A stretch of DNA of 64,000 bases, from contig JAJEKV010000005.1 of assembly GCA_021234155.1 (NCBI GenBank), positions 13,137,787 to 13,201,786 on the forward strand. Direction: 5' to 3'. This document shows positions 1 to 64,000 of the stretch, piece after piece; position 1 is the first letter of the stretch; each line of letters begins with the position of its first letter. The stretch comes from Isoetes taiwanensis (taxonomy: Eukaryota; Streptophyta; Lycopodiopsida; Isoetales; Isoetaceae). The notes beneath the pieces were generated by a model. The model saw only the letters and a program-made list of their open reading frames with translations, was not told where the DNA came from and made no database searches. Position numbers and translations under genes: made by a program.

Positions 1-2265
1 ATTTAATTCTAATTATGATTTTAGTTTACTCATTGATTTTACTACTTTTTACTTTTAGGTAAAACAAATGAAATCATCAAACAAACGAGCTCTTTTTTTG
101 GCAAGAAGAATCTGGTGTCAGCAGGTGTGGCCGTTTTGATGAAGCGGCAACGGCGGCAACAGGAGGAGGAGCGGCGAAACAGGCCAGGGAAATCCATTTT
201 CTATTTATGTTTTTGGAACGGGAAGTTCTAATTTCTTCTGCATTGCTAATTTCAATGGAGACAGCAATAGGAACAAGGTCTTCGAGAATAGCCACAGGGT
301 AGATTCCAGTAACAGGGTCTTTGATAATCTTCTGCATGCTCCACATTTACAGTTTACATGCATGTTTAAGATCATCCAAATTAGGATTTTGATTAAGAAA
401 ATGCCTTTGTGTTCATGTCTGAAAAAAAAAAACGTACTGAAGAGGCAATTCGGAAGGATAAGCAAGGCAGATTGGAAAGATGGGTGAAAATGGGTGCAGT
501 AAATCAATCTGATTATTATGACTTGCTCCTCCACTGGGGGAGTAAGATGTTTATGATTTAAAGTCTACTTTGCAGTTTATCACAGATGACCAGTACCATG
601 CATTACATAAAGCTTTGCTACAAGTAAGTTCTCTTCTTTGCATCTTCTTTCACACTAATTTCCATAAGGGCAACAAGCTACATGTATGCATAATTGAGGT
701 GACTGATCTCTGAAGACGTCATGTGCTTGTATGTCTATTATGTCATGCCATGTATAGGACTCTCTTTCAACCACCTCTCTTGGGAGCCCTTGCTCTGAAT
801 AGTCAATGGAATCATCATTGTGTGTTTCAATGATCATGAACAGGAGCTCATCTATGCGAAGGCTTTGATCAATGCAATATGGCAGATGTAGGATATCATC
901 TGCCAAAGTATACTCCTCATTCTCAATCAAGATTGGTATAAGCGATGTGATCCATGCTGCGGAGTTGTTGCTCTTTTTGGAAGATCCTCTCTGGTCTCAA
1001 TATATTTCTCCATTTGTCTAGTTAGCCCATGAATGGTCTGTTATGCTAACTATATAAATATTGGGAAGTGAAAGAAGGTTGCATAATGTAGTAAGTAGAT
1101 CTCAGAGTAGACGCAACCTCGGACTTGCAAAATGACTCTAATATATCTTATCTCAAGGAGAATGTAATATGAGAAACTGGACATAAGAAGATGAAATGAA
1201 ATAATTATTCATCCAAGTAGTTCAGGATTTGATATTGACAAAAATGATACTATGAGGTGACAATATCTAAGCTTAAGGGCGACCATGTTACACTGTATCA
1301 TATGTTTTCAGCTGCTAAGTAAATCAAGAAAAACATGCAGTTAGGACTATAGTTCAAATCTCTTCATTGCAATCCATCCCGACTTCCCTTTTTATACAAA
1401 GTTGGATGCCTTCTCCATACTTCGTGACACTATAGAAATATAATCTGGGTTGAAACTATAGCCTTGTTTCTCATTCTGTGAATACTTCCTCTCTATCGAG
1501 CCCGTTATCTAAAAACCATGTTGAAAAATGACATTAACAACATGAAAGCCGAGCGCATATAAACAACAGACATCTGAAGAGCTCAAGCATCAAGAATACG
1601 AAGAAAACAAAGAAAAAAACATCATATATTCACCTTCGTTACCTTAATGTGCAAGGTCTGTTCGTGCATTCGAAGCAAATATCAACAACTATGTCATTTG
1701 AGTGCACAAATTAAGATTTTTGATGCCCTGTTCCATTTTCAAACTTATTATATCCTTCAATCTTTTCCATCTGCAGTGGCCAGCAAAAAACTAGTGTATA
1801 CTAGTGTAGCCTATGCTGGCTAACCTTCCTTAGTTAAATCCATGCTCCAGGCATGTCAAGAATAATTCTTACTATGCCAATCCCCTTACTCCAAGATCAA
1901 AATAAAGACCACATCATACCTTTGCAAAAGAATCATGGAGTTCTAATTCTCTGTGCACATCCTTTTGAAGAAATTTAAAAATCGATTTTGTTTCTTGAAC
2001 ATTAGCATTCTCACTTGCCATTATATAGCTGTGTATTTGATCAACAATATTAGGTAAAGTTATAGACTAAGCATGAAATTCTCGTTTTTCATGCCACATA
2101 CCTTTAAGTAAAAGCTGAAAGAAAAAATGCATCATGTGCAATGAAATGATGGAAGGCTTTCAACTCTAGAGTTCCAACTAATAATGCAACTATGAGGGGA
2201 TGAAAAAGAGCCGAATAAGCTTCTGTTTGCATTGGTCCCAGAATTGTTTTGATAGCCTGCTTGCA
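1..2265. other. AT-rich noncoding stretch with one possible exon
   Basis: Mostly noncoding sequence with short chance reading frames on both strands. The only frame I consider possibly real is the minus-strand block at 655-995, listed separately. I see no RNA gene or clear promoter. The stretch ends at the left copy of the 24-bp direct repeat that flanks the LINE-like insertion. Confidence 0.5.
655..995 (-). CDS. possible exon of an unrecognised gene
   Basis: An open frame of about 112 codons runs from an in-frame TGA at 996-998 to a TAG at 655-657, with no in-frame ATG near its 5' end. The peptide is acidic and compositionally protein-like. It contains ILIENEEYTLADDILHLPYC and, further on, an aromatic and acidic segment WHDIIDIQAHDV. 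I do not recognise the family. Lack of a start codon means it would have to be an internal or terminal exon. It could also be a chance frame or a transposon fragment. Confidence 0.25.
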
Positions 2266-2289
2266 TTGGTGCTGTTAATGTAAAGAAAT
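2266..2289. repeat. left 24-bp direct repeat (target-site duplication)
   Basis: These 24 bases recur exactly at 3290-3313, on the far side of a 1.0-kb insert. The repeat begins TTGGTGCTG and ends AAAGAAAT. Perfect flanking repeats of this length are typical of target-primed integration by a non-LTR retrotransposon, not of LTR elements or DNA transposons. Confidence 0.85.
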
Positions 2290-2826
2290 GTCATCGATCC
2301 GCGTAGCGGATCGAGATTCTTGCGCAAGACGAGCATGCATGCATTGCATGCCTCGCATGCATGCATCGCATGCATTTTTAGGTCGTTCATCAGGTTGGGG
2401 GATCGCTATCTATTGCAAAGTTCTTCATCGACTTTTTATCAGCGCTTTCTCATCTCTCAACAGTATCCATGGCTTCTATTCTTTGATCTCATGTGGAGGA
2501 GGGGCTTCTTCTTGCATGAGCTATTCTTTCTTGGCCATTCCTATCCTTTCTAACCTCTTCTATCTTTGCCTCTTTGTCCGGCATAGGACAATTCTTCAAT
2601 TTTTCTCCTTGGATCTAGTATTTGAAGTTCTCTGGTATCGGGATGTTGTTTTCGTGCGTCGCAGAGCAAGAACGTCATCGATCCGCGTAGTGGATCAAGA
2701 TTCTTGCGTAAGACGAGCATGCATGCATTGTTAGGCCGTTTATCAGGTTGGGGGATCGCTATTTATTGCAGAGTTCTTCATCGATTTTTCATCAGCGCTT
2801 TCTCATCTCTCAACAGTATCCATGGC
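2290..2826. repeat. two diverged copies of a ~150-bp block, 384 bp apart
   Basis: Copy one runs from 2290 to about 2473 and copy two from 2674 to about 2826. Copy one carries about 30 extra bases of a GCATGCAT-rich simple sequence (2330-2375). Each copy contains the palindromic core ATCCGCGTAGCGGAT or a one-base variant of it. The copies are most simply read as monomers in the leader of the surrounding insertion. Confidence 0.8.
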
Positions 2827-3289
2827 TCCCACCCTCCCCCCCCCCTAAAATTGTTATTTATATGTTCATATTTGTTATAATTGTCGCATGGCATGCGTGA
2901 ACAGCCCCTCGCTTTTCGAGGTTTTTTTATTTTTCACTCTTGTGTTTTTAGTGTTTATGATGTGCAGGTGCAGGGGTGATGCGCAGCTCCATTTTTTGCC
3001 TCGAACCGTGGGTTTTTATGGGAACGTTTAGCAGCCTACGTTTGTCTAAGCCCCTTGCCGAGGGCTTCTCGCGAGGGTTTTCCTCGAAAATTCGAAAGGG
3101 CGAGGTTTTTTAATTCCGGCGATAAGCTCTCGACAGGTACGCTAGTAGCAAAAATTTCATTTTTTGGGGTCCAGGTGTTATAACTGAATATTCCTTATGT
3201 TTTTTGTTTTTGGGTAGCTTGCGATGTGAAGCTACCCACTCTATATCATTGTAGTCAAACTGTTGAAATGAATGAAAAGCCTATATATC
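2290..3289 (+). mobile_element. LINE-like (non-LTR) insertion, about 1.0 kb, with internal 5' repeats
   Basis: A 1,000-bp insert lies between perfect 24-bp direct repeats. Its left part holds two copies of a block about 150 bp long, starting at 2290 and 2674 (offset 384 bp), each beginning GTCATCGATCCGCG and ending in CAACAGTATCCATGGCT. Tandem 5' monomers of this kind are known from LINE leaders. The right end has a gene-like 3' terminus with TGAAATGAATGAAAAGCC followed by a short TA-rich tail. No reverse transcriptase is recognisable inside, so it is probably a non-autonomous or internally deleted copy. Orientation is inferred from the 5' monomers and the 3' tail. Confidence 0.6.
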
Positions 3290-3313
3290 TTGGTGCTGTT
3301 AATGTAAAGAAAT
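3290..3313. repeat. right 24-bp direct repeat (target-site duplication)
   Basis: Exact copy of 2266-2289, closing the 1.0-kb insertion. Confidence 0.85.
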
Positions 3314-4131
3314 CTGTGGATACAATAAAATAAAGGAAGCTCGAGTAAGCTACAAGCAATTTTCTAGATTTCTAATTTTGTGAACCACATGATGTGAAAA
3401 TTAAACATCCAATGGTATAGAATAATTTAAGCTAAGGTGTCATGACATGTGGATAGGCTAGACATCCAAGAAATGTTGTATGGAGGATTAGGCAAACCTA
3501 CTAACTAGATAAATCTATAAAGCATAGCCATAAACATTAAGTATGATCATTTTAGGTATTTACTTTAATAGATCTAATTCATGATGATAATACCACTTGT
3601 TATGCACAGACAAGACAAGGTTTCTTCTTACTTGATTGTGTTCTACAACAGCCAGATCCCATATCCATATTCTAACCTCATTATTTGACATGTATTGCTT
3701 CAAAAAGATGCACATTTTCAAAGATTTTCCTGTAATCACCAAAATTAAATCCAATAAGGATTTTACATACAACATCTTTATAGCAAAAACTACAAATTAA
3801 TGCTTTTCTTCATAATTTTCCTTCTAGGAAGAATAGAACAAAGAAATGGGATTTTATATAAGCATTTACATGCTACTTGATAAAGAAACCATTGGCTATT
3901 TCTACAAAATCATCAGATCCTAGGAAAGCTTGAATGATGTTCTCTGGTATTACTCCTGGAAAATAAGCCAGAGTCATGAGAAAATCCCTTCCCTTTGCTG
4001 TGGTTTGGGTATGATCAGAGCTTGAATCAAAGGCTATGTGAGGAAAAAAAATATATGTTGACAAAAATTGCTAAAAATGATAGTGAAGAAAAAGCACACG
4101 TCGACAAGAATTAAACATGTAGAATTTTCTG
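3314..4131. other. AT-rich stretch, no gene recognised
   Basis: Only short frames. A minus-strand frame at 3873-4064 includes TLAYFPGVIPENIIQAFLGS and could be the end of an exon, but nothing else around it supports a gene. Confidence 0.4.
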
Positions 4132-4189
4132 CCAAAAGACCATGTGTTTTTTTTAGCAATTTTGCATAAATGGAGCACATGGTCTTTTG
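4131..4189. repeat. inverted repeat with a 15-bp perfect stem
   Basis: CCAAAAGACCATGTG at 4132-4146 is the exact reverse complement of CACATGGTCTTTTGG at 4174-4188, with a 27-base T-rich loop. It may be a hairpin or the remnant terminal repeats of a small foldback element. No function can be assigned. Confidence 0.7.
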
Positions 4190-4458
4190 GTGCTGTTTTG
4201 GTGTTGTTTTTGGGCTAAAAACAAAACTTAAAAACAACACTGGACCAAATATTGGGCTAGTGTGTATGAAAAGAAAGATAGTTGTTGCATCATTTGTTGA
4301 AAAGAAAGATAGTTATTGTGCCATCATTATTGAAAAGATAGTTATTATGCCACAATTAAAATATATAGCCCAACTCCTATCATTATTGGGATTTGAATAT
4401 AGTGTGTAGTGTTAAGTACATTTGTAAATTGCATTTGCTTTTTCAGCATTTTCTGCGC

Positions 4459-6029
4459 TCATCTTGATGTAGCACGGTTTGTGCGTCTACTCAGAGAGAG
4501 AAACTTGCGGTACCAAAGTGCAGAGTCCTTAGGAGTGCGCTTGAGGTTGTCTTTGCAATCTACATGGTAGAGACCATACTTCATACTATAGCCATAGCCC
4601 CACTCCCAATTATCTAAGAGAGACCAAACAAAGTAGGCATTCACCTTGGAGCCCTCCTTGATGGAATTGAGTAAGCAAGAGAGGTAATTACTAAGGTAGT
4701 CAACTCTAACATCGTCTTTCAAAGCCTCTGAGATGTTGGATATTCCCTTCCTATCACTAACACCATTCTCAGTTATGATGAGCGCAGGGTTGTTGTATCG
4801 ACCTCGAATGTACTTGAGTAGCTTCTTAAGACCCCAAGGAACAACATATTGTGTGTTTACCTGAAGACCAATCTTCTCACCATTGGGGGTCTCTCCTGTG
4901 AGGTTGACCCTAGTGTCTTTGTAGTAGCCTACTTGGCTAAAGTCACTGAGGGGTGGATGAGAGCTAGGATCAGCCTCACTCGCATACATTGCGGTGTAAT
5001 GATTGATGCCAAAAAAGTCAATAGAGCCTTTGAGTGCAACAGACTCCTCCTTGGTGAAGTTTGGAAGGCGATCCCCCACTATGCGCTTCATGGAAGGTGG
5101 ATAATCCCCAAACACAAGGGGATGCATGAACCAACCAAGCTCAAAATCAAGAGCCCTTCGAGCAGCTCGCCTATCACTTAAGCTTGAAGTGAGGGGCTCA
5201 AACCATCTAGCGTCAAGGGTGATGCCAATTTGACCTCCTTGATGAGAAAGATAATTCTTGCGATAAACATCGACGGCAGCAGCATGGGCTAGAAGGAAAT
5301 GATGGCCAACAAGGTAGGTCTCGGTGGTGGAATTGCCGAGCTTGCAATTGCCAGTGTCAGGGGAACAACGTTCAGGTGGAAAGAAGCCAACAGTATAGGC
5401 ACCAATGGTATACAAATGAGGCTCATTAAAGGTGAGCCAATGTTTAACTCTATCCCCAAAGGCATGAAAACAAGTGGAAGCATATTCCACAAAATCATCC
5501 ACTATGTTGGGACCGGAGCCATCCACCATAGGACTCTTCCAAAGCCTCGTGGGAGATCTATGTGGTCGAGGGTCACATAGGGCTTGATTCCATTCTCGCT
5601 GTGGTATCAATCGGATCATTGTAATGCGCAATACCCTCTTCATTAATTATCGTCCTGCGCCCATTTGCATATATTCTCGCTCCAGAAATTGAGAATCATG
5701 ACGCGGCCCACACCCGGATCCTTCATAAGCTTGATATCTTCCTTGTATCGTGGTGCGATCCTCTCGATATCAGCATGGCTTCCATCCATGATTTTGCCGT
5801 GAATATGGCTCACCACATCCCATACCGTAGGTCCTCGGCCCCTTCATTCCCCTTCAGATTGGAAGGCAGAAGATGATGTGCCAAAAACAAAACCCTTTGG
5901 AAAATCTGCTTTGTTCAGATTCTGTGAAACCTCACCACAGCAATTCCAATCATGTTTTGCATGTGTGTAAGAAATGAAAGAAGAAGAATAAGCAAATAAA
6001 ACAAAAACCAGAATCACCCACTTCCCCAT
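4459..6029 (-). pseudogene. family 1 beta-glucosidase, intronless and frameshifted
   Basis: This region encodes a plant glycoside hydrolase family 1 enzyme, which hydrolyses beta-glucosides by a retaining mechanism. An ATG at 6027-6029 starts MGKWVILVFVLFAYSS, a clear secretory signal. It is followed by FPKGFVFGTSSSAFQSEGE, the usual GH1 N-terminal block. GRGPTVWDVV, GKIMDGSHAD and RYKEDIKLMKD occur next but in shifted frames (5590-5843). The distal 390 codons are open from 5643 to the TGA at 4459. They contain the acid/base motif TFNEP (near 5430) and the nucleophile motif ITENG (near 4770), plus the C-terminal WSLLDNWEWGYGYSMKYGLY. At least three small indels separate N- and C-terminal parts. 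Plant GH1 genes usually have about a dozen introns and none is visible here, so I infer a processed retrocopy. Sequencing error at a real gene is the main alternative. Confidence 0.85.
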
Positions 6030-6174
6030 ACCCCAATTACACAGATCCACCGATCTTTTTGCCTTACAAAACTTTTTGCCTTACATGCACACTTTGTAGG
6101 CAGGATTTAATCCCGCCTTAGGAAGTCTAGGTCCTAGGGGCAACTCTAGGGGCACCATACAGATCATCATAGAT

Positions 6175-6503
6175 CTAGGGGGTAAAAGCATGTTAGGGTG
6201 TCCCTTAAAAAGTATTATTTAGTGACCAAAAAAGTACCTAAAAAGGTACCCAGGACTGGGTACTGGGTACCTGTGTAATATCTCAATAAAAGGTACACTC
6301 TAAAACTTTTATATATATTTTGGTCTCCAGTAGCATTATCTTTATCTTAACTTTGAATATTAATGCATCCTTGACTTTTATTTTGGAATTTTGTACTAGT
6401 TTTAATGAAAATAAAAATGAGAAAGTACCCAGTTCTGAAGTACCTAGTGTATGTACTTTTGCAGGTTCCAAAAGTGGTACACCCTAACATGCTTTTACCC
6501 TAG
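6175..6503. mobile_element. 329-bp MITE with ~26-bp terminal inverted repeats
   Basis: The ends CTAGGGGGTAAAAGCATG (left) and its near-exact reverse complement (right, ending CATGCTTTTACCCTAG) form terminal inverted repeats that extend through TTAGGGTGT. The flanks are GAT at 6172-6174 and GAT at 6504-6506, consistent with a 3-bp target duplication. The interior is AT-rich, repeats the motif GGTACC/GTACCC and encodes nothing. A related end recurs at 47833, so this is a family. The superfamily is uncertain; a 3-bp duplication would suit PIF/Harbinger or CACTA-type elements. Confidence 0.75.
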
Positions 6504-8367
6504 GATTGGAGATGTCGGATTTGTGGATTGAAGGATGAGGCTGCCGCTTATGAATTTCCGCTACATATATATTCTCGTCCTTTTCTGCATCCTTCATTTT
6601 GCCTTATGAAACCCCTAGGTTTTATATGCACACTTTGTAGACTTTTGCCTTGCACACTTTTTTGCGTTGAATTCAATGTTTAGATTCAATGTTAGATGCC
6701 GTGCATCAGCACCCAAAAGGGCCACGTTCTGCCATGTCAACTTCCATATAAAACAATTTGACAGCTCATTTGGACCTTGGTCCTTATGCAGATTTGGGCT
6801 CTCTTAGCCGTGATTTTGCCGTGATTTCTTAGCCGTGATTTTGCAGGGATTTCTTAGCAGGATTTTCACAGGTTTTTTTTAGCAGATTGGCAGGTCGAGT
6901 TTGAGACTGTAAGCTGCTTGATCCTTTCAAACAACTTCGTCATTTGTTTCTGCCAGCATTTCTGGAGGATTACTCTTGGAAAGCATTTAAAGTTACTGCA
7001 TTCCGCCAAGTTGAAGCAGATTCGCAACTTTGCTAATACTGGAGATTTTGATCCGGAAAGCTGCTGCAACATGTGAGTGCCTGTAGTTCTAATTAATGTT
7101 ATTATTTTAAGTTGCATCTATGCTAATTCTGCCATGTTGGAATTGTTCTCGCTCATTACGCTCATTCTCGCTCTTTGCTTTGTGCCTACTAGGTTTGAAG
7201 CTGTACAACCACTTTTCAAATTGCTTGCTGCTTCGTTCAATCAAAATTGGCCATCTAATAACGATTTTGTAAGGAGGTTTTATGTTGGCTGTGATTTCAA
7301 TTTGTTGCAATTGTACAATGTAGAACAGTCAATGCATTAACTAGGCTTGTAATGTTGCATATGTTTGCATCTAACGGACAGGATATGGAAGTAAAAATTT
7401 GTGGTCTTTGAGCCATTGATTCCCTGGTATCCTCCATTTGTGTTATTAGTTGTATCCCCATGTTGTTACCTAGTTTTATCTTCATAAGTTGTGCAAGAAA
7501 TTTGTCTGTCCAATTTCTCCTACAGCCAACTAGCCAGTTTACAAGGTAACGGTGTGATGCGCAATGGGTCAATAATTTAGGAAAGTTTTTAATCACTGTC
7601 TTTATTTTGGAATTATAGGCAATGAAACATCATGTGATAGGCAATGAAACATCAGCACATGTTACGACCCTTGTTATATGTCTTTCCATTTGGAAGGACG
7701 TGTTTTTTGTCTCCGCATTGCATCTGTACTGCCCTTTTTCCTCCATGTGTGTTCTATTTTGTTGCTATTTTGCTAGAATGGTTCAATCCAATCATTATAT
7801 ATGATGACTTTTACAAAATATTTTTTTCCTTGATTGTTGGTAATCTTGAACCATGAAGCTGGGATATGGTTCTTCCATCAATTTTGCCTCCATCAGGTTT
7901 GATATATTACTCAGCATAGCATTATGATACTCTAAATGTAGACTTAAAGCATGTATTTCTACTTTGTCCTCTGCAATGGTGGATTCTTTGCTCCACTACG
8001 ATTATCATTGTTTATGGACATGATCTAATGTCTTCAGTTTTGAGCGCTAATCTATGTGGGAATGATCCAAGATCTGATAGCACCCCCTCAAGTGCTAATG
8101 TGTGGGAATGCATAATTACATGTGGATATTGGCTTTTGGACCTCAACTACCAATAGTACATCCTTCTTGGGAACAGCAACATGTACTGCATAAATTATCC
8201 AAATAGAGTATAGCTTTATATCCAAATATTCTCTATAAGTGGCAAAACTACTATCGTCGAAAAATGATGTTTCCTATAATAAATGAGTACCTATTAACAT
8301 TATTAAGCTGCTCTATAAAAAGTCAAATTTTTAGACGATGCACCTTTACATTATCTATAGAAGAAAT
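6504..8367. other. AT-rich intergenic stretch, no gene recognised
   Basis: Short overlapping frames on both strands with no conserved motif. A repeated phrase around TTAGCCGTGATTTTGC (6800-6870) is the only local structure I noticed. Confidence 0.4.
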
Positions 8368-8369
8368 TT

Positions 8370-8395
8370 ATCGCGGTGGCCAAGGCCGCCGCGAA
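8370..8395. repeat. GC-rich hairpin
   Basis: GCGGTGGCC and GGCCGCCGC pair around a two-base loop in an otherwise AT-rich region. Function unknown. Confidence 0.5.
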
Positions 8396-8787
8396 CATTT
8401 CTTTAGTTCAAATTGTGTCTATTTGGAATGGTGTCGAAGATGCCCTGTATGAGATCGGAACTGTGTGGAGGATGCCCAATAGAAGAGACGCCAATGTGGA
8501 AAGATTTGTTAGAACGATTTGAAAAAGAATCTGTGTTTGAATGAAATTTGAATATCTTTCCCTTAGAACCATAACTTCAATTAAAACAAGGTGCTGCGCA
8601 CGGAGGGTTGCCTTTCGTGGCCGAAGGTTGAGGTGGCTTAAATCATACTTGAAAGTTATGTTTTTATAATCAATCAAAATTGCTATTTTAGAACATTGTC
8701 ATTTTGTGAAGATGATGGTACCCATTTGCATCACTAACTCCTCCTTAGATCAAAGTCAAAGTCAACATTTAATTTGTAGAAGATAAG

Positions 8788-8820
8788 CGCTATGAGGATT
8801 CTTGGAATCCTCATAGCGTA
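8788..8820. repeat. perfect hairpin, 14-bp stem
   Basis: CGCTATGAGGATTC is followed after a three-base loop by its exact reverse complement GAATCCTCATAGCG. It is not followed by a T-tract that would suggest Pol III termination. Possibly the core of a small foldback element. Confidence 0.65.
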
Positions 8821-8904
8821 ACTTTAAGAAATTATGAAGAATCTATAAGAATCTTCCTATATACATAGAACTATAGAGAGTAAGGACATTGCAAATGTGT
8901 TTTG

Positions 8905-9276
8905 TCACTTCAACCTAGCAACAAATACTGGCATCAAAGAAACTAAAACGAAAATGAATGCAAGCAAAACATAGAAGACTGTCAACTCAATTTGACTCTC
9001 ATGCAACCAAGTCTTGATTGCCACTTTGGTTGCGGTTGCATTTGGGCTAGAACGAAAAACAATGGCATATCCATGTTGTATGCAAACAACTCTCCCATAT
9101 GCAAAATGACACTTGCCCATGGCTGAGTTGTAAGCGTAACGAAAAGCTCCTAGTGAATGGAAACTCTCAAGGTAGGCAATGCCATCATGAGATGGAAGAG
9201 CTTTTCTAACCTTGGCAACAATCAAAGGATTTAGGAGTGATAATGAAGGAGGCAAAGCATGCCCACTCCCATGCAT
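8905..9276 (-). CDS. possible membrane-anchored protein or terminal exon, unknown
   Basis: A 123-codon frame with a true ATG at 9274-9276. The C-terminal 30 residues form a convincing transmembrane segment (FYVLLAFIFVLVSLMPVF) followed by VARLK and the stop, the layout of a tail-anchored protein. The body contains KVRKALPSHDGIAYLESF. A sequence resembling a splice acceptor (TATCAATGCAG, minus strand) lies just upstream of the ATG, so this could instead be a last exon. I do not recognise the family. The protein-like composition and hydrophobic C-terminus argue for a real coding origin, while the lack of neighbours argues for caution. Confidence 0.35.
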   Translation of the reverse strand: MHGSGHALPPSLSLLNPLIVAKVRKALPSHDGIAYLESFHSLGAFRYAYNSAMGKCHFAYGRVVCIQHGYAIVFRSSPNATATKVAIKTWLHESQIELTVFYVLLAFIFVLVSLMPVFVARLK

Positions 9277-10051
9277 CGCCTCTGCATTGATATGATCCTA
9301 GATAGTATCAGGCTCACTACCATGCACCTAGCAACGAATCCAACATCCTAATCTTAAGCTTACATCTTGAATGATGCTCTTCTTCTGTTCTATAAGGAAC
9401 AGAAGAAAGTAAATTAAATAAGCTTTGGCATACCGGATGATCTAAACTGCACTCCATATGGGGAACTATTCCTAGATACTATGTCTTGTGTTTTATGCAA
9501 GTACATAAGCATGAAAGATACGGATCAACGCAAATAGGAGAAACATAACCAGCTCTATGTGATATGTTATTCTCTCAAAATGAAGTCCGTCATAGTAGTG
9601 CCGAAATGATAAGTGCTGAAAGGAGATGCAGCTCCTAGAACATCATTCAATGAATAAGGAAATATAGAAGGCATAGATTTGCTTAAACGAAATGTGATCT
9701 TAAGTTTTAGCCACAAGTGATGAAATCCATCAATGGATGGTCTAGCAATGTGACGTTTGATTGAACAAACTAAAAGCATAGGACAAAATTAAAAAATATC
9801 TTCCTAACAACTCATGATAGAGGAACGAAAGGCATCGAAATTTGGCGCACGAAACAAGAAAGCTCAAAAGCATAGAGATTTGATTCGTTTGAAACCAAAT
9901 GTTCGTAAAGTCTCAATTCTTAGTGTTGGGGCGCTTGGTCTAGTGGTAACACACTAGTTCCTTAGCAATGTGGTCTCGAGTTCGAGACCGCCCAGAATCG
10001 CACTCGGTACTGTTGGGGGTCAAATCCTAACAGACGCAATGTAAGGTGGTT

Positions 10052-10221
10052 GGGGGCAGGGCCCAACCGAGCAATGTAGTGTGGTGTGTGATCATATGTC
10101 CAGTTGGATGCTGCCTAGTGGCGTGACGTTAAAATAGGGGGCAGGGCCCAACCGAGCAATGTAGTGTGGTGTGTGATCATATGTCCAGTTGGATGCTGCC
10201 TAGTGGCGTGACGTTAAAATA
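10052..10221. repeat. tandem duplication, 2 x 85 bp, inside the SINE
   Basis: Two essentially identical copies beginning GGGGGCAGGGCCCAACC and ending GTGACGTTAAAATA abut each other. The near-identity points to a recent duplication or to an assembly artefact. Confidence 0.9.

Positions 10222-10252
<31 letters not shown>
10221..10252. repeat. (CTAT)n microsatellite
   Basis: About eight CTAT units form the tail of the SINE. Confidence 0.95.
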
Positions 10253-10253
10253 A

Positions 10254-10340
10254 GATATTGTAATAGTAGAAGCCCTGATCAAATGCTAGTCTAAGATAGA
10301 TATTGTAATAGTAGAAGCCCTGATCAAATGCTAGTCTATA
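10254..10340. repeat. tandem duplication, 45-bp period
   Basis: GATATTGTAATAGTAGAAGC and the following 25 bases occur at 10254 and again at 10299. They lie immediately after the SINE tail and might reflect a local duplication at the insertion site. Confidence 0.85.
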
Positions 10341-13300
10341 TAGGCTTGCCAGCAAAAGTCAATTGGACATATAAGTGGCATTGCAAATGTAATAATCCTT
10401 GGACACAACTAGCAGTTTGCTACTTGCAAAGCTAGCAAGAAGGAAAGATCTTGAAAAAATCATATGTAATCTTTAATCTCAAGAAATCCTATGCAAAATG
10501 TAAGCTTGAGATGGTGAACGCTATCGCATAGACAGAAATTCAAAAGTGGAAACACTTAGATATTTTTCATCATTTTCCTTGTGTTCACGCCATGAAATTA
10601 CTAAGATGGGTGTAGAGCATAAGTCCAAGTTTAAAACACGAATCAAGACGTCTGACTATATGGGCGTAGCTCAACTACTTATCATGGCACCGTGGCTTAT
10701 ATGCAATAATTTTGTGCGCACTTAGGTTCTTTTGTATCCAAATGAACACATAATCAAAACATACTTAATTGTTATTCACATAGATAGTATATTAAGCAAT
10801 TTCACCAATAAAGGTAGTTATTTGAAACATTCTACCAAATTGCTTGCTACATTAATCAAGAATCAATCATTACGGGCGCACATATTATGCAGTCCACGGG
10901 TAAAGATCATTGTTCTGAGCGCAAAGAAAGGGATCGCGAGAGCGGCGGCGTTCAGAAAAGCAAAAAGCAAAGTAACCCAAACAATGTGCTGTGCCATGCA
11001 ATGTCGGCATATGTATTCCATTCAGATCCATACACTTGTGACCACTGAAGACCTCATGTAAATAAGAGAAATGTAAGACCGCATGTAAAAAAATCGTGTG
11101 ACATTTAAAGAAAAGAGAACAGGCATTTAAAATGTGCAAATAACCTCAATATGATGAACCGTGGGGCAACACGAAGATCAAAATACACAGATCACCAACC
11201 CTGCGGAGCTCTAACCATTGAAGACAATAGTGTGATACTTAATAAAGAGAGTATGAAGGTTTTAAAAAAGGGATACAGAAAGTTAAGCTCTGCAAGTTAG
11301 AAATAATATTCTCAATATAAGAAAGATGCAAACTGGTTTCCAGCATCATTAGCATCCTTAGAACAATAAAACCACATAGAGACATCACCGTGCAGAGGAT
11401 TTAGTGACGCTTAACATAGAGAGTATGAAGATTATATTTCAAGTGTGCCATTCATTATTTCTATCTGTACGGCAGAAAAGGGTATCCTCGCTACCATTCA
11501 TTATTTTACCGTAGAATCTCATTCTGCATGCGGAATCTTTTCTGCTGCAAATGAACTTGAAAGAGAGCAATAATTGGGAAGGAGAGACATCTTACCCTTT
11601 TAACATTTCTGCACGGAATAAGTTCCTGCACTTTCTATTCTAGTTGTTCCTTCTAGCGAAACCATGTGCATGCCACAAACGATAAAGATATTGCATCTTA
11701 ATTGGCCTGAAGTAATTGACCCTTTGAACTTGCATCATCTTATATGGATGGCCCATCTCTTGTGTTGTTCCAACTGCCATACATCATGTTACATGACAAC
11801 ATTAGCAAACCAAAGCACCTTCAATACACATACATAAAAGGATCCCTTACTTTGTGTATCAATAGCCAGACTAGCTCCAACAACAAGGCCAACAAACAAA
11901 GCCACTGGAGCCATTTAATCAAATTCATGATCATGCATAAAAAGCATTTAAATTTGAAGCACAACATAATCTAAAGCCCCATTACAAAAACAGTCTCAGC
12001 GAAACTTTTAAAGCAGAAACCTGAACTACAATGACAGTGGATAAAAGAAGCTTTATCATTATTTATCTCTTCCTAATATCATGGAACATTTAAAGTTTTC
12101 TATGAAGAGGTCGTCAGTTCAGTCATACACATGCTTAAGGAGCTGCGAGTTATTCTTTGAATTTACATAGCGGATGCTCTGTTCACTTCGTATCCATGCG
12201 ATAATCCCGCACTAAACAATAACCGAGTTCATATACCCTCATAAACTTTGAAAATTTCGATTCCAATCTTTATATCTTAGAATTAATATCTCGAGCGCAT
12301 CTTGCCAGTATTGTATTTTATAATGATGATCCGAGTTACGCACTTTCTTGTGACATAATCGGACTTCGTCAAATGCGAGGTTGGTGGAAAGTGGACCCTA
12401 ATCAAAGCAAAATGCACAAGACTGATGTTGTCGGCCGTGAACCGCCGAATCCATTCAAAGGTTGAGTTGATTTCGATTTCAACAAGCAATGCGTATTATT
12501 TTGTCTTCTTTATGAAGAAGATGATTTCATAAGTATAAGGATCTATTTGTTTGGTGATCATATGTGTTCTTTTCCAAACAAGCACACTGGATTTTTGCAA
12601 CCTGAGGTGCAGGCTGTACATTAAGAAGGGACAGATAATCTACACACTGAAGCCTCAAGTATGGAAACGTTGCAACTTTCTTCATTTCCAGCATTTTTGC
12701 ATATAGACAGCCCGTTTTACATCTTACATGCTGTCAAAGGTGTTTTTGCATCCTACATGTTTTACTGGTATCAGTTCCAAAGGAGGCAGCATCTAAATGT
12801 TTCAAGTGGCACGCATGGAAAGCCAAAAAAAAAGCAATAAAATAATAAACAGAGGAGAATTTAAAAAGCAGCTTTTCAAGTACTCATTCAAAATGGTCAG
12901 ACATCATATTCCATTAATTTATACCATGCACATATATAGGTAAGATACCTACCAATAAAATCATAGCAAAGGCCGTCTCCTATCTTGTACTTTGTACTCA
13001 CCGATAATGTTAGCCCTGCAACATGCATTGTTAGTAAATTTCCTCACGAAAAACAAAATGATAAGAGCCTTACGAGATCACTTTTGCAAAGCGAGAAAAT
13101 ATGATTTCCTGCATATAGAACCAATACTTCAGACAACAGAAATGCAGTCGATAGATGACTCCAAATTTCACAGGCACAGCCCCAATCAACTCTTCTATTG
13201 TTTTCTTGTTTCCTTTCACGTTCTTCGGAACTTTCTACATTATCATGTAAGAGGACTTTAACATTGCAGTAGCATACCTTACAAACCTCCTGGATTGTTA

Positions 13301-13970
13301 GTCTTTCATCCAGTCTTGCATGACATTTAAAATCGATGGTTAACAGGTCTGAAACATCATATGCCGACCTACCAGCACAGGCCATATTTGCACAGGCTGG
13401 ATTTGAAGCCACAGCCTTTTGACATCATCGACTCTAAAACCCAGGATATAGATTGCATATAAGAGTCATAAATCACCTAAAGCCATGTATCCAAATTTGC
13501 ATCCAGCATATCCGACTGGCATGTTATCACCATGAGCAAGGCTCTGTGGGCCAAAAATCTGGCAACAGTCATCAACGTCCTTGATAAGGCAAAACGACAC
13601 ATCAAAGCCAAAATACCTCTTTTCGGCTAAACCATTAAACAGATCCTCTAGTAGCTGCCAGAATGTGGATATTCTGAGATCTGAATCCCCTGTTTTGCAA
13701 AGATATTAAAGCCCAAATATAAAATGGTTCATCCCTGAAGTTAAATTAGCTGAACCTTGTGGATGAAATCCCCGAAGACGATCCTTAAAGCAGAAGCTGA
13801 TCTAGTTTCTAAGCTCCATAAACAAATCCTGTTATGCTTCCCTAGTTCTGCCACAGCCGAACAACAATCGCCAGAGCTCATAAGCGGAACAACCGATTAG
13901 ATGTTAAAAAAGACACCGAGATTGCATTCCATGAATAACGATCTGGATTTGAAAGCATGTTTAATGTATT
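10341..13970. other. noncoding stretch, no gene recognised
   Basis: AT-rich DNA with only short frames. A minus-strand frame at 13044-13412 has no ATG (it opens at GTG) and no motif I recognise. I see no RNA gene or mobile-element ends. Confidence 0.4.
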
Positions 13971-13980
13971 ATTGGCTTCA

Positions 13981-14163
13981 ATCCATTAAAAGAGTGAATG
14001 AGAAGGGAGCAGAATCACGAAAGTTTTGAATCATCAAAGAGTGAAGGAGCTTACCTGAATCCAAGTCTTTCTGATGGGTGCAGTCATGCACCAGCCGATA
14101 AGCCAAGTCCGGAGATAAATTCTTCCAATTCCCCCCTTCTTCCAACACCAGTTCCCACACCAC
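13981..14163 (-). pseudogene. possible PPR-type N-terminal fragment
   Basis: A minus-strand frame without ATG reads LAYRLVHDCTHQKDLDSGKL followed by LHSLMIQN. The pattern (short helix, cysteine, K-x-L-x-x-G-K-x-L-H-S/A-x-x-I/M) resembles the first repeat of plant organelle RNA-editing PPR proteins. Only about 60 residues are present and the frame closes quickly. No further repeats were found next to it. The assignment is tentative and an unrelated exon is equally possible. Confidence 0.2.
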
Positions 14164-14277
14164 CTTATGGACCTCGCTCTAATGCTTGGCGGTGCCGGTT
14201 AACCAGTTCCCACACCAGCCCACAGCAACAATGGCGACCGAGAGTTTACAGGTAAGAGTAGGTTTGGAGCAGTCATA

Positions 14278-14317
14278 GCATATCCTAGGTATATTCCAGC
14301 ATATACCTAGGATATGC
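14278..14317. repeat. palindrome with 16-bp arms
   Basis: GCATATCCTAGGTATA at 14278-14293 is the reverse complement of TATACCTAGGATATGC at 14302-14317. This may be the fused ends of a small foldback element. No function assigned. Confidence 0.7.
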
Positions 14318-16800
14318 CAAAAGCCCACATAAACAAGGGTTTGCCCCCCTAGGGGCAACCCAAAAATAGACTCATTGTAATCTCCTTCTAAAGGAGTAAA
14401 ATATTAGAGGTAACGGATTTTAGATTGTCATTGTTAGGAAGTTAATCATGTTTGTTGCAATTGGGCTATTTATTTTAATGACTCACTTCTAGTAGGGGAT
14501 AGGTGTAAAGTTCGGTCTGATGCGACTTCAAAGACATGCAAATTCAAACAATTGCATGTGTGTTGTTCACAAATTCGAACAATTGCATGTGTGTTTAATG
14601 CCTTAAAGACATACGAAATGTTCTATTCACATAGCGATCTGCTAAGTAGAAAATTACATCTTGGTGTTAGAATGGTTTTATCTTTTAACTTATGGCCTAA
14701 CCACACTCATAAAATTGTGGAAATTGAACCCCATGCACCTTCTCAAAAATCAACCCCATAATAACATATTTTGCTAGGCTAGATTCATCAATCAACATAT
14801 TTTCCTATATCAATTAAGAAGGGCAAATGGCGTATCACGCGCCAAAAATGTTCAAAAAGTTTTTTTTTTCTTATGTCCGTTTAATTAGTTTTAGATTAAA
14901 GGAGTTAAAGGGGAAATGGCAGGGCTACATTTAGGAATCGGAGCAAAAACTCCCAAAGTTCATGATTCAGAGCGAAAAGGAACTCGCAAATCTGCCAAAA
15001 CTCTTATAAGGTCTAAAATCACAACAGGTCTAGAGTATGCCCAATCACTATTACTTCTACCTGCTTCAGTTACTGATTGTAGGCTCTTACTTGATGAAAA
15101 TAGCGAGCTGCATCTTTCAGAGCATGTCTAGGTCCATTATTTTTGGCACTTAACAAAGGTCTCATATCCAAGAACGCATTCAGCAAAAGATTATAAGCTC
15201 TGTAATAACCTTGAACCATCCATGGCAATTAAATCAACTAGAAACTGCAATCTCTTATCCTGATGACTCCAGTATAGAATGATATGCTCCCATTTTATTT
15301 CAAACCATATCGATTATCGCAAGAAATGGGCCACCAAAACATGCTTTATCTCCAACGAAATTGAGTGGCTATTCATCGATGCAGCTTGCAAGAACTACTC
15401 GAAGCTTTCAGGAATGAAGCTCTGCACTTATCATTGTAGCTTTCAGAAGCCAAAGCTTTCAATTTATAGCATGCAAAACAGAATTAAAGAGGGCTCCTTC
15501 GATGTATCGAGGAACAACCTGGTCAAGGAACATGTCGTTGTCTGATCAAATCCGGAAAATGAAGGAAGGAATTAAGTATGAACTTTTTTTACCCAAAAAA
15601 CAGAGTACTCAACTCTATACAGATCTCAAAATAATTATGCTTGTGGATCAGAGCTTTACTTGGACTACGGGCACAATGAAATAGCAACCCTAAACCCTTC
15701 TCGTGCTCCTCTCTTGCAAAATTTCTCACGTACTACAAAAGCGCTCTTCCAAAATTTTACTTTTTATACGTTTGCTTATGTGGATATATGCCATGCATGT
15801 ATCCCAGCATATATCCCAATTTATGAGATAAATGCTTTATGTGCAATTATTGTACCAATGCTGGAGTCTTAGTGCCTAGGATCGTTACAGTTTCGGGCAA
15901 GTTTAGATAAAGTCATTTTAGCTAATAAGAAATGTGCAGTTAGTAATTTACTCGCTGATTAAGAAGAAATGATTAAACTAACAAGAATACAATCACCTAA
16001 AGTCTTACGACCTAAATGCTTTGTAGAATCGTGCCAGAACATCCCATGACTGAACTTGGATTAATGCACCCAAAGAATCGTTACAAAAAATGTCAAAGTG
16101 GTGAAGGCCAAATCCATGGAAAAACCTTGCAATGAGTACCATTGGATTCTAAAAATAGAATCCAAGAGAATGTAAGAAGAATAGACTAAAAAAGGACTAG
16201 AGAAAATGAATGAAGTCGATGGTTAGAGAATCTGATAACATGATTAAAGAAAGAAAGAATATGAGGAAAAATGTAAATACATGCCAAAGGACATAAAATG
16301 AAAATAGTGCAATAACAAACAACCTAAAAACTTCTTTGTCCTTGGGTTTGACATCTTCCAAAACGATGCAGAGAATTATGTTTTTTATGTCGGTTAGTTG
16401 CTTTGACCTTGCAGTTACTAGAGCTGAGCTTGAAGTAGTGCCATTAACCATATCTAAGTCTGCCTTCAAATTTCTTGGCATATCATGCATTAGCAAAAGA
16501 ACATGGCGATAAGTAAAGTGGGCTTTTGTATTGCACTTCATGCTGAATTTGATCTGTATATTGGATCTATCTGGCAGCTCATTGCCTAGCTTCTCGGGAA
16601 TTTTTGATGGGGAAGCCAGGAAGATGCAACTTTTTCATTGGTCTTTTGTTATGGTTATATGTTGGACCTCGTGATTTGCTGTTCTTTATGCATTATTGGA
16701 GGATCTGGTTGGCCTAAAGCTGCATTTTCTTACCTGGAACTAGCTGGATTCTTTACTATTTGCATGTAAGTGGAACTTGTGAATAATTGCTTGATGATTG
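14318..16800. other. intergenic stretch, no gene recognised
   Basis: AT-rich DNA with short frames. The longest (16197-16541, minus, 114 codons with a true ATG) ends in a hydrophobic stretch and may be chance or an exon fragment. Nothing is strong enough to call. Confidence 0.35.
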
Positions 16801-17660
16801 CTGCAATAGTATTATTTCGTTGAGCAGGTGGTTCTCGTCCTCTACTCTTCCTACATCACAGATTCTACATATCCGGTTCTCCCTTTCTACTTTCCTCCAT
16901 CTATCTTTTTTCAATTCTTAGATCATGACTCTCCATTCTAAATCTTGCCAAAATGTCTCTCATGACCTTCCCTAGTAGATTGTCTCTGTACATCTGTTGT
17001 CCTATCTGCTGCTGAAGACTGTTGTGCCAGTCTTCATTCTATTTTCCTTCGTTTACTATATCACTTAGGTTCACTCCCATCTGTCTAGTCCATACGGAGA
17101 TATCCCTGAACCATCCACTACCCATGATGATGTGTGACTTGGCTGATTCGCTGATTGCAATCGTTGATAGCTTCCCTGAATGGCCTCATGCATTGTCCTT
17201 CATTAAATATCTGATGGTCCTTTCTCATGCTCTTACCTCCATTGGTTTCTGGCCTGTCTCATATACCATTGCTGTCAGTGGTGTACTTGCAATTACTGCA
17301 TTGAACAGGTAGCACTTGATCTCCCAGTCAATTATTCTGCTTCTATTACAGAAATTTTTCATATTGAAGTAGCTTGCAATGGCTGCCTGGAATCTGGTAT
17401 CCGCGCCCCTGGACCATTTGACTGTACCGTGTGCATCGTATCCTAGATATTTGTATTCTGTTGATTCTTCCAATTCTGTTCCCATATATCTGAAGGGTCT
17501 ATTTCTGTTCCTGGTGCTAAATGTAACTATTTTGATTTTCGTGAGATTCACTGTCGGTCCTGTTTTCTCGCAGAAGGTCTCTAGGAGCTTTAGTAGCCTA
17601 TGCATGCCCTTGTTCTTTGTAGCCATCATGCTTAAGTCATCCGCACATAGCATCATTTAA
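16800..17660 (-). mobile_element. LINE fragment: reverse transcriptase palm and thumb
   Basis: The minus-strand frame at 17225-17656 reads MMLCADDLSMMATKNKGMHR, a degenerate form of the L/Y-x-A/x-D-D catalytic box of non-LTR reverse transcriptases (Tyr replaced by Cys). It is followed by FCEKTGPTVNLTKIKIVTF and YKYLGYDAHGTVKW, both typical of the RT region downstream of the active site. Weaker homology with stops (IRYLMKDNAWGH, GWFRDISVW) continues to about 16800. The upstream fingers domain and the endonuclease are missing, so this is a 5'-truncated, inactive copy. Confidence 0.8.
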
Positions 17661-20600
17661 CTCATGCATTTGCCGTCATAACCTTTTTTACTCCACGATA
17701 TGATGGAAGGATGGAATTTATTCGATGATATGCTGGCAAGATGGAAACAATGCCTTCAACATGAAGAAATGTGACCTTTTGAACAAAGAAGGTTTCATGG
17801 CACATAAAATATAGCCATCGTAGCGGTAAAGCTAGAAGACATTCTGCTTCTTCAACAAATAACAGATCACTTGCAAGACCATGACCTTGAACAATGAGCA
17901 CTCCACGAACTATAGAGATTATGGACATGAATAAATGCATGATCATAAGCAAATGCATGTCTTACCTCTATATAGCCCTTCAAAGTGTCTACAAGGGATG
18001 TGAACTAGGTGCTGCTTTGATGCTAGCAAACTACGAAAATGGATTCTACCCTCCAGGGAAAAAAATACCTTAATACACATGAAATTATCACAAAAATAAG
18101 ATAAGTGCATGTTTTACCTCTCTATTGACCTTCCAAGTGTTAATGAAATCTGAATTGGGCCATTCTACACTAGCAAAACTGATTCTACCTGCTAGAAAAA
18201 AGGCAACCGTATAAAAAATCCAAGAAACAGGATGTTCACATGCTTCATGCACCAGTTGTCTCTGCACTATAGCAACTAGACAATAGGAATGGGGGGAAGA
18301 AGAAGAAGTGTTGGGATTTTCATTTGAGCAACTTGTGTTAGTAAAAGCAACGGAATGTGAAGGTGCATGCATTTGAAACATGAATCAAAGCATTTTTGCG
18401 GACGACAGAAATGCAATAGGCCATATTAATAGCAATTTGTTGGACTCATTCTGCAAGTGCATGATCGAAAATGGTAGATGGCCATGTATTTGATCACAGT
18501 TATATAGAAAATGGCCTATCCAAACATGTACTACCAAATATAGAGATGAAAGCCATTATATTCTTGAACAACTAAGTCTGGAGGACATTTTGGAGAATGA
18601 GTTTCGGAGATGAACTATCTAGTCCATGTTATATTCAGAACAAAATTGTGAAGACAATGTCAGGGCTTATAGAGAAACCTTAGTACAAATATGAGCTAGG
18701 CTGAGATTGAATTCATATCATCATGCTTATTAAGTTTGCACTCGTTAGCAGATTGCTTCTTGTCCAATATCTGAAGATTTCATCTTAGATCTATGATTTC
18801 GTATTGAAACAAATAATGGACATGGATCTAAATCAACAGAGCAGAAATTAAACAGGCAACCCTAAGTTAATAAGAGATACAAACCTACTCTTCATTTGAT
18901 TTAACTAAAGAGTGGGCTCAAGCAGATTAATCATGTGATGGAGCTTTGAAGAGCATTGAAGCTTGTCCATCTGGAAAAAGAGAAAAAGAAGAAGAAAGGA
19001 TTTTAGCTTGAGTGACAGGCGAACCATTAGAACAACTTATGTCAATTTGTGTAGAACTTATTTTCCACACCTGATGATCAACACCATGGTAATCATCAAC
19101 TTGTTGCTTTTGAACCTGCAGAAGATCAAACTTGACATCAAAATGAGAGATTAGGAGTGGATTATTGCTCACCTTTTTGCATACTTTTAAAACAGGGCCT
19201 GTTTTCTAAAATGGATCTTGATACAAATTCCCAAGAAATATGGCATAGCTTCCAGATGCTTCAATTAGGCACGTACAAAAGTTGGAGAACAAAATGCAGT
19301 GTACACCTAAAACTAATAAAAGATGAACTTGCCCAGAAATGCTAGTTCAAGGGGCTGGCCAACAATTTACACTCAAAGACTGCAAGTTAGGGTAGTACAT
19401 CTAAGATAAAAAATAATTCCAATGCCCAAACAACTCTTAAATTCAATGCCTTGCTGCGAACAATAGCTAGTGCATGCAAAATTAAACGTGAGTAGACATG
19501 GGGATCTGCAACATCATTCATCTTATTAGATCAAAACATGCATGATGGCAAAGATACCAGTCTAGCCATAGAGCAATATATTATGTAGTACCTTGTAAAT
19601 TATAGTACCAAATTAGGATCTCCATCTTTGAGAGAAGCGAAAAACAATCCTAATATTTATCCTTCACAATAATTATCCTTGCTGTGTTCCGTTTTAGAAG
19701 TAATTGAAGCTAACCTCTTCTTCAACTACCAAAGAAACAAAGGCATTGTTTGACATAGAAAAGCTTAAAGGCTTTGGAGCAAGTCTAAATGTTAGAGCGA
19801 ACTTGAAACAACTAGAATGTATATATTAAAAAATCCTATAACCCAGAGAAAAATCTATTTACAAAGACTGCTAAGCAAAAGATATAGATCCTGAGCAGAT
19901 TCTGACCCTAGAAATAAAAAATGGACACCTTCATTGAATAAAATCTTACCATGCGCATTCTCATCTTCATCTATGACAAATTTAAGCAGCAGCATCTTCC
20001 TCCTAAAGGGTTGCTTTCCTTTGAAAGAAACAAATCACAAACCCTAACCTACACCTTGGAGCTTGAATCTCACGCAAGCTATTTCAAAGCTTTCTGGTGT
20101 TCCCGGGATTAGTAGAGCAGAAGTTTGCCATTTGGCGGGACTTCTTGGGTGTTGTAGATGGTGACAGTCGGTTTGTACAGCAGTAGAGTTGCGGATTTTC
20201 TGTGAGTTTGTTGTAAAGTGTCGAAGTATCCCTGTCTCTTTGGGGCAGTTCTCCTTCCTCCTCACTTGCTTTGTAACATTACCATTCTTTTAATATATTG
20301 ATGACACAGTTCTTCAAAAAAAAAAAGAAAAAAACACCTGTAAGCACGCAAGCACCAAAGGTGTAAGAAGTTAGAAATCTCTTTCGCCTGTTCTGGAGTA
20401 CTGGTGTTGCATGAATACCTTGGAAGTTAGAAGCACGAAGCAACAAAGGGCCTCCTCCTTGCTTCTCAAACAGGCAAGCTGAATCAAATATGATATATTA
20501 TCCAGCTTGACTAATCGTCACATTCAAAATCATAAGATCGTAAACAATCTAAGAAACAACTACAATTACCTCAAGATGTCATAGTTATGAAAGTCAATGG

Positions 20601-21340
20601 AACTCCGAGCCACCAAAAGCAGAGGGTACAAACTCCACGACATTGGCCGATTAGGTTATGGCCAAAAACAGAGATGACTATGGCACCCCACCTGTCTTCC
20701 ATGCCGATCGCGGCAGATGTGCATGTAAAAATTGATCGGGGGGAAATCGGTACGTATGTTGAAGATTAGAAAGGCAAAATCGAAATCAAAATTGAAATCG
20801 TGCCCAAGAAGATTTTGTCATTTTTTGGAATATTGGTTTTTTTTTCCCAGCGGCCAAAAGCCCAAAACCTTATCGAAATCACCTAAAGAAAATTCCAAAA
20901 AAAGTTTTCCTCCAAGCCGGAAACCCAAATTAACAATAGCAATTTGAGTTCTATTTGAAGGACTTAGTGTTGTCTCATGTTTTAAATCCGAATAGAAGTA
21001 GTTAGAGTATAAAAGCACATGTAAAGTTTCTCAAACATTATGTATCATAGCATCAACATATTATTCCTTCCAAGACCAAGATATATATCAACATATTATT
21101 CCTTCCAAGACCAAGAGATAAAACTTACGAGTGCATCTCTATTACGTCTGTCATCTCAATTTTCTACCTTTGCCATGTTACCCTACCCAAATTCCCAAAA
21201 TTCCCATTGGACTCCTTGAAAAGCTCAAACTAGCGAACAAACTCCTAGCCTACATAATCCTCTAATATGTCATTTTTTAAGAGATAAACATTCTTCGAGT
21301 CTGCAAAATACCTTCCAGGCAGTTGTTCTAGTCAGTAGGA
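17661..21340. other. intergenic stretch with weak exon-like duplications
   Basis: Two related segments on the minus strand (about 17963-18058 and 18116-18208) each contain a similar pattern, polypyrimidine then a GGTAGAATC start and a GAGGTAA-like donor. They look like a duplicated small exon, but the encoded peptides are not recognisable. A short duplication of ATCAACATATTATTCCTTCC lies at 21054-21115. No gene is called. Confidence 0.3.
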
Positions 21341-21556
21341 TATGCTTTAAGTTCATATATGTTGTTCCAATCTCTTGATTAATACATCAATCGCACTGGA
21401 TAAATTCTTCATATTATTAAATTTTGGGCTTTTATTATGGTGAAGACCTATGCTTTAAGTTCATATATGTTGTTCCAATCTCTTGATTAATACATCAATC
21501 GCACTGGATAAATTCTTCATATTATTAAATTTTGGGCTTTTATTATGGTGAAGACC
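21341..21556. repeat. tandem duplication, 2 x 108 bp
   Basis: The 108-bp unit starting TATGCTTTAAGTTCATATAT occurs at 21341 and, essentially unchanged, at 21449. Near-identity means a recent duplication or an assembly artefact. Confidence 0.95.
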
Positions 21557-21706
21557 TCTCCTTTACCTACCTACATGCATACATACATTTTTACGTATAC
21601 TATAATGCTCCAAGTGCATGCAAAACTACAAAAAACAAATACCATGAAAACATATGTGTTAGCTAACTAGAAGAACCAAAACCAAGTCTGTACAATACAT
21701 TCTAAA

Positions 21707-21810
21707 GAATGAGAATGAGAATGATTTTTTATCGTCCACTGAGGCCAATCGGCCTATGGGACCCACAAGGAGCGCATCAAACTTATTACTGTCCGGGTTA
21801 AAAGAAGAAA
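21707..21810 (-). mobile_element. 3' end of a LINE (short truncated copy)
   Basis: (GAATGA)n followed by TTTTTTATCGTCCACTGAGG and GGCCTATGGGACCCACAA matches the 3' boundary of the minus-strand LINE at 40877 (GAATA repeats, then TTTTTTTAACGTCCACGAAG and GGTCATGGGACCCATACAA). On the minus strand this is a conserved 3' UTR ending in a short simple-repeat tail. The copy here seems severely 5'-truncated. Confidence 0.55.
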
Positions 21811-22339
21811 GATCATATTAGGCAAATGGTTTGCCAATCCCATTCTAGCATTTGGACCAAATAAATGCAAATGCAATCAAGATACCATGGGAAACTTAAC
21901 TCACCTTGCTGCATCGTCATATGATTAAGGCCATTCCATAGCATTGAAAAGGAATAGCTAATTCAAAGCTTAGGTGAATACTACTTGTACCTGTTCATCG
22001 AACTATAAGACAAATATGGACGATGACTTATTAAATAGCCATTACTTTTAATCCAATCCAATACCCTAATATAATTGATTGTTGCTACCAGATAAAAGGC
22101 GTTTGGTAGCAAATTATCAATTACATTGACATCCATGAAGAACAATGTAACAACATATCCGCCACACCAACTTTCACTCTCTAGTACATCAAAGTAGATA
22201 TTATTATGTCAATATGGTGGTTGTCAAGCAACCACGCCCTCAAAAGCCCACATTACACACATATTCTATTTGTCTGTATTAGATGTAGAGTGTGTTGCTT
22301 TTCTTCCTCCTTTTCCTTCTTTGATAGCAATTTCTATGG

Positions 22340-23390
22340 CTTATTTGGACAAGCTCACGAATTATGGCAAATTGAACTGGCCAGCATCCTCGAGAATTAT
22401 ACAAAGGTGATGGTTATCGGATCTCGAGACATAGTGACAATGCATTTTGATGGTGAAATTTTGGAACAGGTAAAACAATATAAATATTTGGGAATTGATT
22501 TTCACAATGATTAGAGATGGTCTGTGGGGGTAGGGAAGTGGATAAGTCGAGGTCTTTGAGCTTTATATCAATTTTTTTTAGTCTGTGGCGACAACGACGT
22601 TTCTGGTGCTGGTCTCTTTGGAGGCTTATGTTTAAAGTGATGGTGCAAACAGTTGTGCTTTATGGTTGTCTAGCTTGGGGACCGGGTTTGGCCAGGGCAA
22701 AATGGGAAGAAATTGAACAAGTATAAAAGAAGTTTTTGTTAGGGGGGTGAAAATCCAAGCTCCCCATTAGATGTTATTAGCAGAGACTGGATTGTATCCA
22801 CTGGAGGTGGGAGCCTTGCTTCAGACTTTTATTATCAAAGGATACAAAGCATGGACGATGAAAGGATATCTAAATAGGCTTTGCGAGAGTCTCAAACATA
22901 GAGTCATGCAGGCTAGTATAGACATCTTGTAGAGTGGGCTACTTTTTGGGGTATTGATCTTGATGATCTCCCAGAGACAGATGTTGGACTACGTATATTG
23001 GTGATTGAGCGAGCTTTATAGAAGATGTGGCCAAATGATGATCTTGGAGTAAAGAGAAACTTCTATAGACAAGAAGTGAATGCTATGGTAGTTTATGAAG
23101 AGCACGCCTATCTAAAGGTGGAGCTTAGTCGCAAGAAAAGGCAACTCATTGCTAGATTGAGGTTTAATTCACATGTCTAGAAATCGAAAGAGTGCGAGAG
23201 CAAGGAGTGGCGAGAGAGCTACGTTTTTGCCCATGTTGCCTTGAAGCACAACTGGAGGATGACGATCATGCATTACTGAGGTGCTCAGCCTTTGATCATA
23301 TCCAAAAAAAATCACGAGATCACATGTGGCTCTTTTTCATTTTTGTTAGATCTATCTCCACCGAAGCTTGGAACATATCGTTGTGAATAC
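22340..23390 (+). mobile_element. decayed LINE: RT C-terminus and zinc-binding domain
   Basis: Interrupted plus-strand frames read KVMVIGS and QVKQYKYLGIDFHND, then MVQTVVLYGCLAWGPGLARA, and at 23210-23300 ELRFCPCCLEAQLEDDDHAL followed by LRCSAF. The YLGI and LYG.xxW boxes and the final C-x2-C...H...C knuckle are the usual C-terminal part of plant non-LTR elements. Many stops and shifts separate the pieces. The catalytic RT box is not preserved. Confidence 0.75.
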
Positions 23391-24058
23391 TTTAAATCCA
23401 AAAATGAGCTCTTACCTCTATATAGAATGGCTATAAATTTTTGTTCGCCTAAGGGTGAGCCTTGCTGATATTGTTGACACTGTTGTTTCATTTTTTGCTG
23501 ATGGACCTGAGGGTCTGAAGGTGTGACAATAATATTAATTAATTAATATTAGCTCAAACTGCTATCCACCTCTTTAACCAGCATTATACAACAACTAACT
23601 AGCTAATTGACGCATAAGAAAGCTACAAGAACTATCATGACAATGTTTGGATGCAGTGTTTCAAGAAGTGTAGTAATGCTCGTGTAGAACTTCAGGATGG
23701 ATGAGCTTCATCATCCGTAGATGCTGACATCAAGGAATTGTTGGTCATTTAGTTCACGGAGCAAGCATGTTCGTAATGCAAATACGCAGTATGTGCAAAA
23801 CTGGGCATACTGCACGAGTGCAAGCAACTCCCTGTTGCAAAGAGTTGCAATTTGCATGGAAAATAAACGTTAAAAAAACACAAGCATGCACAAATCAATT
23901 GAAAATTAAATTAATACTCATATTTGATAACACAATGCAAGGCCTTCATTCTACATACACTTCAATTGCTTTTAACGTCCTTTACCATCATGCTCTAAGT
24001 AAATGCAAAACTAGAAAAAACAAAAACTAGATGCGCTTGATTCATCCCTACTTTCAAC
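23391..24058. other. intergenic stretch, no gene recognised
   Basis: AT-rich DNA with the palindrome AATATTAATTAATTAATATT near 23529 and no coding signal. Confidence 0.4.
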
Positions 24059-24175
24059 CAGGGATAGGTTCAATATTGTATACGTTTTATATGCAATACG
24101 TCTTTTTTGAAAGATACGGCACAAATTTGAAGTATAATACGTCAAAAATATGTTCAAAAACATTTCCGGCGTCGA

Positions 24176-24290
24176 GAAAATTTTGCGTAAGCAAAAATAA
24201 CTGTTTCGCTTACGCGAAAATCATTTCGCGTAAGCGAAACTGTTGTTTCTGCTTACGCGAAATTTTTTAAACTTCGCGTAAAGTGTTTTA
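24176..24290. repeat. subterminal inverted-repeat array of the hAT element
   Basis: The motif TTCGCGTAAGC, or its complement GCTTACGCGAA, occurs about six times in alternating orientation within 115 bp, including TTTCGCTTACGCGAAA and TTCGCGTAAGCGAAAC. Clustered subterminal repeats are where hAT transposases bind, so this is the likely transposase binding region. That role is inferred from the position and layout. Confidence 0.65.
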
Positions 24291-24724
24291 GGGCATAAAT
24301 TGTTAAGGCAAAAAAAGTTTTTGCGCCACTGTTTGGCCTGTTTTGAGTAGGTGAATTATTATATATAAGAAAAACGTATGTAGCCCTAGAACTCGCCTCG
24401 AACGTTGACTACCAGATCGAGTCAACATACTCCTTGGGAAACGGTCAGCCTTTGAGGTGTGGGTTTTGCATTTGGGGCCTGACGCCAGAATATGTGAAGT
24501 GAGATTACTCCTTCTCAGAGTTTTTTGACCTTGGGTTGCTACCCTGTTCCTTAGAGACCTATAGGTTCCCGTCCTTCCCTCCTTACGCTCGAACGAGATG
24601 TCGATGTAACGTATGCGTAGTGAGCTTGCTCCTTCGCATATATACACGTCGGCCTTTAGTTCGGACGATTAAGGAGTCTTTACTCTTTAGGATAGCAGAG
24701 CAGTAATTTTAGATAGCAACAGGG

Positions 24725-26885
24725 ATGGCAGCTGGTCATGCATCTATATCAGGCGGCGCCGATGGCCATGCATCTACATCCAGCGCCGCCAGTGGTCATG
24801 CATCATCATCTAGGGGTGCACGGTGTCGCGCGGTCATGGCAGGGTTACGGGGGCTGCAGCAGCACGTGGAAGAATTGTATGTAGAAATACTGGTGGTCAA
24901 AGGAGAGGTCCTGAGTGGGGATTTGTCAAGGAATTTGGTCAGAATGAGTGGCAATGTGTGTTTTGTGGGTACACATCAATAAATGGATATGCGACAAGAA
25001 TTCGAGCTCATATTTTACGGGACTCTAAAATTGGGGTGCAAACTTGTACGGCATCTGCTGACATACGACAAGATGCAATTGAAGTGTTGGGTCGAGAAAA
25101 GAACATCAGCAGAAAAACACAACCAAGGGATAGTCAAGGACCGTCATCGTGCCAAGCAGAAGAGATCAATTACACCACCCCTCCTGCAGCACCAATGTAC
25201 CAATCAGAGGGTGGACTAGGGTCGATAGGAGGGTTAAGTACGGGCGAAAAAAGAATGGCAGAGACAATTGAAATAGTGGAAAGACAGACTAAGCAACAGA
25301 GGATTCACCAGTGTTTAACATCAGAGCAACTGAAGAAGACGCAATTGAAGGTTGTAGAGGCATTTTTATATGCCGGATTGTCTCCACATGTTTTAGAACA
25401 CAAAGCAATGAAAGAAGCCTTCCAAGAAGTTGCCAAAGCGGGGTTGGCTTTCAAATTGCCATCATACAAGCATGCTAATAACAAAATGGTGGATGAAATA
25501 CACGGGAAAATGGTCGAGAGGGTGGAGATGAAGTTGTGTCGTGTTACTGAAGCCAGGCCAGCTTCGGTTGGAGCAATGTAAACAAGGACCATCTTATAAA
25601 CTTCATGATCGTCTATCTAGGGGGCAAAGTGTTTTTGAAGACCGTGAAAACTAAAACTGATCAGGTGACAGGAGATTGGATTTTTCAGAAAATAAAGGCT
25701 GTGATAGAGAGTTTGGACTGAAGAGAATATTTAGGTTATGATGGATAACGCGTCTAATTGTAAGTTAGCGGGTGAATTGTTGGAGTCCGAATTTCTAGGA
25801 TTGCACGCCACCAGCTGCCAATGCCATTGCCTAAACTTGTTGCTCAAGGACTGGTTTTCACAGCACACTTGATCAAAGATCCCATTCAAAGGGCCCGTCG
25901 TCTTGTGAAATTCATCACAAAGAAGCCAGCAATTTACGCCATATACAAGTCATTGTGTCAGAAGGCCCTAGCACTCATGAATTCTGGCCAGACTCGGTTT
26001 GGTTCCAATTACATTTGTCTTGAAAGAGTGCTTAGGTGTCGCGACCCGATTATCTCGACCTTCAACCATACAGACTTCTTTGAATGAGAGAGGAGGCAGA
26101 AAGGCAAAAATGCATCACAACACCGGCAGCAAGCCGCTGCCCTTCGAGAAATGCTTGGGCGGGAGACATTTTGGAAAGGCGTAAAGAATGTTGTGAGGTG
26201 CATGCAACCCGTTTGTCATGCCATCAAAACCCTTGATTCTTCGAAGGCAAGTACTGGCAAGGTCTGGAGGTGTTGGCACTCGATACGATCGTTCCTAGAA
26301 CGTGAGGGGCCCAACGCACCCTTTGACAATGCCAAGCGCACAACATTGTTCAGGGACTTCATTGTACGATGGAAGAAGTCGTACAATGACCTTCATGGCG
26401 CCGCACATGCCTTAGACCCACACAACCACAATATGGACCAGCATACGGATGAAGAAGTCATGGGTTCGTTGAAGAAGGTTGCAAAAATGTATTATCCTAA
26501 TAGCTTGGACTACAAGCTTTTCATTGCTCAGTTAACCGAATACCAGAACTTGAGTGGAAAATGGGCAGATGAAGAGCTTCAAGACGCACTGGAGAGCCAT
26601 AAGAAGGAACTAAATATGGAATCTTATGCATGGTGGCAAGCCCACGGACAAGTTACTGATACATTACAGGCTCTTGCAATGACTATCCTCTCCTTGGTAT
26701 CCTCCAATAGTGCAAGTGAGAGGAATTGGAGTGTCTATAAGTACATACACAGTGTCACACGAAATCGCCTGCTACATAAGAAGGCTGACAAAATTGTATA
26801 TAACTTCTCAAACTGGCGGCTTTTGAATCGCAACAGTGGTGCAGCCATAGTCGATAAGGTACAGTTTCATTTCATGGATACCTAA
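24725..26885 (+). pseudogene. hAT transposase (BED finger, DUF659, dimerisation domain)
   Basis: The ATG at 24725 opens a frame with repeated GHAS units (GHASISGGADGHASTSSAAS). A shift near 24840-24880 leads into a BED-type zinc finger (EWQCVFCGYTSINGYATRIR, then AHIL). The DUF659-like core follows in pieces: KDHLINFMIVYLGGKVFLKT (25590), MDNASNCKLAGELLESEF in another frame (25741) and MNSGQTRFGSNYICLERVLR (25977). The last 244 codons (26151-26885) are open. They end in the hAT C-terminal dimerisation motif, TILSLVSSNSASERNWSVYK and NRLLHKKADKIVYNFSNWRL. At least four frameshifts make it inactive as written. The catalytic triad cannot be judged reliably. Confidence 0.85.
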
Positions 26886-27043
26886 ATATCTTATTACGAA
26901 TGCTAATACTAGTACCAGGTTGAAGGAATGCCGTCATATGTAGGAGATAAACGAAGCCCCCCCAAGCAGTTTTAGGATTTCTGGCAAGTTGGAAAAGTTT
27001 CTTTGAAATAATCAAAACTACAGAGGAGCAAAAATTATAAGCC

Positions 27044-27480
27044 ATGGATAAGTACTTGACAGATATAGCTAGAATATGGTGGCAAGGTTGGAAGAAATTA
27101 TTGCCTCAGGTAAAAACATAGGCAGATTTCAAAAAAGCACTTGAATCGTATAACTTGTCTGCAAATTATTATCCTGAACGTAAAAGATAGTGGGATCACT
27201 TCAAGCAAGGGGAACATGAATGGATACACCACTTCTACTCCAAGTTCTCTTTCTTAGCGGTGCAAATGGGAGAATTGCAGCTAGGAGGACCATCAGAAAA
27301 TGAAATAACGCGAAAGTTTATGGCCGGATTGAGGGATCTATTATATGCAGAGTTATGTTTTGCAGAACCATCAACTATTGATGAAGCTTTGCGAAAGGTT
27401 GAAGCAGCGGAGATGAAACACAGTGGGTGGGAATATACCTTAAGTCCACTAAGGATGTCTGGTTCTTCAAGTCAGACAAA
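27044..27480 (+). pseudogene. isolated retrotransposon gag fragment
   Basis: Frames beginning at ATG 27044 read YLTDIARIWWQGWKKLLPQ. After a stop they continue ADFKKALESYNLSANYYPER, WDHFKQGEHEWIHHFYSKFS and FMAGLRDLLYAELCFAEPST. This is the retrotransposon gag fold (A-x-x-WW, FKxALxxxF, Y-x-x-KF, F-x-x-GL). It carries at least two nonsense changes and has no LTR or pol beside it. It differs in sequence from the gag at 34794 and is a relic of another gypsy element. Confidence 0.7.
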
Positions 27481-28326
27481 TGGCATAAATATTGATAAGC
27501 TTAACTTTCACATCTTTGTTGTATTGGCTAGTTTAAAGGAATTGATCCTTTTTGTTGGTTTGCATACAGAGAAACTTAGCTGTAAAATGACAATAGTGGT
27601 GCTGGAACACAAGATGAGTGAAGTTATTAGGTGCTTTTAGAGCCATGCTCATCTGTATGCATTAATGTTAGTTTCTAGAGTAATGCCCAAATGGTAGGGT
27701 GTGGTGCATATCCATGAAAGATAGAGAGATGGATTTGAAGGCACAAAATCGTTATATTAAACCTTGGAAAGACATAAAGTTCTTATATTAATTGTTTACA
27801 ATGTAATCAAATATGTGTGATTCATTTTTCTCTCTCAAGTGCTATATTAATATTCTCTTACATCTTCAAGCCTCCATTTGTAAATTGATTGTTTACTCTA
27901 TAGTAAATTTATAGCCTTTAGTGCCTTCTTTGCATATGTTTATAATTACCCTATATATCTATGAATATTTCTTAGAAGATTTTAGGTTGGCCGCACTACT
28001 GTAGAAGTTCGACAAAGCCTTAGTTTTAAACATTTATCTTTTAATACCAGTATGGAATCATTCTTTGTGTTTGCTCTAAAAACATTGGCGTAGTCTCTCT
28101 AATCACCATGGCAATTTGCATGTGAAATAGAGAGAAAATGAGTTTCCATGTTCGATGGATCTATCTTCTTAGCTTTAGATCCAATAAACTAGTAATACAA
28201 TACTGATTGATATGTACCCAATGAGTTTTGACCACAAGCTATCATCATTAGTACAAGAGATGTGGAATGAGTTGGATATTATAGCCTCTTTTCCAAATGT
28301 CAATCTAGATAGCAGCAGTATCTAAT
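27481..28326. other. intergenic stretch, no gene recognised
   Basis: AT-rich DNA between the gag relic and the chromovirus. Nothing recognised. Confidence 0.4.
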
Positions 28327-28327
28327 T

Positions 28328-28530
28328 TGCAGATGCGGATCTGCTGGAGCTTGATTTGCGTTGATAATCAGTGCGTGGGCAATGGCGCATCTCCATATTG
28401 CTATGTTGCAGATACAGATGCGGCTACAATTATGTGGCTAATTTGCACAGATGCGGATATGCCGGAGCTATATTTGTGTTTGCAATCAATGCGAGGGTGG
28501 ATGCAGGTGTAATGGCACATATGTATGCTG
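28328..28530. repeat. diverged tandem duplication next to the retrotransposon
   Basis: A unit beginning ATTTGCAGATGCGGAT (28326) recurs as ATTTGCACAGATGCGGAT (28441), offset about 115 bp, with several substitutions. It belongs to the target DNA into which the 18-kb element inserted. Confidence 0.6.
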
Positions 28531-28534
28531 CTAT
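28530..28534. repeat. left target-site duplication GCTAT
   Basis: GCTAT directly precedes the 5' LTR and is repeated directly after the 3' LTR at 46576-46580. Five bases is the duplication length expected for a Ty3/gypsy integrase. Confidence 0.95.
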
Positions 28535-28536
28535 TG

Positions 28537-28588
28537 TGACGGTCCAGGGGAATATACGTCATAAATACGTATATTCCTGGATCCGTCA
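28537..28588. repeat. imperfect hairpin at the LTR edge
   Basis: TGACGGTCCAGGGGAATATA pairs imperfectly with TATATTCCTGGATCCGTCA, an extended inverted repeat of about 22 bp per arm beginning two bases inside the LTR. The same structure opens the 3' LTR at 44933-44984. It could be an integrase or regulatory-protein site, or a chance fold; its preservation in both LTRs follows simply from their common origin. Confidence 0.7.
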
Positions 28589-28692
28589 CTATACAAGTCT
28601 ATCTTCATAGCCTTGTATACCATAGGTTGTGGCACTAGGGGCATGGCTAAGTTATTCTCATAACTTAGCCAACCATAGGTTAAGCCATTATC

Positions 28693-28793
28693 CACGTGGC
28701 CTTAACCTATTGGGGCACCGCCACACAGGACTCACCCGATTGGTGCCACGTGGCATCCTAGGTGGACCTAACTTATATAGGCATAAACCCTAA
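28693..28793 (+). promoter_or_regulatory. LTR promoter: two G-boxes, TATA box, telo-box
   Basis: CACGTG G-boxes occur at 28693-28698 and 28747-28752, the second inside the palindrome GCCACGTGGC. A TATA box TTATATAG lies at 28773-28780. A telo-box AAACCCTAA lies at 28785-28793. The same arrangement exists in the 3' LTR (G-boxes 45090 and 45146, TATA 45172, telo-box 45184). G-boxes are bound by plant bZIP/bHLH factors and telo-boxes are common in promoters of histone and translation genes. The order marks this as the U3/R boundary. Actual expression is unknown. Confidence 0.7.
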
Positions 28794-30159
28794 CCCTAGA
28801 CCTCTTTCCAGCCCTAGCACCCAGAGACTCACCTACTCGTTCGAAACCCCGTTTCGAACATCGTTTGCTGTGGCATAGACTGGTGCAGCAACCCCAGCAG
28901 GGTAGACTCGTTCTTGGAGTAGGGCGGCATCTCATGAAGGGGAGACCATGGAGGCACACGGATGCGGAGGGAGAGCCGGGGAGGCGGGTATGTAGGATAG
29001 TAGTTGTGATAGCTCATCCGGAATTAGCATTCCATATGTGCTAGTATCTTGTATCTAGAGTAGAGCCATCCTAGAACCCATATTCAACATCTTGAACCCT
29101 AATCAAGGAACCCCTAACCATTAGTTAGTTGTATGATTAGGTTAAGATGTTCTTCTTATGATTATTCTCATGATGTGATGATTATGTGATGATGGTTGAT
29201 CATGTTTGTTCCTCTGGTATTGGGAAGGGGGGTAGAGACCTAGAGCCATATGTAGTATGCTCCTAGAGTAGATCCCTTAGTTCCTATTAGTTGCGGCTGT
29301 GCATAGGAGCCCACCGGGCTATTGAGGCTATGATATGACTCGGCACCATATAACGGGGCTAGAGGGAAAGTGGAGGGAGGATCCCGCCGAAAGTGGGGGG
29401 CTTGAGGGGGATCCCATAGTGGGCTAGGCTTATGGTCGGTCACTTGTGTGGGCGAGCATGGGTCCCGACACCTCACGGGCAATGGTGTTGCCACGCCTCT
29501 CGAGAGCCGCAAGTTTTGGCTTGGCTCTCGTTTTGGGGGTTCGATCGGGTGCAGAATGGTGTGTCGCCACGATTCTCTAGCCGCCCACGGCACCTCTAGA
29601 TCCAGGAAGGGGAGATGCAACCCTTCTGCCTCATCGGACGGGGAGATGCAACCGGAGTAGTCCCGATGGGTGATGCCATGGGATTGCGTGTCCAGGAAGG
29701 CTAGAGTCCTGTCGAGCTGATCCAGCCCATTTGCAAAGTATGCACGTGAGGGGCGGATGGAGTGGTCAACCCTAGCCATTGTTCTATGCCAGCCCCGCCA
29801 TTGCCATGACTCAGTCTGTTCTATCTTGAGGCCTGGCCCGGTCGGTCATCCTCCTCATACGAGTCCGAGGCGGGTAGGAGCTCTCATGTTTTATGGTTCG
29901 TGATTATCATCTTTGCCTTGGTTTATGTGTGATGCACTACCCTTGAGGTATTTGTATATGTTGATGCTAGTTCGACGTGTTATCGCCATTTGTTATAGGA
30001 GCCCATAGGGGAAGGGCGCAAGACACCTTCGTGTTCCCCTTCCGCACTAAGAGTCACCTCGAGTGCGGGGGTAGCAGAAGGGCCCATGCGGTTGTTGAGC
30101 CGGATGGGGATTTCTGCCGTGTACCACGGCGGCGTGACGTTTGAAGGAGGGCGTCACAA

Positions 30160-30171
30160 TGGTATCGGCGA
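30160..30171 (+). promoter_or_regulatory. primer binding site, initiator tRNA-Met type (altered)
   Basis: TGGTATCGGCGA begins two bases after the LTR. The usual plant tRNA-iMet site begins TGGTATCAGAGC. The first seven bases agree, and the difference is loss of bases in CAGAG, the same kind of change seen at CAG/CTG elsewhere in the window. Confidence 0.75.
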
Positions 30172-30624
30172 TGTTCTTGGTTGACCAAGAACTAGCACCG
30201 ACCATAACCATGAAGTAGTCTAACAGGCTTATAGGGGTGTGAAATAAACATTTCCACCATGGAACATGAAAAATGGGAAAAAATTTTCTCCTAGGTAGTG
30301 GGTCAGGACTTAGGTTAAGTGTTAGACGAAAGTTGAGTGAGTCAAACTCATCTTCTAGTAAATTTGGAGTGAAAGTTATGCATCTGCATCAAATTTCACC
30401 TAAAATGGGTCGAAGAATCATGCCAATCGGAGACCCAGGTGAAAAATGGCGCAAATTCATAAATTGCACTTCGAACCATTAGAAAAATTCGAAAATTTAA
30501 GTATAATATCAATTAATATAGATTTAACATATACATTAATAATTAAATAATTACTAAATAGTTTGTAATTAATAAGGGGGGCTAATAAATAGGGGTAATT
30601 ATGGTAGGAGAATATTCCCAGGGA

Positions 30625-30727
30625 CCCTCCTTTTTAAATATCTGACACCTCATTCTCTCTCTCCAACCCTTCACCTTCACCTCTCTCTTGCTCAGCCTTA
30701 CGTCACCCATCTCCTGAACCACAAGAT
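30625..30727 (+). promoter_or_regulatory. candidate internal promoter and leader of the H3-like gene
   Basis: A TATA-like TTTTTAAATAT at 30631-30641 is followed by a pyrimidine-rich stretch (CATTCTCTCTCTCCAACCC and more, 30650-30695) and then the ATG at 30728. TATA plus a CT-rich leader is a common plant core-promoter layout. It suggests the H3-like gene may be transcribed separately from the LTR. This is inferred from sequence only. Confidence 0.45.
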
Positions 30728-31814
30728 ATGGCACGCACCAAACAAACAGCTAGGAAGTTTGGCGAGCGCCCCACCCTCTCTATGGCGCAGGTAGCAGCGG
30801 GTCGGCACGTGAAGAAAGTTCCTGAGCACCTTCGGCCGAAGCCTGGAGGCGAGGAATCGCCCTCAAGCAGCAGCAGCAGCGACCAGAGCTTTCACGATGC
30901 CGAGAGCAGCCCCAGAAGACCCCGGCCGGCTAGAACACAAAGAACTGACGAAGTCGCTACTGGGGCCTCGCATAACCGAGGTGGAGGAACAGGTTGAAGA
31001 ACGTGGAGGAGCAGCACCACCACCACCGCATCAAGAAGCTGGCCCTTGCGGCCCAAAAGAAGGGGAAGGAAAAAGTCATGAGTGGCCAGAGGAGAGGGCC
31101 TTGTAAAAGAAGGTTTGGAGCGTGGAAAGGGAGCTGAGGGAGCAAGAAAGGCGCATTTAAGAGAAGGAACGACGCCTCGCCCGGACCGTTATTGAAGAGC
31201 CCCACGGAGGAGGAGCCACAAGTGGGAGGAAGAGGAGGAGGAGGGGCAGCAGGACCCCGACGCTAGGGCCACCCCTACCCCAGTGGCCGGAACCACCTAA
31301 GGTGGTGAAGAAGCAAAAGGTAGGAGTTGGCATTCGCCCAGGACCCATGAAGTTTAAGCGGAAGATGGTGGCATACATAAGGAGTACCTTCGCTGCATTT
31401 GGACGAGGTACAATGAGTGGTATTACCCGCCCGGGAGGTGCAAAACAAGCGTCGTGGGGCGCAGGCGAAGAAGAACCAGCCCAAGCCACCCCACCTAGGC
31501 GGAAAAACCCAAGAGGGTTCACCACGGGCGAACGAGCAGCCTCGCCCGGGTGTTTAGGGAGATTCGGCACTTCCGGATGTGCATGAATCTCCTCGATAAG
31601 GAAGGCGCCCGAGGCGTCTCCTTAGAGAGGTGTTGCGGCGAGTTCCGGACCGATTATAGGGTTACCCCTCTAATGACCGGGGCCCCCAAGAGGCTTCCGA
31701 AGCGAGCTGGTCCAACTCTTGAGGAAGGGAACCTGCGCTATCCATGCTAAGAGAGTTGCCCTTATGCCTAAGGATATTCACTTAGCACGGAGGATCAAGA
31801 GAGAGAGGCCTTAG
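30728..31814 (+). pseudogene. histone H3-like gene captured by the retrotransposon (frameshifted)
   Basis: The ATG at 30728 starts MARTKQTARKFGERPTLSM. After Met, residues 1-9 equal the histone H3 tail, with K4 and K9 present and S10 replaced by Phe. The first frame closes after 89 codons, following a Ser-rich and Arg/Pro-rich stretch. A long charged linker in several frames follows (30990-31520), containing KKRR-type basic and Glu-rich segments. From 31521 an H3 fold is readable across small frameshifts: RPGV-FREIRHFR (H3 RPGTVALREIRKYQ), NLL, IRKAP, RLVREV-like, QEASEA, and finally [19 protein letters not shown] with IKRERP and TAG at 31812. The last block differs from canonical H3 at only a few positions. 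Total span is about 362 codons against 135 for H3. Whether it is closer to H3.1/H3.3 or CenH3 cannot be settled by eye. Confidence 0.85.
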
Positions 31815-32179
31815 GCCTCAAATTTTTGTAAATTTTGTTAGAAAAAGAGAACTCCCATGTAATTGTGTTTCTTATTAATATAAAAGTTACTTTCCCTCTG
31901 TAAATTCGAAAAATGTTGTATGCTTGAAATATAGGAAATAGAATCCAATTGTGGTAGAATTCTTCATAGCATGTCTAGAAACACCCTAGAAATCATGACT
32001 ACAACAAAATTTTGGCAAAAAAATCATCAAAAATCTTTGAAAATCAGGCCAACCCGGGTGAGACCGGCGCCTAAGGCCTCTGCGCCCCTCGACAGCAGAA
32101 AGTGGCGTTTCATTGGATTCACCCGACTGGGCCCAAAATCATGCTTTTAGATGTCAGTTTTGCTCAAAATAAGTTGCTA
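31815..32179. other. 3' region of the H3-like gene and spacer
   Basis: AT-rich after the stop, with TATTAATATAAAAG at about 31872 as a possible polyadenylation context. Further on, a GC-rich patch with GGTGAGACC and ATTCACCC (32055-32130) resembles one at 32685-32755, suggesting a once-continuous segment split by the LINE relic. Confidence 0.35.
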
Positions 32180-32645
32180 GTTAGGTTAGAATTGGCCCAA
32201 TTAGCCATATTAGCATCTTTAGAATTGGCCCAATTAGCCCGATTATGTGAAGGCGGACTTGTCTAAGCATAAGAAACAGACTATTGCCAGATATAGATTG
32301 AGCTCCCACCACCTTATGGTGGAAATAGGGAGATGGAAGGGAATTCCGAGGGAAGACAGGAAATGTCCCTTCTGCACCCTTGATGCTATCGAGGATGAGA
32401 AACATGTCTTCATTGAGTGTCCGGAGTATGTACATATAAGAGAGAAATTTGGCATATATCAATCTCAATTGGACAGTATTTTCGAGTTGGAGCCACACAT
32501 CCTTGGTTGCTTTGTCAAGGAAGTGGACTCACACCACTCATTATTGATGAGTTTGAGCAAATAAGTGTAAACCAGCCCCATGACCTTCAAGGTCCCAAAC
32601 GGGCTTCAGATAATCTATTATTATTATTATTATTATTATTAAATT
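32180..32645 (+). mobile_element. LINE 3' relic: zinc-binding domain and (TTA)n tail
   Basis: An open frame at 32247-32564 reads ARYRLSSHHLMVEIGRWKGI, then REDRKCPFCTLDAIEDEKHV and FIECPEY. This is the zf-RVT type C-x2-C-x-H-x-C domain at the C-terminus of plant LINE polymerases. After the stop at 32562 comes a short 3' UTR and a (TTA)n tail at 32614-32641. It is a 5'-truncated insertion inside the chromovirus leader. A direct repeat AGAATTGGCCCAATTAGCC at 32187 and 32220 lies at its left edge. Confidence 0.75.
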
Positions 32646-33748
32646 CCCAAAAATAACCAAAAATTGGCCCAAAACAGGCCAACCGGGTGAGACCGCGCCA
32701 AACGCGTCTGCGTCCGCGACGCGGAGGCCATCCGCGCGGATTCACCCGGGTCAGCCCATCTTTGGCCCAAATTAGCCAAATTTGATCCAACAAATTGCCA
32801 TGTAGTGTTTCTTGCTTTGTTTTGCTTAAGTTTGCACTTCATGGTAGTTCATTTAGACACCCAGAGCCATAGAACCAAGGTCGTCTTAGGTAGGTACCTT
32901 TTTGCACGAACCCCGAGGTCACCCATAGTCTATAAAAATAGGTCCCATTTGCCATTTTTCCTTCTACTGAATCTGCTCCGGCCCCTTAGGCGATTTTTTT
33001 CAACCTCCACTCCATCCTTGCAAGCCATTTTCTACACCCTTTGCCTCAATGGCGCCCAAAGAACTTCGAGAGATGGTACAATCTTTGCAAGCCATATCCA
33101 TCAGCTTCACGTAGATCAAGCCTTCTCTCGTGTTTGATCACTTGTTTGATCTTCATGCAACCTTGACTAGAACACCCTACTACACCGGACATTATGTGCC
33201 AATATGACCCGGCAGTCCCGCCTTTGGGAAGTTAGGGCCTCCTAGGGGAGGGAATTGGGTTTCTCTTGAGACACTTACCCAAGCCTTAGGTCGAGAGTTG
33301 GCGCGGGATCCAAAGGCAAGAAGCGGCTATGGATAGGACTAGGACCATGCCCGATTACATGACCCGAGACATAATAGGCATAGGTACCTTTCAAATGGCG
33401 ACCCTTGCCCTCTTCATGCACTATAAGTCAATCAACAAAGTAGGGAACCCCTGTTCAGCCCTTAGACTTAGCGCCACTTGATACCCCGTGGGGCCCGGGA
33501 TCAAATCCACGAATATAGAGTCCTCCGCCTCACGAATACTATGGCACGGCGTCGGGGGCACCATCTCTACAGATCCATGAAGACTACGAGCAGCTAGGGG
33601 GCGGAACCCGAATGGGAGAGCAAGGAGGCAACAAGAATGCGAGGTATGCGTTGAGGCATGACGACGGCGTGAGAACGACTACCGACCCACCGGCCGGCAT
33701 CACAGCTTTGTCACCGATAGTCATCGACGGGAGGAGTACATTTTGCGA
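32646..33748. other. leader/spacer of the chromovirus, no gene recognised
   Basis: Includes a GC-rich imperfect inverted repeat (CCGGGTGAGACCGCGC against GCGCGGATTCACCCGG, 32684-32750). Broken frames at 33050-33700 have protein-like pieces (MAPKELREMVQSLQAI at 33050), but no domain I know. Confidence 0.35.
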
Positions 33749-34582
33749 ATGACATCCTCAACTTGTCCCATCGTCAGAATGTGGGTCTTGAATCGACGAG
33801 CTCTTGGGCATGATAGCACACGGGAAGAGCCACAGACCTCATCGACTACTCATACGGGGAGATTCCAAGGAGTGGCATGGAGAGACACTCTTATCTTTGG
33901 GGAGACAATGTCGGACATAGCGACCTATCGGCAGGATAAGGAGATTCATCGGCGGCCAGGAACCTATCATCTCGAGAGGAGGAGTTCCAGCAGATCTGAG
34001 CACACTCTACAAAACCAGGGAAGGGCCCAAGCTCAAGCGGCACCAGTTCGAGCAGGGAGCATGAGGGAAGGGTCCAAAAGCATCAACTTGGACAATGCAA
34101 CCAAAGATGTGGAGGATCATGAAGACCGATGGTGGTGGATGCCTACGGTGAAGCGGCTTCGAGAGGAAGGGAAGGGCACCGATCGAGGCGTAGGGAAGGG
34201 CACGGCACTTCGCTACTATCTTCCAGCCCTCAGCCAAGGGCAAATGATAGTCTTCCACAAGGAGTTCAGCCCAAGGGGGGAAGAATCCGTGGCACTTCTC
34301 ATAGCACTTTCGGGCTTCGGGCAGCACTCGAAGATATACGCCCATGCCGATCACATCATTCTTTTCAACAGGGCAGTCGCGCTCCATTGCCTCGACTTTG
34401 CGAGAGGGCACCTTAGGGACGCAACACTTTCAGTGGTAGCAGCAACAGCACCGGAACTTCCGGAACCGGAGATGGCCCGAGCACTTGAAGGAAGATCGAC
34501 GAGGAACATCTTGCGCAACCTCGGCAAAGGCCTCCGATTCAGGGATGTCAAGAACTTCTTCAGGCTTTCGGGAGGCCACTGA
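33749..34582 (+). CDS. unknown ORF between the H3-like gene and gag
   Basis: An open frame of 278 codons from ATG 33749 to TGA 34582, the longest intact frame upstream of gag in this element. The first half is Arg/Ser/Glu-rich and may be out of the original frame. The second half looks folded: RYYLPALSQGQMIVFHKEFS, SVALLIALSGFGQHSKIYAH, FNRAVALHCLDFARGHLRDA and FRDVKNFFRLSGGH. I do not recognise a domain. Its place just before a likely 3' splice site (34793) suggests it could be an additional element-encoded protein or the 5' exon of a longer gag. The competing frames on both strands in this GC-rich region lower confidence that all of it is coding. Confidence 0.4.
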   Translation: MTSSTCPIVRMWVLNRRALGHDSTREEPQTSSTTHTGRFQGVAWRDTLIFGETMSDIATYRQDKEIHRRPGTYHLERRSSSRSEHTLQNQGRAQAQAAPVRAGSMREGSKSINLDNATKDVEDHEDRWWWMPTVKRLREEGKGTDRGVGKGTALRYYLPALSQGQMIVFHKEFSPRGEESVALLIALSGFGQHSKIYAHADHIILFNRAVALHCLDFARGHLRDATLSVVAATAPELPEPEMARALEGRSTRNILRNLGKGLRFRDVKNFFRLSGGH

Positions 34583-34793
34583 ATAATTGTGAAATTTTCT
34601 TAAGTTTTGTGCTAAATGTTTCGTGTACCCATTATGCTAAGATATATCTACCTTATCATGTAATCCTTATGTATTAATGACTATTAACTGTTTTGTCAAT
34701 TGTATGATTTCTTATAACTAAAGATAATTCAATTGCAAGTAAAATTGATCAACATCTAACCCAAATAAAATGTATTGATGATCAATCCTTGCA
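34583..34793 (+). other. probable intron or leader before gag
   Basis: AT-rich 210-bp segment ending in CAATCCTTGCAG at 34793, a good plant 3' splice site. The gag frame is open right up to this AG, and the composition changes sharply on both sides. Splicing of upstream coding sequence onto gag is plausible, but the donor is not identified. Confidence 0.45.
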
Positions 34794-35918
34794 GCAAGGA
34801 ACTCAAGTGCAGGATCTCAAGACCAGCACCGACCACGCAATTGGGTACCAAGGAACTTGTTTGGCAGGGAACAAGAAGATTTTGAGCAGGATATGTCACC
34901 AGAGGCAGTCAACGCAAGGTTGGTGCAGATGAGGAACCAAATGCAACATCTCATCAACTGGGCGACACCTCTCATGAATGCACAGGAAGATGGTCCTCCA
35001 CCTCCACCTTGTTTTCCGGGTGGTGACGAAGTCCCTCAGCAGGAAGGGGAGGGCAACCAGGGGAACGTCAGGGATAGGAGAAGGAAGAGGAGAACCAGGA
35101 GTCCATCATCATCTAGCTCCAGCTCATCAGATAGCTCTTCCAGTGAGGACAGCTCTGGCTCCGACAGTCAGTCGGGCACACCTAAAGCAAGGAAAAGAGC
35201 AAGAAAGACAGATGACTATCAGAAAAAGGTGGATAGTGCTATGAGCAATGTATGGAAGACAAGGAAGCTCGGCCAGTTCTCAGGGAAAGACAGATCAGGC
35301 ATGGAGGCTGAAGCATGGCTTGATGAAATGGAAGAATTTGGCAACTCATACGGTATGAAAGACAAGGACATAGGGAAAGTTGCTACAGCTAACCTTATTG
35401 GACCGGCAAGGATCTGGTGGAAGGGATATGCTAAATCCAACAAGCTGAAGAGGAACAATTGCAGGTTTAAGACCTTCAGCAAGGCTTTCCGCAAGCACTA
35501 TGTGCCAAGGTCTCATACTAGTAGACAGATTCAGCAGTTTTACAGGTTGAATCAGGGTAGCTTATCAGTGGCTAAGTATACCGAAGAATTTATGAGGCTC
35601 AGGCTGCATGTTCCTGGAGTCTCAGAGAGGCAAGCCGTGGATACTTACATTGAGGGGTTGAACAGCAATATCAAGAGGCTTGTTAGAGCAATCAACCCGA
35701 AGTCAGTTGCACAGGCCGAAGATAAAGCTATAAGTTTGGAAGAGGCACCAGCAACTCCAGCAGAGAAACAGTCAACCTTCAGGGGTAAGAGTTCAGCAAA
35801 GATCGTGGGCAATATCGTAGTAAGCAATCAGCAGCTACACCATCGTGGGAGTCAGCAGCAAAAGGTAAGGGTCGAACAAAGCTTTTGGGGACCGGTGAAG
35901 CCACAGAATGCATCGTAA
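34794..35918 (+). CDS. Gag polyprotein of the chromovirus (C-terminus lost)
   Basis: Gag forms the retrotransposon capsid. The frame is open from the splice acceptor at 34793; the first ATG is at 34893. In order: an N-terminal segment SPEAVNARLVQMRNQMQHLI, a basic RRRKRRTR patch, a Ser/Asp-rich low-complexity tract, a second basic patch ARKRARKTDD, and then the conserved gag core (GQFSGKDRSGMEAEAWLDEM, IGPARIWWKGYAKSNK, FKTFSKAFRKHYVPRSHTSR, QFYRLNQGSLSVAKYTEEFM, YIEGLNSNIKRLV). The frame ends at TAA 35918 where a CCHC knuckle would be expected. The knuckle is not readable, because the following 400 bp are disrupted. The two basic patches could act as nuclear localisation signals. Confidence 0.85.
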   Translation, partial: ARNSSAGSQDQHRPRNWVPRNLFGREQEDFEQDMSPEAVNARLVQMRNQMQHLINWATPLMNAQEDGPPPPPCFPGGDEVPQQEGEGNQGNVRDRRRKRRTRSPSSSSSSSSDSSSSEDSSGSDSQSGTPKARKRARKTDDYQKKVDSAMSNVWKTRKLGQFSGKDRSGMEAEAWLDEMEEFGNSYGMKDKDIGKVATANLIGPARIWWKGYAKSNKLKRNNCRFKTFSKAFRKHYVPRSHTSRQIQQFYRLNQGSLSVAKYTEEFMRLRLHVPGVSERQAVDTYIEGLNSNIKRLVRAINPKSVAQAEDKAISLEEAPATPAEKQSTFRGKSSAKIVGNIVVSNQQLHHRGSQQQKVRVEQSFWGPVKPQNAS

Positions 35919-36837
35919 AGTTGCTCTTAAGCCTCCCTAGACGGTTCGGGAAGGAAAAGAGACAGGAATGCATTGAGAAAAGTTATGCTTCAGGTGCTTC
36001 CAGCCAGTAAGGAACAACATATGATTGTCCATTCATCATGCAATTTTGGCAGAACTCTTGGATTGGGACTCCCCAACGAAGTTTTACCAGGACGACGACC
36101 GGCAGGAGGGCGGACTTCATAGATGGTGAGTGCCACATATGTGCAAACATTGAGACAGTGATATAGAGAATCAGCCGATTTGTCATCGCCGGGATCGGAT
36201 CATAGATAGTAATCCTTATGTAGTCCCTCATAGATACGTGTAGCTCTCATAATTTTGCATCTCCTAGATTGGCTGCTCTAATGAAGAACAAGGTATTGAA
36301 GTCTAATCCAAGGCCATGAGCTATGGTAAACGGCGCCATTCGCACACTAAGGGGAGGAGGATCACCTTTGACATAGACCTTAGTGGGGCTAAGTGGCCGA
36401 TGGGGGAGCGTAAGTCATGGACATCGGAAGATACGATCCGATAGTGGGATGGAATTTTTGAAGCCAGCCGAGCCATGATTGATTGCGACCGAATGAAGTC
36501 ACCACCATGACGGCACGGATTAAAAAAGAAATTGATAGTGAAAGGTAAGAAGCTAGATTCTCCCATGCAAAGTGTATTTCTTTGAAGCGGCTAAGGAAGA
36601 GTATAGAAAGAATAAGGTGGACTACATCTTGAGGATGGAATCGGTTGAGCAGGCAAAGCAGGAGGGAAATGACCCAAAGGGGAATCGGGCTGCCCGTGCA
36701 GATAGCAAGGCTTATTTCAGAGTTCAAGGATGTATTTAGGATGAAACCGCAGAAATGCCACCTTATAGGGGTGTGGAATGTGAGATCACATTTGGATCTG
36801 GAAGCCTACCAAGAAAGCCATATAGAATGACCACCCG
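35919..36837 (+). pseudogene. broken protease region of pol
   Basis: No long frame survives. Scattered pieces fit the segment between the protease active site and RT: YDPIVGWN at about 36440, KKEIDSER at about 36520, and ISEFKDVF (36712) leading into a shifted MPPYRGVE-like block that commonly precedes RT in chromoviruses. The protease D-S/T-G site is not visible. Confidence 0.5.
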
Positions 36838-37500
36838 GAGAATTGATTGAGCTCAAGAAACAGCCGAGAATTGCTCGAGCTTGGATTTATAAGAGCAAGT
36901 GTGTCTCCTTTCGAGCACCTATACTCTTTGTGAAGAAGATGGGAGCTTAAGAATGTGCATAGACTATCGCCAGCTTAATAAGCGGGGCGATAAAGAACAA
37001 GTATGCATTGCCAAGGGCGAGATGATCTAATGGACAAGTTATAAGGAGCAAAGGTATTCTCTAAAATTGATTTGAGGGTGGGATACCATCGATAAGAATA
37101 AAAGAAGAGGATATCCATAAGACCGCTTTTCGAGCTTGGGTATGGTCACTTTGAGTTTATAGTAATGCCCTTTGGACTATCGAATGTTCCAAAGAACGCG
37201 TTTATCGCCTCATGAACGACATCTTCGAGAGACTTCTTGGATGAGTTTGTTATTGTCTTCTTCGACGACATCCTAATCTACAAAGCAAGTCCCTTGAGGA
37301 GCATTGTCGGCATCTCGGGGAAAGTGTTGGAGAAGTTGAGGCGTCATCGGGTTGTATGGGAAGCTCTCTAAGTGCCACTTTGCAACAAAGCCGAGTGGAG
37401 TATTTGGGGCATGTAGTAACATCAGAGGGAATCTCCACAAATCCATCTAAGATTGAGGCAATAGTTGATTGGCCAGCTCAAGGAATGTGGCAGAAGTAAG
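36838..37500 (+). pseudogene. reverse transcriptase of the chromovirus (frameshifted)
   Basis: Successive frames read ELIELKKQ, APILFVKK, GSLRMCIDYRQLNK, KNKYALP, KVFSKIDLR, GYH, RIKEEDIHKTAF, YGHFEFIVMPFGLSN, NDIFE, then the catalytic VFFDDILIY at about 37252-37278. YLGHVVTSEGISTNPSKIEA and AEVRSF follow. This is the Ty3/gypsy RT order with an FFDD catalytic box. At least ten small indels break the frame. Confidence 0.85.
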
Positions 37501-38040
37501 AAGCTTTTCGGGTTGGCGGGATATTACGTAAAGTTCGTGAAGGACTTTGCTAAGTGGGCGCCCCCTCTGGCCGGACCTCACTAAGGCCAAGAAGATTAAG
37601 GATTGGACTAGTCATTGGTTAGAGAAAGTCCAAGCTTCTTTTTGAGAAGTTTTAACAACAGCACACCGGTGCTTGTTCTTCGGATCAGTAAAGATAAGTT
37701 GGTAGCAGGATGCAAGCAAGATAGCAGGGGGCGGTCTTGATGCAAGAAGGAAGGGTGATCGCCCACGACTCGAAGAAGATGAACGAGAGCAACGCCACCC
37801 AACCCATGATCAGGAGCTGCTAGCCATTGTCGGGGCATTGAGGATATGGAGGCATTATCTCATGGGAAGGAAGTTTCAGTTGGATACCGATCACCGTGAG
37901 CCTTCAATATCTTTTTCACCCAGCCACTCTCCTCAACTTAAGGCAAAGGAGGTGGATGGAATTCCTTGAGGAGTATGATTTTGATATTATATATAAGCCT
38001 GGTAAGCTTAATGTTGTAGCGGATGCCCTCTCCAGGAGAC
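37501..38040 (+). pseudogene. RNase H domain of the chromovirus
   Basis: Pieces in order: LAGYYVKFVKDFAK (37513), GAVLMQEGRVIAHDSKK (37730), THDQELLAIVGALRIWRHYL (37800) and FQLDTDH (37877). LNLRQRRWMEFLEEYDFDII and YKPGKLNVVADALSRR (37990) follow. This is the standard gypsy RNase H and connection, ending with the ADALSRR motif. It degrades the RNA strand during reverse transcription. The last 150 codons are intact. Confidence 0.85.
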
Positions 38041-39400
38041 CATTTCAGACAAGGACGCATTGTAATGCGATTTCCACTCTTTCGAGTGAGTTTGGCAAGA
38101 AGATTGAGGAGTCCTTGCCAACAGATGTGGACTTCAAGGAGGTATGGGAAAGTCTTTCCAAGGAAGCCAGAACAGATAAGGAGCGGGAAGCCTTCAAGCA
38201 TTATAAGAAGGAAGGCAACCTGTTGTATCACAAGCATAAGTTGTGTGTGCCCGAATCATCAGGGGTAAGGAAGCTAATTCTTCATGACACACATAACAGC
38301 CCAATAGCAGGGCATGCTGGCTTCATGAAGACATATTTCAAGATTCAAAGTAGCTACCGGCGGGGAATGAAGAGGCAGATAGCTGCATATATTCGGGATT
38401 GCCAGTTATGTCAGCAGACCAAAGCGGAGCAACTTCGGATTCCAGGTGCTCTTGAGCCATTGGGGGTGCCAAATGCAAAGTGGGAGGTCATAAGCATGGA
38501 TTTCATCACAGGTCTCCCTAGAACTCTTCGAGGCAAGGATGCATTGATGGTTGTCGTAGATAAGTTATCTAAGATGGCACATTTTGTGCCTTGCAAGACT
38601 ACTGACACCGCATTAGATACTGCCAAGTTATTTGTAAGGGAGATTTTTAGACTCCATGGCATGCCTCGGGAGATAATATATCGATAGGGATTCCAAGTTT
38701 ATGAGTGCCTTCTGGCAGGACCTCTTCAACACCATTCAGACGAAGCTCTCCATGAGCACGGCATATCATCCCCAAACAGATGGCCAGACGGAGAGGACGA
38801 ATCGGATCATTGAAGACATGCTTCGAAGTTATGTGTGGAACAAAGCGGTCCAAGTGGGATGAGTACATCCACTTGGTGGAATTCCGCCCACAACATTGCC
38901 AAAGGGAAGTCATCTCGGATGTCTCCTTTCATGGTAAATTACGGTGCATTACCCGCTTAACCCCGAATACCGGCACAATCCACGTGTCCAAGGTAGAAGT
39001 ATCCCGCCAGATGTTAGGGGATATGCAAACAGACTAGTGGAAGAAGTAAGGGGTTATTTATTGGCAGCAAGAAGAAGGAAGAGTGTAGCCGAGCAACTGT
39101 GGACCGTAAGAGAGTTCAAGGTAGGCGATAGCGCCCGGTTGAAGATAAAGGTGAAGCAAGCCAAGCCTGCGGATTGGGAGCGCAAAGAAGCTTGCCCCTA
39201 GGTGGGCTGGTCCGTTCAAGATTTTGGAGAGAGTGGGCTCTCAAGCCTACAAGTTGGATCTTCAGCCCATCTCAAGGTTCACAAGGTCTTCCACGTAAGT
39301 TTATTAAAAAAGGCACAATCCTAACCCCGAGGAGGTTTTGGATACTCCAACCTTGTTGGAAATGACGGAGAGGAGCAAGTAGAAATAGTGCCGAATTGCT
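38041..39400 (+). pseudogene. integrase of the chromovirus (partly intact)
   Basis: The frame open to 38687 holds the H2C2 zinc domain (LILHDTHNSPIAGHAGFMKT ... CQLCQQTK) and the first catalytic Asp in VISMDFITGLPRTLRGKDAL. After a shift the second Asp and the Glu region follow: [35 protein letters not shown], then MLRSYV and DEYIHLVEF. The C-terminal part reads VREFKVGD, KLAPRWAGPFKILERVGSQA and YKLDLQPISRVHKVFHVS, the GPF/Y module typical of chromoviruses. It inserts the cDNA into host DNA and made the GCTAT duplication. Confidence 0.9.
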
Positions 39401-39590
39401 TCTTGATAAGTCATTCAAGAAGACTAGGAGGTCTCGTTCCTCCAAGATTTGGTTAAGTGGAAGCACTTACCGTGGAAGATCGACATGGGTATTGAAGCAA
39501 GACTTGGAGAAGCAATACCCGAGTTTATGAAGGAGTTTGATGGGCAGTCGTCTTCGACTTGGTCGCCCGACTTGCCGTGTGGTTAGCTAG
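39401..39590 (+). pseudogene. chromodomain-like C-terminus of integrase
   Basis: Directly after the GPF/Y module, two overlapping frames give DLVKWKHLPW and STWVLKQDLEKQYPEFMKEF. This matches the LVKWKG...-ATWE-x-x-x-L-x-x-x-YP-x-F pattern of plant chromovirus chromodomains. The N-terminal aromatic residue that would start the methyl-lysine cage is hard to place because of indels. Chromodomains recognise methylated H3 tails and steer integration to heterochromatin. The identification rests on about 35 residues read across shifts. Confidence 0.65.
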
Positions 39591-39649
39591 TATGTTGTTA
39601 GTTAGCCTTAAGCCTGGCGCATGCATTCTAGTTACTAGGGTGCATGTGC

Positions 39650-40020
39650 CAGAACCTTGGATCGTGTGGGCGATGATGGGATACGCCTTTAGGGCATTCT
39701 CTAGGCCACACGCACCAAGAGGTGCGCATGACCATTAGGGTCATGTGAGTGAGGAATGAGGCATGGTGGGCGATGATGGGACATCGACGGATGATCTCTA
39801 TATGCCACGATCGCGGGTAATGCACACCGGCCGTGGGAGGGTCATGGTGAAGGTTAAAGTGATCATCTTGGCGATGATGGGATCGTGAGACGTTCCCTAG
39901 CTGAAACCCTCGGGGCATGATGCCTTTGGGGTGTACTTTCGATCAGGGGATGCGTGTACAAGGTAGCACTCGATCATGGGCAATGATGGAAGCATCTTAA
40001 ATGATCCCTAAGCTCAAATC
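39650..40020. repeat. four degenerate ~100-bp repeats
   Basis: The phrase GGGCGATGATGGGA, or a close variant, recurs at about 39668, 39768, 39870 and 39978. Each is followed by a different 20-bp segment and then similar sequence. This is a degenerate tandem array in the 3' noncoding part of the retrotransposon. Confidence 0.65.
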
Positions 40021-40274
40021 CGAAAGGGCCATGATCTTGGGCAAGGTATTAGGACAACCTTGAGCCAGTAGTTCGGCTCAAGGAGGTAAGGGGGGTGGTC
40101 CCCTAAAACCACAAATTATTAACTAAACTAACGTAATGTGCTCCTTTTGCAGGCAAGTAGAAGGAGGACTTCAACGAGGAGCGTGTTAGGAGAAGATAGG
40201 GGGAGCCATAATTTAGATTATGAACCCTAATAACTCTTATAATAGTATTTTGAATTATTATAAGAAATAACGAT

Positions 40275-40880
40275 GTTAATTTGTTTTTTCCTTTCCTTGT
40301 ATTCACTGCCTCTACTTACTGAAGCCAAAGAATGATGTCGTTTTATGCACTTCTGCTCTATTAACTCCTACAAGGAAAACCATGAGCTGTATGCATATTC
40401 CAGATTATATATTCAAAAGCTTTATAAATGCACTAATCAGGCTGCAAATTTACATTTCATAACATGTTGGCCTATGGTCCTTACTTGTTATACCTTAAAT
40501 AATGACATTGGCTGCACATTTCTTTCTTCCTGTTATCGATTGTGGTTGGTTGCTTAGTTGGTATGGTTGTGACTTGACTTGGTTCGTTTAGTTATTTAAG
40601 CAAATGTTAGATTCTTCATGGGTCCATTTCCTATACAGATGTTTAGCATATGAAATGCTACTATATAGGGACGTTCCAAATATAAATGCATTTTCCTTGG
40701 CATTTTGCATGTAGGTTTCCCACATTGTGTTCATCAATATCACATGCTTTTCTTTTCTATCCTCATCACATTTATCCTTTGATCAATATTCTAGGGTTTC
40801 TTTTGTATTCTAATGTCACCCTCACAATGACTTTAATTTTTTGGTCTACTTGCTTATCATAAATTTTATCATATAGAATA
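40275..40880 (+). repeat. left arm of the long inverted repeat, outer part
   Basis: Starts GTTAATTTGTTTTTTCCTTT and ends GTCTACTTGCTTATCATAAA plus a few bases. It matches the reverse complement of 42440-43031. Confidence 0.9.
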
Positions 40881-41938
40881 GAATAGAATAGTTTTTTTAA
40901 CGTCCACGAAGACCAATAGGTCATGGGACCCATACAATGGGCTAGTACAATCATTACTACTAGGATTAAAAAACCCCTGCCTCGAAAGGTTTTCAAGGGA
41001 AAAACCTTTGCAGTAATGATGATACTAGACAAGCTTAGATAATGACTACTGAGGGCTCAGTAATTGCAGACGTTTATCTAGAACCTCAAGTATGTATAAT
41101 GCCAAGTCATGCACAGATGGTGCGCTGAGAAGTTGTGGAAGCGTGGAATGGAATGCTAAGGTCGAAAAATGATTGGGACTATCTCAAAAGCGGGGCAACT
41201 CAGGAAGAGTATGGCTTTCATCTTCAATAACACATGGAAGCGGCAATGAGCACATATTCTTCCGCTTCTGCGGCAATTGCGGCCGCTCCCATCTACTGTC
41301 TCAATCCAAGACTTTGGGACCCCGTCGCGAATTGATGCAATAGCTACAAGCTTGTTCCCTGGACAATGAAGCAAGCAAATAAGCTTGGGGCCCCGGTGCC
41401 AAAGTGGGATTTATGTGTGCATGATAATGACCGTTTTCACTTGGGGCCAAAGTAATCAAGCGTCCCATATCTTTTGAGAAAAAGCGACCATTAAGATATT
41501 GTTGCAAAAGCTCGGGATCGAACTGGCAAGCATCATCAAGGCGGTGCTTCGGTTTGCACAGCCCAACGTGCAAACCATGTAGTGCAATGCTCTTTCCAAC
41601 GTCGTTTCAAACGCTGAGGAGATTCAGCCATGGCAAGTGCAAGAACAGGATACCTAACATCGTCCATGTGGTGCACCTTGCAGATATAGTGGAGATGGCG
41701 CTTCATGGCAAGAATGTTGAAGGGGCCAAAACCTGTCTCTTGTAAAAGAATAGCATAGGGCACCGTTCTTTTAACTCCAAGGCTGTAAGTGAGAAAGGAC
41801 TTTTGCACCCGCTCCAAGCTCTCCCAAGCACTAGCACTAATGGCAGGCCCCCACACTTCAGAACCATACAGTAAAACAGGCTCTACCAAAGCCCGAAACA
41901 AGTGGGCTTTCCACTTATCTACGACGTAGATATGTTTA
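40881..41938 (-). mobile_element. 5'-truncated LINE inserted in the inverted-repeat arm
   Basis: The minus-strand frame at 41536-41918 reads KWKAHLFRALVEPVLLYGSE, then VWGPAISASAWESLERVQKS. The C-terminal part of a non-LTR polymerase continues with shifts (VGLCKPKHRLDDACQFDPEL, then RICAHC with a following CP). The 3' end is at about 40881, where a (TATTC)n-type tail lies next to the arm. The same 3' terminus exists at 21707. The insertion splits the left arm, so it is younger than the inverted repeat. Confidence 0.75.
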
Positions 41939-42440
41939 AATAGAAATGCCTATTTAAACATATCTACGACGTCATTACAATTCGGACCCAAATATTTTTT
42001 TAATACAACAACGCATATGACACATATATTATCCCCCTTGAAACCCCCTTTGGTTTGGGTGCATATTCACACGGGGGGTAACTTCGGGCATCGAGAGCTG
42101 TTGAATAGGCATATTCACCATTTATTCCTTAATCTACACCGTACATAAAGTTCCTCACTTGTGGGGTATGCATGTACACAATTTGCTATACTGTATAACA
42201 AGATTTGCAAAATATACTAAGATTTGAGGTAATATACTACATGGTGTTGATTTTGTACATGCCAAACATAATTTTAGGGGCTCTCGCTACCCTACGTCAC
42301 CCCCCGTGTGAATATGCACCCAAACCAAAGGGGGTTTCAAGGGGGATAATATATGTGTCATATGCGTTGTTGTATTAAAAAAATATTTGGCCCGAATTGT
42401 AATGATGTCGTAGATATGTTTAAATAGGCATTTCTATGAT
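41939..42440. repeat. inner inverted repeats (~147-bp arms) and central spacer
   Basis: AGAAATGCCTATTTAAACAT and the following bases to 42085 pair with 42290-42439, which ends TTTAAATAGGCATTTCT. The shared segments include TTGAAACCCCCTTTGG and GGGTGCATATTCACACGG. The spacer (42086-42289) encodes nothing. A further short inverted copy of the arm tip lies at 41918-41940. Confidence 0.85.
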
Positions 42441-43031
42441 AAAATTTATGACAAGCAAGTAGACCAAAAAATTAAAGTCATTGTGAGGGTGACATTAGAA
42501 TACAAAAGAAACCCTAGAATATTGATCAAAGGATAAATGTGATGAGGATAGAAAAGAAAAGCATGTGATATTGATGAACACAATGTGGGAAACCTACATG
42601 CAAAATGCCAAGGAAAATGCATTTATATTTGGAACGTCCCTATATAGTAGCATTTCATATGCTAAACATCTGTATAGGAAATGGACCCATGAAGAATCTG
42701 ACATTTGCTTAAATAACTAAATGAACCAAGTCAAGTCACAACCATACCAACTAAGCAACCAACCACAATCGATAAGGGAAGAAAAAGAAATGTGCAGACC
42801 AATGTCATTATTTAAGGTATAACAAGTAAGGACCATAGGCCAACATGTTATGAAATGTAAATTTGCACCGATTAGTGCATTTATAAAGCTTTTGAATATA
42901 TAACGGAATATGCATACGCTCATGGTTTTCCTTGTAGGAGTTAATAGAGCGAAGTGCATAAAAGCGACATCATTCTTTGGCTTGATAAGTAGAGAGGCGT
43001 TGAATACAAGGAAAGGAAAAAACAAATTAAC
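42441..43031 (-). repeat. right arm of the long inverted repeat, outer part
   Basis: Reverse complement of the left arm. Differences are mainly one- or two-base indels such as CTG against CG, and CCAGAT against CCGT. Confidence 0.9.
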
Positions 43032-44917
43032 CTAGCAAAATAAGTTACACATAACAATAACAAAAACAATTATATTTAATGTTCAGAAAGTTGCACAAGA
43101 GGAGAGCCAATAACACTAGCATTCTAAATCCTATCTCTTTTCTAACTTGTTCAGTTTATCCATCCACACCGACGTATCATAGCATCTCTCACAATTGACA
43201 ATGTCTAATGATAAAATTAGTTTCAGCATACCTGTTACGAATTTTTCTTCACACCGATTCAGCAATGGACTGCACTTTATGCATTGGTCAGTATAAGAAA
43301 AGGAAGACCACAGTCATGTCCACCGTAATGCCCTACAAGTTGGTGGAGTTGAAAAACTTATCTGATATTCCAATAACAAACAGTGACCTCAAAGGCTTCA
43401 AAAAGCATTTTGAGGATATGCTTGAATCCCCAACTGCAAAGCATGTCACATGCAACACAGCATGCTTTGTCAATGCCTCACAATGCTTTGTCACCAAGCA
43501 AGCATTGCTGGAGTATTTTAAGAAAATGCCTTAACCCTTCATAGAAGCAGCAGCAGACATTCTACCTCTTTCAACCAATATCTAGCATAACCTGCAACTC
43601 CACGACAACCTGTTTAACATTGCCCGTCATTCAACCTGCTAACCATTGTCCATGAGGCTCCAGAGATTTTCGTCATTGAAGAGGCCAGGCTCTTTTGAAA
43701 TCTGACAAAAACCCTATTGGAGTTTTCAATTCCGTCCATCTGCCAGAGGCACCCATTTGTTGCTATTTCGATTCACTTCATTCCTCATGCCATGTCTAAC
43801 CAAGGCAACATGCTAATAACCATGATTCAACGAACCGACTTCGTGGTTGCCAACCTTCTCTTGCAATATATTACAGGTGCTGCAGCCATTATATTTCTGG
43901 TAAATGTCCCTGCAACAGGTCATATCTTAAAGAGAGCAACGTATAGAGAACAAAAATAGAAAGATTGCATGAGAAGAGAAAATGAAAGAATAAGACTGGA
44001 CATGGGCAACTTGTGCTGCCACACCTACTAGGGCTTTTATACTTGCAGAGATGCAATGTCAAACTATTGGTTGCTCCCACCCAGAGAAAGAGGCTCCTCA
44101 CAAATTGATTTTGTCATTGCTACTTTCTTCCTAGAGATGAAATTGCCAACAACCTGTTCCGCAACTGGTCATGGACCAACCTAGTAGCCTGGGCATGCTA
44201 TAGAGCAATTCCTTGCATTTTCAAGATTGATGCTTCTCCATCCTCTGCCATGTTTCTATAAGTTCCTTCTTTTCAAGACAAATCATGCATCAACCGAAAA
44301 AAATAACAATGTGCAATTAACTCCAGAAAGACCATCATGCAGATACAGCATTTACGCTACATGTCACAAGTGCAAGGTCTGGTCTTGAACCGACTGCCCT
44401 TAGACCTGCATAAAGTTCGGATGCCACACAAATCCGACCCATCTAAAATATAAACCCAAAACCCGCAGCACCTGCATACCTGAGACGAGACAGAGAATGC
44501 TTTGAGATAACCCTAAAAAAACCCTAAAGTGAAACATTTCGATGCTTGCATGTTTCGCTTATTAAAAAGAAATAGAGGAATAAAAATAAAAGGGGTAAAC
44601 CATTGATGATATGGAATTTAGACAATAAAATGCGGAGTGCACTCTAGATATACTGATTAGTATGTCTCGTGCAATACGCCCATGAAATCATATGAAAACC
44701 ATGCCAAAAAGCGTATAAAATCACAAAAAAAACCCCCTGTTATAATGCTACATATAGGCTATATAATTTTGTATAAGTACAAATATAGCCTAAATTTTGA
44801 CCTTTTAACTAATAAAACTTGATTGCTAAACTAAATTAAAGGTTATGACATGTTGATGTTTTGCAGGCATAAGGTAGGATCGTCACCTTAGCGCAATGCT
44901 GAGGACAGCATTGTCCT
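43032..44917. other. 3' noncoding part of the chromovirus
   Basis: A 108-codon plus-strand frame with a true ATG (43208-43534) reads PYKLVELKNLSDIPITNSDL then KGFKKHFEDMLESPTAKHV, protein-like but unrecognised. It may be a captured gene fragment. The rest is AT-rich without coding signal. The last 60 bases (GAGGACAGCATTGTCCTAAG) resemble the usual end of plant gypsy elements. Confidence 0.4.
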
Positions 44918-44930
44918 AAGGGGGGGAGAA
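44918..44930 (+). promoter_or_regulatory. polypurine tract
   Basis: AAGGGGGGGAGAA lies immediately before the TG of the 3' LTR, the position required for plus-strand DNA priming. Confidence 0.9.
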
Positions 44931-46575
44931 TGTGACGGTCCAGGGGAATATACGTCATAAATACGTATATTCCTGGATCCGTCACTATACAAGTCTATCT
45001 TCATAGCCTTGTATACCATAGGTTGTGGCACTCGGGGGCATGGCTAAGTTATTCTCATAACTTAGCCAACCATAGGTTAAGCCATTATCCACGTGGCCTT
45101 AACCTGTGGGGGCACCGCCACCACGAGGACTCACCCGATTGGTGCCACGTGGCATCCTAGGTGGACCTAACTTATATAGGCATAAACCCTAACCCTAGAC
45201 CTCTTTCCAGCCCTAGCACCCGAGGAGACTCACCTACTCGTTTGAAACCCCGTTTTGAACATGGCTTGTTGTGGCATAGGTCGCGGCAAAGAGCCCCAAA
45301 GGGTAGACTTCGTTCTTGGAGTAGGAGCGGCATCTCGCGAAGTGGGAGACCATGGAGGCACGGATCTGGAGGGAGAGCTTGAGGGGCAGGTATGTAGGAT
45401 AGTAGTTGTGATAGCTCATCTGGAATTAGCATTCCAGATGTGCTAGTATCTTGTATCTAGAGTAGAGCCATCCTAGAACCCATATTCAACATCTTGAACC
45501 CTAATCAAGGAACCCTAACCATTAGTTAGTTGTATGATTAGGTTAAGATGTTCTTCTTATGATTATTCTCATGATGTGATGATTATGTGATGATGGTTGA
45601 TTCATGTTTGCTCCTCTGGTATTGGGAAGGGGGGTAGAGACCTAGAGCCATATGTAGTATGCTCCTAGAGTAGATCCCTTAGTTCCTATTAGTTGCGGCT
45701 TTGTGCATAGGAGCCCACCCAGGCTATTGAGGCTATGATATGACTCGGCACCATATAACGGGGCTAGAGGGAAGTGGAGGAGGATCCCGCCGAGTGGGGG
45801 CAGGGGGATCCCATAGTGGGCTAGGCTTATGGTCGGTCGCCGTGTGGGGCCGAGCATGGGTCCGACACCTCCTGGGGCAATGGTGTTGCCCTGCCTCTCG
45901 AGAGCTGCAAGTGTTGGCTTGGCTCTCGTTTTGGGGGGTTCAGTCGGGTACGAATCGTGTGTCGCCATGATTCTCTAGCCGCCCACGGCACCTCTAGATC
46001 CCGGGAAGGGAGATGCAACCCTTCTTGCCTCATCGGACCAGGGAGATGCAGCCTGGAGTAGTCCCGATGGGTGATGCCATGGGATTGCGTGATCCAGGAA
46101 GGCTAGAGTCCCCCTGTCGAGCCTGATCTAGCCCATTTGCAAAGTATGCCGAGGGGGGATGGAGTGGTCAACCCTAGCCATTTGTTCTATGCCAGCCCCC
46201 GCCATTGCCATGACTTCCGTGCGCTCTATCTTGAGGCCTAGCCGGTCCGGTCATCCTCCTTACGAGTCCGAGGCGGGTAGGAGCTCTCATGTTTTATGGT
46301 TCGTGATTATCATCTTTGCCTTGGTTTATGTGTGATGCACTACCCTTCGAGGTAGTATTTGTATATGTTGATGCTAGTTCTGACGTGTTATCGCTTCCGC
46401 TGTTATAGGAGCCCATAGGGGAAGGGCGCGCAAGACACCTTCGTGTTCCCTTCCCGCACTAAGAGTCACCTCAGAGTGCGGGGTAGACGAAGGGCCCATG
46501 CGGTTGTTGAGCCGGATGGGGGATTTCCTGCCGAGTGTACGGCCGGGCGCCGTACGTTTAGCAGGGAGCGTCACA
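44931..46575 (+). repeat. 3' LTR of the H3-carrying chromovirus (1,645 bp)
   Basis: Begins TGTGACGGTCCAGGGG and ends GGGAGCGTCACA. It is collinear with 28535-30158. Most differences are short indels, many at CTG/CAG/CCG or in G/C runs, with few plain substitutions. That suggests a fairly young insertion. Confidence 0.95.
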
Positions 46576-46580
46576 GCTAT
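46576..46580. repeat. right target-site duplication GCTAT
   Basis: Matches 28530-28534 and closes the 18-kb element. Confidence 0.95.
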
Positions 46581-47832
46581 ATTGTAGACGCAAAATGGCC
46601 CCCTTTTTTTCCTTGTAGTGTTTTTTCTTCTTCTTCTTTGTAGATATTCTTTGTGATTGGTGTTGATTGGGAGGATATGTGAAGGCATCAACAATGCCAA
46701 ATATTGCCAAGCTTAATAAAGTGCGAATACTGATTTGCTTAATTAATCAAAATACAGTCTGCCGGATGAGTATGTCAGGATGCAAGCCATATTTACTGGG
46801 AATGGGATCATTGCAAGAATGTGGACCTAACATTCAAAATGGGAATGACCCGCATTTAGATTTTAAAGGTTGAATATAGCTTTAGCATTTGCATTGCACG
46901 AGGATCATTGTGGAACACTTAGAAATCTTTTTTGGAAATTGACCTATAAATGAACATGTGAAAACACTCCATAATGATGCTTAATAGTTACAAAATGCTA
47001 TATTCAAGACTTAAAACATCTAGTTGTACATCTCTAATTCCAACATAGAATTACTTCATCCCGCCATCGTGAGGGGCTAGGTCCTTTTCTTTGGGCATGT
47101 GATCTCTTTAAAATAGACGATGATGCAATATCCTCCATGTCCTCATCTTCTTGTGGCTCATAATCCACATCATGAGCATGAGCATCCATGTGATTGACCA
47201 ATCAGTGTTGCACCTAAAAAGTTCAGGCATATGCAAGCTCAAGCCACTTTGCATTTGCAATTTACTAGCTGAGTGGGTTACTTGAATATAGTCGTAGCAA
47301 TTCTATTAACATATTTGGTACTTCTCCAATTTGAAATGTGTTTGGTAATGCAGAGGCTGCATTTAGGTTTTTTTGAGAAGCTTGGAGATTTTACTAGATA
47401 GTAGCAGTAATAAAAACTGTATGTGATATGAGGACAACTAATATGTGCCAAACGTATACCATTTTACAAAGATACACGAAATTCACCTTTTTTGTAAATT
47501 TTGTACCTCTTTGTCAAAATGGCAGTGGCTTTGACAGTCAAGACAAGTGGTCCAAAAATTAGCCCTCTCATATCATACACAGTTCTATTGCGCATCTCCC
47601 TAATAAAATACTCAAGTAATTATGCTTCACTTTTCCAAAGAAGCTTTGAGTTAAAAAATGAAAATTTCCCAGTACCCTCTTTCACTAATGGAGCTTAGAA
47701 AGTAATTAAACTACATTGACCCAGAGAGACAGAGAAAGAAACTTTGGAGAATCTCATTGCCTCCACTCATAGCTAAAGTTTAAGCTTTTTGAGATAGTTA
47801 ACAGAGTACAAAAGTCTGTCTGCTAGTGTCTT
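46581..47832. other. intergenic stretch, no gene recognised
   Basis: AT-rich DNA, with no frame or RNA gene I can support. Confidence 0.4.
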
Positions 47833-47860
47833 CTAGGGTAAAAGCATGAAAGGGTGTCTA
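47833..47860. repeat. solo MITE end related to the element at 6175
   Basis: CTAGGGTAAAAGCATGAAAG followed by GGTGTC matches the terminal repeat of the 6175-6503 MITE with two changes. No partner end was found nearby. Confidence 0.6.
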
Positions 47861-49639
47861 TAAATGTAGCCCCTTTTGTACATATACATATGTACCGAAT
47901 GCACATTTTTGGAATAACTGTCATCATGACCCGCTAGTAACTGCCATGATTAATGGCTATCCACTACTCTGAACCCGCAATTATCGGATTTTGAAATTCT
48001 TTCCCAAATTCTTTCTTGGTTTGCCTCTCGTTCACTATCCCTACCGCCTTCTGCGCTGAATTTCGATCACGAATTCTTCATCTAGCTATGGCCCCAAAAT
48101 GCCCCTGGATGAGTGCTTGCTCATCACCACGCCCAAGCAAGAAGCGATTAAGCCCGGCGGTGGAATTTTACCTCCAAGGAGTTTACGTTTGGGTTACGAG
48201 GTGATCCAAGCCAAAGACCTCCGTGATAAACATGCGAGAGGCCCACATACCCAACCTAGAGATGGTTATGAAGCAGGTATGGGGTGAAGCTCCAAAAAAC
48301 AGACGAGGATTCAAGGAAGGGAGAATCCAGAACGCATGGAAAGATGATTTTTTTAAATATTATGAATTGGTTTATGGCAAGAAACAGGTTACAAACCATT
48401 ATATTTCTACCTATTTTGCCAGAGCATTTGCTCTTCACTTGAAGGGACGGCTTGTTGATTGGATGGACGTGGCTAGGACCGCCAAAGATCTTGCCAAAAC
48501 CCTCATTTCAGGCGTTATGGATGACCCTACAACGGGTAAATCCTCAACTATCAAAGCGGGACATCGTGATTGCGTAAGAATATTAGAGCCTGGTTATTCT
48601 AGATCGGATGTTGACACAATAAAGTAGTTACTTAAGCATGGGTTGGAGGAGAAAACTAACCTATTGAATGAAGTAGAAGTAACTTGAAAAAAAAAAAAGG
48701 AGGGATGCATTGAAGGTCATCAGTAGGATTGAGGGTAGAAAGGATATGCTATCCGAAGATCTACTGGCAGACCTGCCGGAAAATAGATGAGACAAAGCAG
48801 AATTTGACAAATGTCCCGTGATCCCCTTGGAAATCAAGTTATCTTGAGTGTTGAAGTACAAGTTGGAAGACTTGGTTATGAGTAGACATGATAAAAGAGC
48901 AAAGACTCTTCTAAGCTAGAAATTGGTTTGCAGGAAGCAACTAAAAGAAATTGAAAGGCATGAAATCTCCATTGAACAAGCAAAGGAAAAACTTAATTGC
49001 ATTGAATTGGTTCAGCAAAGGCATTCACTGATTTTGGATTTCATGGGGGAGAGCAGGACCTATTATTCTCAAGACCCAGGCCCTACCCTCAGGAGCTACT
49101 TCTATAGAGCAGTTCATCACATTCGGTTCATGTACTGTTGTGGCCAAGGCTTTGGCAAAACTGGGGTTTGTTCTCGCTAGCTCCATGCAGAGATGCTTAT
49201 TGCCTCTTCGCTTGTGTTATCTCGGTCCATGAAAGATGTAATTGCATAAAAGGTTGCATCCGGGATGAGGGCATTCAATTCAGCTTGGTTTCCCTATTTG
49301 TGAAAGGTATGCATTGCTCTCAACTAATTTAAACTTATATTTCTCTTCATTCATATTTGTTATTGTAATCTGCATAGTTCTACATGTATGGCTTTCAGTG
49401 CATTGCTATTCCTTGTACATGTATAACTTTTAGTGTACAACTGTAAGTAGAGGTACATAGGCATATATTTGCTTGTTTATTGATGCTTTTATTTTTGAGC
49501 TTGGACTGCAGTTGTATCAGTTGTACATTTCTCTAATGGAGTCTACATCTGCAAATAGATGTACATGCATTTATCTTTAGAGTGAATCTGTAGATGGATT
49601 CATAAGTATGTGCATTTTTTACATATATGTGCTTTTTTT

Positions 49640-49795
49640 TGGGCATAGATCTACATTCCCTAACTGGATACCTGGGTACATCTGGGTACATTGAGGTACA
49701 TTGAGGTACCTCTATGTACATTGAGGAACATGTACATGTACATTTGTCTATGTACCTTTTATGTACATGAAATGTACATGCTTGGCAGAATGTAC
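49640..49795. repeat. GTACAT-rich intronic simple repeat
   Basis: GTACATTGAGGTAC and GTACATGTACAT motifs recur about a dozen times in the intron before the exon at 49870. Low-complexity, no coding potential. Confidence 0.7.
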
Positions 49796-50096
49796 CAGAT
49801 ATTTCTCATTAGTTCTGTTTTCATGTTCTTTTATGTCTATTGAAATTTAGATCATTTGTTTGTTTGCAGATGAGGCTGTTCCTATCCCAGAAGCAGCTTT
49901 AATGGCTGATGTTCTTGAGCCATCTGCATCGACTCTCTTTACAGATTTTACTGAGCATAATAAGCAGACCGAATCTGTAGACCCTCAACCTTCCAGCTCC
50001 AGATCACCAATGACATTTACAGTGCCAGTAATAGAACCATCTGCAACAGTGCCTCCTCGAACATGGCAAAGTGAAGTTGAGGAAATTGAGAGGATG

Positions 50097-50101
50097 GCAC
50101 T
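50097..50101. repeat. left target-site duplication GCACT
   Basis: GCACT precedes the 5' LTR and is repeated at 60098-60102 after the 3' LTR. It encodes part of the interrupted exon. Confidence 0.95.
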
Positions 50102-51966
50102 TGTTGCCCCCAAAGGGCAACATACTAATTGAATGGTTTATTTGTTGAAGTTAGGAAGGCTAAGTCAAAAGAGGACTTGGTAGTCAACATTGATATGAAG
50201 GTCAAAGGATGTTCATTTTACAAGACAACAATGTGCTCAAGGTTCAAAACTCACATGAGGTACTTTATTTAAGGTCAAAGTGCTTAGTCAAGAATATGCT
50301 CTAGAAGATTCTGGGTTATGAAGTTTGGAAGACAATTTTTGAAGATTGGAAGTTAAAAGTTTGGAAGATCCCATGGCATTAGATTCCCCTCCTAGTCATT
50401 TTTATCCATATTCTTACCCCCATTTCCCTAGTCATATTCCCCTTATGCTTATATTTTCCCTTGTTCATTTTTTTGCCAAATCACACCTTGATTGCTTAAT
50501 TCTTTTTGCCTCCTTATTTCATATCCCTTTTCCCACTCTTATCACACCTTCATAAATACCCCTAGCCCATTTCTAGCTTGGAATTTTATGACCACTTTGC
50601 TTTGTCCACCATTGTGCCTTAAATATTCATGCTACCCATGGAATATCCCAATGCATGGTATCTAAGCCTAGCATATTCCTCAGAAATTAGGGTTGCCATC
50701 TCCTCAATTGATCTATCTATCTAATTATTTTATAAGGCACCCTTTGAAACCATGGCCTAACATTTCTAAATGGCTAAATACAAAGATATTCCTGGTTTAT
50801 ACTCCCAAAAATACGGCCACCAATCAGATCGCGCAAATTCTGGAAAAATACGGTGAAGAACCCTAAAATTGAAAAACCGTCAATCACGGAATGGAAGCCT
50901 TGGACTCGAAAACTACCTACTTCAGTATTCCGCCCTAAGCATCCAATCAAGCCTAAATTTAAGCTCTAAGATCGGAACAGATTAAAAATCTAAATCTATA
51001 TACATGGGAAACGAAGACAGAGAAAAATTTGAAGGCCCAGAAGTATTCAGATCCTACATTGATCATTGCTGAGCAAGATCTGGACGATCCTTGAAGTTCT
51101 TGAGCTCTCCTCAACTGGATTCACAAGATCTGGTTGACATTACCTTCAAAAATTATTGACTTGAGAAGATTATTTTCCTGTGATTTAAAGCTATGAAGCA
51201 TCCTTATATTCTGTTATCATGATATATTTACCTCCATATCAATTCAAATCGATTGCCAAGTTGTCAAATCCATCTCTGATATATTATTCTACAATTCTTG
51301 CTACAAAATATTCTCTGTAAAATTCGATTGTGTTTTTCTATTCCTTTGGACCACTTGCCATCTATCCTTAGAGCTTTGCGTTGATCCAGGAGTTGGAATC
51401 ATTCAAAATACCAAGTATAGCTCAAATTCAAAAAATTGCTCTCGGGTGTGGGACGCTTTGATCAGATTTTGCCAAATCTAGCCACAAAAATACTTTTACA
51501 CATCCAAATGAAGATTTGATTGATTGCCCTTTTCCCTAGCATCATTGCAACCTATCTACTTTGGAATTTCTCAAAAGATGATTGGCAACTCCAAACCTCA
51601 ATTTCGATCATTGCTTTCTACATTTGACCTCTATTGACCAAAATTTGACCCCACTTTGAGCTTGAATAACTCACAGATTAAGTCTCGACGACTTGGTCGA
51701 GGTTTTTCTTGTTGGTTAACTACCACTTTTGACCAAGTTTATTGCATCCGACTTAAAAATTGATCGCATCTCGACATCACATTTGTTTTGGCAAAGGTAC
51801 TATTTTTGGAAATGGGAAAGGTATAGAACTCGAACTTTTTGAACTTGTTTTGGGATTTCCTTGCATAGACCGATCACCTCAAGTGATCCGGAGGTTCTAA
51901 CTCCAATTTGAGTGAAAACTTGAATTGGTTCCTTGTGGTTGACCTTTTAGCCGTATAGGGTCAACA
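50102..51966 (+). repeat. 5' LTR of the Tat-like element (1,865 bp)
   Basis: Begins TGTTGCCCCCAAAGGGCAAC, itself a short inverted repeat, and ends GGGTCAACA. It is collinear with 58243-60097. Confidence 0.95.
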
Positions 51967-51969
51967 TCT

Positions 51970-51987
51970 TGGAGGTTCTACCGAGAT
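51970..51987 (+). promoter_or_regulatory. primer binding site, tRNA-Gln type
   Basis: TGGAGGTTCTACCGAGAT lies three bases after the LTR. It is complementary to a tRNA 3' end reading ...TAGAACCTCCA. That fits the acceptor stem of plant tRNA-Gln, whose 5' end is GGTTCTA. The tRNA identity is from general knowledge of that stem. Confidence 0.75.
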
Positions 51988-52259
51988 CTTCCGGATCTCG
52001 TAACTCATGGCTCCAAAGCAAAAATTTCCAGCGTAAAAAGAACCATTAGAAGATGTTGATGTATCGGATCATTGCAAAGAGAGGCCATTGCCTTCAAGTT
52101 TCTCAACTAGCTTACTTCAAAACATGCCATACCGGTTTGAGTTGAATGTCCCCGTTTCCTTGCCTACCTTTGATTCCAAAGATGAGTGCTAACCACTTTT
52201 GAGAATATTTGAAGACTATTACACGAGGGGATTATGGTTTCAAGAAAGGATGCAAGCTT

Positions 52260-53110
52260 TCAGAATTTAAAAATGTTTCAAAGATGAGAGTGAAGTGGAG
52301 CTTGGTTAACTTATGAAAAGTTAATGGGTACCACTTCATGGGATGAACTTGTCAAGAAGTTTCGGATAGATTTGGTAAGTTAGCTGCTCCACAAGATTTG
52401 GTTAATGAGCTGCAAGGTTTTTCTATACATGCAGGAGAAAGTGTGAATCGATTACAAGGAGAGGTTTAGTACATTCATGGCAGGTGTCAAAAAGCACAAG
52501 TCACCGTCCCAACTCATTTTTTAGTTCGCCTTTATCAATGGTGCGCAAAAAGACCGGATATCCAAAGAAAGTTTCTCAAAATCCAATTTCTTTGAAGGAT
52601 TTGATTCCATTTACAAAGTCTTTGCCAAAACCACCGATCCGGACCCGGATGCTCTCTACTTTGCACGATAAGCATTATGCTTCTCATCATACTCCTGACC
52701 CGCTTTTACCCCGATGCTACCGATGCACATTATGATCATCATTCTTCTATTCCAGTTTATGCCATACAAAAAGAAAAAAAGAAATCAAAAGAGGAGGAAG
52801 CCAATTCCCAAGTTGCAGAGGTCAAGTTAGACCTATCCAAGGTTGAAGCCTTAGCGTAAATAACTAAACAATTAGTTGAACTCAAGGTCGCAAGAGCAGT
52901 GTAAAACTTATCCTGAATGTATTCATTGCAATAGGAATTCTCACCCATCCGAAATATGCTATTGGCAAGTGTGCTCCAAATGTAATAGAAAAGACCATTT
53001 TGGAAAGGAATGTCCTGTTTGTTCTTTTTGTAAAGAGGTTGGCCATACCGATGCAGTGTGTCTTTGTTAAGGAATATTTTGCTAAACAGAAAAAGAGAAA
53101 AGACCGAGTC
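52260..53110 (+). pseudogene. decayed Gag with zinc knuckle
   Basis: Interrupted frames. LAAPQDLVNELQGFSIHAGE is followed by SVNRLQGEV (52380-52470), a degenerate gag core. VYAIQKEKKKSKEEEANSQV is at about 52760. CSKCNRKDHFGKEC at about 52971-53012 is a CCHC zinc knuckle (C-x2-C-x4-H-x4-C). Further Cys/His pairs lie either side (CIHCNRNSHPSEIC, CSFCKEVGHTDAVC), giving three knuckle-like units in a row. The capsid N-terminus is not readable. Confidence 0.65.
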
Positions 53111-53539
53111 TAAACCCCGTGAGATTTCTTTGAACCAAGCACCTCTATAAGGTTTATTCAAGCTACGAAATTCCTAAATCTGAAGAAGTTATGGTGGTGC
53201 AAACTAGAAGCATGAATGAAGCTCAAGTACATGCTGAACCAAGTAGGCATTCTCCGCCGGGTTCATTGCCATCCGGTGATGGAATCACCGCTTTCGAGAT
53301 CATAGCTCCACCCCTCAAGCAAAAATATGGTAAGAAAGATCAAGACTTTGATGAGGTTGATGTTTTACTTAAAAATTCTAAGGTGAGTGTAGATCTCTTT
53401 ACTTTTATTAAAGATTGCACCTAGTTACAGAAAAGGGTACTTCAACAAAGCAATAGTGAGGTATTAAATGCTTGTGTGAATTTTATAATCGACCTTATTC
53501 TAGCACAAAGATGAAGAAGACCCCGGAGCATTCACATGT

Positions 53540-53990
53540 TCATTTTGCTTTAGGAGGGTATACCTTTTTTCTAATGTGTTACTTGATGGGGGTTCTCCCC
53601 TAAATATCATGCCATATCATATTATGAAGAAGTGTGGTTTTGAGGTGGATAAGAAGGCTTCTATGTTATTAAAATCTTTTTATAATGCTAAGATTTCTCC
53701 TATTGGTGTGGTGACTAAAGTGCCTGTTAATACAAAAGGCATAACTGTAGCTGCTAACTTTATTGTGGTGGCTTTTGAAGATATAGGAGATGAATCTGAT
53801 ATTTATGACTTACTTTTGGGGAGGAGATGGTTAGCCACTGTGGATGCCAGGCCAGTCTGGTCTCAAGGGAGATGTACCATCTCCAATGGCTCTCAGACCG
53901 CTACAATTTATAACCAAGAGGGCTCCTATGACTCCAAGGAAGAGGTACATTTTATTAAAGAAATGCTAATTGAAGAACCTTTGGGATCTT
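53540..53990 (+). pseudogene. aspartic protease domain
   Basis: An open frame contains VLLDGGSPLNIMPYHIMKKC, in which DGG replaces the usual D-S/T-G of the active site, as seen in some plant retroelements. It then reads ISPIGVVTKVPVNTKGITVA and YDLLLGRRWLATVDARPVWS, the usual flap and ILGRxWL block. It cleaves the polyprotein. This domain is in one intact frame with the start of the following RNase H. Confidence 0.8.
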
Positions 53991-54059
53991 ACAGGATAAA
54001 AAGTACAAAACCAAGAAAATATGAAATGGTTCCTCTTATTATGGAAAGTGCACCTCCCA

Positions 54060-54520
54060 GCACACAAGGACCAACAGGATTCTTATGGTTTGATGGAGGT
54101 ATCTCTAAAAAATTAAATGTTGCATCATCTGCTGCTATTTTGAAAGACTCTTCTCACAAACTTTTAGCTAAAGTAGGAAGGATCTTTCCTCAAGTCACTT
54201 CTAATGTGGGCGAATATAAAGCCTTGATTGCAGGTCTCGAGAAGCTAAATCTATGAATATTGCCAATATTCACATTTATGGTGATTCACAATTAATCTGG
54301 CAGACAAGTTTTGGAGACTATCAAACAAAAATGCAGATATGGAGCTCTTGAAGAATCAAGCAATGGGAGTGCTCTCGAGCTTTGCTTCATGGGAAATCAC
54401 TCATATCCCCAGAGAACGAATTTTGAAGCCGATGCCTTGTGTAGGGAGACTCTCATGTCACACTTAACCGAGGGAGCTATCCTCGAAGATGATCTTGATG
54501 ACAATGAGGTAAAAGCACTC
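54060..54520 (+). pseudogene. additional cellular-type RNase H placed before RT
   Basis: The frame after protease reads FLWFDGGISKKLNVASSAAI (first acidic residue), then VTSNVGEYKALIAGLE (second). After a one-base shift comes IHIYGDSQLIWQTSFG (third). FASWEITHIPRE and FEADALCRETL follow (histidine and last acidic residue). This is the arrangement of the cellular/archaeal-type RNase H acquired by Tat-lineage elements and is distinct from the usual gypsy RNase H, which is also present at 55600. In angiosperm Tat elements I recall this extra domain after RT-RNase H, not before RT. Confidence 0.75.
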
Positions 54521-54599
54521 GGCCCCTATTTTGACCATTGATGCATCGAAAAAAAGGAGACTCAAGAGATTGTAATCACTAAGAATGGTAAGACTCGAA

Positions 54600-55478
54600 C
54601 CTTGTTTGTTGGGGATTTGATTGAATATCAAAACAAAGAGAACATACAAGTGTTTTTGAAGAAAGGAAAGATGTATTTGCTTGGGATTATTCAGAGTTAT
54701 CGTGTATCAAACCCGATGTATGTCAATTTGAAATTAAGATTAAAGAAGGTTGTAAACCCGTTTTCAAAAATTAAGAAGGATTAATGCTTCACTAATGGGA
54801 CTAATTAAAGATGAATTGGATAAGATGTTGGATGCAGGTGTTATTATTGAAATTATTAATCCAGAATGGGTATCTTGTATTGTTCCTGTGGAGAAGAAAA
54901 GTGGTGCCTTAAGGATTTGCATTGACTATCGAGACCTCAACAAAGCTACCATCAAAGATTGTTACCCTTTGCCCTTTTTAGAAGAAATCTTATATGCTGT
55001 AGCAGGTAAAGAGGTGTATTCATTTTTAGATGGCTTCTCAGGATTCAATCAGATTAGTATTAACCAACCCAAGACCTCTTTTATTACCCCTTGGGGAACT
55101 TATGCAATGAAAAGAATGCCTTTTGGACTAATGAATGCACCTGCTACTTTCCAGAGAGCCATGGATGTTATTTTTAGGCTTATGTCTCCTCAAGAATTCA
55201 GAGTTTATTTGGATGACCTTTGTTTAGGATCTCACCCTACTAATCATTTGGAATTGTTGGCAAAAATATGTTCTTTGTGTAGGGAATCTGGAGTCAACCT
55301 TAATCCAAAGAAATGTATTTTTTTTGCATCCAAAGGACAACTTTTGGGACACGAGGTATCCAACAATGGTATACAGGTGGCACAAGAAAAGGTTGAAGCT
55401 CTCAAAAAACTGGTGCCCCCCAAAAACCTGAAGCAGGTCAAAAGTTTTATTGGCATGACTAGTTTTCTTAGGATGTAA
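54600..55478 (+). pseudogene. reverse transcriptase of the Tat-like element
   Basis: After broken FAWDYSE-like and INASLMGLIKDELDKMLDAG blocks, a 227-codon frame reads WVSCIVPVEKKSGALRICID, YRDLNKATIKDCYPLPFLEE and DGFSGFNQISINQPKTSF. It continues MKRMPFGLMNAPATFQRAMD and the catalytic EFRVYLDDLCLGS. LLGHEVSNNGIQVAQEKVEA and LKQVKSFIGMTSFLRM follow. YLDD is the active-site box. The frame closes at 55476-55478 next to a 24-bp local duplication (CCTAGTTTTCTTAGGATGTAAGT-like), which may have caused the break. Confidence 0.9.
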
Positions 55479-55599
55479 GTCCTAGTTTTCTTAGGATGTA
55501 AGTCCTAATTTTGCTCACATTATAAGTCCTATTTCTAAGTTGACAAGAATAGGCAGGATTTCCAAATCTGAGAGTAAGTATGTTCTGTCACATGGTCAT

Positions 55600-56050
55600 C
55601 AGTTGCCAAGAGTCTTTTGAGTTGCTTATAAAGTCCATTTGTGAAGCAACTCTCCTAAAAACAGATTTGGCCAAGCCATTTGAGGTCTACATTACTATTA
55701 CTAAAAAGCCATAGGCTTAGCTATTCGCAAAACAAGCACACCATAGCTTTTGCCAAACCAAACAATGGAGTTCAAGCGAGGAAAAATACACGGAATGGAG
55801 AAGAGTGTCTTTGCTCTCATGTTTCTCATTGAGACAAAGGTCATTTATTATTGAAGAGTTCAGTTCAAGTTTATATGAAGCAAAATCCAACAGGTTTGTT
55901 ATTTGGTAAGGCTACCTCTAAACCAAAAATTCAAAGGTGGGCTTGCAAGTTACAAACCTTTGATATTTCTATAAAAGAGTTACATCAAGTAAAGAGTCCC
56001 ATCTCTATTTACCTTATATTTTCTTTGACCATGAGGATGTAATGGAAGTT
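55600..56050 (+). pseudogene. conventional RNase H and connection, decayed
   Basis: Frames give CEATLLKTDLAKPFEVY and AKQAHHSFCQTKQWSSSEEK. IIEEFSSSLYEAKSN, QRWACKLQTFDISIKELHQV and KSPISIYL follow, the normal gypsy RNase H with its TDASxxG..., YSxxEKxxLA-like and QRW-x-x-x-L-x-x-x-x-I blocks. Many stops. Confidence 0.65.
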
Positions 56051-56109
56051 GTTGATTTTGTGGATGCCTTAGCTTATTTTAGGTGAGATGATGATGAGCG
56101 GGGCCACCG

Positions 56110-57436
56110 TGATTGGCAGCTACCTATAAAGAATTTTCTACAATTCAAGGAGATGCCCTCGGATTGACCTCGAGCGACAAAGGAGATTTAAAAGAAAAGT
56201 GTAGGTTCAAAATGATTAATGATGTTTTATGTAAAGTCAACAGGGATGGACTATTATTGAGGTGTGTCAATGAAGAAGAATCATTTTTGATCATTAAAGA
56301 AATGCATGAAGGAATATGTGGAGGCCATTTTTTTGGAGATACACGCTAAGAAAATTCTCAGGTCGGGATACTATTGGCCTACAATATTTAAAGATTGTTA
56401 TCTTTGCTATAAAATCTTGCCACAAGTGCCAAATATTTGGCAAGAGGATCCTTATCCCAAATTTGCACTAAACCCCATAATTTCTCCGGGACCCTTCCAA
56501 ATTTGGGGATTGGATTATATTGGTCCTATTAACCCCTCTTCTCAAGGGCAACATCAAGACATTATTGTAGCTACTGATTATTTTACCAAATGGGCAAGAG
56601 GCAATTCCTTTGAGACAGGGCTAATGCCCTTACAGCGACAAAGTTCTTACATGAGTACATTTTGTGGCGGTTTGGTATTCCTCTACAATTACATTCGATA
56701 GAGGTACTCCTTTTGTGAATGAAGTTATTGCTAATTTATTGACCATTCTTAAAGTCAAACATACCAAGAGTTCCTCTTACTATCCCCAAGGTAATGGTCA
56801 AGCGGAAGCTACTAACAAAGTTTTGAAGGGTATTTTGCGTAAAAACAAGTGGATGATAATCAAAAGGATTGGCATGCTAAATTAGTGGATGCCCTATGGG
56901 CTTATAGAGTCACCATCAAAGCAGCAACCACTCATACCCCTTTTAACTTGGTTTATGGCATTGAAGCCGCGGCTTCCAGTGAGAGCTTGAGCTTCCATCT
57001 CTCGAGGTTAGCTCACAAGTTGTGTTTGCCTTTTGAGTATGCCTTGCGGGAAAGACTGGATGCCCTTTTGCATTTAGAAGAATATAGGATGGAAGCTGAG
57101 AATGCTAATTTGCTTAAAAAGCCAAGGATTTGGCTGCTTTCAAAGTCGCTCATAAAATACAAGGGATTCTTAAGATTTGGAGAATTAGTTCGAAATGGAA
57201 TAAATCAAGGGAGGATTCAGCCCCATAAGTTTGAGAATCTTTGGGAGGGTCCCTATGAAGTGTTGGAACCTCGCAGGCACCAATTCATATTGGCTAAAGG
57301 AATTAACTTCAGGGTTTGTCACTCCCAAATCCCATCAACACTATTCATTCTAAGAGGTATCTTTGGGATCAAGACATTTGCTTGTCCCTTTTATGCTCTA
57401 GAATTTAAACAAGTTAGAATTAAATTTAGATGTTAG
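56110..57436 (+). pseudogene. integrase of the Tat-like element
   Basis: HEGICGGHF at 56310 starts the zinc domain, continuing YYWPTIFKDCYLCYK. The core has IWGLDYIGPINPSSQGQHQD (first Asp), IVATDYFTKWA and FDRGTPFVNEVIANLLTI (second Asp, shifted). SSSYYPQGNGQAEATNKVLK carries the Glu region. WHAKLVDALWAYRVTIKAAT and HTPFNLVYGIEA complete it, and NLWEGPYEVLE is a GPY-type C-terminal module. No chromodomain follows. At least four frameshifts. Confidence 0.88.
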
Positions 57437-58242
57437 ATAGATTGGATTTCACTTTGTCTTAAATTTAGAACTAATGTCTTCATTAAGTTTATGTTTGCGA
57501 TTAGCCAAAGATGAAGGATGAGCTATCAAAAGCGGTCTCGGGACAAGGATTTTTATTAAGCGCCAAGTGTCATTTGCAGGAGCACCCTTTATCCATCTTT
57601 ATTCATCTGTCTCCGGTGTGGTCTTGCCCTCCATTCAGCCATGCTCTTTTATTTTTATCTCCCCAAATGTGCACTCTGCAAATTCAGCTTCACCATCATA
57701 GCAGAGTGCAAGAATCAAGTTTAACTTGTTTGTATGTTTCCATGACAGGTGCACCCTTTCTCCATCTTTATTCATCCGCCATAAGTGGTCCTGCTATCCA
57801 TTTAAACTCCTTACTCTTGTTCTCATTCCCAAAAGAAGGCACTCTGCAATTCAGCTTTTACCATCATAGCAGAAGTTGCATTTTAAGGATCAAGAAGCCA
57901 CACATTTTCTTGTTTTGGTGAGATTCAAACATTTACATATCCATATCACCTCATACATTCCATTCCCATCACTACTTTTACCATGTTTACATTCATTCTC
58001 ACCTCCTTCTCACTCACTCACTTTTTCACACCACCATATTCACCCCCCATTCCATCAAGACTTGCACTCATCAAGACTTCTCAAGACTTCTCAAAGACTT
58101 GCACTCATCGGCGCAAGACTTGCACTCATCAAAGACTTGCACTTTACATTCTCTTTTTACCATAATTCTCACTTAGATACCTTGGTACCAAGCTGAAGAC
58201 CCTTGTGGTCGAGGGGACCAGCCATTTTCTTGTTTTTATAGA
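57437..58242. other. 3' noncoding region with a tandem repeat
   Basis: Two copies of a unit about 140 bp long, beginning AGGAGCACCCTTTATCCATC (57578) and AGGTGCACCCTTTCTCCATC (57747) and ending ACCATCATAGCAGA, lie in tandem. A run of CAAGACTTGCACTCATC units follows at 58060-58145. No polypurine tract is obvious right before the 3' LTR, where GTCGAGGGGACC lies about 25 bases upstream. Confidence 0.6.
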
Positions 58243-60097
58243 TGTTGCCCCAAAGGGCAACATACTAATTGAATGGTTTATTTGTTGAAGTTAGGAAGGC
58301 TAAGTCAAAAGAGGACTTGGTAGTCAACATTGATATGAAGGTCAAAGGATGTTCATTTTACAAGACAACAATGTGCTCAAGGTTCAAAACTCACATGAGG
58401 TACTTTATTTAAGGTCAAAGTGCTTAGTCAAGAATATGCTCTAGAAGATTCTGGGTTATGAAGTTTGGAAGACAATTTTTGAAGATTGGAAGTTAAAAGT
58501 TTGGAAGATCCCATGGCATTAGATTCCACCTCCTAGTCATTTTTATCCATATTCTTACCCCCATTTCCATAGTCATATTTTCCCTTGTTCATTTTTTTGC
58601 CAAATCACACCTTGATTGCTTAATTCTTTTTGCCTCCTTATTTCATATCCCTTTTCCCACTCTTATCACACCTTCATAAATACCCCTAGCCCATTTCTAG
58701 CTTGGAATTTTATGACCACTTTGCTTTGTCCACCATTGTGCCTTAAATATTCATGCTACCCATGGAATATCCCAATGCATGGAATCTAAGCCTAGCATAT
58801 TCCTCAGAAAATCTCCTCAATTGATCTATCTATATAATTATTTTATAAGGCACCCTTTGAAACCATGGCCTAACATTTCTAAATGGCTAAATACAGCATA
58901 TTCCTGGTTTATACTCCCAAAAATACTGCCACCCGATCGGCGCAAATCGGAAAAAATACGGTGAAGAACCCTAAAATTGGAAAAACTGCTCGAATCACGC
59001 CGGAATGGAAGCCTTGGACTCTCGAAAACTACCTACTTTCAGATTCCGCCCTAAGCATCCAATCAAGCCTAAATTTAAGCTCTAAGATCGGAACCGTTTA
59101 AAATCTAAATCTATATACATGGGAAACGAAGACGGGAGAAAAATTTGAAGGCCTGTAAGTATTCGGATCCTACATTGATCATTCTTTGAGCAAGATCTCG
59201 GACGATCCTTGAAGTTCTTGAGCTCTCCTCAACCTGGATTCACAAGATCTGGTTGACATTACCTTCAAAAATTATTGACTTGAGAAGATTATTTTCCTGT
59301 GATTTAAAGCTATGAAGCATCCTTATATTCTGTTATCATGATATATTTACCTCCATATCAATTCAAATCGATTGCCAAGTTGTCAAATCCATCTCTGATA
59401 TATTATTCTACAATTCTTGCTACAAAATATTCTACAGAAAATTCTAGTGTATTTTTCTATTCCTTTGGACCACTTGCCATCTATCCTTAGAGCCTGTGCA
59501 GTCCAGAGGAGTTGGAATCATTCAAAAATACCAAGTATAGCTCAAATTCAAAAAAATTGCTCTCGGGTGTGGACAATTTTGACTGTATTTTGCCAAATCT
59601 AGCCACAAAAAATACTTTTACACATCCAAATGAAGATTTGATTGATTGCCCCTTTTCCCTAGCATCATTGCAACCTATCTACTTTGGAATTTCTCAAAAA
59701 GATGATTTGCAACTCCAAACCTCAATTTCTGATCACTGTTTTCTACATTTGACCTCTATTGACCAAAATTTGACCCCACTTTGAGCTTGAATAACTCACA
59801 GATTAAGTCTCTGACTTGGTCAGAGGTTTTACTGTTGGTTAACTACCACTTTTTTGACCAAGTTTATTGCATCTGACTTAAAAAATTGATCTGCATCTCG
59901 ACATCACATTTGTTTTGGCAAAGGTACTATTTTTTGGAAATGGGAAAGGTATAGAACTCGAACTTTTTGAACTTGTTTTTGGGATTTCCTTGCATAGACT
60001 GATCACCTCAAGTGATCTGGAGGTTCTAACCCCAATTTGAGTGAAAACTTGAATTGGTTCCTTGTGGTTGACCTTTTAGCCAGGTTTAGGGTCAACA
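58243..60097 (+). repeat. 3' LTR of the Tat-like element (1,855 bp)
   Basis: Begins TGTTGCCCCAAAGGGCAAC and ends GGGTCAACA. It has the same order as 50102-51966. Most differences are small indels, such as ATTCTGGAAA against ATCGGAAA, and one roughly 14-bp deletion near 58570. Confidence 0.95.
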
Positions 60098-60102
60098 GCA
60101 CT
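60098..60102. repeat. right target-site duplication GCACT
   Basis: Matches 50097-50101. The exon resumes here in the same reading frame. Confidence 0.95.
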
Positions 60103-63100
60103 TGAGAAAGCTAAAGCAGTTGCAGGTGCAGACCCTTCAATGACTGCTGCAACAGAAACTCTTTCATCACCAAGTGCTAAATTAGTAATTGGAGAAGCTA
60201 AGAAAGATTCTGCTTACGCCTCAAAGATCATCTGCGGGTCCCGGTCCCGGACACGTTATGTAAAAAGCTACAAAGGACACAGATCGATTTAATCCGGGGA
60301 GATACCAGGGAAGAGGAAGTCGAGTTGGTAGTTGAGTCCACTCCAAAGAGGAGGCAAAAGAATTTGGTGATGGCACTCCAAGAGGAAAAAAAGGGAAAAA
60401 TCTCCAGAAGCAACAAAAAATGTCCTCCTAAAAAGAAAATCTCCAGGCAAAAAGTGCCATCACCACCTAGAAAGAGGTATGTCGAAGATGAACTAATTTT
60501 GTTAAACATCTCGATTTATGATAATTAACCACATTTTTTTTGTACATAGGACACGATCACAGTCGGTGGAAGGAAGCCGATCCTCGATCCTTCCGAGTCG
60601 GGTAGGAAGAGGAAGAGGATCTACAAGAAAATATTGATGTGATAACAAATAAGGTGCAAAGAGTCCCACGTAAGATCTTTGAAGCGGTGATGAATTTACA
60701 AGGTGAGTAATATACAATTGATTACAATAGATATATTCTTTTGCTAATCTTTGTTGTTTCCTTGTATAGTTTAGTGAACCGACCGAAAAGGTTGGTTCCA
60801 TTCACTCCTTATAGGGATTGTCCTCCTAAGCACGCACCCTCTATCTTTCAAAGTGATGTTGACGAAGTTCTCACTGGAAGTTGGACTTGACCTCTAAGAT
60901 GGTAGATGTCTATGGGAGGTAGGCTACCATTTCAACATATTTATGTTATTTCATTCCTAAGTCACTCATCTTATGTATTAATATGTATTCTCGGATTTGT
61001 GTGCGTGTACCTTTGTAGCAGTCTTCCATCCGATTGGAAACACAAGTTTTTACGGTTCGATAGGACACCTTCCAATTTTGTGAATTCCCCTCAAGAACGA
61101 GGGGGGATGCACGTAACACTAACATAAAGGAAGGGCTGGATGGCATTTTGATTGCAAGATGCCAATACATATTTGTTCAACTCGCAAGGCCCAAATGTGG
61201 CATTGGCAATACTTGTGCTTGCTGGTCCATTGAAAAGCTCTTTTCCATCTATAGCTAGCCCAAGTATACAGATCCTCTCTCCTGTCAAAGGCTATGTACC
61301 CGATGCTAAAGTGGTCCGAAGTAAGTATGAGTTTCGTTTTGTTTTTATGATTTGATTATTTCGATATTGCAATTTCTTATGCTTGATTTATTCTCACATT
61401 GCAATTTTGCGGGTTTCATAAGCTTGTGATCAATAACATGATGCTCGGATCCAACAGCTTAAGCCATGGTAGGAAGAACTTTGATGCTCCTGTGTTCTGT
61501 CCTAAAATGCCAGAAACTAGTACCAGCAACCCTTGCATGTACATTGTGGCTTACATGCACAAATTCATAGATGCCGTGGTTGATGCACAGCCAAGCTCCA
61601 TTTTTGTAAGTAGAACATGTTATTTTCCTATTAGTTATTTGTTGGTATAGTCCTCTAATACTTGTGCACCATGCAGATGACACCCAGTTGGTTCACTGAT
61701 GCCTATGCCAAGTCTCGGAGGGATCATCTAATGGAGGCATTAATTGTAGAAGGCGAGATGAATATACAAGCAGTTGTTCCTACACAGGGTAGATAGTCCC
61801 TTTGACTTGTTTGTAAATTACAGTTTTGTATGAGCCATGCTCCGAGCTTCTTTGTACTCAATAAGTAATGAAAAATTAATTTATTTGTCTCACTTACACC
61901 TGTGCAAATAACAATCGTGTAATTATCAATGTGTTTTCTCAATTGTGTGATCTGAAATGTAATTATAAATTGTGAATCTCAAGTGTTTTCTTGCTGACTG
62001 GTGAATCATCTAATTCGGGAGAAAGTTCATTATCTTTGACTTAAATTACGTGTTGGGCAAGAGTGTGCACAAGAATGAAAATATTAACTCAAGATACCAA
62101 CAGATCCGGAAAGATGAGCTTCGGTTTAATATAGGAAGCGGGTTTTTTTTCGGGGCCGTGGTTAACATCATCATTAGCATTTGTAGGAGAAGGGTTTGAT
62201 GTTGCCATCCGGTCTTCACTCACTTCTAAAAATCTTCAACCAATTGTGGAACATATTTGTGATGCTTTTTCCATAAAGTGAAGTTTGTTTACTGACCCGA
62301 TAAAGGTGTTGGACTCGCCACACAAACACCCTCATGAACCTCATTAGTCGTGGTATGGCAAGAGTACCCAGAGTACTATGGACATACTGATTCGATCGAC
62401 GATTTAAAGATACAAATCCACTTTGAATCGTAGGAAGCTACATATGTCCTTTCTCTTGGACACCGATATTAGTCGGTGACGATTGCTTGTCATGGAGCTC
62501 ATTCCATGGCTTAATGGATTCAAAATGGTCAAGATGGTATAGTTTATGTGAAAGAGCATCCAATGACTAATGCAGCAGATGGCATATCAGAGCAGGTGGA
62601 ACAGATTTTGCTGGCAAACTATGGCAGCAACTTGGGTGCTCTGTTGCCTAAATTTAGTCAATATACGGAGCAAGGAATGGAGAAACTGCCATCATGTTAT
62701 TGGCCTCTCGACTGGCCCATTGTTGGTAGAGACTTTGAGTGATGTACAAATTCAAATGTTATGAATATATATATCAAAGTTTTTGTTCATTGCACTTGAG
62801 TACTCTTTTTCTTGTCTTTCTTATTGGTACAATTATGAGTGTGTATACATAATTAAGTGATCTTCATTTGCTTTGTAGATGAATGGTGAAACACAAAAGA
62901 CTATTAAGAAACTAAGAGATAGAGTTCTGTTTGCACCCGGAGGTGATACAAACCAACACAAGCTGCAAGTACATAGGGTTGGGGACCGATTATCGCCTCT
63001 ATCTCTCTTTGTTCCTGAACTTTGGAAAAAGGTTGAGCAAATTGAAAATTATGAGGAAAGAGCAACCATGAAAGGTATATTGGCAGCAAATCACTTGTTG

Positions 63101-63244
63101 CACAACCCTTGGGGGAAGGCACGTGTCCTGGAAGATGCAGGCCATGTAGGATGGAAAGGTTTGCCAGTGGCACGTGCTATAGAAACCGCATGGACTACTG
63201 CTTTAGAGGATATCTCTTCACCTCTCGTGGGCTGGAAGACATGA
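60098..63244 (+). pseudogene. 3' part of the same unrecognised multi-exon gene
   Basis: Joining across the retrotransposon restores one frame: EIERMA then ALEKAKAVAGADPSMTAATE. A shift near 60290 leads to a lysine-rich tail (SNKKCPPKKKISRQKVPSPP) ending at a donor AGGTATGT (60477). Likely exons follow: 60551-60711 (acceptor TTTGTACATAG, donor CAAGGTGAGT), from 60777 (acceptor TTGTATAG; PKRLVPFTPYRDCPPKHAPS), from 61020 (SDWKHKFLRFDRTPSNFV), to 61320 (donor GAAGTAAGT), about 61420-61606 (PMYIVAYMHKF-like), 61678-61789 (acceptor ACCATGCAG, donor GGGTAGAT), fragments at 62150-62740, and a last exon 62881-63244 (acceptor TTTGTAG; KLRDRVLFAPGG, GKARVLEDAGHVGWKGLPVA). The clean splice signals argue for a once-real host gene. 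Function unknown. Confidence 0.6.
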
Positions 63245-64000
63245 TGCAATAGTCATAAGATATCAGGCTCCTAACCGACATTTTGAAGCTTGGTCATGAA
63301 TTATGAGCCATGCTCATTTTCGGGTGTGTTGTATTTATGTCCACAATATAAATATATCAACCATTTGTACATGAAATCCTGTCCATTTCTTATCTTTGCC
63401 ATGACTGAAACCATTTTTAATGTTTATGCAATTCAACTTTCTTGTGTTCAATTCTAATCAACTTACACTTAACAAATTTTTATAATATTTCTGGAATGTA
63501 CAACAGATCTGACTTAGTCCATGTCATCTACAATTGCTGGAAGTTGTGATAACAATGTCTCATGGACTTCATCGGCAAGTGAAATGTCAGGCTTGCCCCT
63601 TCAAACTTGTGTTTTACTTTCTTGAATGGGATTGAACCCCAATCACGCATTCTGCGGTACCAAAACATTCTTAGTAGGAAGCAGTTTATACTTATTGTGG
63701 CAGTACCGAATTAGTTCATAATATTGTCCTTCAATGACACTAGTGTAGCAGAGTATTCATTTCCATAGTCATCAATTGAATCTTCTTCCAATGCATGCTT
63801 TTCCCGGTGCACATGAGAACATAGTATGAAACACCTTCCACATTGTCCGGTCTGCAAAAAGACACAAATACATCAAAATGACTACAATGTCATCTAAACC
63901 AGCCTCGTCCTCTGCATACAAAACATCCACATCATTTTCAGCTTCAACACGAGAGGCAATATGATCTGTGGGCTCCAAACTTTTTAGAGACCATTCTCCA
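63245..64000. other. intergenic stretch at the window edge
   Basis: AT-rich. A minus-strand frame at 63772-64000 (EPTDHIASRVEAENDVDVLY, then AEDEAGLDDIVVIL) may be an exon of a gene extending past the window, but I do not recognise it. Confidence 0.3.

What the first reader, a model, noticed from the sequence alone, without database searches (positions are those of the whole stretch)
30728..31814. A retrotransposon that carries its own histone H3
Between the primer binding site and gag of a structurally complete chromovirus lies a gene whose N-terminus after Met is identical to H3 residues 1-9. Its C-terminus reads [19 protein letters not shown], the H3 alpha3 end, and pieces of alphaN, alpha1 and alpha2 lie in order between them. 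Plant gypsy elements are not known to me to encode histones. A conserved accessory H3 could package element cDNA, mark or insulate its chromatin, displace host H3, or act at centromeres like CenH3.
Basis: partly seen in the sequence, partly recalled or inferred. Interest (0 to 1): 0.95.

Follow-up and report, generated by a model that had tools for sequence, protein, structure and literature searches.

The report
Retrotransposons carrying their own histone H3
A family of jumping genes in a plant genome that looks like the quillwort Isoetes carries, at the same place in many copies, its own long-tailed version of histone H3, kept by strong selection, which suggests these elements make a chromatin protein of their own.

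Summary
The window copy is a complete 18-kb chromovirus-type LTR element (LTRs 91.5% alike, 5-bp target duplication) with a broken H3-like gene 0.57 kb after its 5' LTR. In the same genome the tail pattern has 229 matches (<=3 mismatches; reversed control 0). Of 41 loci read, none has the host H3 tail and 36 show the H3 fold. All 24 loci with flanks have the LTR upstream; 19 show gag downstream. Four diverged subfamilies share the order. One copy reads an unbroken 372-aa protein: H3 residues 1-9, an about 275-residue charged insert, and a complete H3 fold. Fold dN/dS is 0.03-0.06. A second, closer population of H3-fold genes exists; the one read is a 412-aa protein beside an ORF2 homologue, its LTRs unseen. 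No listed database protein shows this architecture. I infer a nucleosome-competent, element-encoded H3 variant that alters chromatin for the element. Expression, mechanism and occurrence in other species are untested; loci were found by the H3 tail, so how many related elements lack the gene is unknown.

The parts
28530..28534 (+). target-site duplication GCTAT, 5' side
   Evidence: read directly
28535..30158 (+). 5' LTR
   Evidence: self-comparison, 91.5% to 3' LTR; K2P 0.083 over 1607 sites, 32 indel runs
30160..30171 (+). primer binding site, tRNA-Met-like TGGTATCGGCGA
   Evidence: read directly; tRNA assignment recalled
30633..30640 (+). TATA-like TTTAAATA before a pyrimidine-rich stretch, about 90 bases upstream of the H3 ATG; also in L049, L050 and L051
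   Evidence: promoter role inferred
30728..31811 (+). H3-like gene, broken in this copy
30728..30757 (+). MARTKQTARK, H3 tail residues 1-9
31511..31811 (+). remains of the H3 fold, alphaN to alpha3, in two frames
32231..32660 (+). LINE-like fragment ending in a TTA repeat, an insertion in this copy
   Evidence: no match to this stretch in any of 20 sister loci; zf-RVT 0.014, below cut-off
33046..34582 (+). ORF2, broken here, unknown accessory protein of about 500 aa; a homologue follows the H3 gene in the second family too
34782..35918 (+). gag
   Evidence: PF03732 6.6e-17, PF19259 1.1e-16
35919..39260 (+). pol region, broken in this copy; integrase zinc domain in the 37842-38687 piece
   Evidence: protease, RT, RNase H and integrase zinc domain in order in sister L051
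39385..39550 (+). chromodomain remains in several frames (approximate ends)
   Evidence: by eye; clear in sister L057, PF00385 7.6e-12
44918..44930 (+). polypurine tract
   Evidence: read directly
44931..46575 (+). 3' LTR
46576..46580 (+). target-site duplication GCTAT, 3' side
   Evidence: read directly

Best explanation
A lineage of chromovirus-type LTR retrotransposons took up a host histone H3 gene long ago and keeps it as an accessory gene between the 5' LTR and gag, next to a second accessory gene (ORF2). Shown: recurrence at one position, the full H3 fold, strong purifying selection, several subfamilies, and one locus of a second architecture. Inferred: the product enters the host nucleus, pairs with host H4, and is placed in nucleosomes or (H3-H4)2 tetramers on element DNA or at its target sites. 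There its unusual N-terminal part (K4/K9-bearing tail in family 1 without the K14-K36 region, then a long charged insert; an unrelated domain in family 2) replaces the canonical H3 tail and so changes how host chromatin treats the element, most likely against silencing. The residues that H3 chaperones read (87, 89, 90; roles recalled) are replaced in 16 of 16 unbroken family 1 folds, which fits a separate deposition route. Likelihood: conserved element-encoded H3 gene about 0.97; nucleosome-entry mechanism about 0.45.
For: Recurrence: 229 matches, reversed control 0; 0 of 41 loci read have the host tail and 36 of 41 show the fold at E<=1e-3. Position: LTR and leader upstream in 24 of 24 loci with flanks, gag downstream in 19 of 24. 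Unbroken 372-aa ORF with Pfam Histone 9.5e-24; ungapped fold match to solved H3 chains, E 1.6e-27. Selection: fold dN/dS 0.062 within (34 pairs) and 0.026 between (86 pairs) subfamilies, out-of-frame pN/pS 1.7 and 2.9; rest of the protein 0.08-0.22. Nucleosome residues (roles recalled): K64, R72, R83, K115, R116, V117, C110 and H113 identical in 16 of 16 folds, R63 15, R69 13; 87/89/90 changed to L, T (S once) and R in 16 of 16. Second architecture with ORF2 beside it, one locus read.
Against: No expression, localisation or binding data. Most copies read are broken: 1 of 41 reads open from ATG to its normal end, 3 of 41 through the fold. The sample was drawn with a tail pattern, so conservation of residues 1-10 is built in, and the folds used had to be unbroken and within 20 of 60 residues of a reference. 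At DNA level the H3 gene is less alike between copies than its neighbours in most loci (for example, in L009, L011, L018, L021, L022, L026 and L028: 81-87% against 93-97% for the leader), which I cannot fully explain. F84, Q85 and K79 are changed, so nucleosome entry is not certain. The family 2 protein read lacks the ARTKQTARK tail, so a tail-based function cannot be common to both. ORF2 has no known domain.
Confidence: 0.55

Rival explanations
1. Tether: the H3 fold is a grip on host chromatin (through H4, H3-H3 pairing or nucleosomal DNA) that carries the element's pre-integration complex into the nucleus or to chosen sites, acting with the integrase chromodomain. It need not replace host H3 in bulk.
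For: Lies in an element with an integrase chromodomain; fold surfaces largely kept; long basic, coil-like stretch under selection; the family 2 protein read replaces the tail with another domain but keeps the fold. Passages read say that plant type II chromodomains have no identified partner (PMC6317226; PMC3350952); whether the chromodomain here is type I or II was not tested.
Against: Chromoviruses in general have chromodomains without any histone (recalled); no link to gag or integrase seen; H3 is a separate ORF.
Confidence: 0.2
2. Mimic or decoy: the free protein displays ARTKQTARK and titrates host H3 writers, readers or chaperones, loosening silencing without entering nucleosomes.
For: Tail residues 1-9 kept exactly in 40 of 41 family 1 loci (but ascertained by the pattern); residues at 87, 89, 90 altered.
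Against: A decoy would not need fold dN/dS near 0.03-0.06 or kept DNA-contact residues; the family 2 protein read lacks the tail.
Confidence: 0.15
3. Packaging: the protein condenses element cDNA or RNA inside the virus-like particle.
For: DNA-binding fold with basic stretches encoded by the element.
Against: A histone octamer needs H4, H2A and H2B; no Pfam Histone match in the ORF2, gag and pol pieces scanned; gag here already has a serine- and arginine-rich stretch (by eye); a simple basic peptide would do.
Confidence: 0.1
4. Centromere variant: a CenH3-like H3 that sends the element to, or competes at, centromeres.
For: Fold 54-60% identical to canonical H3 in four copies with a long divergent N-terminal part, as in CenH3s (recalled).
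Against: Loop 1 has canonical length (ungapped alignment), where CenH3s are usually longer (recalled); none of the 60 shown of 176 solved matches is named CENP-A or CenH3; copies lie on many contigs.
Confidence: 0.05
5. Passenger: an H3 pseudogene carried along, or an assembly error.
For: Window copy and most copies are broken.
Against: Same position in 24 of 24 flanked loci, one unbroken ORF, dN/dS far below 1 across diverged subfamilies.
Confidence: 0.02

Closest known systems
Plant chromoviruses (Ty3/gypsy with integrase chromodomain; Tekay, Galadriel, Reina clades)
   Same: LTRs, PBS, PPT, gag, protease, RT, RNase H, integrase with SH3-like end and chromodomain
   Different: Two accessory genes, H3-like and ORF2, before gag. 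In the 2019 plant survey the word 'histone' occurs once, about H3K9 binding, and 'additional ORF', 'extra ORF' and 'upstream of gag' do not occur (PMC6317226, passages). Clade of this element not tested
Bracovirus viral histone H4 (CpBV-H4/CvBV-H4)
   Same: Core histone encoded by a virus, with an N-terminal tail said to act after joining host nucleosomes (search-listing abstract of PMC5423620; passages of PMC9145170)
   Different: H4 not H3; virulence gene of a DNA-circle virus, not a retroelement; here about 275 residues lie between tail and fold
Giant-virus histones (medusavirus, clandestinovirus)
   Same: H3-like folds in viral genomes; the clandestinovirus H3 fold is 43% identical to Acanthamoeba H3 (PMC9145170 passages)
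   Different: Large DNA viruses that also have other core histones; clandestinovirus H3 has a longer loop 1; here H3 alone, loop 1 canonical
CenH3
   Same: Diverged H3 fold with long N-terminal part
   Different: Loop 1 not lengthened; H3 residues 1-9 kept in family 1
eORFs of plant OTA (Ogre/Tat/Athila) elements
   Same: Extra ORFs in plant Ty3/gypsy elements (PMC6317226 passage)
   Different: Non-chromovirus superclade; not known to be histones (recalled)

Membership tests
H3-fold histones | Histone fold recognised by profile | tested here: met
   PF00125 9.5e-24 (family 1 ORF), 3.2e-41 (family 2 ORF), 4.7e-7 (window piece)
H3-fold histones | H3 rather than H2A/H2B/H4; whole fold aligned | tested here: met
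   59 of the 60 shown solved matches (of 176) are named H3, one only 'Histone domain-containing protein'; ungapped over 87 residues, E 1.6e-27
H3-fold histones | Forms nucleosomes with H4 | not testable with these tools
   Contact residues largely kept, some changed
Canonical H3 (H3.1/H3.3) | Canonical tail with K9-S10, K14, K27, K36 region | tested here: not met
   Only residues 1-9 kept, then FGERPT in 26 of 41 and other non-host residues in 15; absent in the family 2 protein
CenH3 | Lengthened loop 1 | tested here: not met
   Ungapped alignment to H3
CenH3 | Location at centromeres | not testable with these tools
   no ChIP data
Chromovirus (Ty3/gypsy) | LTR pair, target duplication, PBS, PPT | tested here: met
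Chromovirus (Ty3/gypsy) | PR-RT-RH-IN order | tested here: met
   sister copy L051: protease, RT, RNase H, integrase zinc domain in order; broken in the window copy
Chromovirus (Ty3/gypsy) | Chromodomain at integrase end | tested here: met
   sister copy L057, PF00385 7.6e-12; not found by Pfam in L053; frame-broken in the window
Chromovirus (Ty3/gypsy) | Clade by RT tree | not tested
   no reference RT set aligned
Viral histones (bracovirus H4 type) | Histone encoded by a virus-like element, with added N-terminal part | tested here: met
Viral histones (bracovirus H4 type) | Product joins host nucleosomes | not testable with these tools
   needs experiment

The most novel reading that the evidence does not exclude
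A retroelement lineage has its own histone system. From one capture it built a family of H3 proteins in two architectures, in hundreds or more copies, that form element-specific nucleosomes with host H4. These mark element DNA as self, shield it from canonical H3K9/K27-based silencing, and offer the docking site for the element's own integrase chromodomain, which, if it is of the plant type II (not tested here), has no identified partner so far.
Probability: 0.12. Interest if true: 0.98.

Novelty: new variant of a known kind. Interest (0 to 1): 0.92.

Why it matters
Virus-encoded histones in the review passages that I read come from DNA viruses (PMC9145170; 'retro' at a word start does not occur in its main text). 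A retrotransposon that keeps a core histone under strong selection would be the first such case that I found, and would make a direct test possible: does a transposon write part of its own chromatin? It also offers a natural set of H3 proteins with altered tails and chaperone sites, and a candidate partner for a plant retrotransposon chromodomain. The genome paper took repeats that match UniProt plant proteins out of its repeat library (PMC8566536 passages), so such elements may have been missed or annotated as genes (inference).

Tried and rejected
Host H3 assembled into the element by error: rejected. Single-copy capture: rejected. CenH3: not favoured. Relatives in the protein database: the first search used a joined reading (1569 of 4872 candidates at E<=0.01, best 120 listed), the second its middle part (0 of 4131 candidates at E<=10), the third the unbroken 372-aa ORF (2285 of 6532 candidates at E<=0.001, best 120 listed). 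Of the 145 proteins listed over these searches, 144 carry more than one H3 unit by motif, i.e. merged tandem H3 models; in the listings none is reported as covering more than 59% of the query. Unlisted hits were not seen, proteins outside 0.55-1.75 of the query length could not appear, and annotation that masks repeats would hide relatives. A splice acceptor (TTGCAG) at the start of the gag open frame, whose first Met is at residue 38: seen in the window and 7 loci at first, but only 11 of the 18 sister loci that could be aligned keep it, so a weak lead. ORF2 against the family 2 N-terminal domain: no similarity. Tree of the fold (60 residues): family 2 joins on the long branch between canonical H3 and family 1, and is closer to canonical H3 (51 of 60) than to family 1 (33-40 of 60); compatible with one capture, but two captures are not excluded; the first attempt had misaligned H3 rows and is dropped. 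The fold segment (3 pairs) was saturated and gave no ratio. Structure prediction was not run: its stated rule does not list loci from whole genomes, and the window's own fold is broken. NCBIfam gave nothing. Papers: of ten answered searches, seven were aimed at histones in retroelements and three at the genome or viral histones. Judged by titles and abstract starts of the listed papers, none describes a retrotransposon that encodes a histone; lists were cut (15 of 16; 12 of 46), and only open-licence PMC papers are held. Counting family 1 and family 2 copies by protein was tried and never answered.

Full report
1. What is in the window. At 30728 an ATG opens MARTKQTARK, which is H3 residues 1-9 after Met. 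At 31734-31811, one frame on, lies [26 protein letters not shown] and a stop. The alpha-3 piece gives 44.7 bits against H3, where 40 Markov-resampled windows reached at most 26.6; the tail piece (26.9 bits) and the alphaN/alpha1 piece (20.8 bits) would not stand alone. Pfam Histone matches the unjoined end piece at 4.7e-7; the other two pieces match nothing at E<=1. Several stops and frame changes break the gene in this copy.

2. The element. LTRs at 28535-30158 and 44931-46575 are 91.5% identical; a GCTAT repeat stands on both outer sides, a PBS-like stretch follows the 5' LTR and a polypurine tract precedes the 3' LTR. The LTR pair differs at 66 transitions and 60 transversions of 1607 sites, with 32 indel runs (K2P 0.083); I give no age because no rate for this plant was at hand. 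Gag is open. A sister copy (L051) shows protease, RT, RNase H and integrase zinc domains in order, and another (L057) a chromodomain (PF00385 7.6e-12); a third (L053) gave no chromodomain match. A LINE-like fragment at 32231-32660 has no match in any of 20 sister loci.

3. Which genome. The assembly has 1,658,258,908 bases in 1110 contigs. The Isoetes taiwanensis assembly is 1658.30 Mb in 204 scaffolds plus 909 contigs, made from nanopore reads polished with racon and pilon (PMC8566536, passages). I infer that the window is from that species. Single-base indels in repeats may therefore be assembly errors in part, so 'broken' copies may be less broken than they look (inference).

4. Recurrence. 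The 30-base tail pattern with up to 3 mismatches has 229 matches (98 forward, 131 reverse), 27 of them exact including the window; the backward control has none. I fetched 20 of the 26 other exact places with flanks and 20 of the 73 listed places with 1-2 mismatches, then 9.9-kb stretches around four of the latter. Of 41 loci including the window, none has the host tail STGGKAP, and 36 show an H3 fold match 600-1350 bases after the ATG; L009, L013, L027, L032 and L037 do not reach that threshold. Of the 24 loci with flanks, 24 have the LTR and the leader upstream and 19 show gag downstream; L010, L014, L015, L020 and L023 do not, L010 because its stretch ends early. The order LTR, H3, ORF2, gag, pol is seen in four subfamilies (A in L025, B in L051, C in L050, D in L052), separated by 38-68% at third codon positions of the fold. 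Because the loci were found by the H3 tail, I cannot say what share of related elements lacks the gene.

5. The protein. One copy reads unbroken from ATG to its normal end, 372 aa, and two more read through the fold. Layout in that copy: H3 tail 1-9 within a basic 40-residue start; a serine-rich acidic stretch; a basic, coil-like stretch; an acidic stretch; a basic stretch; a basic linker; and the H3 fold at about 286-372 (charges per segment). Pfam Histone 9.5e-24; ungapped match to solved H3 chains, E 1.6e-27. Fold identity to canonical plant H3 is 52-58 of 96 residues in four copies.

6. Selection. In the 60-codon fold block, codon-position differences over 17 copies were 954, 515 and 3564; 78 of 136 pairs have dS above 0.15, with a median dN/dS of 0.036. 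After dropping one copy with a wrong-frame start, 16 copies give 0.062 within (34 pairs) and 0.026 between (86 pairs) subfamilies; between-subfamily synonymous differences are near saturation (0.73), so that value is rough. The same blocks read out of frame give pN/pS of 1.7 and 2.9. Other segments give dN/dS 0.08-0.22. Limits: copies were found through the tail pattern, so conservation of the first ten codons is built in; the blocks had to be unbroken and within 20 of 60 residues of a reference. A fact that I cannot fully explain: at DNA level the H3 gene is less alike between copies than its neighbours in most loci (for example, in L009, L011, L018, L021, L022, L026 and L028: 81-87% against 93-97% for the leader).

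7. Residues. Of the H3 positions known for DNA, H3-H3 and chaperone contacts (recalled), K64, R72, R83, K115, R116, V117, C110 and H113 are identical in 16 of 16 folds; R63 and A114 in 15, R69 in 13, S86 in 12. F84, Q85 and K79 are changed. Positions 87, 89 and 90, the chaperone-reading patch, are L, T (S once) and R in all 16. I read this as a fold kept for histone-like contacts but with a changed deposition address.

8. A second family. Canonical H3 as query gave 9022 first-look candidates, of which 150 were scored: 15 host-type rows (96-98%), and 135 rows with 71-86% identity that begin at query residue 3 to 36, many in open frames above 400 aa. Only one of these 135 was read. It is a 412-aa ORF with an unrelated N-terminal part, no ARTKQTARK, and an H3 fold (Pfam 3.2e-41; 82 of 96 identical to H3). 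Beside it lies an open frame homologous to family 1 ORF2 (BLASTP 1e-9 and 2e-8). Of 14 fold positions where family 2 departs from canonical H3, four (54, 77, 124, 135) are shared with some or all of four family 1 copies. That fits one capture, but the fold tree does not exclude two. The LTRs, gag and pol of family 2 were not seen.

9. Expression. The H3 ATG follows a TATA-like box and a pyrimidine-rich leader in the window and in L049, L050 and L051, so the gene may have its own promoter (inference). The gag frame has its first Met at residue 38, and a TTGCAG stands at its start in 11 of the 18 sister loci that could be aligned, a weak hint of splicing.

10. Mechanism. The best account is an element-encoded H3 variant that pairs with host H4 and changes chromatin at the element. 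For: fold and contact residues under strong constraint, added or replaced tails, changed chaperone patch, an integrase chromodomain in the same element. Against: no experiment, changed F84/Q85/K79, and a tail not common to both families. A chromatin tether for integration is the main rival; a tail decoy, packaging and a centromere role are less likely.

11. Novelty. Core histones in DNA viruses are known, including a bracovirus H4 described as acting through its tail after joining host nucleosomes (PMC5423620, search-listing abstract; PMC9145170, passages). Seven searches aimed at histones in retroelements listed no paper whose title or abstract start describes a retrotransposon that encodes a histone; subscription papers and preprints were not searched. 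I file it as a new variant: a chromovirus by its own domains, with a viral-histone-like accessory gene not seen in that group before, as far as I could look.

Noticed in passing
L064, L065 (G000:C1034:26615600-26618950): Second H3-fold family: 412-aa ORF with unrelated N-terminal domain and an adjacent ORF2 homologue; 135 scored rows of 71-86% identity to H3 in the genome, one of them read.
   Followed up: partly
window 33046-34582: ORF2, a conserved accessory protein of about 500 aa between H3 and gag, with no Pfam match.
   Followed up: partly
window 30728-31811 against 30159-30727 and 31812-32230: The H3 gene's DNA is less alike between copies than its flanks in most loci; GC-rich indels, assembly error or fast change not separated.
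   Followed up: partly
window 50102-51966 and 58243-60097: Second LTR pair, 93.5% identical, around ORFs at 53504-57436 that look gypsy-type by eye; no H3-like match between them above chance.
   Followed up: no
window 40275-40873 and 42435-43031: 600-base inverted repeat, 96%, around a further hairpin (41940-42437), in the 3' part of the element; looks like a nested insertion.
   Followed up: no
window 34787-34794: CCTTGCAG at the start of the gag open frame, which lacks an early Met: possible 3' splice site.
   Followed up: partly
window 4459-5646, strand -: Beta-glucosidase-like open frame, by eye.
   Followed up: no
window 24814-26885: hAT-transposase-like open frames, by eye.
   Followed up: no
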